From Siphonodentalium dalli (taxonomy: Eukaryota > Mollusca > Scaphopoda > Gadilida > Siphonodentaliidae): a stretch of DNA of 64,000 bases. The stretch is taken from the NCBI GenBank assembly GCA_032622095.1, contig CP136065.1:39187503-39251502 (forward strand). Reading direction: 5' to 3'. Positions 1 through 64,000 of the stretch are shown piece by piece (position 1 is the first letter of the stretch; each line of letters begins with the position of its first letter). A program made the position numbers and the translations under genes. The notes beneath the pieces are model-generated. The model saw only the letters and a list, made by a program, of their open reading frames with translations, made no database searches and was not told the origin of the DNA.

Positions 1-299
1 TTCTTGTTTATATTAATAACATCCATTGACTGTATTAAACACATGATATTATACCAAATCCAAATTTAGCAATAGTGTCAGTGTCATTGACACTTTCATT
101 TGGCTTAGAAATCATAATATTCAGGTTGTATAAATGCTAAATGGAGCAATCTTCAAAAGAATCTTTTGATATTTGGTTCACCTTTTAAATAAAAACATAC
201 AGGTCATCATTAAGTTGGAGTCAAATATTTATATAATTGTGTTCAGTTCGTCCCAAAATGATGTCCATGAGTTTGATTGAACAATTATCCAGATTTTTT
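1..299. other. AT-rich stretch without a gene
   Basis: No convincing ORF. Around 80-100 there is the self-complementary word GTGTCATTGACAC followed by TTTCATT. In reverse complement this matches the 5' start of the pearl-like elements at 33,090 and 62,081, so the window edge may cut such an element in reverse orientation. Confidence 0.5.
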
Positions 300-880
300 T
301 TTTTTATTACCGGTATTTGAGTTCACAAGGTGAATATTTGAAATGAGTTTGCAAACTAGGCTTGGATTGACATTTTCACTGGTTACGACCTTTTAATTTA
401 CATTTTTTGGCATTGAGCACCTTTGAAAAGTTGTCCGGGTGTTATTTTGAAAAATTATTTACAGATTTTTGATATTTGTCACAAGAGGAATATCTTAAAT
501 GAGCTTACAAACTAGGTCTGGCCAGACATTTTTGTCATAGTTATGGCCCTTTGAGTCATTTTTTGGTGTATAGCATCCAGGGAAAAATTGTGTGGGGTTT
601 ATGTTGAACAGTTATCAAAGAATTTGAAAGATTTTCGGTATTTTAGTTTACGAGCAAGACCAGATCTGGAGTTTGCAATCTAGGCCTGGCCAGACATTTT
701 CACAAGAGTTATGTTCCTTTGATCATCATTTTTCGACAAGCAGCACCAAGAAACAAGACCGTGAACCATCCCAGCCACACACTTTTCACTGGAGTTATTG
801 CCATTTGATTTTCATTTTGTTTTGGGAGAAGCAACTTGAAATGGATCTTAGGATATCTCAAACAAATATTAACTGATTTC
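300..880 (+). repeat. Pearl-like core repeat array (about 160-bp units)
   Basis: About three and a half diverged direct repeats. The word 'caaactaggc/caatctaggc...gacattt' recurs near 352, 508 and 676 (spacings 156 and 168 bp), each followed by a 'gttayg.cctttga/aa' word and a 'gttattttgaa' word. Unit length and divergence are like the core arrays of bivalve pearl/HINE elements, but the sequence differs from the array at 33 kb. The small ORF at 673-876 is a product of the repeat and shows no protein family. Confidence 0.55.
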
Positions 881-3089
881 AATTATTTTTCAGCATATTT
901 TGAAAATGCTCTTCCTCAACCTTGCCCATCTAGGCTGGGGCCACCACTGTCGATGACTGCTTGTTTTATTTGGTGAAACAACCACAGCCTGTGCAGAATA
1001 ACAACACTTTAGCTAGATAGAGGGCCATGCATGCCAGAGAGCAGCTTTATTGGCCAGACATATGTGGTAGGTGATTTATCGTCTAACCTTGATATTTATT
1101 TACTTTCATCGACGAATCGAATCGCCAAAGCGCGGGACAGGTATGGTGTGTATGTAATCAGTACTATGCCCCGATGTCATGCCTATAAGTAACCACTAGT
1201 TAACAGTGTATGCAGTGCAATGTAGACCAATGGGTCATTGTAATCGTTTTAATTTGGATACAATTTTGCATTACTGGGTAGATTATTTATTACAAGCTTG
1301 TTCCCAGAAGTACAGTGTTATTGCTGTTCCATATTTACAGATACGTATGGAATGTATGTTCCATATGCATTATTGAACGTACGTTCCATATGCATCTCGT
1401 TGACGTAAAATAACGTACATGACATTCGCCTCAAACATGGAACCGGAACTATAAAATAAAAGCATCATCACACATGACAAAACATGCCCTCTATGTGCCT
1501 AAATAAACCTTTCTAAGTCTGTATGTTTACTGCACGGATTCTAGGACGCAAAGCATGTAATAAACACAGAATGACACGATGTGTAAATGGGTTTCTTGAT
1601 ACAGTGTCACAGAAGGATAGAACTCGAGGCGCTAGCTATCCTTCCGCGTATCGTGTCGTTCTGTGTATGTATAGTATTCCCTACTAATGCATGTTTTTTC
1701 ATTGTAAATTGGTTGCAAAAATTGGAAATTGCATCACAAATTGTGATGCGAATCTTGTTAAATTGAGCCCTGCCATCTGTCAGCCTGTTCTCTCATCAGA
1801 CGGTACTCTCCACTTCTGATGTGGCTTCCTTTGCCTTTGGTGTCATGCCGAGATTTGATTTACTTGATGCAATAAAATTTGAACACTAACTTTTCATCGA
1901 GAATATTATTGTACAATTTTCAGGAAAATGTATCGCATATAATAAATAAAATGCTACATTATATGCATACAGAAGTACTTGTCCCAGAAATTTGTAAATT
2001 TTATTGTAGTCACTTTCAGTGGGTGTCTTAAATTTGTATTCGGTCTGTGCAAAATGTTGTTAAATTGACTGTCCAATTAATTTGCATGATTACATCGTTA
2101 CAGGGCAATTCTAAACTTACATGTGTATTTTATGGAGTGATTCATAAACTATGGTAAATATAAGTTAAATTATAAAAATTAATTTTATGATAACCTGTTA
2201 AAGAGATGTGAAACACTCCAGTAGGGTGATCCAATAGAAATGGAGAATATTCTTACTCAAAGTTGTTCTTTTTACGAATATTAATCCAAATTGTCAACAC
2301 CTACCATCATTCTGATATATTAATTAAATGCACTGACTTTGGATGGCAAAATCATTTTTGTTTGTTTGTCGCCGATTGTTGCATCTCGAATCCAGATGTA
2401 AATACTACATTCTCCAGGTTGGCATAACACCTGAATACTAACTTTTCATAAACTCGAACAAATCCATAATATGTCTTTAACCTGAACATTTACAGTAAAC
2501 ATCTTCGACACAAATTCATTATTTTTCTATTTCTTGTCGAAAGTAGATCTGTGTTGTTATCTGTAATTTATTGAAATTGGCATACAGTCTCACTTTATAG
2601 TCCAGGCACATAAGACATGAAAGTGGAAAAGTAAGGAAATAAATCGGGGGGGGGGGGGGATCTGATTTTTTTTATATTTAGCCATAACATCACAGATGTG
2701 TCACGTAAAGTTCCCTAAAATCCGAGTTGAACTTTCTGAGTTATATAATGTTTTCACAACAGTTATATAGATATTTCACAATCATGGAAATAATTGAATG
2801 CTGTAACAATATTTCAGCCGAAACAAAATGCACTCAATATTGTTTGATTCACAATTCTCGAACCGAAGACACCAATTCAAAGGGAAACTTCAAATTAATT
2901 TTGCAGAAATGGATATGAAATAAAAGACTGAGCCAAAACAATGACGATTTTGAAGGCAAACTGTTGTATTCGATATCGGTTTTCTCGGGCTTCTCAAAAC
3001 ATGAACGCAAGCTTAGAGGTGCCACGATTAATCGTATAATTGACGAACCGTTGATAAAGCCGATACTTGATTACCATTTCCGTCGTCGA
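881..3089. other. Non-coding, AT-rich
   Basis: No gene recognised. It contains the hairpin at 1565-1665, a G homopolymer near 2646-2659, and at about 2,215-2,560 a dispersed repeat also found diverged near 23,625-23,880 (shared words 'tagggtgatc', 'tttacgaatattaatccaaattg'). Confidence 0.5.
1565..1665. repeat. Nested hairpin / miniature inverted repeat
   Basis: CACAGAATGACACGAT (1565-1580) is repeated inverted at 1650-1665 with one mismatch. Inside it a second inverted pair, GAAGGATAG/CTATCCTTC, flanks a short loop. It could be a small MITE. No target duplication is clear. Confidence 0.5.
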
Positions 3090-3093
3090 TTAA

Positions 3094-3337
3094 CCCTTTA
3101 CCCAACAAAACGGCCAAAACCGGCCAAATAAAGCTTCAACAGCCTAAAATATCTTCGGTCTGTCTCAATAGAACCATACAAATATGGATATCATTGGAAC
3201 CGGCTCCTTGACCACATTGTGGTAGTTACAGTTATGCCCTGTGCCAATGCATTCTCTTATATATGCGAGTCGACCATAGGTCAACTCGCATATATAAGAG
3301 AATGCATTGGCACAGGGCCGTTCTGTTGGGTAAAGGG
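3094..3337. mobile_element. MITE with TTAA flanks and internal 35-bp perfect hairpin
   Basis: Terminal inverted repeats CCCTTTACCCAACA (left) and TGTTGGGTAAAGGG (right) are each bordered by TTAA (3090-3093 and 3338-3341), as expected for piggyBac-type target choice. The interior has a perfect inverted repeat (3236-3270 with 3284-3318, 13-nt loop). Length 244 bp, no coding capacity. Related but diverged elements lie at 5,997-6,171 and near 41.0-41.4 kb. Confidence 0.8.
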
Positions 3338-3594
3338 TTAATCTCCTTTATTTATTTTGGATGTAGGAAATTGCCAGGTATTATTGAATACCGTGTTTTT
3401 TTTACACAGTTTAATCGACAACCAAAGGTTAAACAACCTTTGATTGTGCATCATAGAGATTCTGACAACATGAGTATACTTAGATGTTACTAGTACAGGC
3501 TATCACTTATCGTGTGGTGACTGCAGAATGAAACTCACTATTACTATTACAATTATTTAATTTGTTCTGAGTCCTGAAATTTCTGGGTGGGGGG

Positions 3595-4937
3595 TAGAGA
3601 TGGGCGGTATTGAAATTTCAATCTCGGTATCAGTAAATTTTCGTTGATTTACCTCTGTATCGGTACAGTAATCGGTATTGCTATTAAATAATAAGATCAA
3701 AGCAGATATTCCCAGTAAATTATTGTAATTCAAGTTTTTAGCTGAACAAAATACATGTATATATGACCACGGTCCACGGATCTACTACATTCATGACAAT
3801 ACCTAAATTAGGCAACAAAATTACCTACGTAATTAAGTAATATTCACAAATCTCTTTGATGATTTACACGCATGTCGTCGCACTGATTTGAAAAGAGTAA
3901 GAGCATGACTACAATATTTTTTCGTGTCAATTGATTTTCGTAACATTTCCATGAGTGAATAGAATTGTGAGTAGTAATCAGTGATCACAATTCACAAATT
4001 TATGAACGTTGGCGCGATGTCATGAAATAGGCAAACCGGCCATGACAATTTCCGAACTGCAGATGCCCAAACCCGCGGGTTCATATTCTCCTCCTTGCAG
4101 CGTGATATACCATTCATGTATACAATTTAAGAGTCCCTCTTATTTGCAGCAGGCAAGCTACCTGTTACACACGATGCCCAAGTGTTAATTTAAAGTTATC
4201 ACGCGATCTTTTTTGTCTGATATAGGCACATATGTATAATAAACCGGTAAGTATATATATGTTTAATAAAGTAATTTATAGTAGGATATAAACATATTTG
4301 TGCACAACTTTCCAAGATATGCTATTTGCAATTGGCAAGATCAGGTTGTATAAAAAATCTGCAATGCGTATATCAATCGCTATTGCATCACCGTCTAATT
4401 ATAAAGTAACCTGTGGGGTTTTCAATTTGTTGTGAACGGGGACCCCCCCCCCCCCCCCCCCCCATAACACGTGCTTCGATTCCACATGCTTCGATCCAAC
4501 TTGGGACACAGATACCGAGTTGCCCACGCATTTTCCATTTGGACGGATACCGAAATTGACACATAATGCTCCAGCTGTGAGTAGTCATATCTCATGATGT
4601 TAGTTACATTGTCATTAATATGTTGTAAAGATCAAAGATGCCGTCGGGCAGCTGTGCCCTTGATGTAACAATGTTGAAATTATAGACTAACACATGCAGT
4701 ACCGACTTGTTACACCGAGTTATCATAATTATCCGATTCTTGTTGCTTACGTTTGAAATGGTCATACAATTCATGCATGTTACGACCGCGGTGACAAGGT
4801 GACGCACATATGTTGGCAACACATGAATAATTTCATTACCGAAAATACGGTATTTTTAGTTTTGATTCGGTACGGTAAAAATGGTATTACGCTGATACAG
4901 ATATCGCACGGTAAATACCGAGTACCGCCCATCTCTA
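3595..4937. mobile_element. Non-autonomous hAT element with 8-bp TSD
   Basis: The left end starts TAGAGATGGGCGGTA and the right end is its inverted complement. The 8 bp before it (3587-3594) and after it (4938-4945) are identical: GTGGGGGG. An 8-bp duplication and a TAGAGATGGGCG-type terminus are typical of hAT transposons. Length 1,343 bp. I see no transposase, so it is a deletion derivative. A C homopolymer lies inside at about 4442-4463. The target duplication is G-rich, so slippage should be kept in mind, but its exact placement next to both termini is convincing. Confidence 0.85.
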
Positions 4938-4945
4938 GTGGGGGG

Positions 4946-5992
4946 GGGGGCTAATTTTGTGATTGTTATCCACCCTCTGGATGTTTGCTGAAACTTAGTT
5001 TCTGTAACATTAGAATTCCTTCTTTTTAGGAACCGCCGGCGGTCCATCATGCATTCCTATTTTTATATTGTTTGTATGTTTGGCTATTCATAACACTGAA
5101 GTTAATGGCTACGTTCGTTCTAATGAACTCACAATTATTATAACCTTGACATCGCCGAGTGCTAATCGCCGATTCCGATTATCGGAAAATAACTATATCA
5201 CTATATATATTAGAGAGAATTTCGTAAATCCCCGATATAATGTTTCTCTTATACTTCACATCCATTGTTCCTCACACATTTTGAGCATGTTGTCACTCTT
5301 ATGGGACTAGCTATTCGATTTTTGACAAAATTTTATTTCCATTCTATTTTGGCCATTTTGGGACATACATTCTACTAATATGTTTCACGACTAAGCATTG
5401 TTTGTGTATATCTCAAGGTTGTAAGAATTTGGAACTATTTGATCTATATATGACTGCATTCGCATACGGCCTGATGGAAATGCTTCAGAATTTGAACCAC
5501 TCAGAAAAATCAAGATATTTCAAAAAAGCTCAATTTGGATTTTAGGGGACTTTCGCCATGTTGTCCATGAAAAACTTAGCTTTCCCCGATTTTCTTTTCC
5601 CTAGTGAAACCTAAATTTGGCCTTATTATCAACACATAGCCTCTTGATTTTAGAGTTATCCATCTTCATCTGCCATTTGGTCCAATTCTGTCGCTCATCG
5701 ACTGTTTACTGGGCCACTGATAAGTCTCGATGGTAAAAATTAAAATAGTTTTCAAAAATTAATATCTAATAACTCTGAGCTATGATAGGTGGGTGGGTTC
5801 CTTGACTCGAATCAAATAGTTTTTACCCCAAATTCAAATAAATAGTAAACGAGGGGGCGCTTAATCAGATTATGCATCTTTAAAATGCACAGAAAAGTTC
5901 AAAACAGACATGGAAAGAGCCATTAGCAGTCATACCAGCCTAAAGTCAAATACATTAAAAACAATCATGGTTTCTAGTTCTTTACTTCCCAC
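4946..5992. other. Non-coding, with a decayed MITE fragment
   Basis: No gene seen. Around 5,610-5,880 there is an old diverged copy of the interior of the TTAA/AGGTACTC MITE family ('gagttatccatcttcatc', 'gggccactgataag', 'atctgatcac'-like words); termini are not recognisable. Confidence 0.4.
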
Positions 5993-5996
5993 TTAA

Positions 5997-6171
5997 CCCT
6001 TTCATGACTGGAGTTTCTTGAAATTTTGTGAAAACCCTGTGCGAGTGCATTCTTTTATACATGTACATAACTTGAGCCAATAAATTATATGATATATGCG
6101 AGGCTCCCCATGAAACTGCACTGGCACAGGGTTATTCATACCGTTCCAGCGCAGCTCCTGTCATGAAAGGG
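5997..6171. mobile_element. Small TTAA-type MITE
   Basis: CCCTTTCATGAC at the left is matched inverted by GTCATGAAAGGG at the right. The left flank is TTAA (5993-5996), the right flank TTAT (one change from TTAA). The interior words 'cctgtgcgagtgcattctttta' and 'ctgcactggcacaggg' are shared with the hairpin MITE at 3,094-3,337, so they belong to one family. Confidence 0.65.
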
Positions 6172-6737
6172 TTATTCATTATGATAGCATGTATTCTTAT
6201 CGATCAAGGCATATAACAAATTTAATTTTTTTTAGTCATGACATCAGTATTAAATACCTTTGATTCACACTTGATCAAGTAGAGATGATTTCACAAGTTG
6301 TTTAGCATCTGGTAGGTCCCCCCCCCCCCAGCGAAAAAAAACTAAAGAAATAATTTAATAAAAGTATCACCGCCTCTCCTCTGTTTTTTGCCTATCATTG
6401 CCTTAAACACAGGTATATATTTTGTGGTCGTGTTAGATTTTGGTGTTGGTTAACCAATTTTACAAAAATGTATTTTGTGCACCCATACTGGCCTTTTGTG
6501 AGTTATAGAATTTATCCCATTTCTTTGAATTATGTTGCCAATAAACACGCATTTATGATAACGAGGCAGGAATAATAGTTTTAAAGATCATGCACCATGT
6601 GGTCAGTTGAAAGATTTTGTTATCAAATGTGTGCTGAATACACAGAGAAGGTAAGGTGGGTACCCAAAACACTTGTAAGCTGGGTACCCATCGCACCAAA
6701 ATGTAGTGACAATTAATGACACCTTCAGCTTTATTAA

Positions 6738-7129
6738 AGGTACTCAATCCATTTCGATGGTCCCCATATTCGACAACAACATTTTTTGAAATGCCACTTC
6801 AGTTATCAGAATTGATTAAATGCCCAAAAATAATGCTGACCATTTTGTTCAACAAAATTTGGCCAGTTTGTCAAATATCTGACACACAAAAGCCACTTGG
6901 ATGTTAGAGTTATCCATCTTCATCCGCAGTTTGGTTCGGGGCCGTCTTCTCATCGACTTTTTACCAGGCCACTAAAAAGTACTGATGGTGAAATATAATA
7001 GATTTCAAATATTGATATCTGATCACTCTGACTCTGGGTTGGTTCCTGGACTCGAATAAAATATTTTTTACCCTGAAGCCTAAGAAATATTAATTTGCGA
7101 ACGTTTGTTCTGATTATGCATCTTTTAAT
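6738..7129 (+). mobile_element. Partial copy of the AGGTACTCAATC MITE family
   Basis: The left terminus AGGTACTCAATCC follows a TTAA (6734-6737). The interior matches the complete copies at 7,764-8,206, 28,802-29,232 and 32,340-32,769. The right terminus has decayed or is lost near 7,100-7,129. Confidence 0.65.
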
Positions 7130-7639
7130 GTTATTATGAGAGCCAGCAATCCCATGGCAAATTGCCAGAAATTATAGCCAAAATTATGAGCAAGGTGTTT
7201 ATGGGACCAGTCAATGCATGGTAATTTCTTGTTTTCATAGTCAGGTTAGACTCCTGCAAATCACAATTATTTTGTTGAATCAAACCTTGAAAGCAAGCAG
7301 TTAAACACCCTCCCCCTCCCAGATGTAGGCCTACATGTAGCTTCCATCCATAGTTTAAAATATCATGGTACATATACATCATCAATAAATCGCTCCAATT
7401 GTCAATGTTTGCATATTTTCTTGAGTGATCATTTATTAATTTACAACACTATTTCGTTTCCCCACCCCCCCCTCCCCATCCATTGGAATTTTTTTTCTCT
7501 TTCATCTTATTGTTTGCATTTCTTTTCATTAAATTGTTTAATTTTGTTATAAAATTTATTTTCAAGTTATGAAACATGGATATATGGTTTTATAATGGGT
7601 AAAGAATATTGTACATATATTCATATAAAGAAGAAAAAA

Positions 7640-8468
7640 ATTATTTGGTAGTAAACTGAATACATCAACATGTACATTTATTTCCTTTTTAGGCTGACTT
7701 CGCCTGAAGGAATGGAGTTTGCTTCTAACGTGCCAGATATGTCTTGCAGCTGCTAACTGTCAAAGGTACTCAATCCGAATTAAAGCTCGCAAATTACTAT
7801 TTCCTTGGCTTCGGGTGTAAAAAATATTTGATTCGTGTCGAGGAACCCACACATCATAGCTAGGGGTGATCAGATATTGATGTTTGAAATCTATTATTTC
7901 AATTTTAAGTGGCCCAGTAATCTGTCGACGAGAAGAAATTATCTGACCAGATAGCGGATGGAGATCGATAACTCTAAAATCGAGTCGCTTTTTTGTGTCA
8001 GTTATTTGAGAACTGGCAAAAATCCGTTGAACAAAACGTTGATAAATAACAGGTTTTGGGTAATTTTATACTATACTTGACTCTGGTTAGGCTATAATAG
8101 CATTATTTTTGGGCAATTAATCGATTCTGATAACTGAAGTGGCATTTCAAAAAATGTTGTTGTTGGAATCTGATGATATGGGGACTGTCGATCGGATTGA
8201 GTACCTTTAACCTCAGGTATATTCCATTCTGCAACTGATGTATCAGAAAAGGCATTCTTAATAGTTAAAAAATAAGAAAACAATAATTTGGTAGTAAACT
8301 CAATACATCAACATGTACATTTATTTCATTTTTAGGCTGACTTTGCCTGAAGGAATGAAGGATTGGAGTTTGCTTCTTGAATGCCAGATATGGCTTGCTG
8401 CTGCTATCTGTTAACCTCAGGTATATTCCATTCTGCAACTGATGTATCAGAAAATGCATTCTTAATAG
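7640..8468 (+). repeat. Tandem duplication (about 0.2-kb unit) interrupted by a MITE
   Basis: The sequence from 'tttggtagtaaact' through 'ggctgacttcgcctgaaggaatg' to 'cctcaggtatattcc...cattcttaatagtt' occurs twice: about 7,645-7,763 plus 8,207-8,270, and intact about 8,283-8,470. The second copy is uninterrupted and serves as the empty site of the MITE in the first. Both copies have an acceptor-like pyrimidine-AG before GCTGACTT and CAG/GTATAT after it, so they could mark an old exon, but the reading frame is not conserved between copies. Confidence 0.75.
7764..8206 (-). mobile_element. MITE, AGGTACTCAATC family, TTAA target
   Basis: The left terminus AGGTACTCAATCCG is matched inverted by CGGATTGAGTACCT at the right. 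The right flank is TTAA (8207-8210), the left flank TCAA. The neighbouring duplicate (8,283-8,470) reads straight through 'ctgTTAAcctcagg', giving a direct empty site and proving a 4-bp TTAA target. No coding capacity. Confidence 0.85.
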
Positions 8469-8750
8469 TTATACCCCCCACAACAAAGTTAGGGGGTGTA
8501 TACTGGAGTCAGCTCGTCATCCGTCCATCCGTCGTCTGTCCGTGGACACAAATTTGTCCGGAGTTTTTTTTATCAATTTCCGTGAAACTTGGCACAGGCA
8601 TCAACCACCATGGGAACCTGTGCACCTGCGATTATGACATCTGTCAGACTTTTTTTGGTGGAGTTATTCCCCCTGTTTCGACTTAGAAAATTTCTGCAAC
8701 ACGTATAATTTTGTCCAAGCTTTTATTCCTACATTTTTAGGTAAATTTTT

Positions 8751-9995
8751 AGCTCACCTGAGACAAAGTCTCCGGTGGAGCTATAGTCATCACTCCTTGT
8801 TCGTCGTCCATCCATCCGTCCATTCATCCGTCAACAATTCTTTGAACATCTTCTCCTCTGATTCCATTGGACGGAATGGGTTCATATTTGGTGTGGATGT
8901 TCCCTAGGTGACTCCCATTCAGATTTGTTCAAATGAGGTCACTGGGTCAATTAGTTGCGAAGCCAGGGCCATAACTCTTTCCCTCCATAGTACTTCTTAA
9001 AATGACTTCTTGTCTAGAATCATTGGTCCGATTTAGCTTATATTTGGTATGAAGGGTTCTTGATTGACTGGGGTTCAGATTTGTTCAAATGAGGTCACCA
9101 GGTTGATTAGTTGAGAAACCAGGGCCATAACTGTTCCTCCTTAGTAATGCTTAGAATGACATCTTATCAAGAAACAGTGGGCCGATTTAGCTTATATTTG
9201 GTACTGAGGGAACTTGGGTGACTGGGAATCAGATTTGTTCAAATTGGCTCACTGGGTCAAATAGGTGCAGAACCAGGGACATAACTCTAAAAACAAAAAA
9301 ATTACATTTTTGCATTTTGATCATTGATTTTTAGCTCACCTGAGACAAAGTCTCCGGTGGAGCTATAGTCATCACTGCTCGTCTGTCCGTCCATATTTGG
9401 TATGAAGGATTCTTGGGTGACTGGGGTTCAGATTTGTTCAAATCAGGTCACTGTGTCAAATGTGGGCGGGGCCAGGGACATAACTCCAAATTGTTTTTTT
9501 TTTAGATTTAACTCTTTAGATATCTACTTCTTTTAAAGTGATTATGAACAGTTCTGACTGTTGTGGTCTCCAGAGTCCCAGTCTTACATTTTTGCATTTT
9601 GATCATTGATTTTTAGCTCACCTGAGACAAAGTCTCCGGTGGAGCTATAGTCATCACTGCTCGTCTGTCCGTCCATCCGTCCGACAACAATTCTTTGAAC
9701 ATCTTCTCCTCTGATTCCATTGGACGAAATGGGTTCATATTTGGTGAGGATGTTCCCTAGGTGACTCACATTCAGATTTGTTCAAATGAGTTCACTTGGC
9801 GAAGCCAGGGCCATAACTCTTTCCCTCCATAGTATTCTTAAAATGACTTCTCAGGCTATATGGGTTCATATTTGGTATGAAGGATTCTTGGGTGACTGGG
9901 GTTCAGATTTGTTCAAATCAGGTCACTGTGTCAAATGTGGGCGGGGCCAGGGACATAACTCCAAATTGTTTTTTTTTTAGATTTAACTCTTTAGA
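8751..9995 (-). mobile_element. Three consecutive partial pearl/HINE-like copies (family 2)
   Basis: TTAGCTCACCTGAGACAAAG occurs at about 8,751, 9,331 and 9,613. Each is followed by the hairpin word GTCTCCGGTGGAGC, then CCGTCC microsatellite, then core units with 'ggttcatatttggt...gattttgttcaaat.aggtca..gggtca'. Copies are successively truncated and separated by a repeated spacer ('acatttttgcattttgatcattgattt'). In the opposite orientation the same family is present at 39.9-40.5 and 41.8-42.3 kb. Confidence 0.7.
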
Positions 9996-9999
9996 TATT

Positions 10000-10112
10000 T
10001 ACTTCTTTTAAAGTGATTATGAACAGTTCTGACTGTTGTGGTCTCCAGAGTCCCAGTCTTATCAGTCTTTGCAGTCTGGTGAGCGACCCCACAGTCATTG
10101 ACTGTCTCGTTT
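10000..10112 (-). repeat. Dispersed repeat shared with 39,300-39,425
   Basis: The segment with GTTCTGACTGTTGTGGTCTC and GTGAGCGACCCCACAGTC reappears inverted and nearly unchanged at 39,300-39,425; its first half also occurs at 9,545-9,585. Nature unknown. The ORFs crossing it are not protein-like. Confidence 0.6.
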
Positions 10113-10508
10113 TTTTTAACTTGGCACAAATATTTAGTACCATGGGAACCTGTGCACCTGCGATTATGACGTCTGTCCGACATTTTTTGGTGGAGTTATC
10201 CCCATTTTCCGACTTAGAATTTGTTTTGCAACATGCCTAATTTTGTCCGAGCTTTTTATTTCTATATTTTTAGGTCAATATTTTTAAATCTTGGCACTGA
10301 TATTTAGTACCATGAGAATGTGGGGTTATTCCCCTTTTTCGACTTGCATAATTTTGTTGGAGCTTTTATTCCTACATTTTTCGGTCAATAGGTTTAAGAT
10401 TACGGTTAGGTTTGTGCACCTGCAATGGGAACTGTTATTTTATAATTTTAACTAAATGTTTACTCACATGTGAAACATCTTAGTATTTTAAAAACACAGG
10501 GGGGTATC

Positions 10509-11045
10509 CTTAGTCCCATTGGGACAGTCACACCTTTTGGACTTGTTTGAGTGCGACAAAGTTATAAGTTAGTTCATAGGCTATATGCCAACATGGGGAA
10601 TTTAGCATTCCACTAAAAAATCACCGAAAAATTCAAAGAAATTGATCGTACCACTCCATAGAAAACATCATTAGAACTATGCTCATTTCCCTGGCCGCTG
10701 TAGCTTCCTACTGTGCATGTCTTATAAGTCACAGCCGGCTACAGCTTTTTTGCTCAAATACACTCAACAATACGCCATATGGTATGGTATGAGTAAATTC
10801 CGCCGATGACTTGTCCGCGCACCCCCATCAGATGGGGTAGAATCCTACAATGTACTATATTATACAAACATGTTTTTATATCGTAAAGTCACCCTCTAAA
10901 TGCGAAGCCACAGTAGACCTGAAATCGGCCTTTGACCTGCGCACAGTGGACCTCAAACTTGGATGAGCCTTTGATCTGTGTTGCGGCACATGTAAGCGAA
11001 CCCGCCGACGTTGCTGAAACGTCCCATTACTGCGTCACACATCGA
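10509..11045. other. No gene seen
   Basis: Non-coding. The word TACAATGTACTATAT occurs at 10,848 and again at 11,050, just outside the SINE; no other structure noted. Confidence 0.4.
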
Positions 11046-11059
11046 ATGCTACAATGTAC

Positions 11060-11485
11060 TATATATACACACAGTTATGTAGATTGAAGAGAGATAACTC
11101 TATTAAGCCATCACCTGGAATGTCAACTTTACACCCCCAAGGGAGGAATTTAGACAGGAATTTTGCCATTAATCTGTGGATCGTATGGTTCTTTAACGTG
11201 CACACATGGTTGTATACGGGACAGGGACAGCCATTAACTTCCCCACCCGATAGAAGTTCATAGAACGGCGTGATCAAACCAGTGTCATCCCTGTACATGA
11301 CACCGTGCGGGAGAGGATTACCGCTTAACGACACCTCAGCGAAGCATACACGGTACTTTATATAGGCACACGCAAAACTCCCGATTTTTGTTTTGTCGAG
11401 GATCGAGGTAAATCGATCCGGGGTCCAAGCGAAAGTCTCTGGCCAATAGTCAAACACACTAACCACTCAGCCATCACACTCCCAT
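11060..11485 (-). mobile_element. tRNA-derived SINE-like element
   Basis: On the minus strand the 5' part reads TGATGGCTGAGTGGTTAGTG, a good RNA polymerase III A box (TGGCTGAGTGG) of tRNA-Leu/Ser type, followed about 35-45 nt later by a weak B-box-like stretch (GGACCCCGGATCGATT). The body carries 'gaaccatacgatccacag' and 'cctgtcccgtatacaacc'-type words. An ORF of 135 codons is open through it, but it starts in the tRNA-like head and has no protein family. Ends and target duplication not resolved. Confidence 0.55.
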
Positions 11486-12685
11486 GAACACACTCCCATA
11501 TCAACACAAACACGTGCTTCCGGTCAGCGAAGAGGTACGATAACTCGTGATCTTCCAGTCGTAATTTGACTTACCGTTTGAAGAGTGGCGATGTGGCTTT
11601 GCGAAAAATATATAAATATATCAAAGATATCATTTATCTCGCGAGGTGAATCAGATAAAATGGAACCATGCGTACATAGTTTTGTTAACAGTGCGGTCGG
11701 TTGGTTTATAGATTGATTTTTTTAATTTAAAACCAATAAAATGAACTTGGGTCGGGGTGTTTTGAAGACGGTCGGGAAACACGCATTCATTTTGTTTTGG
11801 CCTTATTTCTAGTATTTGGAAGTTAACTGTTATTTGTTGACCTCCTTTTAAATGACATGTGAATGCACAAAAAATTGTGCTTTATAAAACAAACAGATAT
11901 CAATATAATGAGAAATTATTCCAGTGATAATACAATGGCACTGATTATTATGATTTCCAATGGTATTTTTGCTTGTTTTTCCAAATATAGGTATAGATGT
12001 ACAAAACATGACAAACTCTGAATATTACTGTTTGGTTATAATTAATTTGGGGCACCCAAACTTCAGCCCCCAAACCTATTGTAACAGGTCGGGTGGCCTA
12101 GATATGTGTGTGATATATGAATCTAATTAACCGTGGGTGGTACATGTATACACTGGAAATTTTCAACTTTCCCCTTTATCATTCCATTAACTTCTGTAAG
12201 AATTATGCCTCGTGTCCAAGCTGAGCTACAATATCATTAACACTTTTATTAATGTATATTATCTCTTTTGTCCATTATTTGCAGGTAGGAACGTGTTTGG
12301 AATTCATTGGAACTACAGAGAAGAAGTTCAACACGAACACCTAATATTGCGATTCCGGGCTCTGAGCTTGAGATGGCACAGTTTGATGATCTTACTAAGA
12401 ATTAAAGGTTCAACATCGTACCAACAGGTTAACCAGATCACCAGCATATATTGGTCAAAGTTGTATCAAAGTGGATGTCTAGCTGGAAAGTCTCTAACAT
12501 GGTGACAAGGATGATCATCATCCAATCCAAGACAACTGTTTTATAGTCTCGTGTTGGCCTCCCTTTTCATGATGTAATTTACATTGAACAACGTTATGGA
12601 GAGATCGATAGGAGATTTCTGACATTTTCTGCTGATCATTCTTCAGAATAAGTTTAAATTTCTGTGAATGACCAGGACCGTTATG
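11486..12685. other. Non-coding, no gene recognised
   Basis: A 97-codon ORF (12,212-12,505) is open across an acceptor-like 'ccattatttgcag' at 12,286. I cannot relate it to any family and see no matching exons. Confidence 0.4.
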
Positions 12686-12826
12686 TTATTTTGGTGGATT
12701 GATGATAACATGGTGACATTGACAGCTTCCTGCCTATGTTCGACCTCGTTGCTTCGCAACTCAGTTGAACATAACCACCCCAAGCCATCAGGGTCATACC
12801 ATGTTATTGTCAGTCCACCAAAATAA
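12686..12826. mobile_element. Short foldback MITE
   Basis: TTATTTTGGTGGATTGATG near the left and its inverted partner CAGTCCACCAAAATAA near the right bound about 140 bp; ATAACATGGT/ACCATGTTAT extends the arms. The interior contains a further small inverted pair around 'gttgcttcgcaac'. No target duplication was found. Confidence 0.6.
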
Positions 12827-13452
12827 CTTATAATAATACAGAACATATGTATATCTTTCAATTTTTGTACCATTTAATTAAATAAGCTGATATTGGCATC
12901 ACAGGGATAATTGAAGCTGAAATTAAAGGTTGAAAATCTGTGATAACGGATGAAATTGCCTTTTTTCAGTGCAATGTTTTCCTCGTCAGAAACCAGACCT
13001 GTTGATATAATGTTATAAAAAAACATTTACCAGGTAAATATTGAAACTGGGAGCCCTAATTTGGTTAGTTTAAACCTGATCATATTTGTATATTAATTTT
13101 GTCTTTAAAGCGAAAAATGTCACGACTTATCTCCCCATATTTTTTTACATCACTGATTGAGGTTAAAGCATTCGCAGTTGATTTCTCCTAACACATATCG
13201 TAGAATATTTCTGCAAAATGATAAGTCTAAGTCGACTGATACATATATGTTTTCTTTTTCAAAGTGTATCTTATAATCTTCTTTGAACAGAGAGCAAATG
13301 GTAGAATTTGTTAAGAGAAAGAAGTCTCAAAATTGTTTTCAAAATCTGATATGATCAAATAGACAATTTTGGGGCTATCTGGGCTATAACAGGCCTATTG
13401 TGCCATCAATGCGAATATTACTCTTGTGAAATAGTATTCCTTGAACTATCAT
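12827..13452. other. No gene seen
   Basis: AT-rich non-coding sequence between a foldback MITE and the 1.84-kb duplication. Confidence 0.4.
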
Positions 13453-16400
13453 TATATATAGGATGGATTCTCACCTAACTGAAAAGAGAGTAAGTTACAC
13501 AAACTTTGCTTTTCCACGTCATAGAATCATGGCATATTAATATGTAGGGGCTTAGAACACTCTAAACTGTTGCATGTCACCTTTAAGAGTTTCTTTCTAT
13601 TATTTCATGTATTAATTTCACTATCATCGAGATGTACAAAGCTTGTGTATTATACAATGTACACCAGTTCTAATTGAAATTACACTCTTGAACAAGCTAT
13701 GCATTACAGAGTCTAAAGAAAATATCTGGAAATTCCATTACCGCCAAGAATCTTTATGTTAGTGTCAGTCAATCACAACACTTAAAGTGATGAAGCCAAT
13801 CAGTTGATTGATGATATTCAGGGAACTCCCAGAGTTTCTCGACACATAGCTAAAATAGCATAATAAATCTCTTGTCATATCTGGTCACATTGATAATTTC
13901 ACAGTTAGCACCCGTTTTCTTATCCGCCAAAACGAAAGTGACAGGAGATAACATTCATAAAACATTCATAAAACTGTGCGCTTTGATGTCATATGGCAAG
14001 AATTTCATGCTTGAGGTAAGAATAATATTTTCCATCATGACCTGGCATGTGCGATGGAAAGATCTCAACCCGAGGGGTCAGATATTGCGGCCAAACACAA
14101 GGCGTCCAGACCAAATATCTGACCCTGAAGATGACTTTTTTCTATGCCCATATCCCGACCCAAGTCATGATGGATTATTTTTCTCCCAAATCAAGAGCCT
14201 CATACAAGCTAGGTTAATAGGTTTGAGTGAAATATACATGTCTCATGCAAACGACATGGCTATGTTATCATTGGTCTAGACATGAATTCTGAGAAACCTG
14301 GTATGAATTTCTGAGAAATGCGTGTATTGATATGAACTGAGTTTGCCAAGAGAAATGTCCTTACCATGGAAAGTTGAACATGATTCTGGTTATTTGACAG
14401 AAAAAAGTAATGTTTTGAAGTGTTTGACAATTTGTTGCTACAATAACATTTTTCAAAAGTCTACCCACTTCGTTAATTAGGTGATTGACATTTTCTTTGA
14501 CTGCATATAAGACATCAGTCCTTCCCACGAGGAAAACACAGCGAGAGCATTTATTTGCTCCCGTAATTCAGAAGATGGGTGTAATATTGCACCCATACTA
14601 TAATTGTAAGTTGGGTTTTTCTAAAACAAAAAGTCATTGTGGAATAGACCTATGTCTAGTTACACTTTAATATGCCATTGTTGAACTGAGTTGGTAAAGG
14701 ATCTAATTAAACTTTCAAACAGTTCACTATTGACCCAACAATTACAGTCTCCATTAGTATTTTGAGATGAGGGATGGTGTGAATTTTAGCACCCGTCATT
14801 TGAAAATTATGAGTGCGTATAGGTGCGAGTGCAATCACTCCCATCTCCTGGGAAGGACTGAGACATGAGGTGTTTTTTGCTTCAAGTGGACTACATATTG
14901 TCAAAATTATATAAAACAATTTTTTTTTTGCTTAGCCACGTGCATGAGCCGAGGCAATTCTGCTCGACTGAAATGGTATGAAATAGACAATAATACTATT
15001 TCTGATGCCATGCACTTGGTGTCTCGAAGCTCTTAATAAGTAATATGGGAGAGTGGCTCCGCCCAGTTGTGACGAGGGATACTAATATTACCATGCCCGC
15101 AATGTTTACTGGGTTGAAGACAGAAATGTCTGAAGGGTGCTTCCATCTGTTTTTTATTGGTTAAAACTTTATAATATTTCGGACATGTCTATATTCTTTG
15201 GAATTATTTATAGAGTGCTGTGTAGTCCACAAGCTAAAACACACAAACAAATATATTATTATTATAGTTCTAACAGAAGGGCATGGAACAAATTATATAT
15301 AGGATGGATTCTCACCTAACTGAAAAGAGAGTAAGTTACACAAACTTCGCATTTCCACGTCGTAGGATCATGGCATATTAATATGTAGGGGCATAGAACA
15401 ATCTAAACTGTTGCATGTCACCTTTAAGAGTTTCTTTCTATTATTTCATGTATTAATTTCACTATCATCGAGATGTACAAAGCTTGTGTATTATACAATG
15501 TACACCAGTTCTAATTGAAATTACACTCTTTGAACAAGCTTTGCATTACAGAGTCTAAAGAAAATATCTGGAAATTCCATTACCGCCAAGAATCTTTATG
15601 TTAGTGTCAGTCAATCACAACACTTAAAGTGATGAAGCCAATCAGTCGATTGATGATATTCAGGGAACTCCCAGAGTTTCTCGACACATAGCTAAAATAG
15701 CATAATAAATCTCTTGTCATATCTGGTCACATTGATAATTTCACAGTTAGCACCCGTTTTCTTATCCGCCAAAACGAAAGTGACAGGAGATAACATTCAT
15801 AAAACATTCATAAAACTGTGCGCTTTGATGTCATATGGCAGGAATTTAATGCTTGAGGTAAGAATAATATTTCCCATCATGACCTGGCATGTGTGATGGA
15901 AAGATCTCAACCCGAGGGGTCAGATATTGCGGCCAAACACAAGGCGTCCAGACCAAATATCTGACCCTGAAGATGACTTTTTTCTATGCCCATATCCCGA
16001 CCCAAGTCATGATGGATTATTTTTCTCCCAAATCAAGAGCCTCATACAAGCTAGGTTAATAGGTTTGAGTGAAATATACATGTCTCATGCAAACGACATG
16101 GCTATGTTATCATTGGTCTAGACATGAATTCTGAGAAACCTGGTATGAATTTCTGAGAAATGCGTGTATTAATATGAACTGGGTTTGCCAAGAGAAATAT
16201 CCTTACCATGGAAAGTTGAACATGTTTCTGGTTATTTGACAGAAAAAATTAATGTTTTGAAGTGTTTGACAATTTGTTGCTACAATAACATTTTTCAAAA
16301 GTCTACCCACTTCGTTAATTAGGTGATTGACATTTTCTTTGACTGCATATAAGACATCAGTCCTTCCCACGAGGAAAACACAGCGAGAGCATTTATTTGC

Positions 16401-17136
16401 TCCCGTAATTCAGAAGATGGGTGTAATATTGCACCCATACTATAATTGTAAGTTGGGTTTTTCTAAAACAAAAAGTCATTGTGGAATAGACCTATGTCTA
16501 GTTACACTTTAATATGCCATTGTTGAACTGAGTTGGTAAAGGATCTAATTAAACTTTCAAACAGTTCACTATTGACCCAACAATTACAGTCTCCATTAGT
16601 ATTTTGAGATGAGGGATGGGTGTGAATTTTAGCACCCGTCATTTGAAAATTATGAGTGTGTATAGGTGTGAGTGCAATCACTCCCATCTCCTGGGAAGGA
16701 CTGAGACATGAGGTGTTTTTTGCTTCAAGTGGACTACATATTGTCAAAATTATATAAAACAATTTTTTTTTGCTTAGCCACGTGCATGAGCCGAGGCAAT
16801 TCTGCTCGACTGAAATGGTATGAAATAGACAATAATACTATTTCTGATGCCATGCACTTGGTGTCTCGAAGCTCTTAATAAGTAATATGGGAGAGTGGCT
16901 CCGCCCAGTTGTGACGAGGGATACTAATATTACCATGCCCGCAATGTTTACTGGGTTGAAGACAGAAATGTCTGAAGGGTGCTTCCATCTGTTTTTTATT
17001 GGTTAAAACTTTATAATATTTCGGACATGTCTATATTCTTTGGAATTATTTATAGAGTGCTGTGTAGTCCACAAGCTAAAACACACAAACAAATATATTA
17101 TTATTATAGTTCTAACAGAAGGGCATGGAACAAATT
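13453..17136 (+). repeat. 1.84-kb tandem direct duplication
   Basis: Unit 1 (about 13,453-15,294) is followed immediately by unit 2 (about 15,295-17,136). The join reads 'gggcatggaacaaatt|atatatagg', with microhomology at the edge. The copies differ at a few scattered bases and single-base indels (for example an extra T in 'cactctttgaac'). Three small ORFs occur in both copies at an offset of 1,842 bp, but none resembles a known protein. Each unit contains a stem GGGTCAGATATT/AATATCTGACCC (14,077-14,128 in unit 1) and the inverted words CAGTCCTTCCCA and TGGGAAGGACTG about 330 bp apart. Such low divergence implies a recent duplication, or an assembly duplication. Confidence 0.9.
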
Positions 17137-17440
17137 TCATATAAATGATAGACCCATTAGTGCAAGCTCCCATTAGTACAGTGTTATATGGAATGAACAT
17201 ACATAGATGCATACATAATTTTATTGCAAAATCTAGTGAACATTTCTGAGAACATTAAAGACCTTCATTTCTCTTATTATTCATGGTAAGAAACATGGTG
17301 TTGTAATTAAATCAAGCTGAAACCATAAATGCTCTGAACTATATTTTTATTATTTTTGGATTTTTTAAATAAATAATTAAATTGTTATCTCCATTGTTAT
17401 TTGATCCACATGTGCAAATCAATCTATACATTTAAAGGTT
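17137..17440. other. No gene seen
   Basis: AT-rich non-coding sequence. Confidence 0.4.
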
Positions 17441-18110
17441 CTTTTTGGCTTAGAATGGGCTCAACCATCCTTTCTTCTCCATGGAGGTAACATCTTTGTG
17501 CTCTGTCACTCTTGGAGGGTACTTTGTGCACCAAGAGTGCCATCACCCGAGATTGTTCATGTTACCTCTCTTGAGTGATAGGTTGCCTCCCCGGGGAGGG
17601 AACATCCTAATGCTCAACTGATGCAACTGGGTGCGTAAATTTGCACGCCAAGAGTGTCAGAGTGGCTCTCCAAAAACTGCAAGGGTGCCTCTCCTGGGAG
17701 GTAAAATATGAACTCTCCTTGTGGGGGTTGGCTAAAGTGCATCCCGGAGTGGCTCTCCAAAAACTGCAAGGTTGCCTCTCCGGGAGGTAAAATATGAACC
17801 CTCCTTCGGGGGGTGCCTAAACTACCTCCCGGAGTGGCACTATTTCACCATCTCCCCAAAAGGGGTAGATTATAACCTCTCCATGGGGGGTAGTCTTTGC
17901 CCCTCCTGAGTGATTACGTATATCTCCCACTGAGTGACAAATTGTGCTTCGACGGGGATGAACTTGGGTCACATGAGGGACAAATTGTTCCTCGGCTCCT
18001 ATCACCCCCAATGGAGAAGCAAGTTAGCCTTTTGGATAGTAGGTGAAATAGTGCACCTCAAGAGATGCAAATATTGCCCCTCCGAGGAGCAATATTGCCT
18101 CCCCATTATT
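17441..18110. repeat. CTCC/GGAG-rich irregular repeat
   Basis: About 650 bp dense in short self-complementary words such as CTCCNGGGAG, CTCCATGG and CCCGGAG. One 85-bp unit ('gagtggctctccaaaaactg' through 'ctccttgtgggg') occurs twice, starting about 17,661 and 17,746. No sustained ORF with protein character. Locally much more GC-rich than the surroundings. Confidence 0.55.
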
Positions 18111-18119
18111 TAGAGTGTA

Positions 18120-19262
18120 TAACATCGGGTGCGTTCGGAAGTTTGGATGTGGACATCCTCCCCTAAAATGAAAAAGTACCCTTATAAAAAACACTCTGGT
18201 AAACCACGGTGAAAAACACTCTGCTATTTACTCTGGTGATTGGAACAGGCAAACTTATATAATTTTACCAGGGTGTTACTCTGGCAAAATTTGTCAAGTC
18301 CAACGTCACCATATTACACGCACACATGTTGACCCACCCATGTAGTTTTACTTTAATGAATGGTCCCATTTCACCAAGGTACTATAGTATATTACCGGGA
18401 TTTAAGTGTGTATGTGATGGTTCTACTATAGTAAGTATACTAGGTTAATTTACCTCGATATTAATGTAATCTACCACGGTAGTACTTGGGTACTTTTTTG
18501 GTAGCATTAAAATTTGAGACAAAAGATTGGAAATCACACGAATGACACATGCGATTACATAAGGTGTTAGACTCTTCTTGATTTAGATGACTTATTTATA
18601 AGAATATTTTGTCCCATTCGTTTTAGTATGACACCGGGTACACTTTTTTCCACTGATTAATGAACAAATACGATTTTATTCTCACAAAAAAGACAGAACA
18701 CACCTCAGCTGCGAAATAGGCTATTGTAATGTAGAGTTATCGCTCATGTCCGTGTGACAATACTCTGGTAAAAGCCAGGTAAACCATGCTTTACATGGCT
18801 CTACTCTGGTAACATTTCGGCAGTCGGATAAACAATGATATGCTCTGGTAAAAGCCATGTAAAGTCCATGTAAAATGACATAACTTTGTAAATTCCAAGT
18901 AATGGCATGGTGTACCCCACTTACATTATACTCTGGTAAACCATGGTGTATTACCATTACATACACACCATTAACAACATGTACCATAAATGTTTTAATT
19001 GATTGGAATCCACCTTCAGGGTTGTTTCTATTGTGGACTTAACCCTACCCATCTAAATTATTGTCGCTGCATTGTTGAAATACATTTCACAGTATCAGTG
19101 TAGACTTGAATCAAGTCTGAACTGCACCAAAGACAACATACCAGACTTTAGTCTAGAAATAAAACAAACATTCATACTATCATTTCCCTGGTATTACTTG
19201 TATATTATTGTATGATATTACCTCAACTCATTTGAAATCACAGGATGTATTACTAGCTGCCA
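18120..19262 (+). repeat. Dispersed repeat, part A (copy 1)
   Basis: Matches 61,087-62,078 collinearly ('catcgggtgcgttcggaagtttggatgtggaca' and onward). It contains many irregularly spaced CTCTGGTAA words. Non-coding. Continues into parts B and C without a break. Confidence 0.75.
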
Positions 19263-19745
19263 TATAACATTAATACTTGGGGATGTACACGTAGAACTGA
19301 TTTATTCACAAAATCCACCTCTAACTGCAAACCAACCCATATAATAAGCACCATGGTTGTAGTGCCATTTTTATTGATTTTGCGAACAGCATAACATATT
19401 AAACACTTAAATTTAAATTAAATTATTATATTTGATTTTAAGATAACCTGTTAACCTGAACGTTGGTTTACGGAAGACATCTTCGACTCAAATGAATTAT
19501 TTCCCTTTATATATTATCGATATTAGATCGTTATTGTTACTGGGGAGTTATTGAAATTGGCGTACACTGTCGCTTTAAAGTCTGAAGATCGGAATAACAT
19601 CTCTGTACCGGTATGTTAAATTAACTCTTATCCATCGATCCTTCCAATTATTAAACTTTATACGAGCATTGTCCATTAAGATAGTGAATATTTCAACTGA
19701 CACAAAACGTGTCACCTAAACGAATAACCATAAAATATATATACC
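19263..19745 (+). repeat. Dispersed repeat, part B (copy 1, uninterrupted)
   Basis: Matches 62,990-63,260 with 63,905-64,000, and 47,530-47,784. It preserves two empty sites: 'attaatacttggggatg' (19,271) for the pearl-like insertion at 62,081-62,986, and 'gcattgtccattaagatag' (19,666) for the Harbinger-like insertion at 47,788-58,402. Confidence 0.75.
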
Positions 19746-22030
19746 ATAAAAATATGGCAGTGACAAGAGTCAGAAATCAGTCATACCTAAATATAGAGTC
19801 GCACGATGACGAAACGAAACCGAAACAGATTGGGGAACAGCTTGTCGGGGAATTACCCAGAATCTATTGTGTACTTCCGTAAATACGTTTCATATTCTTC
19901 GCGGTCATGTCCATACATGTACGCCTGGTATCGCGGGTGGATAAAGTAAATGTACATGAATGGCAATCGACCGCCAAATTAACACAACAAACTCAATTCA
20001 TCGCCATCTCAAAGTCGTGCTGTTATATAAACATTAGTGAGATTATGCATTAATGTTTACAAAGCGAAGTACAATATAGTCTGATAGTGTACGCTGACCT
20101 TATTTAGTACTCGACGGCCAATTGTGCAATATAATTTTCTCTCTAAACGACCGATGCACATCAAATACCTCGTAAACATACATTACAAGTATCCCCTGAT
20201 ACAGATGGAACTCTCTGAAATAGATCTTATTGCCAGATACTTACGTGTTTTAGTTTTATGCTTGAAAGTATTCACAGAAGGTTTGCGCTCAGTGGATCGT
20301 AGTATAATAGCTATGAGAGATAACTCTACCTGGAGTTTGGGTATGAGCATTCAGATAAAAATACTTTAAAACTTTATGGATCCGGGGATGGATCGCTCGT
20401 GCTATTTTCCGGTAAAATCAATCTTACTGACGCCATGTGCACTTTTGACCGGTTGAGTCCATATATTCCCGAGGGATGGCTAAGCTCTCCTCACCGTGCA
20501 CAAATTGTTGTCTGCTGAACTAAACAGATCAATTTCATAAAACAGATTTGTGTAAGGCCATGCAAAGTAAAAACCAATAGATTATCATCACATTTTATTG
20601 AAAAATTGGGGCGGAGAATTTTATGTTTTATTATTTATCTACTGCGCTCCATTCGGTGACAAAACCGTCCTGTATACACGAATGCATACATTGTGCTAAG
20701 TTGAAGAAACATATGCATCAGTCCAATGTAACATGTGCAAATACGCATTAATCAATTATATCACAAGTGTTTGTATCTTTGTCACCTGCATGGCCATATG
20801 GGTATATATGTATATAAAGAAAGTTATGGTCATGTTACACAGGTGAAGCTTGTTCATGTAAAACTACAATATTGTTATGTTTAAGAGCATAATTATTCCC
20901 AATCTCTCTATATTTGGTATTCGTGTGGCAATTTAAAAGTGTTTGAACAGACTTCAGTATTCCACACCCCATGCAGCCGTCACTGACATAGATAAACAGG
21001 GGTAGACTCACCTATGTGGTTCATTATACCTGTATAGCTACTTTTTTGGAATGACGATGAATTTGTTACAGTCCTTAGACACAATGTGATTGTTGTCTCC
21101 AACATGTTTGTGAGAATGGTGATATCTACATTCCAGTCTATTGTTTTGAAGTGGGTATGAGGGGATCCTATAGGGTGGCCCAAAATATCGGGTTGGGGGT
21201 ATGATGATAATCTAGGCATAATGACAGGCCTCCCATTAATTTATGGTCAATTTATAAGTAAAGTAGTCATTCTAGACAAGTATTGACATCCGTTCCAATT
21301 TGTATTGTCTCGGTATTGACATGCATGCTGTTCAATCCCATAGACAAGAATAACGATACAGACAAAATGTAACGTATTTCCATTGAATTAGATGGAAGGT
21401 GTCTAATAAATGGTCGGGTCAGCGTACAACACCCCTTTAATATACTTCAGGATTGGTCAGGCCGGGGGGGGGGGGGGGGGTGATTATAATCTGGGCATGA
21501 CAGGCATACCATTAAATTATGGTCAATTATTTATAAATAAAGTAATCATCCTAGACAAGTATCGACAATCGTTCAAATTTATATTGTCTCGGTGTTGACA
21601 TGTTGTTCAATCCCATAGACAAGAATAAGACAGAGAAAATGAAACGTTTTCCCATTGAATTAAGTGGAAGCCTGGAAGGTGTGTAATAAATGGTCGGGTT
21701 ATCGTACAGCACCCCTTTAATATACTTCAGGATTGGTCAGACTGTTACCGTATTTGTGGAACTGACTTATTTGTGTGATAACTACTGATAGTAGTCGGTT
21801 ACGAAGTTCCCGTTTTTGGAACTAAATCTGATATTCGGGTCTTCGTCTTAATTATAATTACATATTAAGTGTTGGTATTATAAATGCATGTATGGTGTCC
21901 GGATCAAATGTTGATGTATGTGATTGTTTGATTACGGCACAATAAATAAAGCGACAAAATGCCTTCATATGGGTACATGTGAGCAATCATAAAAGCCTGA
22001 AGTCCACCATCACCAAGAAGAACGCGGGAG
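19746..22030 (+). repeat. Dispersed repeat, parts C and D (copy 1)
   Basis: Part C (about 19,750-21,240) matches 58,406-59,990 and 29,430-30,260; part D (about 21,240-22,030) matches 30,260-30,700 and 35,550-35,760. The ORFs at 20,124-20,369, 29,629-29,913 and 58,877-59,068 are open at equivalent places, but they carry different ends and no family signature, so I treat them as non-coding. A G homopolymer lies at 21,464-21,480. Confidence 0.7.
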
Positions 22031-22034
22031 AATA

Positions 22035-23115
22035 GGCATTAGTCGTCTAGTCGAGCTTAAAATTGGCATCACAATTATATAGCTGTAACAGTAGATGCTA
22101 AGTCGAGCTTAAAATAGGTATCACAATTATATAGCTGTAACAATAGTCGTCCAGTCGAGCTTAAAATGGGCATCACAATTATATAGCTGTAACATTAGTC
22201 GTCCAGTCGAGCTTAAAGTGGGCATCATAATTATATAGCTGTAACATTAGTCAACCAGTTGAGCTTAAAGTGGGCATCATAATGGTATAGCTGTAACATT
22301 AGTCGTCCAGTCGAGCTTAAAATAGGCATCACAATTATATAGCTGTAACATTAGTCGTCCAGTCGAGCTTAAAGTGGGCATCGTAATTATATAGCTGTAA
22401 CATTAGTCGTCCAGTCGAGCTTAAAATAGGCATCACAATTATATAGCTTTAACATTAGTCGTCCAGTCGAGCTTAAGATAGGCATCACAATTATATAGCT
22501 GTAACATTAGTCGTCCAGTCGAGCTTAAAATAGGCAAAACAATTATATAGCTTCAACATTAGTCGTCAAGTCACAATTATATAGCTGTAACACTAGTCGT
22601 CAAATCGAGCTTAAAATAGCCATCACAATTATATAGCTGTAACATTAGTCATTCATTCGAGCTTAAAAGATGCATCACAATTATATAGCTGTAACATTAG
22701 TAGTCAAGTCGAGCTTAAAATAGGCAAAACAATTATATAGCTGTAGCATTAGACGTCGTCGAGTTTAAAATAGGCATCATAATTATATAGCTTTAACATT
22801 AGTCGTCAAGTCACAATTATATAGCTGTAACATTAGTCGTCAAATCGAGCTTAAAATAGCCATCACAATTATATAGCTGTAACATTAGTCATTCATTCGA
22901 GCTTAAAAGATGCATCACAATTATATAGCTGTAACATTAGTCAATCATTCGAGCTTAAAATAGGCAAAACAATTATATAGCTGTAGCATTAGACGTTGTC
23001 GAGTTTAAAATAGGCATCTTAATTATATAGCTGTGTCATTAGTCGTCCAGTCGAGACAAAATAGGCATCACATTTATATAGCTGTAACATTAGTCGTCAA
23101 GTTGAGCTTAAAACG
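22035..23115 (+). repeat. 52-bp minisatellite, about 20 copies
   Basis: The unit contains GTCGTCCAGTCGAGCTTAAA, then 'ataggcatcacaattatatagctgtaacatta'. Units vary by substitutions and some are shortened (for example near 22,565 and 22,808). A block of about 240 bp (22,563-22,800) is itself duplicated (22,801-23,035), a higher-order repeat. The unit-to-unit divergence is too high and the spacing too regular for CRISPR; this is eukaryotic satellite. Confidence 0.9.
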
Positions 23116-25424
23116 TTAGATTGTTTCATGAACTCACCAGAATAAGAAGGCTGTAAACTGGACGAAGAAATTGCGATCGACAAACAATATAGTATGATCC
23201 GAAGAGTGAACAGGAATTTGTGAACTATTAATCATGCAGCTTGTGTCACCATCGATTTTAAATTGTTATCGCAGGACGACTGCTTCGTTGCGCACTCGAA
23301 ATATCTGTTCATGTACTTGTAGATATACGACAGAAACACCCGGTTAATATTTGTTCAGTGATAAGCGAGTGACGTATACATGCGGTCGCATTTATATGCG
23401 TACGAGGTCATTATACCCGAGATACACGTCTGCCCGTTAACGTATGTTATCCTCAAGTAGAACCAAAGAATAACCCGGGAGTATACAAATTATGTAGTTA
23501 CTGTAGAACTATAGCTTACACTGTCTTGGTGAACGGCATGCACCCAAGAAAACCGGGATATGGTTTACAGTAAACTCCGATCGTGTTTACAAAAAGCCAA
23601 GATGAACAGAAGAACCCCGGATCTCCGATAGGGTGATCAATAGAAATTGAGAATAATCTTGTTCAAAGAAGTTATTTTTTACGAATATTAATCCAAATTG
23701 ACAACCCACACCGTATCTCATAGATATAGTAATTGAATACAATGATTCTCGATGACGAAGTCACTTGAGTTAGTTAATCGCCGATAGTTGCGTCGCGAAT
23801 AAAAATGTAAATGGTTACAGTTGAGCTTAAAGTTCTAACGATATTTTCTTTGGCGTGGTATAATATGTCTTTAAATGTCAACCAATAAGTCAATTCCAAT
23901 TTGATAGAAGTCGTTCGAAATAAAAAACGCTAAGGTATCAATACACAATATAGACCAAACTGGAGGAGGGTACGGCACAGTTTCCGTCGAGTATTCTTTT
24001 ACTTTAGACAGAAATGTCTGTACTTTAGCTTCTTCTTTTCTTCTTCTTCCTCTTCTCCTTCTTTTTCTTCTTCTACATCTCAGCTATGCCCCTTGGTTTA
24101 CACATACGTTTAATTTATACACAGGTTTCTGTTTAATAAAATGTTCAACTCAATAGTAGACCATGCCAGAGCGAATGTCAGTAAACCTTCGCTGAATATG
24201 AAAATCTTGTTACGTATCCCAATTTTTTACGTTTTTGTGAATTCTCCCTTTTTTTAAATAAGTTAACCTTCTAACCAGTAATGTCACATTTAACATAAGC
24301 TACACTGGCAGATACTTATTTTTCTATTTTTAAGACACTGCCCCAACAACCCTCTAAATCGTGTACAGCTATACCCAAATGAAAATTGATAGGTGTCAAC
24401 AAATAACCAGTCAAAGGGATAGAACTCTATCGTATACATTTATTTATTTAAATGTATTTATAGAGCGCACATTCCTCAGACATGTTCACATGCGCAACAA
24501 CATCATACATAACAAATACTACAAAATAGTGTTATACATTGCCCTTGTGAGCACAGCTTGCACAAGTTGGTGATAGCCACCTGGTAATGTATATGACTAT
24601 AATCGTAAAATGTACAGTCGACTGCTGAACTGCTTTTTAACTTTGATTGCAAAATTATATTATATTGGCTACCATAATTCGTCTAGCGATAATATAAACT
24701 AGCTGTAAAGGTTCATAATATGATGCTGATTGATGGCATTCGATAATTTAGAGTTCCAATTAACAAAGCTAATTATCTTAGTTCACCCATAACGATAACG
24801 GCATTCAGATGGAAATGGAATATCACATTCATCCAATCATGGATGGAAACGCCGTTGCGTCTGGCGAGAATTAAATTGTCTCGCAACACACGCGCATGGC
24901 GTCATATTTAAAAACCGGATATCGATTTCCGGCGCCTCGTTTGAAATGAAAGTGAACTCTAACTTATAATTAATGTGGCTGAATTAAAAAAAAATCATAT
25001 TCTACCGTACATACAAAATATAAGAGCACAACCGAACACTTGCCCTTCTAAGAGGAACCATTTTTATCAGAAATATATTGGAAGTTACCATCTGTTCCAA
25101 TTTCGCTTCGATATTTTTGATAAATTTGGTGACCATCTTCTTGGATTAGGAGTTCCAAGTGCTCTTGGAAAAAACCAAGCGCCTTGTTATAAATAAGAAA
25201 TATATTAACAATTATCCATCTTATATGGTGTAACAAACCGATCAAACTAACCAGTTGCATATTTAAAAAACGACCACCATATTGGGCACCATCTTGTCCA
25301 GACGTGTCTCGGCATCCATATTTTGTATAGTATGATCATGTAATCTGGACATTCTGATTACACGTGCTGCACACTGATGACGTGTCCGTCTTGATAGAAT
25401 CGTACCTACAAACTGGAATGTTCT
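23116..25424. other. Non-coding; pyrimidine microsatellite at 24,028-24,078
   Basis: No gene recognised. It contains a diverged copy of the dispersed repeat at 2,215 (about 23,625-23,880) and a CTT-rich microsatellite. The last part is the 3' flank of the TRIM-like gene on the minus strand; I found no clear AATAAA. Confidence 0.5.
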
Positions 25425-26918
25425 CTAGACATTTTGCAGCTGAACAATATATGATGTGATACAGTTATAGTTACTGCTATTGTTTCCATTTGAAACCACG
25501 AAGCACATCCTGGTAGGGTTGACACATATTCCGACGGGATTGGTTACTGATATTACTGAGCGACTACGTTGTCCGTCACGGCTCAGTTCCACCACGTCGT
25601 GACTGCGGTTGTTGCAGACGTAAATGTTGGTTCCAAACACACATACGTCCATCGGATTAGACCCGCCACAAGGTATCGTTCTGAGATGTGTCGCGAGATC
25701 CGATGACAACGCTATCACTTGATGTGCTCTATAATCCGTAACAAACACGACGTCACCCTTCGGAGATACAGCCACGCCCCATGGATACTTGAAGGCGTGC
25801 GACGACATAGCAATGACGTAACCACTCATTGTTAGCTTACGCACGCGACGTCCATTGTTACATGCAACGACTAATATGTCCCCAACAGATCCGATACCTG
25901 CACATCCTCCGGATACAGGAAACGATGTTTGGTGATTGAGATCCGAGGTTAGATACACCGATATCTGACTTCGTGCTTGGTGTGTTACGTAGATGCGGTC
26001 ATTAAGATGACATATACCAGTCGGTTGATCATTGATCGCGAGGGTGACAGACTTTGTGGTTTCACCCCTTTGTGTTACTACACTGAGAGTGTTCGGATTA
26101 GATGACGCAATAACCATATCAGACGTCGGAGTTTTGTGGATGAACGCCATGACCGACCCAGATCTTCCGCAGGAAAAGTCGAATTCCTTTACAATTTGAC
26201 TGATATGATTCTGACAAATACCGATATTACAAGAATATTTCACAATCTTCTTTATAGAATCCAGAACTCCTGTTTTGATGACGGCCTCGTAATCTATAGA
26301 CCATAATTCTTCGAAATCTCTGAGCAGACTTTTTGAATTGGATATAGTTTGATGGAGTTTGATTGAGCGCTCGTTCAGAGTTTTAACCCTTTGTGCTGCA
26401 GATGCTTCTGAAGTAGCTTGTGAGTCGACAGGAACGTTCTCTCCTCCCGGGTTTATTGCCGCCCCTTCACATGAACGTGATTCCGCATCTTGTTCTGGTG
26501 AAAGTTCTCCTTGTCTCTCTTTCTTCAGTTCGGACAGAACGTTTACTATCTTATCCATACTCCGTCCTGACAACTTGTGATTTGACATAGTCTCCCTAAC
26601 ACCATTGAGCGTTTTCTGCTCGCATTCATCAACGACTCGGCGAATCTCAGAAAATAAAGTCTGTATCTCCGTTAGCATATCCTTCTCTCGTCCGTCCTGT
26701 TTGGTTATCCAACCATTTGCTTCTAAGATTAGTTTTTCAAGACCTGATTCGCATTCTTTGATATCCGCTTCCATTTTTGCTGTCGCATTCGATAATTCTT
26801 CGAGTTGACATTTTGGATATGCAACTGAATGACACGTCGCACAACACAGTATGGCGTGTGTGCCGCAGAATGATTTGATATGCTGTGAGTGCAGCGAACA
26901 GAAATCGACGGTCGACAT
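25425..26918 (-). CDS. B-box / coiled-coil / NHL-type beta-propeller protein (TRIM-like, no RING)
   Basis: 497 residues in one exon. Seen: N-terminal B-box-like zinc site (C7, H10, C18, H21, C26, C29, with C37; the usual last His position is Tyr34, so the second metal site may be altered); a long charged helical region about 40-135 and another about 178-206 (coiled coil); then about 245-497 with repeated blades of the type 'P.GVAVSP.GDVVFVTD...HQV' and 'NPVGICVNPTRMCFVVSNG', as in NHL-type propellers. Known of the family: such RING-less B-box/NHL proteins are hugely expanded in molluscs, are usually cytoplasmic, and are often annotated as TRIM2/3/71-like; without RING, ubiquitin-ligase activity cannot be assumed. 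The start is the first ATG in frame, 13 nt after a pyrimidine-rich acceptor (ends AG at about 26,932 on the minus strand), which implies a 5' UTR exon further upstream. A paralogue in the same orientation lies at 36,572. Confidence 0.88.
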   Translation of the reverse strand: MSTVDFCSLHSQHIKSFCGTHAILCCATCHSVAYPKCQLEELSNATAKMEADIKECESGLEKLILEANGWITKQDGREKDMLTEIQTLFSEIRRVVDECEQKTLNGVRETMSNHKLSGRSMDKIVNVLSELKKERQGELSPEQDAESRSCEGAAINPGGENVPVDSQATSEASAAQRVKTLNERSIKLHQTISNSKSLLRDFEELWSIDYEAVIKTGVLDSIKKIVKYSCNIGICQNHISQIVKEFDFSCGRSGSVMAFIHKTPTSDMVIASSNPNTLSVVTQRGETTKSVTLAINDQPTGICHLNDRIYVTHQARSQISVYLTSDLNHQTSFPVSGGCAGIGSVGDILVVACNNGRRVRKLTMSGYVIAMSSHAFKYPWGVAVSPKGDVVFVTDYRAHQVIALSSDLATHLRTIPCGGSNPMDVCVFGTNIYVCNNRSHDVVELSRDGQRSRSVISVTNPVGICVNPTRMCFVVSNGNNSSNYNCITSYIVQLQNV

Positions 26919-28797
26919 GGCTTACCTGAAAAATAAAATCGTTCTATCATTATGTTCTTGTCAAGTTACCATTTCACACCGACATGGACAAATACGATCT
27001 ACCAGAAACGCCGTATTGCGCACCGAAAATATATAACGACGCTATCTTGTGGAATGTAGCTACAACGGGGCAATACATGCCGAATATATTTCGGAATCTG
27101 CAACCAGGCTTATTTGTGAGTTCAAAGATAATTAAATGCCATGGTATGACATGTGCATTTTATAAATATATAACTACATATTGTTTATGTTAGTCGACAT
27201 TAGTTATTTTAGCGGGGTATAGTTATTCTCTATATATAGAATGTATGAATGTGGCAGTTCCACGTGTCAATAAAATTACAGTGCACTGCAGTTACATCCT
27301 TACATCACAGCGTGCTATACATATGGCGGTATATTAATTCTCGATGACAAGTGAAGGGGGTGTTAGAAATTTTATTTAATTTCACAAACTGCAAGGCAGA
27401 GCTCATAGTCCGGGGGGGGGGGGCTTATATGGGTACCCTTGCATCCCCTGGGACTTAACCCAACTCATTTTGTTCCTTATTATGTCCTTCAGTGTTTAAG
27501 CTATGTTGACCAAACAAATAGTGGCCGTGTAGACTCCAGACAAGATGGCGGCCATCATGGACGCCGTTTTCAGACTAGGGCCTAAGACAATTCGATGCAA
27601 ATTATAACGGGAAACTCTTGTAAAATGTATACAAATGTATATATTTTCGTGAAGCTAAGACATAATGACACTTTTATAGTGCAAAATTGAAACTTCCCAT
27701 TCAAGATGGCAGCCAAAATGGACTCCGGAAGTTGAAAATATTACGTTTTTTCACTTATAAGTCGGAATTTTATATATACGAAATTAATTAACCGAGAGCA
27801 CTAGTTAAATGGGCTCTTTCGTATTCACCATAACTAGCTCCATGAACTTATTTGAACTAATATCTAGACAATATCTTTATCTTTCATGCGACCAGACTTT
27901 TCATAGTCAGGTGAATGTATGTCAGTTATTAGACGCATCACATGAAATTTAACATTAGTTCTTGATATAATACTTCAATCAAAAACATCTATACAGTGTC
28001 AGGTACTATTCTCTTTCGGAAATAGCAAAACATGAAGCAGAGACAGTTCAGTTCTGTCCCAAGAGGTGTCTGTCGTATTTAATGGTGTCGAACATAAATT
28101 TCTCACGAAGCTGTACAGTTGGAAATAAATGCCCACCGCGATTGTTAATCATCACCATAATACGGAAAAAAGTGTTGCAACTTTTCTATCATTATTTGCA
28201 ATATTTGTTTACAAATATATGTATTGTGATTCGATATTTTCTTATGAGTCACTTAAAAATATAACTTGTCGTCGAACTCGTATTTCATATCATAGAAGAT
28301 TGTTGCAGTACATTGCGCAACATTGTCCTGGCATTTTCTTTATTTATTTGCAGATAGCTAGATATTAAGAATAATCAGGCGTGATATATCTGCGGAAGTG
28401 AATAGGCATTGACTTAACAGGAAATTGATAGTCTGTTGAAGCGGCACGTAGCGGCGGCTGGTGTTAAGGGAAATAACCGCAAAAAGATAATCCATTCGAT
28501 TCGAGCCGAGCTTTATTAACATAATAGGATTGATCGTTATCATTGCGCTAATGTCTTACGTCACTGTGCGTGTCCATAATAGACGTGCGTCTTACAGGCA
28601 TCCTAAATATAGGTCTGTGTACACTTAAGTTAATTATGATTTGATGTTTACGAAGTATTTTATTATTTTATTTTCGGATTGCGCTATACGATTGTTATAT
28701 CGAATAACAAATTTGAATTTAATTTGAATATGTGTCGGGCTGACACCATATTCTTACTTGACGTGTATTTTCTTGTGGTTGAACCTCATACCAAGTT
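26919..28797. other. 5' flank of the TRIM-like gene, then non-coding
   Basis: It starts with the presumed splice acceptor of the gene's 5' UTR intron. Beyond that only small non-protein-like ORFs. Around 27,530-27,740 there are 'caagatggcggcc' and 'caagatggcagcc' words resembling those in pearl-like cores, with no full unit. A G run lies at 27,412-27,423. Confidence 0.45.
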
Positions 28798-28801
28798 TTG
28801 A

Positions 28802-29232
28802 AGGTACTAAATCCGATCAGACGGTCCTCATGTATAACATCAAGATACAACAACATTTCTTCAAAATAAGCTTTAGTTATCAGAATCGATTTATTGCAAC
28901 AAAATAATTCTAACCACTGTCAACTATGGTAAGAAATTTCACAAAAAGTGTTATTTATCAACATTTTGTTCAACATAATATGGCCGTATTATCAAAAGAA
29001 ATTTGACCGTATTACCTCTTGAATTTAGGGTTATCCATCTTCATCCGCTGTTTTGTCCGAGACCCTCCGTTCTGGGCCACATGTTATTACACATCTCGAA
29101 AATGAACTTCAAAAATCGATATCTGATCACTCTGAGCTTTAATGGGTGGGTTCCTCGACTAGAATCAAATATATTTTACACCCGATGCCCAGGAAATAGT
29201 AATCTTGGAGCGTCTGATCGGATTGAGTACCT
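28802..29232 (+). mobile_element. MITE, AGGTACTCAATC family
   Basis: Left terminus AGGTACTAAATCCGATCAGA, right terminus TCTGATCGGATTGAGTACCT. The right flank is TTAA (29,233-29,236), the left TTGA. 431 bp, collinear with the copy at 32,340-32,769 in the opposite orientation. Non-coding. Confidence 0.8.
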
Positions 29233-29239
29233 TTAACAA

Positions 29240-29425
29240 CACGGGCTAGAACGCAAGCAAATTTGGCTGACCGACACTATATTCGAACTTGGCCTGTGTT
29301 TTCTAGTATTTAAACAACATATATCAAGTTTTGAGTCGATCGAAAAGCGAATACTAAAGTTATTATCAGCCTAAAACCAAACGGTTGACGAACGAACAGG
29401 CTGGTTAAATAATACGACCAGTTGC
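29240..29425 (+). repeat. Dispersed repeat shared with 42,590-42,730
   Basis: The words 'acttggcctgtg.tttctagta.tta' and 'catatatca.gttttgagtcgatcgaaaa' occur at both sites in the same order. Non-coding. Confidence 0.55.
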
Positions 29426-29429
29426 ACGA

Positions 29430-30710
29430 ATGAGAAGTATATGTCATATCTAAATATAGAATCACTCGATGACGAAACGAAACAGATTTGGGTGCAGCAA
29501 GTCACCGCCGCCAAATATATACATGACACAATGACCCAATTCATCGTCGCAAAGCGTGCTATTAAACCTAACGTTAACAAATCGTCGAACAATACACGCT
29601 AACCTTATTTCTCGATCGACGGCCAACTGTGCAATTGAATTTCCTCTCTAAACTACCAGTGCACATGAAATACCATGTACACACGTATTTCAATTATACC
29701 CTGGTAGGTATGGTACTCTCTGAAATAGATATTATTGTCGGATACTTACGTGTTTTAGGTTTATACTTTAATGTATTCATAGAAGTAACGAGAATGCAGA
29801 TAAAAAGACTTTATAACTTTTTGGATCCGGAGATGGACCGCTCGTGCTATTTTCCGGTAAACTCAATCGCATTGACGCGGTGGGCATTAAAAAAGTATTT
29901 GAACAGACTTTAGCATTTCACCACCGTCACTTACAAGTTTACTAAATAGGGCTAGCCCCATCCATGTGGTTCGTTATCTATATATAGGTGCTTAGTTCGA
30001 ATAACGGTAACTTGTTACTCTCCTTAGTCACAATTCATGTGGACCATTTTTTTTCTGAGAATGGTTCTATCCACGATCCATTATTTTGAAATGGATATGA
30101 GGGAATCATATGGTGGACTAAGTTCCGACTAACCCATCGGGTAGGGGATTAATGATAATCTAGGCATTTATATGTAAGACGTAATAACAGGCCAACCATT
30201 ACATTTTAGTAAATTTATAATTTCGAATTCAAGTAGTCATTTTAGACTATGTACTTATATCAGTTCCACTTTATCATCCTGGGGATCTTGGGACTAGTGA
30301 TGTCTCTAATGGTGCTCAAGGATGCTATAATCTACATGCATGTGGTATAATAGTAATATACAACACATATTAATGTAGTATGAACTTTAATATACCCCTA
30401 AGTTATAATGTTATAAGTGTACCAGAGGACCGACCCGAGTATCGAGGCGACAATGATCGTTGATGCTTGAATATTATTGCTGGCCAGACAGGCTGGAAGG
30501 TATAGAAGTGATCATCCTATAGGTCGGGGAATATGGTTTCTGATATAGGATTTGCCTGACTATTATGTTGGATTTTGTTACTAACCTTCATAATTGATCA
30601 GGCCGTCACCATATTTGGGGAACTGACTTATTTGGGTGATATATACTGTCCCCAGTCGGTTACGAGGTTGAAGATCTCGTTAGGTCTGCGTCTAGTTAAC
30701 TCTAATTACT
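29430..30710 (+). repeat. Dispersed repeat, parts C-D (copy 2)
   Basis: Diverged and partly deleted copy of 19,780-21,900: 'catacctaaatatagaatc.c.cgatgacgaaacga', 'cgacggccaa.tgtgcaat', 'agatact tacgtgttttag'-type words in the same order. The 94-codon ORF at 29,629 falls in it and is not protein-like. Confidence 0.65.
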
Positions 30711-30733
30711 ATACATGTTCATATTTCAAGTTA

Positions 30734-30865
30734 CAGAGTCTGCAGTTGTCTGGTATAGCGTGGTATCAGGCGGTGGACACTTACCACGCGACACGAGGCG
30801 GATGGTGGCATTGGTCACACCGAGCCTGGTAGCATACACGCTATACCAGACAACTGGAGACACTG
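30734..30865. mobile_element. Tc1/mariner-type MITE
   Basis: The arms CAGAGTCTGCAGTTGTCTGG (left) and the inverted partner of CAGTGTCTCCAGTTGTCTGG (right), continuing as TATAGCGTG, bound 132 bp flanked by TA on each side. A TA target and CAGTG-type ends suggest a Tc1/mariner derivative. The 152-codon minus-strand ORF that crosses it is not credible as a gene. Confidence 0.7.
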
Positions 30866-30867
30866 TA

Positions 30868-31189
30868 AGGTATTTATTTACCACGTCGATATTTTCATCT
30901 GACATTAGAAATATTGAACCACGCACGAGTTTCAATGCAGGCTGTAAAACACCAAACAAAAAACATACCGAACACTTTGTCCGACGTGAAATCTGATAAA
31001 ACATTCGGTTTAATTTAGGGGATGTGACTGTGAGGTATATACAAAAGTACTTATATACTCGAAAACTAACAATCACAACTAAAAAATACCAACAAGTTTC
31101 TGCAAGTGAAACGCAAAATGAAATTCGTGAATAGTTTGCGACCAATGGTTCTATCAGGTCACATACACTCAAAGTAGTGTTCATTTAAA
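30868..31189. other. No gene seen
   Basis: Non-coding interval between two MITEs. Confidence 0.4.
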
Positions 31190-31706
31190 GGCCCACTTAA
31201 TTTTCGAACCCCCAGATCACATTATATAAAATATATGCCATATTATATACCATGAACCCTCAGATTACATTATGTAAAATATATGCCATATTATATACCA
31301 TTTGAAAGAGGAAGCTCCAAAACATTGCGTTATCAACTTATCCGGTGTAATAAAATGTGGATATGTTTTTGTTGAGTTGCCAACGCGTTTTGTCATCTTG
31401 ATTGCAGTAAAAATCAGTATTATTTTTAAAGCAGGGGGAATAACTCTATATATTAAAGATAGAGCTCTTCCCCTTCCATTGAAAAAGTTTGAATTATGTT
31501 GCATGCTGTGAGCCAAAGGGGGGGGGGGTAAGTCATTCTATGATTTCAGCAGTTTTCTATTTCTCTGTGGGCATCTTCTGAGACAGATGTTTCAAATAGT
31601 GATGAATTATAGTATTTTAATCATATTTTATGGCATAGATTGTTATTAAGCCGTATATCAAGTCACTATAAACAAATTAATCGGCGACTCGAAAATTAAG
31701 TGGGCC
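31190..31706. mobile_element. MITE with 18-bp perfect terminal inverted repeats
   Basis: GGCCCACTTAATTTTCGA at 31,190 is exactly inverted at 31,689-31,706. The interior has a hairpin (AGAGCTCTTCCCC... opposite GGGGGAATAACTCTAT) and a short direct repeat of 'agatcacattatataaaatatatgccatattatatacca'. A diverged reverse-orientation copy is at 40,590-40,845. No target duplication identified, so the superfamily is open. Confidence 0.75.
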
Positions 31707-32335
31707 ATGAAGCCGGATGTGTTTCCCCAATTACCCCATTCAAGTTTTCAGTGCAGATAAAGTTGATGTCAAAATATGATCTTTGGCCTCGTACTCCAAT
31801 GATGGATATTGACACGGCGCCCATGCAGTTTTGTCATAAGAAAACTGTCTGCAAGAGTCTAACAGCAAATTCTCTGTCAATGGAATTCGGTTTATTTATC
31901 ATGAAGAAGCTATAGCCACAATCATCAGTCTCTTATACAAAGGATACACCAGCTGACTTGACATGCCAAGTAAAGAGGTCTCATAGGACCATTAGCGAGT
32001 AACCTTGGTCAGCATGGGTTTCCAGACTATACCAGGTGAAAGCTAACGCCAGACATCAATCAAATGTCAAGTCATGTACATATGTTTGATAAATATATTT
32101 TTATTTTATCATAAAATACCAACAACAAAAAATGATAATAATATAATTACGTCTGGTTATATAATAATATAATTTCCCCTGGTTATATAATTATATAATT
32201 ACCCCTGGTTAATATTTTGACATTATTCGTTTTTCATATCTACATTTAATTGGAACATTTTACCATCATGAGTATTAAATACTTTACAATGATTATTTTG
32301 GCGGCTTCAAAATCTTAGCCTCATTGATTAATGTT
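31707..32335. other. No gene; short AT repeat at about 32,145-32,215
   Basis: Three short units of 'ataattaccc/tctggttatataa' (about 28 bp). Otherwise non-coding. Confidence 0.45.
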
Positions 32336-32339
32336 TTAA

Positions 32340-32769
32340 AGGTACTCAATTCGATCAGACGATCTTAAGTTACTACTTCTTTGGCTTCAGGGGTAAAAAA
32401 TGTGTGATTCGAGTCGACTAAGCCACCCATCAAAGAGTGATCAGATATAGATTTTTGAACCTTGTTATTTCTCGATGTGTATGTGTATATTTGGCCCAGA
32501 AACACGTGGTCAAACGGAGGGTCTTGATCAAAATTGTGGATGAAGATGGATAACTCTAAAATCACGTTGTAATTCGGTCAAATATCGTGATACTTTAGTG
32601 ATAGTACGGCCATATTTTGTTGAACAAAATGTTGGGAAATTTGATACCATAGTTGACAGTGGTTAGCATTATTTTGTTGCAATACATTCTGATAACTAAA
32701 GCATATTTTGAATAGATGTTGTTGTTGTATCTTGATGGTATGGGGACCGTCTGATCGGATTGAGTACCT
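32340..32769 (-). mobile_element. MITE, AGGTACTCAATC family, perfect TTAA flanks
   Basis: AGGTACTCAATTCGATCAGA at the left, TCTGATCGGATTGAGTACCT at the right, with TTAA on both sides (32,336-32,339 and 32,770-32,773). 430 bp, non-coding: the best-preserved copy of the family here. Confidence 0.88.
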
Positions 32770-32773
32770 TTAA

Positions 32774-33088
32774 ATATAATTTCAACCTGTTATTGGAATT
32801 TTATTTACCGATATAACAGTTATCCAGGCGCATTGTAATTCAAACCGTTCCAATAATTGTCCTACGTGCAGTGTTTCACTCAATATCGTTTAAACTCGAG
32901 CGGTTTGGACGGTAGGCCTATATATTTTTGCGCGAATTCGGATTGCTGCAGTTTTCGTAATGGCCAGCAATAATCTTTAGATATCTTAGAGTGTGTATTC
33001 ACATTTCCTATATTCACATCAATAATTTTATTATTCATTATATTCCACATTATTTGGTTCGAGGCGGAAGGGAAAGTGCATCATTTAA
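32774..33088. other. No gene seen
   Basis: Non-coding 5' flank of the pearl-like element. Confidence 0.4.
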
Positions 33089-33089
33089 T

Positions 33090-35478
33090 GAAAGTGTCAA
33101 TGACACTGTAGCTCAACTTGGAAAGGGAATAATTTAATGTATTACAGTCAATGGAGCGATTAGGAATGTGGAAAGTTGAATGTCTAATACTAGTTTATAG
33201 ACATGAAGAGAAAAGTAAAATCCAAGATGGCTGCTGGCGGCCATGTTTTCGGCCGAATGACCCCAAAATGATTGTATCCCATCTACATGTCATCGTTAAC
33301 ATCCATGACAAATTTTATGACGATCAGACTAAAGGTACGACCTGTAGCCTATGCTAAAGAATTTAGTCATACAAAGAGTAAAATCCAAGATGGCTGCTGG
33401 CGGCCATGTTTTCGGCCGAATGACCCCAAAATGATTGTATCCCATCTACATGTCATTATTAACATCTATGACAAATTTTATGACGATCAGACTAAAGGTA
33501 CGACCTGTAGCCCATGCTAAAGAATTTAGTCATACAAAGAGTAAAATCCAATATTAACAACCATGACAAATTTCATGATGATCAGACGAACAGTACGACC
33601 TGTGGCCCATGCTAATGGATTAAATTTTGAAATCCAAGATGGCCACTGGCGGCCATGTTTTTTGTCCGAATGACCCCAAAATGACTCGTTCCCATTTACA
33701 TTCCAATTTCAACAGCCATGACAAATTTTATGATGATCAGACTAAATGTACGACCTGTAGCCCGTGCTAAAGGATTTAGTCATACAAAGAGTAAAATCAA
33801 AGATGGCTGCTGGCGGCCATGTTTTTCTGCCGAATGACCCCAAAATGACTCGTTCCCATCTACATGTCATTATTAACATTCACGACAAATTTTATGATGA
33901 TCAGACTAAAGGTACAACCTGTAGCCCGTGCTAAAGGATTTAGTCATACAAAGAGTAAAATCCAAGATGGCTGCTGGCGACCATGTTTTTTTGGCCGAAT
34001 GACCCCAAAATTACTCGTTCCCATCTACATGTCATTGTTAACATCCATGACAAATTTTATGATGATCAGACGAACAGTACGACCTGTGGCCCGTGCTAAT
34101 GGATTAAATTTTGAAATCCGAGATGGCCACTGGCGGCCATGTTTATTGGCCGAATGACCCCAAAATTACTCGTTCCCATCAACATTCCAATTTCAACAGC
34201 CATGACAAATTTTATGATGATCAGACTAAAGGTACGGCCTGTAGCCCGTGCTAAAGGATTTAGTCATACAAAGAGTAAAATCCAATATGGCTGCTGGCGG
34301 CCATGTTTTTTGGCCGATTGACCCCAAAATGACTCGTTCCCATCTACATGTCATTATTAACATTCTTGACAAATTTTATGCTGATCAGACTAAAAGTAGG
34401 ACCTGTAGCCCATGTTAAAGGATTTAGTCATACAAAGAGTAAAATCCAAGATGGCTGCTGGCGGCCATGTTTTTTGGCCGAATGACCCCACAATTACTCG
34501 TTCCCATCTACATGTCAATATTAACATCTATGACAAATTTGATGATGATCAGACTAAAGGTACGACCTGTAGCCCGTGCTAAAGAATTTAGTCATACAAA
34601 GAGTAAAATCCAAGAAGGCTGCTGGCCGCCATGTTTTTTGGCCAAATGACCCCAAAATTACTCGTTCCCATCTACATGTCAATATTAACATCCATGACAA
34701 ATTTCATGATGATCAGACGAACAGTACGACCTGTGGCCCGTGCTAATGGATTGAATTTTGAAATCCAAAATGGCCGCTGGCGGCCATGTTTTTTGTCCGA
34801 ATGACCCCAAAATGACTCGTTCCCATCTACATTCCAATTTTATGATGATCGGACTAAAGGTACGACCTGTAGCCCGTGCTAAAGGATTTAGTCATACAAA
34901 GAGTGAAATCAAAGATGCCTGCTGGCGGCCATGTTTTTGGCCGAATGACCCCAAAATGACTCGTTCCCATCTACATGTCATTATTAACATTCTTGACAAA
35001 TTTTATGATGATCAGACTAAAAGTACGACCTGTAGCCCGTGCTAAAGAATTTAGTCATACAAAGAGTAAAATCCAAGATGGCTGCTGGCGGCCATGTTTT
35101 TGGGCCGAATGACCCCAAAATGACTCGTTCCCATCTACATGTCAATATTAACATCCATGACAAATTTCATGACGATCAGACAAACAGTACGCCCTGTGGC
35201 CCGTGCTAATGGATTGAATTTTGAAATGCAAGATGGCCACTGGCGGCCATGTTTTTTTTACCGAATGACCCCAAAATTAATCATTCTGGTCTAAATGTTG
35301 ATGTCAACAGCTATGACAAATTTCATAATGATCCGACCAAAGGTACGACCTGTAGACTGCATTGTTGACGCCTTACGTACACACGTACACACGCACACAC
35401 GCACACACGTACACACGGACGACGGACGACAAAGCCATGGCAATAGCTCAAACTTTACAAAGTAAAGTTGAGCTAAAA
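33090..35478 (+). mobile_element. Pearl/HINE-like element (family 1) with about 14 core repeats
   Basis: The 5' end starts 'gaaagtgtcaatgacactgtagctcaactt'. The core units of about 165 bp each contain 'aaaatccaagatggctgctggcggccatgtt', 'cgaatgaccccaaaat', and 'ttagtcatacaaagagt'; GGCGGCCATGTTTT recurs about every 150-170 bp from 33,237 to 35,243. Then comes an ACGTACACACG/ACGGACGACGG microsatellite (35,370-35,430) and a 3' end 'caatagctcaaactttacaaagtaaagttgagctaa'. The 5' word TAGCTCAACTT is inverted at the 3' end (AAGTTGAGCTA). Two alternating subtypes of core unit exist ('gctgctggcggcc' and 'gccactggcggcc'). This is the published layout of bivalve pearl elements, non-autonomous and dependent on Helitron/Helentron proteins. 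Small ORFs in the array are products of the repeat. Confidence 0.82.
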
Positions 35479-36030
35479 ATGGTGGCTACTAACCTGATAT
35501 TAGGACAACCTCCGGTTTACTGACCTGGTCTAGTGACTATAGTCTCATTCCAAGTGAGTAATTCTGGTCGCTGATTGGTCGATTTGAATTGGAGAATGGT
35601 AATATACATGTATATGGTCCCCGCATTAAAGGATGATATATGTATCATTACGACACAATAATTAAAGGAACGAAAGGCCTTCACAGTGGGTGTATGTGAG
35701 AACTTATAAAAGCATGTAAATCCATCATGACCAAGAACACGGGGAAATATATGGACTATAATAATCCTCCATTAACGATATTTCGCATTTTGAATTAATT
35801 TTTATGTAAACAAAACCTTTACAGTGATTTGTCATGAATATCGCATATCGTGCAGTACAACAGATATTTAGTCTGACCTGTTCCAATGTTTACCGTCACG
35901 TGTTTATGTCATTTGGGTATTTTATTGGACTCCGACGATAATGTACATGTAGCTGTAACAGTAATGTTTACATAACAATGGTCTTGGCGAAATATCGTTA
36001 CTGGACAATTATATATGAACGCTTTCTATA
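35479..36030 (+). repeat. Fragment of dispersed repeat part D
   Basis: About 35,555-35,760 matches 21,880-22,020 ('cattacgacacaataa', 'aaaggccttcacagtgggtgtatgtgag', 'cataaaagc'). The rest is non-coding. Confidence 0.5.
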
Positions 36031-36428
36031 CTAAAGCATCATCGACGAGTAGTTATCCCATAGGAAATGTTCAGATAATAAGTTTACCCATTTCTAAACT
36101 AAAGCATCATCGACAAGTAGTTATCCCATAGGAAATGTTCAGATAATAAGTTTAACCATTTCTAAACTAAAGCATCATGGACAAGTAGTTATCCCATAGG
36201 AAATGTTCAGATAATAAGTTTAACCATTTCTAAACTAAAGCATCATCGACAAGTAGTTATGCCATAGGAAATGGTCAGATAATAAGTTTAACCATTTCTA
36301 AACTAAAGCATCATCGACGAGTAGTTATCTCATAGAAAATGTTCAGATACGTTTAACCTTTTCTAAACTAAAGCATCACCGACGAGTAGTTATCTCATAG
36401 GAAATGTTCAGATAATAAGCTCAACCCT
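36028..36428 (+). repeat. 68-bp minisatellite, about 6 copies
   Basis: The unit starts with CTAAAGCATCATCGACAAGT, followed by 'agttatcccataggaaatgttcagataataagtttaaccatttct'. AAAGCATCAT starts at about 36,033, 36,101, 36,169 and so on. The first four units are nearly identical; the fifth carries a small deletion. Confidence 0.9.
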
Positions 36429-36474
36429 TTACTTTGTTGCATGGATCAGTTCTTGAAGTTCATAATGTTTCTTG

Positions 36475-36545
36475 CATCCATCGGATTAGACCCACAACAC
36501 GGTAATGTTCTGATGTGTGTCGCGAGATCCGGGGACTTTTCATGT
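36475..36545 (-). pseudogene. Stray fragment of the TRIM-like propeller
   Basis: 'ccatcggattagacccacaacacggta...cgcgagatccggggac' repeats the blade sequence found at 25,650-25,710 and 36,776-36,840. It lies just beyond the stop codon of the second gene, separated from it by unrelated sequence. It is the remains of a third paralogue or of an internal duplication. Confidence 0.7.
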
Positions 36546-36571
36546 AATGTACGTGAAGTTCCCTCGATATT

Positions 36572-37921
36572 TTACACCTGGCCCACATATGATGTGATAG
36601 AGTAGTTCGACCCATTTGAAACCACGAAGCACATCCTGGTAGGGTTGACACATATTCCGATGGGATTGGTTACTGATATTACTGAGCGACTACGTTGTCC
36701 GTCACGGCTCAATTCCATCACTTGGTTACTGGTGTAGTTGCAGACGTAAATGTTGTCGCCGAACACACACACGCCAGTCGGACTAGACCCGCCACACGGT
36801 ATTGTGCTGAGATGAGTCGCGAGATCCGGGGACATCACTACCACGTGATGTGCGTTATGATCCGTCACAAAGACGGCGTCGATCTCAGGGGATACTGCCA
36901 CGCCACAAGGATTCTTGAAAGCGTATGTCGACTGACCAATGACGTCACCACTCGTTGTTAGAGCGCGCACGCAATGATCGCCGGGACATGCCACAACTAA
37001 TCTGTCGCCGACGGATCCGATACCTCTACAACCTCCAGATACAGGAAACGATGTTTGATGACTAAGACCTGATGTTTGATACACCGATATCTGACTTTGT
37101 TCCGGGTGTGATAGGTAGATGCGATCACTAAGATGATAGATACCAGACGGTTGAGAGTTGACCGTGAGGGTGACAGTCTTGGTGATTTTACCTGTATGTG
37201 TTACCAACATGAGCGTGTTCGGATTGTATGATGCAATAATTATATCCGATTGTGGACTTTTGTTGAGGAACGCCATTACCGACCAAGTTCCTCCGCAGGA
37301 AAAGTCGAATTCCTTTACTAATTGACTGATAGGCTTCTGACAAATAGCAATATCACACGAATCACTCAAAATCGTCTCTACCGAATCCAAAACTCCTCTA
37401 TTGATGACGGCCTCGTAATCTATCGGCGATAACTGTTCGAAATCTCTAAGCAGACTTTTTGAATTGGATACAGTTTGATGGAGCTTGATTGAGCGCTCGT
37501 TTAGAGATTTAACCCTTTGTGCAGCAGATACTTCTGAAGTAGCCTGTGCGTCGACAGGAACGTCCTCTCCTCCCGGGTTTATTTCCGCCCATTCACATGA
37601 ACGTGATTCCGCCTCTTTTTCTGGTAACAGTTCTACTTGTCTGTCTCTCTTAAGTTCGGACAGAACGTTTACTATCTTATCTACGCTCCGTGATGATAAC
37701 TTATGCTTTGACATTGTATCTCTAACGCGATTGAACATTTTCTTCTCGCAGTCATCGACGATACGTCGAATCTCAGAAAATAAATTCTGAACCTCCGCCA
37801 TCATATCCTTCTCTCTTCCGTCCTGTTTGGTCAGCCAACCGGGAATAGATTCCTGCTTATTGTTTGCTTCCGAGAATAATTGATCAAGATCTGATTCGAA
37901 TTGTTGGACATCCGCTTCCAT
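36572..37921 (-). CDS. Second B-box/NHL-type paralogue; downstream ORF after a B-box frameshift
   Basis: 449 codons, open from an internal ATG equivalent to Met49 of the gene at 26,918. Seen: coiled-coil region about 1-160, then NHL-type propeller blades (about 205-449) with 'NPCGVAVSP..DAVFVTDHNAHHVVV', 'SPTGVCVFGDNIYVCN' and 'NPIGICVNPTRMCFVVSNG'-like strands. The paralogous start (minus-strand ATG at 38,064-38,062) does exist and is followed by the first B-box Cys/His residues, but a one-base deletion near 38,000 shifts the frame and a TAG follows. So either the protein starts at 37,921 and has lost its B-box, or the locus is a young pseudogene, or the base is a sequencing error. The rest of the ORF is undamaged, which favours recent loss, error, or function of the propeller alone. 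Confidence 0.75.
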   Translation of the reverse strand: MEADVQQFESDLDQLFSEANNKQESIPGWLTKQDGREKDMMAEVQNLFSEIRRIVDDCEKKMFNRVRDTMSKHKLSSRSVDKIVNVLSELKRDRQVELLPEKEAESRSCEWAEINPGGEDVPVDAQATSEVSAAQRVKSLNERSIKLHQTVSNSKSLLRDFEQLSPIDYEAVINRGVLDSVETILSDSCDIAICQKPISQLVKEFDFSCGGTWSVMAFLNKSPQSDIIIASYNPNTLMLVTHTGKITKTVTLTVNSQPSGIYHLSDRIYLSHPEQSQISVYQTSGLSHQTSFPVSGGCRGIGSVGDRLVVACPGDHCVRALTTSGDVIGQSTYAFKNPCGVAVSPEIDAVFVTDHNAHHVVVMSPDLATHLSTIPCGGSSPTGVCVFGDNIYVCNYTSNQVMELSRDGQRSRSVISVTNPIGICVNPTRMCFVVSNGSNYSITSYVGQV

Positions 37922-38064
37922 CTTTGATATCGCTTTCGACAGATCTTCTAGTTGACATTTTGGATATGCTACCTCATGGCATGAGGCACAGCAAGGTTAA
38001 CGTGGGTACCACAGAATGAGTCTATAGGTTGTGGGTGCAGCTCACAAAATTCGGCGGCCGACAT
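37922..38064 (-). pseudogene. Frameshifted B-box segment of the second paralogue
   Basis: Starts MSAAEFCELHPQ (compare MSTVDFCSLHSQ in the intact gene) and keeps the FCGTH motif. It then has one base fewer than the intact paralogue before the shared 'gcatatccaaaatgtcaact' stretch, giving a premature TAG. In the other frame the second half still encodes a CC..CH..AYPKC-like ending. Confidence 0.8.
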
Positions 38065-38071
38065 GATTTAT

Positions 38072-38366
38072 CTGAAAATAAAATTGTTCTACCATTTCAC
38101 CCACATGTACATTGTAAGATATACAGAGGATATCCTAAGAACTATCTTGGGATATACGATTTATGAAACGAGTCACATAAATTCGATACACAGCGAGTCA
38201 TAGACGAGTTGTGAATCAAACTTTATCAAACCAGTTTTATGAAATCTCATATCGCAACATAACGAGTTGAAGATCGTTTATATCACATGTACAAAACTAG
38301 AGCTTCGTGCCTTTTAAACAAATCAACATCTTTAAAAGAAGCTGAAAATGCACGCAAAACACATAC
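38072..38366 (-). other. Predicted 5' UTR intron of the second paralogue
   Basis: On the minus strand GCAG/GTATGT (donor, exon end at 38,367) and 'ttttattttcag' (acceptor, exon resumes at 38,071, seven bases before the ATG) frame a 295-bp intron. The intact gene at 26.9 kb has the same kind of acceptor ('ttttatttttcag') just before its ATG, which supports a shared structure of non-coding exon 1 plus one coding exon. Confidence 0.6.
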
Positions 38367-39090
38367 CTGCACGGCATTGGCTGAGACGCTTCACAACCGT
38401 ATCCGTCAGTATTGCGCGCTCTGACTGGCGACGAAAAATATAGTCCACCAATTTGCCTCCTTGTTTTGTGCCTATTTTCGTTAGTGCAACGAAGTTGGAC
38501 AATCAATTAACTCTAATAAACAAAGCAATGTCCGGTATTGGTCTCCTGCGCGGCTTTTCAAAATAGTATTAATCCGCGCGTAATTTTCTTGGCGCGATGC
38601 CAAGTATCCCGCGAAGCACGCGCCTATTCACCAATATACGATATATAGAGGATATCCCAGTTATATTGGGATATAATATTTTATTAAACGAATTTGATAG
38701 ATTGATTCACAACGAGTCGTAGAAGATGAAGATCTTGTATATCACAAGAAGGTAATAGACGTTTAGGCCATTTTAACAAATCAAAATCTTTAAAAGAAGC
38801 TGAAAAATGCATGTAAAATACATAGTGCACGGCGTTGACTGAGAAGCTTCACAACCGTATACGACAGTATGGCGCGCTCTGCCTTACGACGAAACATATA
38901 GTCCCCAAGTTGCTTCTTTGTTGTTGTGCATATTTTCGTTAGTGCAACTAAGTTGGACAATAATTGAAATTTAATGAACAAAGCAATCATATTGCAATGT
39001 CTGCTATAGATGTCAAGGGCGGCTTTTCTAAATAGTATTAATCCGCGTGGTAATTTACTTGGCGTGATGCCTAGTATCCAGGGAAGCACG
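38120..39090 (-). repeat. Tandem duplication of the promoter/exon-1 region of the second paralogue
   Basis: Two diverged copies, about 38,140-38,630 and 38,650-39,085, share 'aacaaatcaa.atctttaaaagaagctgaaaatgca', 'gcttcacaaccgtat', 'gcgcgctctg', 'ttgttgtg..tattttcgttagtgcaac' and 'tccgcg.gtaattt.cttggcg.gatgcc.agtatcc'. In the distal copy the donor equivalent reads GCAC/TATGTA instead of GCAG/GTATGT, so splicing there should be lost. The palindromic GGCGCGATGCC-like words may be promoter sites. Confidence 0.7.
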
Positions 39091-39925
39091 CCTCTTGAAG
39101 ACGATCGAAATTTCCAACACGACGAAATTATATTTCCAACCACTTGTAATTTTTGAACTGTTACTTTAACCTTTCTAACTGTTGGATAGTTCCAACAATA
39201 CCCCTGGCTGGAGTTATATCAACTGCAATTGCTATTTCAGTCTAAACAATTGCACAACCAGAACATGGCTTGATATAAATCATTTGCTCGGAATGAATGA
39301 CATAAACAACAAGACAGTCAATGACTGTGGGGTCGCTCACCAGACTGCAAAGACTGATAAGACTGGGACTCTGGAGACCACAACAGTCAGAACTTTTCAT
39401 AATCACTTTAAAATAAGTAGATCTAAACAGGATATGTGGCCAAATTACCAACTGTACACTACTGATCACCCCCACCCCCCAACATGTCCCCTCCCGACTG
39501 GGCTCCAGACTCCCAAGTCTTAGGTTGGATTTACACAATTGACATCTCAAACTTTCCCAATTGTTGGAAATTTCCAATCTCACAAGCGCCTTTTTATAAA
39601 ACCATTTAGACGTGTTTAAAGGCCAATTATCCATGGACCCAAAACATACTAAATATAAAAAAATAGACCTGTAGGTCCTTGTGAAGGAAGCATATTAAGA
39701 GGGAAACTGTCCTTCGCTTGGCCCCTATTTTTCCAGGTTACCCCATTAAAAAAATCTGTATTGCAGTCAAACAAGAACATTCCATGCTAAATAAGCCAAC
39801 TAGTTCTTGGCTCTTCCAAACATATTTTAAGAATTACTATGTTGTGAAATAGTTGTGTCTCTGGCAATGCACTTATTCGACTTTGTGATGCCATTTTCAC
39901 AAATCTGTCAACAAAGGTAATTTCA
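39091..39925. other. Non-coding with dispersed repeat at 39,300-39,425
   Basis: 39,300-39,425 is an inverted copy of 10,000-10,112. The two long ORFs crossing it (113 and 130 codons, opposite strands) come from the repeat. No gene recognised. Confidence 0.5.
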
Positions 39926-39929
39926 TACC

Positions 39930-40515
39930 AAATATAAGCAAAATAGCCATTTCATTCTTGCATAGAAGACGTATCATGAATTACTATGGAGAGAAAAGGT
40001 AATGTAGCGGGCCTTGCACCTACTTGACCTGGTGACCATGATTAAACAAATCTGAATCACACATCACCAAAGGAGCCTCAATATTAAATGTGAGCTAAAT
40101 AGAGCTGGTGGTTCTTTCAAAGAACACTTTTCAAGTTTGCCAAATATGTTCTGGTGAAGTGGTGGATGTGGGAGAGTTAAATGTCCTGTTGAAAGATTTG
40201 AACAACACATACGATAGATTGATGTTGTAGTTGGGAATTAATGACCTCTAGCGGTTCTCCAGGAAATGTTTATAAAAATGTCAGATATCACTTGCAATTT
40301 TTAATATATTTTGGAGTTATGTCCCTGGCCCTGCCCACATTTGACCCAGTGACTTCATTTGAACAAATCTGAATGTGAGTCACCTAGGCAATATCCACAC
40401 CAAATATGAATCCATACAGTCTTATGGTTCCAGAGGAGAAGTTTAAAGAATTGTTGACGGACGGACGGATGAGGAGTGATGACTATAGCTCCACCGGACA
40501 CTTCGTCTCAGGTGA
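39930..40515 (+). mobile_element. Pearl/HINE-like element (family 2), decayed
   Basis: Core words ('gttatgtccctggccctgcccacatttgacccagtgac', 'gaacaaatctgaatgtgagtcacctaggcaa') are followed by 'gttgacggacggacgga' and the 3' hairpin end CCACCGGACACTTCGTCTCA then GGTGAGC. The 5' end is not clear. Confidence 0.65.
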
Positions 40516-40589
40516 GCCAAAAACTACTGAAATTATAGAATGACCCCCCCCCCCCTTTGGATCCCAGAATGCAACAGAATTCAAACTTG

Positions 40590-40850
40590 TTTAATGGAAG
40601 GGGAAGAACTCTATCTTTAATATATAGAGTTATTCCCCCTGCATTGAAAATAATATTGCTTTTTACTGCAATCTAGATGACAAAACTCTTTGGCAACTCA
40701 ATAAAAACAACATGTCCACAGTTTATTATACTGGATAAGTTGATAATACAATGTTTTGGAGCTTCCTCTTTCAAATGGTATATAAAATGGCATATATTTT
40801 ATATAATGTAATCTGGGGGTTAAAAAATTAAGTAGTTTATTATTTTATAT
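40590..40850 (-). mobile_element. Diverged copy of the GGCCCACTTAATTTTCGA MITE
   Basis: In reverse orientation it carries the same interior as 31,190-31,706 ('aaggggaagaactctatctttaatatatagagttattccccctgc', 'ggagcttcctctttcaaatggtatata'). The termini are worn. Confidence 0.65.
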
Positions 40851-41010
40851 TCATTTTAGTCTAAATAATTAATTTTGAGAAAACAAATTACATCTCATTG
40901 AACAAATCTGCTAATTCCACCCCCTCAACCCATAGGGACATGCCTGCAAGAATAGGACATCTATGATTTATTTGGATGCTTGTCTACATTTGCCTAACAA
41001 TTTTTCCTTA

Positions 41011-41445
41011 ACCTTGAAAGCCAGTGCATTCTCTTAGGTGAGGCTACCTATGGGACACTCACATATATAAGACAATGCACTGGCATCATACTAGTACCTT
41101 GTTATAAAATAATAAATATTGGACAAATATTAAAACTAGGAGCTCCTTTCTCTTGATCAATGGTCTATTATTTTATATTCATTTTATTTTAGTATATGTA
41201 ATTGGTTTTGGAAAATAAATTACATCTCAATGAACAAATCTGATAAATTTTCCCCTCCCCAAACATATGTGGGGACATCCCTGCGAGAATAGGACATGTG
41301 TGATTTATTTGGATGTCTGACTATATTGGCCTAACAATATTTCCTTGATCTTGGACCCCAGTGTATTCTATTATATACAGGAGAACACACTGGTGCAGTG
41401 TCTTTGTTGCTGTACCAGCATAGCTCTGGTAATGAAATGGTTAAT
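41011..41445. repeat. Hairpin MITE relics
   Basis: GCCAGTGCATTCTCTTA (41,020-41,036) pairs with TAAGACAATGCACTGGC (41,068-41,084). A second, weaker pair lies at 41,360-41,400 ('cccagtgtattctatta' / 'gagaacacactgg'). Both resemble the hairpin of the TTAA MITE at 3,236-3,318. Confidence 0.55.
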
Positions 41446-41780
41446 ACTAATACTAAAGGTGTAAACTGTCAAACAGTTAGAGTTGTATTTGAGATTGCTG
41501 TAAACACATAGGATTAAATTTCATTCACACACATCTTTCTCTCTTAGCCAGGATAAAATAAAAGTTAATTACTTTATAATGACTGGACACACAGCTGTGA
41601 GAACTGTGAGAAGTAAGGCTGGCCAGTTCCTGGCGTGCCATAACTACAGTGTAAGGCTTTTAATGGGGTGAACCTTGCAGGGATCTGGTGTGGGGTGGCA
41701 GGGACATGTAGTGGTGGTGGTGGGGGAGGTGGGGTGGGGGCAAGGATTTAAAACAAGAATTTAAATTAATTTTTGTTTGT
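41446..41780. other. No gene; G-rich spot at 41,700-41,745
   Basis: Non-coding. 'gtggtggtggtgggggaggtggggtgggggc' is a simple G-rich run. Confidence 0.4.
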
Positions 41781-41784
41781 TTGA

Positions 41785-42345
41785 AGAGTTATGTCCCTGG
41801 GCCCTGGCTCTGCCCCTATTTGACCCAGTGACCCCATTTGAACAAATCTGAACCCCAGTTATCCAAGGACTCTCCATATCAAATATAAGCTAAATTGGCC
41901 AAATGGTTCAAAAGAAGAAGTCATTCTAAGAATTACTATGGAGGAATAGAGTTATGGCCCTGGTTTCTCAACTAATCAACCTGGTGTCCTCATTTGAACA
42001 AATCTGAATGTGAGTCACCTGGGGAACATCCACACCAAATATGAACCCATTGGGCCTTATAGTTCTGGAAAAGAAGCCGTTCTAAGAATTACTATGAAGG
42101 AATAGAGTTGTGGCCCTGCTTTCTAAACTAATTGACCTGATGACCTCATTTGAACAAATCTGAATATATGAGTCACCTAGGGAACATCCACACCAAATAT
42201 GAACCCATTCCGTCCAATGGAATCAGAGGAGAAGATGTTCAAAGAATTGTTGACGGATTGACGGACGGACGGACGGACGACGGACGAGGAGTGATTGACT
42301 ATAGCTCCACCGGAGACTTCGTCTCAGGTGAGCTAAAAACCATAA
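41785..42345 (+). mobile_element. Pearl/HINE-like element (family 2) with intact 3' end
   Basis: Three to four core units of about 120-125 bp ('ttctaagaattactatggaggaatagagttatggccctg', 'catttgaacaaatctgaa'), an ACGG microsatellite (42,258-42,285), then 'ctatagctccaccggagac ttc gtctcaggtgagctaaaaa', in which CCGGAGAC/GTCTCAGG forms the 3' hairpin. Confidence 0.75.
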
Positions 42346-45315
42346 ACAAGAAATGTTATCTGGGAACAATCTGAGTCCAAAATTAACTGTACAACAGTTC
42401 AAAACTCCAACAATGGCTATAACTCAGAAAATATATGTCGGACCGACCACATATTCGGACTGAACATGACTGTCTTTCTTGTTGTTAAACCACGTAGCAA
42501 GTTTCGAGTCGTTCAATAAACGAATGCTGTGGTTATCAATGCAGAAACCAAACAATCGACATATTCTGATACAAACAAGGCCTTTAACTCATGCTAACTT
42601 TCTCCGACCCCAAACTTGGCCTGTGCTTTCTAGTAATTAAATAACATATATCATGTTTTGAGTCGATCGAAAAACTTATAGTAAAGTTATCATCCTAAAT
42701 CCAAACTATTGAGGGATGGACGAACTAAAAACCCTAAACAACACGACTGTGTTTAGCGGGCTTATACAATTTGATCGGAAGTCTCGTTATGAAATATTTC
42801 ACGTTAATTACTGGTCGGAACACCAGACTTACGTTTGCCTGACATTTCTAATTAATGTTGCACCAAGAATGAATTTCAAACTTTTGAAACTTTAGGCCAC
42901 ATTTTGGAGGTGCATCACCGAATCCTCCATCCCCCAATGTATGGATTGTAAGAGTGTTTGCTACAATTAAAACTATATGGAATAACGTCACCAGATAATG
43001 TCCAGATTTCCATTATTTGTCTGTCGGCTGACTACGAAGAAATGTTACAGATGGCAGATAAGCCGGAATGGCAGATAAGCCGGAATGTAAAATAATAGAA
43101 CGCTTAATTGTCATCGATGTATTTTTGGACAGTTTTCAGGCATATGAATCAAATAAATGTTATTGCACTCAAAGTTGATACTAATCCTCCGACTTCTGAA
43201 ACTTGATTGTTAACGTACCAACCAAAAGCTTTTGAGGGATACGATTAACCAAAATTAGTAAACGTTAGCCCATAATTACATGCCAAGTTAATGATGGTTT
43301 TGTTGCTTATTCGATAATAATCATACCGAATTTCAACAAAACAGCCCAAACATATTTTATCAGGTGCCAAGGGTCCACTGTATGGCGATCAATAATCGAG
43401 GGATATCGTATCAATCAAAACAAAGCACAATGGAATGAAATGGAATTGGCGACGTATTGTGTATTTAAGTGTGTGTTGATGTGTAACTGAATGAAATTAA
43501 CAATTTAGAAATGATTTGGCCGACATATTTCAATAAATTTCAGGGGTGGATAGAAGAAAATAGTTCTGACTTTTATGGTCAAAGTGCTGCTTGGGGTTTG
43601 TTAGAGATGCTTGGTATATAGTGTGACCATCAATTCATTATATGGATGTTGTTTTGCATTGCACGTGCAGATTTATTTTTCGTTCGACATTTTGTTAATC
43701 CAAACAAAGCTTTTCCTTCATTTATTTAATTTAAAATGGCAATGTGATGTTATTGTAATTGTGTAGTTTCTATTGATATCACAATGGTAAGAGTAGTGAG
43801 GGCCTACATATGTTTCCAGGAAACCGTCTGGTACTTGCTTTGTATTGCCGGATACTGGGCGAGTTCTTGCCATGCAAATAATACCAGACGATGCATATAA
43901 ATCTGCACGTGCTATGCATTTTTCTTCGCAAATTATACGATGTTTTGTCTTGGTGCCATTATTGTTTACATGCATGTCCATCTCAAATGTTGTTATTTCG
44001 TTATTGCCGACTAGTTTTTTTCTACATTTCGTTGGTATAAAGTTTGTTTTTGTTGTTTAAAAAAAATCGTAAATGCACCTCATTGAAAGTTGAAGTTCAC
44101 TTGTTGACTGCTTTCTAAAAATAAGTCAATGGCATCTAAAGCGGACAACGCGCACTTTTATATTCGAGATTGTGAATTATCCATTTAATCTATAGACAGA
44201 CATTGTATGCTGGTGTAATGTGCTAGCATTATACACCTTACCAACTGAGCCACCATGGGTTCTAATCTGTCATTTATTCTATATTATTATGTTTTCATTC
44301 ATAACGTGGAAAACTTTGCCTTTATGTCACTCATCATACAAGCTCATACCTTGGTTCTGACTGTATTTTGAATGACAATTGCATGTGAGGGGGCTGATTT
44401 TCAGATCCCTTCAACCTCAACGATTGAGTACTGGCCTTATATCGAGTCACTTGGGGGATCTATTCAATTTACTACGTGTGTCATGTTAAACGAATATTAG
44501 TGTGAAATATGAGAGCGTCCTGGTTTTTAATGTGCCATGTCTTGTAAATTCTTGTTCCCCAATCAAGTCAAAAAGACTGCGCCGCATTACAGATGATATT
44601 GTTGACAATGTGCAAATTGAAAAAAAGAAACTCCTATGTGGGTTGCATAATTATGCTACATATTGTGTACAAACGAGATACGAATATTAATTAAGAATTT
44701 GAATTATCTTCGTGTTGGAATTATCCCAGATGAGTGAAGGGGCAAGGCAAACCTTTTTTTTTATTTTGGTACCCACCACCCCAGGAACGCAAGTTATTTC
44801 CTTTCAGATTTCAAACATCCCCCCCCCCGCCCAACACACGTTTTTTCCAAGGGCAATTTGATAAAAACGGTGAAAATAGTAGGATAAGGCAGACATAGGG
44901 TGTGAAATGTTTTAAATGATTACCCGGATGAAATGACAATCAGATATGTTTAATGAAAAGTAGCAAACATCTCAGTAAATCATAAAACACGTATTAACTA
45001 AACTTGTCAAAAAAGGTTCGGAATCCATACCCATAGGTTACCCGCAGTATATATATGTGACAGAGATGTGATGCACTAATGCGTGCTTTCTCACGTTGTG
45101 ACTAATCCCGGCTAGATTACTAAATTGTCGCCCAATCTCTGTATTAATGAGGAAATTTTCCATCTTCAGTCTGTTCCATTAAGCGTCCCAAAATATTAAT
45201 GATCTCACAATTAATTCACTGTTGCATATCAAAGTTTCTAAATATCTAGATTATGCTGAATTGGGAGCAAAAACCACTAGCTGGAGCACAACATTTCTTT
45301 TTGAATGTCCACACA
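42346..45315. other. Mostly unannotatable; dispersed repeats and one tRNA-like A box
   Basis: 42,420-42,725 holds dispersed repeats also seen at 29,240-29,425. 43,051-43,087 has a tandem 'ggcagataagccggaat' pair. At 44,225-44,260 the minus strand reads GGTGGCTCAGTTGGTAAGG, a tRNA/SINE-like A box without a convincing B box. No protein gene recognised. Confidence 0.4.
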
Positions 45316-45640
45316 CTATTGATCGATGGAATTAGCATGGTTGTATGGTGATAAAATGTTCACTGTTATCAGTAGATGACTTTCATCCGTTAAGATAAAC
45401 AACGCATTTGGCGGATTGAATGTCATTGTCGTTGGTGACCTATTACAGTCACCTCCTGTTTAATCTAATTTTGTTTTTACAAATACTATTAATTGGCATT
45501 TATTCAAGCTATGATTTTCACAACAAATTTAAGGCAATGTGAAGATATTTTTGAGGCCAGTATTCTCAATAGAGAAGAATATGGCCTCTTGACTGGAAAA
45601 GATACCTCAGTTTTAAAGCCAATACTTTAGAACGCTCCAC
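45316..45640 (+). pseudogene. Decayed Pif1-type helicase fragment (Helitron/Helentron-like)
   Basis: Pieces in three frames still read as a superfamily-1 Pif1 helicase: LLIDGISMV (45,316; Walker B), KMFTVISR then a stop, then INNAFGGLNVIVVGDLLQSP (45,353-45,460; the 'FGG..VI..GD..Q.PPV' motif), WHLFKL, and FTTNLRQCEDIFEASILN followed by GLLTGKDTSVL (45,525-45,625; the 'L..N.RQ..D..F...LN' motif). Stops and frameshifts between pieces show it is dead. In animals such sequences mostly come from Helitrons/Helentrons, the presumed drivers of the pearl/HINE elements in this window. A host Pif1 retrocopy is less likely given the motif spacing and context. Confidence 0.75.
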
Positions 45641-46333
45641 AAATGGTAAAATTACTAGTAATCTTATCAGTCCAAATTTCCAAATACATTATTACAAATC
45701 TTAAATGTCATCATTACAAACCATCACAGGCTACAACCCTCTTCAACCAAATGTTAAATGTAAAATACAGTGCCATTACAACTTTCATTATATTGATGGA
45801 ACATCGATATTACCAACAGTACCTATTCCCCAGTTGACTTGACTTGAAACATATTTTATTTGCATAATATACAAAAGGGATTGGGGCACAAGTTTTTACA
45901 ACTTATGAAGCCCCTCTCCCAACACAATATAGCAACACACATGAAATAAAGATGACGATACAAACGTATTTACATGGTGATAAGTTTTGATGTACGTAAT
46001 ATGTATTGCCTTCCAGAGATTATCGGGCTAGATCTAGGTTGGCTACTGGCCGTGGAAATTTGTGTTTAAGGACGATTTGAAGTATTTGGTACGATTGGCG
46101 CGAGTGTTAATATAATTAGCTATTGTTAGTATTTGTATTATGGCGGTAGAAACAATGAAACACTTGTATTCGATTTTTGGTTACTGTTGTGCGCAGGAAG
46201 GCAATACAGATAACTAATCAGAACGAAATGTTCGAATGTGAGGTTTGTCCATATGTGAGGTGACTGCCACGTAACAAATTTTAATTCCGGAAGCAATTTT
46301 AAGTGGATTCGGAAGTAAAACAAATAAGACCAT

Positions 46334-47165
46334 TTAGGGATCAAAACGCTCAGTCGCTGCAATATATTGCTGTGTGATGAGAAATAATTTCTTATTTTTT
46401 TGGGACGAGACATCGGGTATTCCACACATGAGTTCAGCAGTATCGGTTATTGCGATATTTTCGCGGGTCAGTTTCACTAGAAATTCGGAGCGCTCACTTT
46501 GGTACAATGGGCACATGAAGAAATGGTGATAGGCGTCCTCATATCGATTTCCACAGGGACATGCGGGGCTATCAGCGATGAAATTGTTGAACATATCAGA
46601 TCGGAGTTCACTACAGAAATTACGTATGCGACAATGAACAATGTTGTATTTTCTGCGTCCAGCGTAGAAATGTTGAGGGGGACTGAGCGTGGGATCTATC
46701 AGGTTCAAGTCGGTTTTAAAGGTAGAAAATTGGTCCGCGTCGGTGATTAATTTGGGAAGTTTATTCCATTCTAAGACTATCACTGGGAAAAATGATTGTT
46801 TGAAGTGTTCAGTGTTGCTATGGTATGAATAAAATTTACTGGGACGACGCCAATTATAATCTGCAACTTCATGTGATCTGGGTAGGAAGATAGGATCGAT
46901 AGGAAGGTGCTAAATTATTAACTATTTTATAGAGTGCCTGCAATTTATGTATTTGACGTCTTTTGTATAGTGAAGGCCAACCAACTTCCTGTAGTGCCAT
47001 ATTGTCCGAAGCAGAATGGGTGATACCACTGACTATACGCCCAGCGTCGATATGAAGCCGGTCAAGCATCTCTAACAGTAATCCGAAGGATTGTCCCACA
47101 CTGCATCCGAGTAATCAAATAGGGGTAATATATATGTTTTGTAAATAATTTCAATGGTTTTCTCC
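46334..47165 (-). mobile_element. Non-LTR retrotransposon relic (C-terminal end of reverse transcriptase ORF)
   Basis: Minus strand, three frames in order: 'YKTYILPLFDYSDAVWDN' (about 47,150-47,095), then 46,869-47,099 with 'RIVSG', 'ELGWPSLYKRRQIHKL'-type and 'LYKIVNNLAPSYRSYLP' stretches, then 46,334-46,870 with 'LPRSHEVADYNWRRPSKFYSY', 'SFFPVIVLEWNKLP' and a CxC...HHxxxC knuckle near the end. These are the familiar tail motifs of jockey/CR1-like reverse transcriptase ORFs. At least two frameshifts; the rest of the RT, the endonuclease and the 5' end are missing (5' truncation is usual for LINEs). The 3' tail may extend to about 45,840. Confidence 0.8.
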
Positions 47166-47169
47166 AGTT

Positions 47170-47529
47170 AACATGGACCACATTAACAGACAATTATATC
47201 TATTGTCAATATATCACCCGTGTGGCCTTAGTAATGATTGTGGCAATGTTTTCTTTGCACAATATAACTTCAAATTAAATTTAACCAAAAAAATAAAATA
47301 TAGCTCAATACTTCTATTTCAAATACATGTAGTTCATGGGTGATCTGCTGTATACATCTTAGATTTCTTGTATTCTAATAATGCTGTAGTATATGCAGAA
47401 TAGTCCCACATAAACATTAATTGTATTATTTCACGTGTGGGTGGCTTGAGCTCACTCCCCGAACCAACATATTTTGTTTACACGATGTGTACCACACGTT
47501 ATTAATTTATGGCTGGAGCCATGAATTAA
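47170..47529. other. No gene seen
   Basis: Non-coding. Contains the palindrome TTAATTTATGGCTGGAGCC followed by ATGAATTAA at about 47,501-47,530. Confidence 0.4.
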
Positions 47530-47784
47530 ATTTATAACTTAATTTGATTTTAAGATAACATGTTAAACTGAACGTTTACAGAAGACATCTTCGACTCAAA
47601 TGAATTATTTATTTCCATTTATATGTTATCGATATTAGATCGTTATTATTACTGGGAATTTATTTATATTGGCGTACAGTGTCCCTTTAAAAAGGCTGTA
47701 GATCGATATATCATATCTGTACCGGTATGTTAAATTAGCTCTTATACATCCTTCCAATTATTTACAATAAACGAGCATTGTCCG
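47530..47784 (+). repeat. Dispersed repeat, part B (copy 2, left piece)
   Basis: Collinear with 19,440-19,670 and 63,120-63,260/63,905-63,960. It is cut at 'cattgtccgtta' by the Harbinger-like element; the homologous continuation resumes at 58,403. Confidence 0.8.
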
Positions 47785-48123
47785 TTAGGGCGCGTACACA
47801 TGGCGGGCAAGAAAATATCAGGTATGCCCCATGTGACTTACTTGACCAATCAAATAAATAATACCGGAAAATATCCGACGAAGGCAGCGCGCTGATATTT
47901 TATCGCCAGTTGGTGATATGTGTTCACCTTGATTGGTGGACATCGGTATCTGTTAACTAATCTCTATAAGGGACACGCTGGTATAACCGTTCACGCACTC
48001 GAGTTATGATCCATCAATATTATCGCCTGTTTCAACAATTGACTTCGTAATTCCATTTTGGATTGTTTGACATTATCGCTGAGCTATTATATGGATATGT
48101 GTGGGGACATATATATCAGAAGA

Positions 48124-48256
48124 ATAGGCGTCTCCTTACCGTCACATCTAAAAATAGAATCTTTGGGGGTCTAAAATTGGTTGTGGGTGTCTCGTTCGCG
48201 TCACATCTAAAAATAGAATCTTTGGGGTCTAAAATTGGTTGTACTAAAATATTCCC
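48124..48256 (+). repeat. Terminal motif pair, left end of the palindromic element
   Basis: A 60-bp unit with CACATCTAAAAATAGAATCT, 'ttgggg' and 'tctaaaattggttgt' occurs twice in tandem. A third copy lies at the inner end of the arm (52,484-52,535), upstream of the first ORF. Confidence 0.85.
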
Positions 48257-48420
48257 AAAATATCAAAAACCCAAAAATTATTTTTCCAAAAATTATTTTT
48301 TCCAAAACATTTCAAAATCCCAAAACTTCCAAAAAATTTTAAAACCCCAAAATTTCAAAAAAGAAAAAAATTCAAAACCCTCAAAATTATTTCTCCAAAA
48401 AAAGTTTAAATAAAAAATTT
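48256..48420 (+). repeat. A-rich 'ccaaaa/ttcaaaa' low-complexity tract (mirror at 57,252-57,416)
   Basis: Variants of 'tcccaaaa', 'ttccaaaa' and 'tttcaaaa' next to the terminal motif. The same combination of terminal motif plus a 'cttcaaaaatttcaaaaa' tract appears at the inner arm end (52,536-52,668), so the two ends of an arm resemble each other in direct orientation. Confidence 0.75.
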
Positions 48421-49055
48421 ATAACGAGTTTTCGGTTTCTGATAATCTCGATATTAAAATGTCGAATGTTAAATTATTTGCGCGTAATATCTTTCGTTAT
48501 TTTTTTTTGTTCAAATATTTTTCATGAAATTATTAATCGATGTTTAGAAATAGCTTTATTGGACATTGTGACCATCGATATGAATGCATACATTCCAGTG
48601 TTTTATCGGACGCAGTTCATATAATTGTCATACCTGAAAATAGACACCATTACTTTTACATAAATAATAAAGAGCGTTTATTCTTTACACTCTCTCTATC
48701 CCATATGACAGGTGTGTATTATCGTGAATTATTGGAAGTTTTGAGATGTACTATGTTCAATCCCTAACGGTCGAAAATTGTAATGTGAAATTACAACCCT
48801 CCAGAATGAATTGTCATATTCGCTGTACACGCAATCACACGCGACATTGGTGGTAACAATGTGTCTTTCACACCTTTGCTTTACCAAATGAATTATATTA
48901 TTTCCCCGGTCACAGTTATATGCTATTCAGAAAACATATCGATTTAATGTCTGAACAAACGAGTTAGTATCAATTAAGGTTGATAAACTGTGTCATTCAC
49001 ACGATAATTAGTTAGCCAAAAACATGCATACGTCCAGGACACTCAATTATATAAA

Positions 49056-49640
49056 TTGCTTTGATGACATTGTTATAACAACATTACGTAATAACCACTT
49101 ATCGCCCCACATTCATACTTACGCTTTGGACATTTTATCAGTTTATCACGTGATCACTAAATGTGGCAATCGGGTATCCACCGATGCCTGCAATATATTA
49201 TTTATAATAATTGGACTCATTGATCTCACGTGAATAATACTCTTAGTTGTTCCAATAAAATAGTTATCAAATTCGATCACCAATAGATTTGACTGTGGAA
49301 TGTAATGACCTTTAACTTATTTATCGATCTAAAGGGACACTCATTATGAATGAATGTTAACAATACAAGCGCACGGATGAAGAGCGTTGAACATATACGA
49401 AATTACTACACGAATGAATTGAACCTTGAAATTTATATTTCACATCTTACCAACAACAGCTACAGACATAATCATAGTATTATACTGTCTTGCATGTACA
49501 CACGCTATGACATCATTAAAGGCGGACAATCCACTCATGGTGTGACAACAGATACAGACATAGGCATAGTGTTATACAGTCTTCTATGTACCCATGCGAT
49601 GACACCATTAAAGTACATTGGATGTTAGGTCTATGACTCT
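49056..49640 (+). repeat. Internal direct repeat of the left arm, copy 1
   Basis: 49,125-49,320 recurs at 50,290-50,500 ('cattttatcagtttatcacgtgatcactaaatgtggcaa'). 49,333-49,620 recurs at 50,897-51,180 and in part at 50,668-50,830 ('gaagagcgttgaacatatacgaaattactacacgaatga'). Short ORFs lie in both copies but contain internal 110-bp sub-repeats, so they are probably not genes. Mirrored in the right arm (56,032-56,616). Confidence 0.7.
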
Positions 49641-49655
49641 TGAGTATGCACCAAT

Positions 49656-50021
49656 CAATGAGCAAATGAGCAATAAAAATGAGCAAATGAGCAAGAAAGT
49701 GAGCAAATGAGCAAGAAAATGAGCAAATGAGCAAGAAAATGAGCAAATGAGCAAGAAAATGAGCAAATGAGCAATAAAAATGAGCAAATGAGCATAAAAA
49801 TTAGCAAATGAGCAAGAAAATGAGCAAATGAGCAAGAAAATGAGCAAATGAGCAATAAAAATGAGCAAATGAGCAAAAAAATTAGCAAATGAGCAAGAAA
49901 ATGAGCAAATGAGCAATAAAAATGAGCAAATGAGCAAATAAATGAGCAAATGAGCAAAAAAATGAGCAATAAAATGAGCAAATGAGCAATAAAAATGAGC
50001 AAATGAGCAAAAAAATGGGCA
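49656..50021 (+). repeat. Subterminal GAGCAAAT tandem array, left arm
   Basis: About 366 bp of 'gagcaaatgagcaagaaaat' (period about 20 bp, built on a 9-11-bp half unit), with aat/aag/aaa variants. The hydrophobic 'LICSF' ORFs read through it on the minus strand are artefacts. One unit differs between arms (g/t). Confidence 0.9.
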
Positions 50022-51305
50022 TACCTGTATGTAGGCCTACCAGTGGATGAATAGTCTGCCGGAGAAGTACTGTGTAGACAGGTCTTGTCGGTAAGAGAGT
50101 CAGACGATAAGTGAAGGCTCGGCTATTAAAACATAGTAATGCGATAGCGAACATCAAACGAGTCTGCGCACGCATATCTGTCAAAGGATACGATGGCAGT
50201 CATTGGTCAATTTATCCCCGGTGTCAGCTCAGTACCCAATCGGGACGAAGCCGAAGGTCAACTCATTTTTTTTTGCTCATTATAGTACGTCACTTGAACA
50301 TTTTATCAGTTTATCACGTGATCACTAAATGTGGCAATTGGGTATCCACCGATGCCTGCAATTTATTATTTATAATAATTGGACTCATTGATCTCACGTA
50401 AATAATACTCTTAGTTGTTCCAATAAAATAGTTATCAAATTCGATCACCAATAGATTTGACTGTGGAATATAATGACCTTTAACTTATTTATCGATCTAT
50501 GTTAGAACATGGTCTTAACAAAAAACTTGACCATAACAAAAATTACCTTACATTTATGCATGAATCTAATTAGACCATACGTAAATATTGTCAGCTTATC
50601 GTCTGATGAGCAAATCCGATGTTTATCAAAAATAGTACAACTTCCAGTTGGTAATTACTCTTACGAATGAAGAGCGTTGAACATATACGAAATTACTACA
50701 CGAATGAACTGAAATTTATATTTTCACATCTTACCAACAACAGATACAGACATAGTCATAGTGTTATACTATCTTACATGTACCCATGCTATGACATCAT
50801 TCGAAGGGACAATACACTCAATGAGTTAAAGTGACACGAAACAAGGGACGTGATGTAATATTGGTGTTTGAATCTTAAAGGAACACAAGACACTCTAAAG
50901 GGACACTCATTATGAATGAATGTTAACAATACAAGCGCACGAATGAAGAGCGTTGAACATATACGAAATTACTACACGAATGAATTGAACCTTGAAATTT
51001 ATATTTCACATCTTACCAACAACAGCTACATGCATTATCATAGGGTTATACTGTCTTGCATATACACACGCTATGACATCATTAAAGGCGGACAATCCAC
51101 TCACGGTGTGACAACAGATACAGACATAGGCATAGTGTTATACAGTCTTCTATGTACCAATGCTATGACATAATTAAAGGGGGGATAATACACGCACGGT
51201 GTGGAATGTTAAAGTGACACGCGGTAAGGGACGTGATGTAATATTGGTGAAACCCCCCCCCCTTATAGATATATAACGAAGACGAGAATAACATGTTGAT
51301 GAAGT

Positions 51306-51311
51306 TTATTG
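51306..51311 (-). terminator. Poly(A) signal AATAAA for the zinc-finger ORF, left arm
   Basis: AATAAA on the minus strand a few bases past the stop of the 189-codon ORF; mirrored at 54,361-54,366. Such tight spacing is virus-like. Confidence 0.6.
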
Positions 51312-51315
51312 AAAT

Positions 51316-51885
51316 TTAATCATTGTCTGAATCTTCGACCGTTAGATTTACTTCTAAGAGTTTCTTGAATTTTCTCATCGCTTCATCTGCAGCCCATTCA
51401 TTATTATATCCGTGTTTGGTCAGTTTGACCATTTTCTTCATGATCATGGTATGTATGCGTGATGTTTTCAATCGATACTGGTATTCTATTAATCGTCTAT
51501 AACTTTTGAGAAACAGAGCAAACTCTGTGTCGATGGTATCCTCTTTTCCCGACATGCTCTCATCTCCCGAAATGCTCTCTTCTTCTTTCACATCATTGGT
51601 GACACGTTTCATCATACTTTTGAATGTGTCCATCTCGTTGACACATCGCGCAGCTTTCTTAAGACCGAATACCGTTCTACTACCGACGCCATTACCATCT
51701 TCTGAATCTGATAGCGTTCCACGTTCATCTTCATCTGAATCTAGAACCGCTTCGTCAGATTCATCGGTATCTTCTCCGAAGAGAGTTGGTTTTGTCTCGG
51801 ACATAACTCCGTGTTTAATCTGTTTATGTCTTTGTAGATTGTAGTTCGTCGATAAAATAATGCCACATAAATCACACCCGTGCAT
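51316..51885 (-). CDS. C2H2 zinc-finger / acidic protein of the palindromic element (left arm, intact)
   Basis: 189 residues. Seen: one C2H2 finger at the N-terminus (C4, C7, H20, H25; spacing C-x2-C-x12-H-x4-H), a strongly acidic Ser/Asp/Glu stretch about 38-65, a second acidic patch about 100-118, then a basic helical C-terminal domain (about 120-180) with several Tyr and Lys. This suggests a nucleic-acid-binding regulatory or packaging protein, but I do not recognise a family. The ATG lies 28 nt after TATAAGAG (a TATA-like box) and overlaps the end of the 64-codon ORF; AATAAA follows the stop. The right-arm twin is interrupted by a stop. Confidence 0.7.
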   Translation of the reverse strand: MHGCDLCGIILSTNYNLQRHKQIKHGVMSETKPTLFGEDTDESDEAVLDSDEDERGTLSDSEDGNGVGSRTVFGLKKAARCVNEMDTFKSMMKRVTNDVKEEESISGDESMSGKEDTIDTEFALFLKSYRRLIEYQYRLKTSRIHTMIMKKMVKLTKHGYNNEWAADEAMRKFKKLLEVNLTVEDSDND

Positions 51886-52066
51886 TATCGCGAATTATTG
51901 GAAGAACCATCACTCTTATAAGTAGCGATAAAAAGAGAGAATAAGGTGCGGTATACAACCGTCGCTCTAAGAGTACGTTCGTCCCGGGGCTAGGGTATAG
52001 ATATTTGACCGCCGGTGATTCAATTAATGCCAATTTATCAGTATGGTACTCTATGTATTCATTCAT
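51872..52066 (-). CDS. Small ORF of the palindromic element (left arm, 64 aa)
   Basis: 64 codons, starting 7 nt after the stop of the 108-codon ORF and overlapping the start of the zinc-finger ORF by 14 nt. The C-terminal half has a hydrophobic run (about residues 43-58) ending in Arg/Asn. The same ORF is intact in the right arm. However, the putative TATA box of the next gene lies within it, so its 3' half may be open by chance. Product unknown. Confidence 0.45.
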   Translation of the reverse strand: MNEYIEYHTDKLALIESPAVKYLYPSPGTNVLLERRLYTAPYSLFLSLLIRVMVLPIIRDNARV

Positions 52067-52073
52067 GATTTGG

Positions 52074-52400
52074 CTAATCGTATGACACTGCTCTTTTCAT
52101 TTTCTTCTTATTATTATTAGACAAACCTCCATCAGACACTCTCTTGTTGGTTTGTTTGGACGATTTACGTGTGTTTGTCAACTTATTTGCTGCAACTTCA
52201 GCCTTAGCCATTTCAATCGCTTGAGCGATGGGTGTCACCACGTTAATAAGTGGTTTTAAAACGTCTTCTTCACTATCACTATTTTTAGTTCTGTCAATAA
52301 AGTATCGACCCTGATTATCTGGTATTAACTTCCCATCAACCATATCTCTGAAATGTTTTCTCCACATTTCAAGATCTGCTGGAATATACGGGATCGACAT
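52074..52400 (-). CDS. Small basic protein of the palindromic element (left arm, 108 aa)
   Basis: 108 residues: N-terminal block with aromatic and charged residues (IPYIPADLEMWRKHF...), an acidic patch (SDSEED, about 41-46), then a Lys-rich tail ending KKKMKR near residue 100 that looks like a nuclear-localisation or nucleic-acid-binding signal. Codon 2 is Ser here and Trp in the right-arm twin, one base apart. A TATA-like TATAAGAG lies 61 nt before the ATG, beyond that the internal copy of the terminal motif. Family not recognised; from context a small virion-core or DNA-binding protein is possible. Confidence 0.65.
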   Translation of the reverse strand: MSIPYIPADLEMWRKHFRDMVDGKLIPDNQGRYFIDRTKNSDSEEDVLKPLINVVTPIAQAIEMAKAEVAANKLTNTRKSSKQTNKRVSDGGLSNNNKKKMKRAVSYD

Positions 52401-52460
52401 GTTTCTTCAAAATGTACAAGTCACTCTTTTTTCTGCATTTTATTTTAGAAAGTTTATCGC

Positions 52461-52468
52461 CTCTTATA
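52461..52468 (-). promoter_or_regulatory. TATA-like box before the 108-aa ORF, left arm
   Basis: TATAAGAG on the minus strand (plus strand CTCTTATA), mirrored at 53,203-53,210. The same octamer precedes the zinc-finger ORF (51,913-51,920; mirrored 53,751-53,758), suggesting one promoter class. Confidence 0.5.
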
Positions 52469-52535
52469 AAAATCGATTATTGCATCTAAAAATAGAATCT
52501 TTGGGTCTAAAATTGGTTGTACTAAAATATTCCCA

Positions 52536-52900
52536 AAAAACCCAAAACTTCAAAAATTTCAAAAAACTTCAAAAATTTCAAAAAACTTCAAAAATTTCAA
52601 AAACTTCAAAAATTTCAAAAATTTCAAAAACTTCAAAAAACTTCAAAAATTTAAAAAAATTCAAAAATAAGACCCCGCCGGCGGCGGACCCCGGCGGCGG
52701 CGGCGGCGGCAACCGGCGGCGGCGGCAACCGGCGGCGGCATTGCGGTAATGACGGTATTTGCCGCCGGCGGCGGTGGCATTGCAGTATTTTACTGCGGGG
52801 TCCGTCGGTGGCGGACCCCGGCGGCGGCGGCGGCACCGCCGCCGCAGTAAAATACCGCAATGCCGCCGCCGCCGGCGGCAAATACCGGCATTACCGCAAT

Positions 52901-52936
<36 letters not shown>

Positions 52937-53132
52937 AAATACCGTCATTACCGCAATGCCGCCGCCGCCGCCGCCGCCGGGGTCCGCCGCCGGCGGGGTC
53001 TTATTTTTGAAGTTTTTGAATTTTTTGAAGTTTTTTGAAGTTTTTGAAATTTTTGAAATTTTTGAAGTTTTTGAAAATTTTGAAGTTTTTTGAAATTTTT
53101 GAAGTTTTTTGAAATTTTTGAAGTTTTGGGTT
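52536..53132. other. Centre of the palindrome: TTCAAAAA tracts flanking a CGG-rich core
   Basis: 52,536-52,668 and 53,000-53,132 are 'cttcaaaaatttcaaaaa' tracts (inverted). Between them are about 330 bp of (CGG)n/(CCG)n with unit 'attgcggtaatgacggtatttgccgc'. The axis is near 52,820; the non-complementary spacer contains a small stem GGGGTCCG/CGGACCCC (52,797-52,819). The right side has about 31 bp more (one extra CGG-block unit). The Pro/Ala/Gly-rich ORFs here are artefacts. It lies between two divergent gene cassettes and may act as their common upstream region. Confidence 0.8.
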
Positions 53133-53202
53133 TTTTGGGAATATTTTAGTACAACCAATTTTAGACCCAAAGATTCTATTTTTAGATGCAATAATCGATT
53201 TT

Positions 53203-53210
53203 TATAAGAG
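53203..53210 (+). promoter_or_regulatory. TATA-like box before the 108-aa ORF, right arm
   Basis: TATAAGAG, 61 nt upstream of the ATG at 53,271; mirror of 52,461-52,468. Confidence 0.5.
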
Positions 53211-53270
53211 GCGATAAACTTTCTAAAATAAAATGCAGAAAAAAGAGTGACTTGTACATTTTGAAGAAAC

Positions 53271-53597
53271 ATGTGGATCCCGTATATTCCAGCAGATCTT
53301 GAAATGTGGAGAAAACATTTCAGAGATATGGTTGATGGGAAGTTAATACCAGATAATCAGGGTCGATACTTTATTGACAGAACTAAAAATAGTGATAGTG
53401 AAGAAGACGTTCTAAAACCACTTATTAACGTGGTGACACCCATCGCTCAAGCGATTGAAATGGCTAAGGCTGAAGTTGCAGCAAATAAGTTGACAAACAC
53501 ACGTAAATCGTCCAAACAAACCAACAAGAGAGTGTCTGATGGAGGTTTGTCTAATAATAATAAGAAGAAAATGAAAAGAGCAGTGTCATACGATTAG
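53271..53597 (+). CDS. Small basic protein of the palindromic element (right arm, 108 aa)
   Basis: Twin of the ORF at 52,074-52,400, identical in length and sequence except residue 2 (Trp for Ser). Both copies being open and nearly identical means either recent origin, concerted evolution between arms, or selection. Function unknown (see left-arm entry). Confidence 0.65.
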   Translation: MWIPYIPADLEMWRKHFRDMVDGKLIPDNQGRYFIDRTKNSDSEEDVLKPLINVVTPIAQAIEMAKAEVAANKLTNTRKSSKQTNKRVSDGGLSNNNKKKMKRAVSYD

Positions 53598-53604
53598 CCA
53601 AATC

Positions 53605-53799
53605 ATGAATGAATACATAGAGTACCATACTGATAAATTGGCATTAATTGAATCACCGGCGGTCAAATATCTATACCCTAGCCCCGGGACGAACGTACTC
53701 TTAGAGCGACGGTTGTATACCGCACCTTATTCTCTCTTTTTATCGCTACTTATAAGAGTGATGGTTCTTCCAATAATTCGCGATAATGCACGGGTGTGA
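53605..53799 (+). CDS. Small ORF of the palindromic element (right arm, 64 aa)
   Basis: Identical to the left-arm ORF at 51,872-52,066. It follows the 108-codon ORF by 7 nt and overlaps the zinc-finger start at 53,786. Confidence 0.45.
   Translation: MNEYIEYHTDKLALIESPAVKYLYPSPGTNVLLERRLYTAPYSLFLSLLIRVMVLPIIRDNARV
53751..53758 (+). promoter_or_regulatory. TATA-like box before the zinc-finger ORF, right arm
   Basis: TATAAGAG, 28 nt before the ATG at 53,786, inside the 64-codon ORF. Transcription from it would start almost at the ATG. Confidence 0.5.
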
Positions 53800-54355
53800 T
53801 TTATGTGGCATTATTTTATCGACGAACTACAATCTACAAAGACATAAACAGATTAAACACGGAGTTATGTCCGAGACAAAACCAACTCTCTTCGGAGAAG
53901 ATACCGATGAATCTGACGAAGCGGTTCTAGATTCAGATGAAGATGAACGTGGAACGCTATCAGATTCAGAAGATGGTAATGGCGTCGGTAGTAGAACGGT
54001 ATTCGGTCTTAAGAAAGCTGCGTGATGTGTCAACGAGATGGACACATTCAAAAGTATGATGAAACGTGTCACCAATGATGTGAAAGAAGAAGAGAGCATT
54101 TCGGGAGATGAGAGCATGTCGGGAAAAGAGGATACCATCGACACAGAGTTTGCTCTGTTTCTCAAAAGTTATAGACGATTAATAGAATACCAGTATCGAT
54201 TGAAAACATCACGCATACATACCATGATCATGAAGAAAATGGTCAAACTGACCAAACACGGATATAATAATGAATGGGCTGCAGATGAAGCGATGAGAAA
54301 ATTCAAGAAACTCTTAGAAGTAAATCTAACGGTCGAAGATTCAGACAATGATTAA
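53786..54355 (+). pseudogene. C2H2 zinc-finger / acidic protein, right arm, interrupted by a stop
   Basis: Same 189-codon frame as the left arm, but codon 80 is TGA where the left arm has CGA (a C-to-T change). The N-terminal 79 codons keep the zinc finger and acidic stretch; an ATG five codons after the stop reopens the C-terminal 105 codons. So only the left arm can make the full protein. AATAAA follows at 54,361. Confidence 0.85.
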
Positions 54356-54360
54356 ATTTC

Positions 54361-54366
54361 AATAAA
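54361..54366 (+). terminator. Poly(A) signal AATAAA, right arm
   Basis: Five bases after the TAA of the zinc-finger frame; mirror of the left-arm signal. Confidence 0.6.
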
Positions 54367-57300
54367 CTTCATCAACATGTTATTCTCGTCTTCGTTATAT
54401 ATCTATAAGGGGGGGGGGGTTTCACCAATATTACATCACGTCCCTTACCGCGTGTCACTTTAACATTCCACACCGTGCGTGTATTATCCCCCCTTTAATT
54501 ATGTCATAGCATTGGTACATGGAAGACTGTATAACACTATGCCTATGTCTGTATCTGTTGTCACACCGTGAGTGGATTGTCCGCCTTTAATGATGTCATA
54601 GCGTGTGTATATGCAAGACAGTATAACCCTATGATAATGCATGTAGCTGTTGTTGGTAAGATGTGAAATATAAATTTCAAGGTTCAATTCATTCGTGTAG
54701 TAATTTCGTATATGTTCAACGCTCTTCATTCGTGCGCTTGTATTGTTAACATTCATTCATAATGAGTGTCCCTTTAGAGTGTCTTGTGTTCCTTTAAGAT
54801 TCAAACACCAATATTACATCACGTCCCTTGTTTCGTGTCACTTTAACTCCTTGAGTGTATTGCCCCTTCGAATGATGTCATAGCATGGGTACATGTAAGA
54901 TAGTATAACACTATGACTATGTCTGTATCTGTTGTTGGTAAGATGTGAAAATATAAATTTCAGTTCATTCGTGTAGTAATTTCGTATATGTTCAACGCTC
55001 TTCATTCGTAAGAGTAATTACCAACTGGAAGTTGTACTATTTTTGATAAACATCGGATTTGCTCATCAGACGATAAGCGGACAATATTTACGTATGGTCT
55101 AATTAGATTCATGCATAAATGTAAGGTAATTTTTGTTATGGTCAAGTTTTTTGTTAAGACCATGTTCTAACATAGATCGATAAATAAGTTAAAGGTCATT
55201 ATATTCCACAGTCAAATCTATTGGTGATCGAATTTGATAACTATTTTATTGGAACAACTAAGAGTATTATTTACGTGAGATCAATGAGTCCAATTATTAT
55301 AAATAATAAATTGCAGGCATCGGTGGATACCCAATTGCCACATTTAGTGATCACGTGATAAACTGATAAAATGTTCAAGTGACGTACTATAATGAGCAAA
55401 AAAAAATGAGTTGACCTTCGGCTTCGTCCCGATTGGGTACTGAGCTGACACCGGGGATAAATTGACCAATGACTGCCATCGTATCCTTTGACAGATATGC
55501 GTGCGCAGACTCGTTTGATGTTCGCTATCGCATTACTATGTTTTAATAGCCGAGCCTTCACTTATCGTCTGACTCTCTTACCGACAAGACCTGTCTACAC
55601 AGTACTTCTCCGGCAGACTATTCATCCACTGGTAGGCCTACATACAGGTATGCCCATTTTTTTGCTCATTTGCTCATTTTTATTGCTCATTTGCTCATTT
55701 TATTGCTCATTTTTTTGCTCATTTGCTCATTTATTTGCTCATTTGCTCATTTTTATTGCTCATTTGCTCATTTTCTTGCTCATTTGCTAATTTTTTTGCT
55801 CATTTGCTCATTTTTATTGCTCATTTGCTCATTTTCTTGCTCATTTGCTCATTTTATTGCTCATTTGCTAATTTTTATGCTCATTTGCTCATTTTTATTG
55901 CTCATTTGCTCATTTTCTTGCTCATTTGCTCATTTTCTTGCTCATTTGCTCATTTTCTTGCTCATTTGCTCACTTTCTTGCTCATTTGCTCATTTTTATT
56001 GCTCATTTGCTCATTGATTGGTGCATACTCAAGAGTCATAGACCTAACATCCAATGTACTTTAATGGTGTCATCGCATGGGTACATAGAAGACTGTATAA
56101 CACTATGCCTATGTCTGTATCTGTTGTCACACCATGAGTGGATTGTCCGCCTTTAATGATGTCATAGCGTGTGTACATGCAAGACAGTATAATACTATGA
56201 TTATGTCTGTAGCTGTTGTTGGTAAGATGTGAAATATAAATTTCAAGGTTCAATTCATTCGTGTAGTAATTTCGTATATGTTCAACGCTCTTCATCCGTG
56301 CGCTTGTATTGTTAACATTCATTCATAATGAGTGTCCCTTTAGATCGATAAATAAGTTAAAGGTCATTACATTCCACAGTCAAATCTATTGGTGATCGAA
56401 TTTGATAACTATTTTATTGGAACAACTAAGAGTATTATTCACGTGAGATCAATGAGTCCAATTATTATAAATAATATATTGCAGGCATCGGTGGATACCC
56501 GATTGCCACATTTAGTGATCACGTGATAAACTGATAAAATGTCCAAAGCGTAAGTATGAATGTGGGGCGATAAGTGGTTATTACGTAATGTTGTTATAAC
56601 AATGTCATCAAAGCAATTTATATAATTGAGTGTCCTGGACGTATGCATGTTTTTGGCTAACTAATTATCGTGTGAATGACACAGTTTATCAACCTTAATT
56701 GATACTAACTCGTTTGTTCAGACATTAAATCGATATGTTTTCTGAATAGCATATAACTGTGACCGGGGAAATAATATAATTCATTTGGTAAAGCAAAGGT
56801 GTGAAAGACACATTGTTACCACCAATGTCGCGTGTGATTGCGTGTACAGCGAATATGACAATTCATTCTGGAGGGTTGTAATTTCACATTACAATTTTCG
56901 ACCGTTAGGGATTGAACATAGTACATCTCAAAACTTCCAATAATTCACGATAATACACACCTGTCATATGGGATAGAGAGAGTCTAAAGAATAAACGCTC
57001 TTTATTATTTATGTAAAAGTAATGGTGTCTATTTTCAGGTATGACAATTATATGAACTGCGTCCGATAAAACACTGGAATGTATGCATTCATATCGATGG
57101 TCACAATGTCCAATAAAGCTATTTCTAAACATCGATTAATAATTTCATGAAAAATATTTGAACAAAAAAAAATAACGAAAGATATTACGCGCAAATAATT
57201 TAACATTCGACATTTTAATATCGAGATTATCAGAAACCGAAAACTCGTTATAAATTTTTTATTTAAACTTTTTTTGGAGAAATAATTTTGAGGGTTTTGA

Positions 57301-57415
57301 ATTTTTTTCTTTTTTGAAATTTTGGGGTTTTAAAATTTTTTGGAAGTTTTGGGATTTTGAAATTTTTTGGAAAAAATAATTTTTGGAAAAATAATTTTTG
57401 GGTTTTTGATATTTT
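54367..57415. other. Outer non-coding part of the right arm
   Basis: Mirror of 48,257-51,305: internal direct repeats, the GAGCAAAT array, and short ORFs without family. The 75-codon ORF next to the outer end (56,905-57,132; twin 48,540-48,767) is free of tandem repeats and open in both arms with one residue changed, so it is the only outer ORF that might be real. Confidence 0.6.
55651..56016 (-). repeat. Subterminal GAGCAAAT tandem array, right arm
   Basis: Inverted mirror of the left-arm array with nearly the same unit order, an order that would be unlikely to survive long without gene conversion or recent origin. Confidence 0.9.
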
Positions 57416-57548
57416 GGGAATATTTTAGTACAACCAATTTTAGACCCCAAAGATTCTATTTTTAGATGTGACGCGAACGAGACACCCACAACCAATTTTA
57501 GACCCCCAAAGATTCTATTTTTAGATGTGACGGTAAGGAGACGCCTAT
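57416..57548 (-). repeat. Terminal motif pair, right end of the palindromic element
   Basis: Mirror image of 48,124-48,256, with its third copy at 53,137-53,188. Confidence 0.85.
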
Positions 57549-57560
57549 TCTTCTTATATC

Positions 57561-58402
57561 TTTTGAGGGTTTCCGCTGACGGAGGATGTCCATGGACCAA
57601 AGACCAAAGACCCAAGATCACATAATTGAATTTGCACACCTCCCATCGTCTTTGAATTTCCCAAGTACCTCACATACCTTGAATTTTGACTCGACACCGG
57701 GGAGGGAGGGGCCTAGAAGAAATTCCAAACCAATAATTTGACCAAAGTAGGAAAAATGCAAATGTTGGTATAAAACCACGAATTCCATACACATTAATGG
57801 TTGAAAAATCAGACTACAAGAACAATTTCAAACCATTGTTGTGAAATTTCCAACTAATATTGTTTCCAAGATGGCGGGGGTCTCATGTCACCACATGCAC
57901 CCATGTAAGTTCGGTAACGTAATGTACACCACAGCCACATGCACCAAGCAACAATCTCCTGAAAACTTCATATGGGGTATCAATGGGGGTGGGGTCATCC
58001 GATTTGCCACAAAACCATAATAACATATGTCATCCCACATATACATGCACTATGAAATTATAACATTTCCAAATTTCCAAATAACGTGACCACTATCTCA
58101 TTATGCAGACGGTCTTTATGCATGAGATCAGCAACGTTGCTAATCCCACCCGACTTCGGTAATACATGTCAACAGTTGGAAATTTCAAAAAGCTATGAAT
58201 TGCCAAAATGGACTATAGGTTATTTACCGACGCAATTCACTTGAACCAGCATGACTAATACTGTTCTGATTGAGCTCAATCAACGCCGTCTAAACCGCCA
58301 CGTTCTCACGGGCGTAATCTTTGCAGCAAGAAAATATCAGTGTGCAATTTTACCTGATATTTTCTTGCAGATATTTTCTTGCAGCTTCATGTGTACGCGC
58401 CC
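57561..58402. other. Right part of the Harbinger-like element
   Basis: Non-coding. Near 58,325-58,380 'gcaagaaaatatca' and 'tgatattttcttgc' lie close together, a small hairpin in the subterminal region. Confidence 0.6.
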
Positions 58403-59990
58403 TTAAGATAGTGTATAGTTCAACAACCTGTTTTGAGACACAAACCGTTTCACCGAAACGAATAAACATAAAATATATATATGACAGTCACACGATTTAG
58501 AAATCTAAGTCATACCTAAATATAGAATCGCGCGATGACGAAACGAAACCGAAACAGATTGGGAAGCAGCTTGTCGGGGAATTACCCAGAATCTATTTTG
58601 CACTTCCGTAAATACGTTGCATATTCTACGCGGTCATGTCTATACATGTACGCCTGATGTCGCGGGTGAACACAGTGAATGTACATGAATAGTAATTGAC
58701 CGCCAAATATACACAACACACCAGTTCATCGACATCAAAATATTGCTGTTATATAAACCTTAGTGAGATCATGTATGAATGTACGCTGACCTTAGGCTTA
58801 TTTCGTGCTCGACGGCCAATTATTCAATATAATTGTCTCTCTAAATGACCGATGTACATCAAATACATCGTAAATCATGCATTCTAATTATCCCATAATA
58901 GGGATGGAACACTCTGCACATGATTGTATTGCCAGATACTTACGTGTTTTAGTGTTTCGCTTGAAAGTATTCACAGAAGGTTTGAGCTCAGTGGATCTAA
59001 GTATAATAGCTATGAGAGATAACTCTACCTGGTGTTTGGACATGAGTATTCAGATAACAATACTTTAAAACTGTATGGATTCGGGGATGGAACGCTTGTA
59101 CTATTTTCCAGTATACTCAATCGCATTGACGCCATGAGCAATTTTGACTGGTTAAGTCCATAAATTCCCGTGGGACGGCTAAGCTCTCATCACCACGCAC
59201 TACTCATTGTCTTCTGAACGACACAGATAACTTTAATAAAACAAATTTCTGTAAGGCTATACCAAATAAACATCAATAGATTATCATCACATTTTCTTAG
59301 AAAATTGGGGCGGCGAATTTTATGTTTTATCTTTAAATTACTGCGCCACATTCAGTGATAAAACAGTCCTATATTCACGAATGCATACATAGTGCTAAAC
59401 TATATACGCATCAGTAAAATGTAATATGTGTAAATAAACATTGATAAATTATAATACAACTATTTGTATTTTTATCGTCTACATTGATGTATGGGTTTAT
59501 ATTATGAAGAACGTAATGGATAAGTTACGCAAGTGAAACTGGTTCATACCAAACCACAATATTGTTATGTTTAAGAGAATAATTATTCACAGTATCTCTA
59601 TATTTGGTATGTGTGCAAACTGTAAACGTGCTTGAACAGACTTCAGCATTCCACACAACCCATGCAAGCATCAATGACATTTGTTAAATAGGGGTAGACT
59701 CATCCATGTGGATCGTTATACGTAGCTATACTTTTTTGTAATGACGATGAATGTATTACTGGCCTTCGACATAGTGTCATTATTATCATATATCGTCTAT
59801 ATCATCTTTGTGATAAAGGTATACCCACATTCCACAGTCTATTGTTTTACAGCGGGTATTAGGGGCCGTTCATAGGGTGGCCAAAACATCGGGGACCGAG
59901 GTGATAATTTAGGCATTTTTACAGGTCTACCATTAAATACTGGTCAATTTATAAATCATGTAGTAATTCTAGACAGGTATTGTCATCCGT
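58403..59990 (+). repeat. Dispersed repeat, part C (copy 3)
   Basis: Continues the B copy interrupted at 47,784. Collinear with 19,670-21,240 ('taaacataaaatatatata', 'cgatgacgaaacgaaaccgaaacagattggg.a.cagcttgtcgggg', 'gatacttacgtgttttag'). Confidence 0.8.
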
Positions 59991-60519
59991 TCCAATTTGT
60001 GCACAACCCCCAACACCAGACAATAATAACAATGTAGCTATCGATATCTGTCTCAAATATTATCAACAATTATTTGATTACTGTTAGACAAGTATTGTAT
60101 TTATAATCAAATACACCAACTGGGAAACATATTTATATTGGTATTCGTAAGCATCACATTTAAAAGTATTTGAATCGCTCCTCCCTGCACATAGTCGAAA
60201 TAATAACAAAACATTCCACACAAATTACTGGCTGGAAAATACAAATACGTGAACAATTTCCGCATGACGGGGGACGTCCACTTTAGTATTTACTCAGATC
60301 TCATTAAGAATTGGAAAACGGTGGGGACTAACTCCATGCACACATGTTTTCTTTGTGACTACTCATACTTCTCAAGGGGTCGATATATTTCACCCCCACC
60401 CCTTGTGAACATTTTCAGCAAATGAAAATCTCATGCCGAGGGACCTGGTAATAGGGGTTGTGTCTCAGCCCCCTCCCCCCCACACACAATGTAGTCTCAT
60501 GCCAACTTTGGTTGGCTAA
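59991..60519. other. No gene seen
   Basis: Non-coding, with a C run at about 60,472-60,480. Confidence 0.4.
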
Positions 60520-60720
60520 CATCGGTTAGAAATTAAACACCTGACCCAACGTCGGTTGAAAATTAAATGCCTGACACATCATCTGTTAGAAATTAAACGC
60601 CTGACACATCATCGGTTAGAAATTAAACACCTGACCCAGCGTTGGTTGGAAATCAAACGCCTGGCACAACATATGTTAGAAATTAAACGCCTGAGACAAC
60701 ATCTTTGGAAATTAAACGCT
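60520..60720 (+). repeat. 30-bp minisatellite, about 6-7 copies
   Basis: Unit GAAATTAAACGCCTGACACA followed by 'tcatcggtta'. AATTAAA starts at 60,531, 60,561, 60,591 and so on. Because 30 is a multiple of 3 a 63-codon ORF stays open; it is not evidence of a gene. Confidence 0.9.
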
Positions 60721-61086
60721 CCGTTTTATGTTATCGAGGTCATGTAAATCTCTCACAAACGTCCCATCACCTGTGAGAAATCAACAGTAATCTATCGTTG
60801 TTCATTGTTAAATGATTAGTGATTGGTTAACTCATCATTTCATAGCACCGGCGATATTGTCGTTGTCACTAATCACAAAAAGAGAGCAAACTTTTCAATA
60901 TTAATTATGTGTCAACAATGTTAACTACGACGTGACGTCCTACTTTGAACTATGTTGTTTGATAACTAACAGTCATTCAAACAACACTGATAACGGATGA
61001 ATGGCGGCAGACGCTTGATCATTTTGTCAGGTATTTTTTTTGGTAGGTTTTACCCCACATCCCGTCTAATGTATAATACCCCCGAC
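60721..61086. other. No gene seen
   Basis: Non-coding. Confidence 0.4.
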
Positions 61087-62080
61087 AATCGTGTAACATC
61101 GGGTGCACTTGGAAGTTTGGACGTGGACACCCTCCCCTAAAATGAAAAGGTACCTTTATAAAAACACTCAGGTAAACCATGGTGAAAAACACTCTGCTAT
61201 TTCATCTGGTGATTGGAAGAGGTAAAATTATATAATTTTATCAGGTTGTTACTCTGGCAAAATTTGTCAAGTGCATCGCCACCATATTATACGCACACAT
61301 GTAGACCCACCAATGTTTTTTTTTACTTTACTGAAGTGGACCCATTTCACGAATGTACTATAGTAGTATATTACTGGGATTTAAGCGTGTATGTGATTGT
61401 TCTATAGTAATTCTACTAGGTTAATTTACCTCGATATTAATTACCACGGTATAGCACTTGGGTACTTTTTTGGTAGCATTAAAATTTGCTATTGTGAAAT
61501 AGAGTTATCGCTCATGTCCGTGTGACAATACTCTGGTAAAAACCAGGTAAACCACGCTTTACATGGCTCTACTCTGGTAAAATTTCGGCTGTCGGATAAA
61601 CAATGGTATGCTCTGGCTTTAGCCATGTAAAGTCCATGTAAAATGACATAACTTTGTAAATTCCAAATAAAGGCATGGTGTATCCCACTTACATTATACT
61701 CTGGTAACTCATGGCGTATTACCATTACATACACAACATTAACAACATGGGAGACTATGTACCATCAGTTTTTAAATTGATTGGAATCCACCTATCAGGA
61801 TTATTTCTAGTGTGGACTTAAATATACAAAACAACAATAAACACAACCCTACCCATCTAAATTATTGTCGCTGCATTGTTGAAATACGTTTTTCAGTATC
61901 AGTGTGGACTTGAATCAAGTCTGAACTGCACCAAAGACAACATACCAGACTTTAGTCTAGAAATAACACAAACACTCATACTATCATTACCCTGGTATTA
62001 CTTGTATATTATTGTATGGTATTACCTCAACTCATTCGAAATCACAGGGTGTGTTATTAGCTGCCATATAACACTAATAT
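61087..62080 (+). repeat. Dispersed repeat, part A (copy 2)
   Basis: Collinear with 18,120-19,275, with small indels (for example an 80-bp deletion around 61,490 relative to 18,540-18,720). The CTCTGGTAA words are kept. Confidence 0.8.
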
Positions 62081-62986
62081 GAAAGTGTCAATGACACTGT
62101 AGCTCAACTTAGGTAGGGGAATAATTTAATGGTTGACAGTAAATGGAGGAATAGGAAAGGTGCTAATTGAAATGTCTAAGTAAGACTAGATGTACATGTC
62201 AATATCAACATTCATGACAGGTTTCATAATGATCGGATCAGGGAGGTGGAGATTATGGTGTGCCAAAGGATTTATTGATGCAAAGAGTAAATTCTAAAAT
62301 AGTCACCGGCAGCCATGTTTTTTTTCCGAATTACCCAAAATAACCTGTTCCCATCTACAGCCTTTACAAATCTTATAATGATCTGATCAATGGTACGACC
62401 TGTAGCCCATGCCAAAGGATTTAGTCATGCAAAGAGTAAAATCCAAGATGGCTGCTGGCGGCCATGTTTTTTGGTCGAACGACCCCAAAATTACTCGATC
62501 CCATCTACATGTCATTGTTAACATCCATGACAAATTTCATGAAGTTCTGACCAAAGCTACAACCTGTAGCCCGCGCCAAAGAATTTAGTCATGCAAAGAG
62601 TAAAATCCAAAATGGCTGCTGGCGGCCATGTTTTTTGGCTGAACGATCCCAAAATCACTCATTCCCATCTAAATGTCAATATTAACATCCATGACAAATT
62701 TCATGATGATCAGACGAACAGTACGACCTGTATCCCGCGCCAATGGATTGAATTTTGAAATCCAAGATGGCCACCAGTGGCCATGTTTTTTGACCGAATG
62801 ACCCCAAAATGACTCGTTCCCTCTACATGTCAATGTCAACATTCATGACAAATTTCATAAAGATCAGACCAAAGGTACGACCTGTAGCCCGCGCCAAAGG
62901 AAATTGTTGACGGACACACGGACACACGGACGACGGACGCCAAACCATGGCAATAGCTCAAACTTACAAAGTAAGTTGAGCTAACT
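62081..62986 (+). mobile_element. Pearl/HINE-like element (family 1) with about 4-5 core repeats and a known empty site
   Basis: Starts GAAAGTGTCAATGACACTGT, then 'agctcaactt'; core units with 'aagatggctgctggcggccatg' (62,445), 'aaaatggctgctggcggccatg' (62,610) and 'aagatggccaccagtggccatg' (62,765); microsatellite ACGGACACACGGACGACGG (62,915-62,940); 3' end 'caatagctcaaacttacaaagtaagttgagctaact'. It interrupts the A-B repeat: 19,263-19,300 reads through 'attaatacttggggatg' where this copy has the element, so no flanking sequence was lost and no long target duplication made. Confidence 0.85.
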
Positions 62987-63254
62987 AGGGGATGTAGAAT
63001 TCATTTATTCACAAAACTAGAAACCAACCCATATAGAAAGCACCATGGTTGTAGTGCCATTTTTATTCATTCTGCACACATCATAACATATTAAACAGTT
63101 AGATGTATATTAAATTATTAGATTTGATTTTAAGACAACATGTTAACCTGAACGTTTACAGAAGACATCGTCCACTCAAATGAATTATTCCCCTTTATAT
63201 ATTATCGATATTAGATCGTGATTATTACCGGGAATTTATTGAAATTGGCGTACA
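62987..63254 (+). repeat. Dispersed repeat, part B (copy 3)
   Basis: Resumes the A-B repeat after the pearl-like insertion: 'gaattcatttattcacaaaact', 'gcaccatggttgtagtgccatttttatt', as at 19,295-19,560. Confidence 0.75.
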
Positions 63255-63906
63255 GTGTGACTTTAAAGGCTGTAGATCGGTATATCATCTATGTACCGGT
63301 ATCTTAAGGCTGTAGATCGGTATATCATCTCTGTATCGGTATCTTAATGCTGTAGATCGGTATATCATCTCTGTACCGGTATCTTAATGTTGTAGATCGG
63401 TATATCATCTCTGTACCGGTATCTTAAGGCTGCAGATCGGTATGTCATCTCTGTACCGGTATCTTAAGGCTGCAGATCGGTATATCATCTCTGTACCGGT
63501 ATCTTAAGGCTGTATGTCGGTATATCATCTCTGTACCGGTAACTTAAGGCTGTATGTCGGTATATCATCTCTTTACCGGTATCTTAAGGCTGTATATCGG
63601 TATATCACCTCTGTGCCGGTATCTTAAGGCTGTATATCGTTATATCATCTCTGTACCGGTATCTTAAGGCTGCAGTTCGGTATATCATCTCTGTACCGGT
63701 ATCTTAAGGCTGTATATCGGTATATCATCTCTGTACCGGTATCTTAAGGCTGTATATCGGTATATCATCTCTGTACCGGTATCTTAAGGCTGTATATCGT
63801 TATATCATATCTGTACCGGTATCTTAAGGCTGTATATCGTTATATCATCTCTGTACCGGTATCTTAAGGCTGTAGATCGGTATATCATCTCTGTACCGGT
63901 ATCTTA
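63255..63906 (+). repeat. 40-bp minisatellite, about 16 copies
   Basis: Unit GGCTGTAGATCGGTATATCA followed by 'tctctgtaccggtatcttaa', very regular. The single-copy ancestor is visible at 19,575-19,620 and 47,690-47,735 in the other B copies, so the array arose by expansion within this copy. Confidence 0.93.
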
Positions 63907-64000
63907 TATTAGCTCTTATCCATCCTTCCAATAATTTAACCTTAAACGATCATTGACCATTAAGAAAGTATATATTTCAACAACATGTACAGCATGTTTG
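63907..64000 (+). repeat. Dispersed repeat, part B (copy 3, continued to window end)
   Basis: 'ttagctcttatccatccttccaat' and 'aacgatcattgaccattaagaaagt' continue the B repeat past the site where the Harbinger-like element entered copy 2. Confidence 0.7.

Follow-up and report, generated by a model that had tools for sequence, protein, structure and literature searches.

A 9.4-kb near-perfect palindrome with Polinton-like ends and a 6-bp target site duplication

The strand-displacement replication of animal Polintons is, to our knowledge, an inferred process that has never been watched. In defective adenovirus genomes a protein-primed linear genome has turned palindromic; they share the palindrome with the locus described here, but are not known to integrate with a target site duplication (TSD). 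Foldback transposons (FB, Galileo) also consist mostly of inverted repeats, but differ in TSD length (7–11 bp for FB, Galileo and MULE) and in their transposases. In the AAV snapback genomes described in PMC8235507, half a genome is likewise joined to its own mirror image and is replicated by helper proteins, but with parvovirus Rep and hairpin ends, whereas integrase-type ends, a TSD and a central hairpin are present here. Among the closest systems are also the Polintons/Mavericks (adintoviruses), for which a 6-bp TSD is described. Vertebrate Mavericks, as presented in PMC8097293, start with AG/CT and carry a short doubled end motif, (AGT)2 or (AG)3, which is their jumping-back motif, together with terminal inverted repeats (TIRs) of 46–1447 bp; a third, rarer end motif in the same survey does not begin with AG. 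A wasp polintovirus and the bidnavirus BmBDV are likewise described with a short tandem repeat at their tips, which is common to both (PMC4061559, PMC8363768). Bidnaviruses and Vesanto-like segments resemble the present element as small genomes or segments with TIRs and protein-primed PolB, but bidnavirus TIRs form no hairpins, PolB is encoded, and the passages of these two papers used here describe no whole-segment palindrome.

We analysed a 64,000-nt stretch of DNA, to all appearances from an animal (the window; all coordinates are positions within it), for which an original prediction had claimed a near-perfect palindrome of about 9.4 kb at 48112–57560, with AG...CT ends and a 6-bp TATATC duplication. 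All of these features were recovered, the claimed range including both TSD copies. The element proper occupies 48118–57554 (9437 bp) and runs AGAAGAATAGGCG...CGCCTATTCTTCT. TATATC flanks it at 48112–48117 and 57555–57560, and the TSD is exactly 6 bp long, since the adjoining bases differ; two random places in the window would share a 6-mer with a probability of about 3.8e-4. The left tip, AGAAGA or (AGA)2 (48118–48123, plus strand), is mirrored by the right tip (57549–57554, minus strand), which is (TCT)2 on the plus strand, and the ends thus read 5'-(AGA)2...(TCT)2-3', or AGAAG...CTTCT. From the 6-bp TSD and the AG/CT ends we infer a retroviral-like integrase of the Polinton/Maverick type. 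A script query made of the two flanks joined detected no unoccupied site in the remainder of the window; the same query showed that the left flank holds a dispersed repeat.

The likeness to Polintons thus lies in the TSD, the AG/CT ends, the doubled tip motif and the presence of TIRs. The tip has the form of the vertebrate Maverick motifs in other letters, and that the common motifs published in PMC8097293 are (AGT)2 and (AG)3, not (AGA)2, counts against a Polinton assignment. The element also differs in that its inverted repeats make up the whole of it, without a unique core, and in its size of 9.4 kb, as against 12.7–24.6 kb for the intact vertebrate elements described. The original prediction of a Polinton-type origin is therefore supported by TSD and ends, to which the doubled tip triplet can be added, but not by gene content: no PolB, integrase, ATPase, protease or capsid gene was recognised in the left-arm open reading frames (ORFs) scanned (19 of 44).

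We aligned the left arm (48118–52820, plus strand) with the right arm (52821–57554, minus strand), which is 31 bp longer owing to its GCC tracts. Up to the apex, 4676 of 4738 columns match, with 23 mismatches and 39 gap columns, 38 of which fall in the central GC-rich part. In the outer arms 4580 of 4601 aligned columns are identical; of the 21 that differ, 14 are substitutions, one is an indel within a run of C, and the other six lie in a GGC tract (52711–52717). About 4.42 kb of outer arm contains 10 substitutions and one indel. Transversions account for 10 of the 14 substitutions, an odd ratio. The observed/expected CpG ratio is 1.03–1.04 in the element versus 0.86–0.87 in the flanks, which, together with the low divergence of the arms, suggests that the element is young or has been homogenised. 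The rest of the window contained nothing similar at E <= 1e-3. Long-read data are known to produce perfect-looking palindromes as an artefact. Here, however, the flanks differ from side to side, a TSD is present and each arm carries scattered private differences, which makes a fold-back artefact, or any other error of sequencing or assembly, very improbable.

The original prediction had also held that the TSD proves the palindrome to be older than the integration. This was overstated: the TSD proves that both ends were inserted together, but does not prove the symmetry of the interior at that time. A palindrome formed before integration is nevertheless favoured, because the symmetry reaches the apex, the lengths of the GGC tracts apart. 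Nor does the TSD alone tell when a core might have been lost, and an ordinary Polinton or Polinton-like element with long TIRs might have lost its core before or after integration, leaving two 4.7-kb repeats joined. TIRs of such length are plausible, given that the filter used in a study of cryptophyte PLVs, as described in PMC12220804, kept those of 100 bp to 8 kb, although those of vertebrate Mavericks stay within the much shorter range given above (PMC8097293). Such a deletion, however, would have had to end at nearly mirror-symmetric points, and no single-copy core or remnant of one was seen, just 31 bp of extra GCC tract, with pairing continuing to the apex. We therefore consider core deletion unlikely.

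The arms meet in a GC-rich centre (52671–53002, no strand assigned; 77% GC), an imperfect palindrome of GGC/GCC tracts. Its predicted fold has two abutting hairpins, each with a 10-bp stem and a 5-nt loop (52796–52820 and 52821–52845, plus strand), giving a T-shaped tip. The apex, at 52820/52821, lies 15.5 bp off the geometric centre (52836), because of the longer right-arm GCC tracts. The central 401 nt folded far more stably than shuffled versions (z = -22.4; 0 of 100 equally stable). For the apex itself, two stems of at least 9 bp arose in 3 of 5000 dinucleotide shuffles and equal stability in none of 5000, and two such apex stems in 11 of 4000 order-4 Markov sequences. Its energy, however, was matched by 116 of 4000 order-3 and 180 of 4000 order-4 Markov sequences; the latter matches indicate that much of the stability of the apex comes from the GGC repeats. 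The apex was recognised post hoc.

A T-shaped tip less than 16 bp away from the geometric centre, and an arm as long as a small hairpin genome (about 4.7 kb for AAV, as given in PMC8235507), would also be expected if a 4.7-kb replicon, with one protein-capped, Polinton-like end and one end evolved into a T-shaped, parvovirus-like hairpin, had integrated as a dimer. The ready folding of GGC repeats, evident from the Markov matches, and the post hoc recognition of the apex weaken this reading, and no Rep/NS1-like domain was found in the scanned ORFs (19 of 44 in the left arm); we regard it as quite unlikely. Membership of the parvoviruses (AAV) was rejected on the same lack of a Rep/NS1 domain in these ORFs and on the position of the hairpin, which is central and not terminal.

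Each arm contains one compact cassette of three ORFs (108, 64 and 189 aa), and the remaining ~3.2 kb of each arm, about two-thirds, is without convincing genes. In the left arm the cassette lies on the minus strand: p108 (52074–52400) is followed after 7 nt by p64 (51872–52066), the end of which is overlapped by p189 (51316–51885). A TATA-like box precedes p108 (52463–52468), and an AATAAA polyadenylation-like signal (51305–51310) stands just past the p189 stop, one of eight AATAAA/ATTAAA motifs on that strand of the arm. The right-arm copies, on the plus strand, are p108 (53271–53597, open), p64 (53605–53799, identical in protein sequence) and p189 (53786–54355), which has one in-frame stop, whereas the left-arm copy is open. 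An ORF of at least 188 aa occurred in 1 of 1000 shuffled arms. Structure models were too poor to be interpreted (mean pLDDT 43.5 for p189 and 65.3 for p108); the low-confidence model of p108 has a helix, short strands and a long helix, its C-terminal stretch being basic, and p189 has an acidic middle and a sub-threshold match to a C2H2 zinc finger at its N terminus.

We scanned 19 of the 44 ORFs of at least 45 aa overlapping the left arm, taken unspliced, against Pfam. No family scored above the cut-off, and thus no Polinton gene was recognised among them. For p108, Pfam gave a weak, sub-threshold hit on a phage ssDNA-binding family (E 0.046), which we ascribe to chance, and PHROGs gave one weak hit, on an uncharacterised family (E 0.038). 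Searches with p108 of a phage collection, and with p108 and p189 of the PDB, gave no match, nor did a fold search with the p108 model at E <= 0.001. In IMG/VR, p108, p189 (minus its first Met) and p64 (as a 74-aa stop-to-stop frame) gave pattern matches but no confirmed relative, and a subterminal 21-mer had no match. The one match of this 21-mer among GTDB contigs, in Arcobacter, was an exact stretch of 25 bases only, and we attribute it to chance because these bases, by reading of the letters, resemble a fragment of an ABC-transporter gene. Two IMG/VR contigs contain the outermost 17 bases of the tip, at internal positions and with the similarity ending there, again by chance.

The want of a recognised Polinton gene in the 19 scanned ORFs would also suit a foldback-type element from a different or as yet undescribed class of DNA transposons, one that by coincidence makes 6-bp duplications, since very long inverted repeats are found in other classes (FB, Galileo). 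The TSD of 6 bp does not fit the 7–11 bp of FB, Galileo and MULE, whose transposases, sought through the Pfam scans of 19 of 44 left-arm ORFs, gave no match above the cut-off. Of the other candidates as described, IS3EU/GingerRoot fits in TSD length (6 bp) but not in its ends (TA..TA or TG..CA). Dada lacks a TIR and inserts in snRNA or tRNA genes, whereas here the TIR is long, ARAGORN found no tRNA in the window and Rfam gave no match at gathering score in 47000–58500. Ginger1 and Ginger2 have TGTNR termini and a 4- or 5-bp TSD, both mismatching, although the AT-rich TSD, sited in an ATATATATC run, does resemble the 6-bp AT-rich RTATAY targets preferred by Ginger2. These mismatches in ends, targets or TSD leave the foldback reading doubtful.

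We therefore propose, with about an even chance of being right, that the locus is a non-autonomous element, that a Polinton-type integrase mobilises it, and that a hairpin turn-around before integration gave rise to its self-complementary genome. It may be a stripped-down passenger dependent on a helper element. The protein-primed polymerase of a helper Polinton would begin copying at one of the tips, its doubled AGA permitting a jumping-back start, and would pass along one arm, across the GC-rich apex and down the opposite arm, thereby restoring the far tip. From the single strand displaced in the process, a 4.7-kb hairpin could form by folding at the apex, and the open end of this hairpin would again be a double-stranded origin, making the palindrome self-perpetuating; the helper integrase would insert the 9.4-kb duplex whole. 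The palindrome itself probably arose once, by snap-back at the apex before integration, with the arms retaining a small cassette of putative genes. The original prediction put forward the snap-back of a displaced strand, but a simple, fresh snap-back of a normal Polinton end is no clean fit, because such an end would hold core genes beside a TIR of the length described for vertebrates, while the arms are mostly without convincing genes. These stretches, unlike a piece of a compact Polinton, count against the proposed passenger as well. So do the lack of a recognised Polinton gene or homologue in the scanned ORFs (19 of 44), the finding of no relative in IMG/VR or, for p108, in the phage collection, the observation of a single copy, the AT-rich TSD in its ATATATATC run, the odd share of transversions and the part played by GGC repeats in the apex energy. 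It is possible, though rather improbable, that the element belongs to a stable natural family, a Polinton satellite turned heritable transposon with genes of its own, which combines a protein-primed Polinton end outside with a T-shaped turn-around at the centre; each displaced strand would refold to give a complete double-stranded origin of its own, and the element would out-compete its helper.

A PMC full-text search gave no comparable element among the matches listed, which does not prove absence from print. If the ends are true to type, the locus would be a Polinton-type element pared down to a palindrome, a natural snap-back genome within a chromosome. An integrated self-complementary derivative would then be a physical record of the strand-displacement step and make it testable, and non-autonomous satellites would join the Maverick world.

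The arms also contain repeats. A subterminal tandem repeat of two ~58-bp copies, 91% alike, lies at 48127–48242 (plus strand), and a further copy (52483–52558, plus strand; mirrored at about 53113–53188), 92% alike to 48204–48279, is found just upstream of the cassette. A 20-bp minisatellite of 18.4 copies occupies 49657–50021 (plus strand), and its mirror at 55651–56015 (minus strand) likewise has 18.4 copies.

We found that the palindrome occupies 9437 bp (48118-57554), bounded on each side by one copy of TATATC, and that its terminus at one end, AGAAGAATAGGCG, has its mirror image at the other. In the alignment of the outer arms, 4580 of 4601 columns are identical. The palindrome between 6-bp duplications, proposed in the original prediction, is confirmed. 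Arm pairing extends to the middle of the element; up to the apex, the mirror point at 52820/52821, 4676 of the 4738 alignment columns match, 23 are mismatched and 39 are gapped, with 38 of the gap columns in the GC-rich stretch towards the middle. Two places taken at random in the window would share 6 bp with a chance of ~3.8e-4. The rest of the window contained no sequence resembling the element at E <= 1e-3, and one copy of the element was seen. A fold-back read artefact is opposed by the unlike flanks, the TATATC duplication and the private substitutions scattered in the arms.

We compared the ends of the element with those of known transposons. Intact vertebrate Mavericks (Polintons), as described in PMC8097293, are 12.7-24.6 kb long, with 6-bp duplications, terminal inverted repeats of 46-1447 bp and end motifs that are mostly (AGT)2//(ACT)2 or (AG)3//(CT)3, tied by the authors to jumping-back in protein-primed replication; in one fish the motif is (AC)3A. 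A wasp polintovirus and BmBDV are described as having GTGTGTGT in common at their tips (PMC4061559). AGAAGA of the element is of the same form, and it begins with AG. IS3EU and GingerRoot make 6-bp duplications too, but the ends described for them are TA..TA or TG..CA (PMC10045372), against the AG start of the element. Dada, with 6-7 bp duplications, is described as lacking terminal inverted repeats and as located in small RNA genes (PMC3706591), unlike an element with long inverted arms. Ginger2 prefers an RTATAY target, which is like the insertion site here; however, its TGTNR start and 4- or 5-bp duplications (PMC2836005, PMC10045372) differ from the AG start and 6 bp of the element. Given the end form and the 6-bp duplication, and with the ends or targets of the other superfamilies compared here unlike, a Polinton-type integrase would, by the ends alone, be the best fit as mobiliser.

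Inward of the (AGA)2 tip, the outermost part of each arm, lie subterminal tandem repeats of ~58 bp each (48127-48242). Next inwards come about 3.2 kb per arm without convincing genes, which do contain two internal duplications (206 and 286 bp) and a minisatellite with the same copy number, 18.4, in both arms. Further in, each arm carries a cassette of ORFs which, read from the centre outwards, are of 108, 64 and 189 aa; 7 nt separate the 108-aa ORF from the 64-aa ORF, which is overlapped by the 189-aa ORF. In the left arm the 189-aa frame is uninterrupted; in the right arm a single in-frame stop breaks it. Of 1000 shuffled arms, one contained an ORF of at least 188 aa, and in 1000 shuffles of the 1.1-kb cassette block, ORFs of at least 188 and 108 aa never occurred together. 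A TATA-like box precedes the cassette and AATAAA directly follows it; these signals are only suggestive, because the cassette strand of the arm has eight AATAAA/ATTAAA, including one located after the TATA-like box but before the first ORF. Immediately upstream of the cassette the subterminal repeat (48127-48279) occurs again, 92% alike, at 52483-52558, followed inwards by A/T-rich repeats and then the 77% GC centre. The repeat may be a promoter or binding site that the cassette has in common with the tip, perhaps one recognised by the product of the putative zinc-finger ORF.

The 189-aa ORF gave a sub-threshold C2H2 finger match in Pfam (E 0.003). A Polinton-derived element, as originally proposed, is backed by the 6-bp duplication, the AG start and the repeat tip, but not by Pfam, where a scan of 19 of the 44 ORFs of at least 45 aa overlapping the left arm gave no family above cut-off. 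Searches for relatives in IMG/VR, for relatives of the 108-aa ORF in phages, and for matches of the 108-aa and 189-aa ORFs in the PDB returned none.

The folding energy of the central 401 nt is -239 kcal/mol, whereas shuffles average -117 kcal/mol and none of 100 folded as well. At the apex two predicted hairpins (52796-52820 and 52821-52845), each with a 10-bp stem and a 5-nt loop, abut to form a T-shaped tip, which is offset 15.5 bp from the geometric centre because the GCC tracts of the right arm are 31 bp longer. Among 5000 dinucleotide shuffles of the 50-nt apex, two stems of at least 9 bp formed in 3 and equal stability in 0; when the rest of the window was sampled at every fifth start, none of the 12768 50-mers matched the apex hairpins. 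Stricter controls, 4000 Markov sequences each of order 1, 2, 3 and 4 derived from the GC block itself, gave two stems in 0, 1, 9 and 11 cases and equal stability in 1, 8, 116 and 180, respectively. The shape, which was spotted post hoc, is therefore unusual, yet partly accounted for by the GGC repeats.

The original prediction took the duplication as proof that the palindrome preceded integration. The TATATC duplication does indicate that the two ends inserted jointly, as a unit, but it does not date the palindrome. Formation of the palindrome before integration is nonetheless favoured, because the symmetry reaches the apex without any trace of a core other than the longer GCC tracts, and because the cassette is mirrored as well; deletion of the core after integration would need two cuts placed almost mirror-symmetrically. 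Over ~4.42 kb of outer arm there are 10 substitutions (0.23%) and one indel between the two copies, so the insertion is young unless gene conversion keeps the arms alike; if neutral at an assumed 2e-9 per site and year, the divergence would correspond to roughly half a million years. The CpG observed/expected ratio is 1.03-1.04 in the arms and 0.86-0.87 in the flanks, and GC content is 35% and 38%, respectively, values fitting a recent arrival of the element (48118-57554). Between the arms at 48308-52659, transitions make up 4 of 14 substitutions, an excess of transversions.

The original interpretation is partly supported. We regard the element as palindromic and probably non-autonomous, with Polinton-type ends. 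The observations establish the anatomy only, from which we infer the helper and replication steps. Most likely, a self-complementary genome arose when a strand displaced from a linear genome of Polinton type folded back at the GC-rich hairpin; a helper polymerase would copy this genome starting at either tip, and a helper integrase would insert it. Every strand displaced later could refold as a hairpin that again has a complete double-stranded origin, a property expected to favour upkeep of the palindrome. Snapback genomes of AAV, documented as half-genome mirror images replicating with helper proteins (PMC8235507), are a parallel. Adenovirus is a further parallel to the proposed snap-back.

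Outside the element, its left flank contains a dispersed repeat (47526-47787) that resembles sequences at 19413-19678, 2477-2597 (part) and ~63118-63307. ORF fragments at 46334-47114 (minus strand) look, by eye, like a degraded retroelement; a Pfam scan of 46337-46909 gave one weak, irrelevant match only. A cluster of long repeats in inverted orientation, ~75-97% alike, pairs 8746-10115 with 39304-42339. Two long minus-strand ORFs, 25425-26921 and 36572-37996, are similar as judged by eye; a Pfam scan of the former alone found an NHL repeat above cut-off, along with a weak match to the B-box. The two ORFs may point to TRIM-like genes in an animal host.
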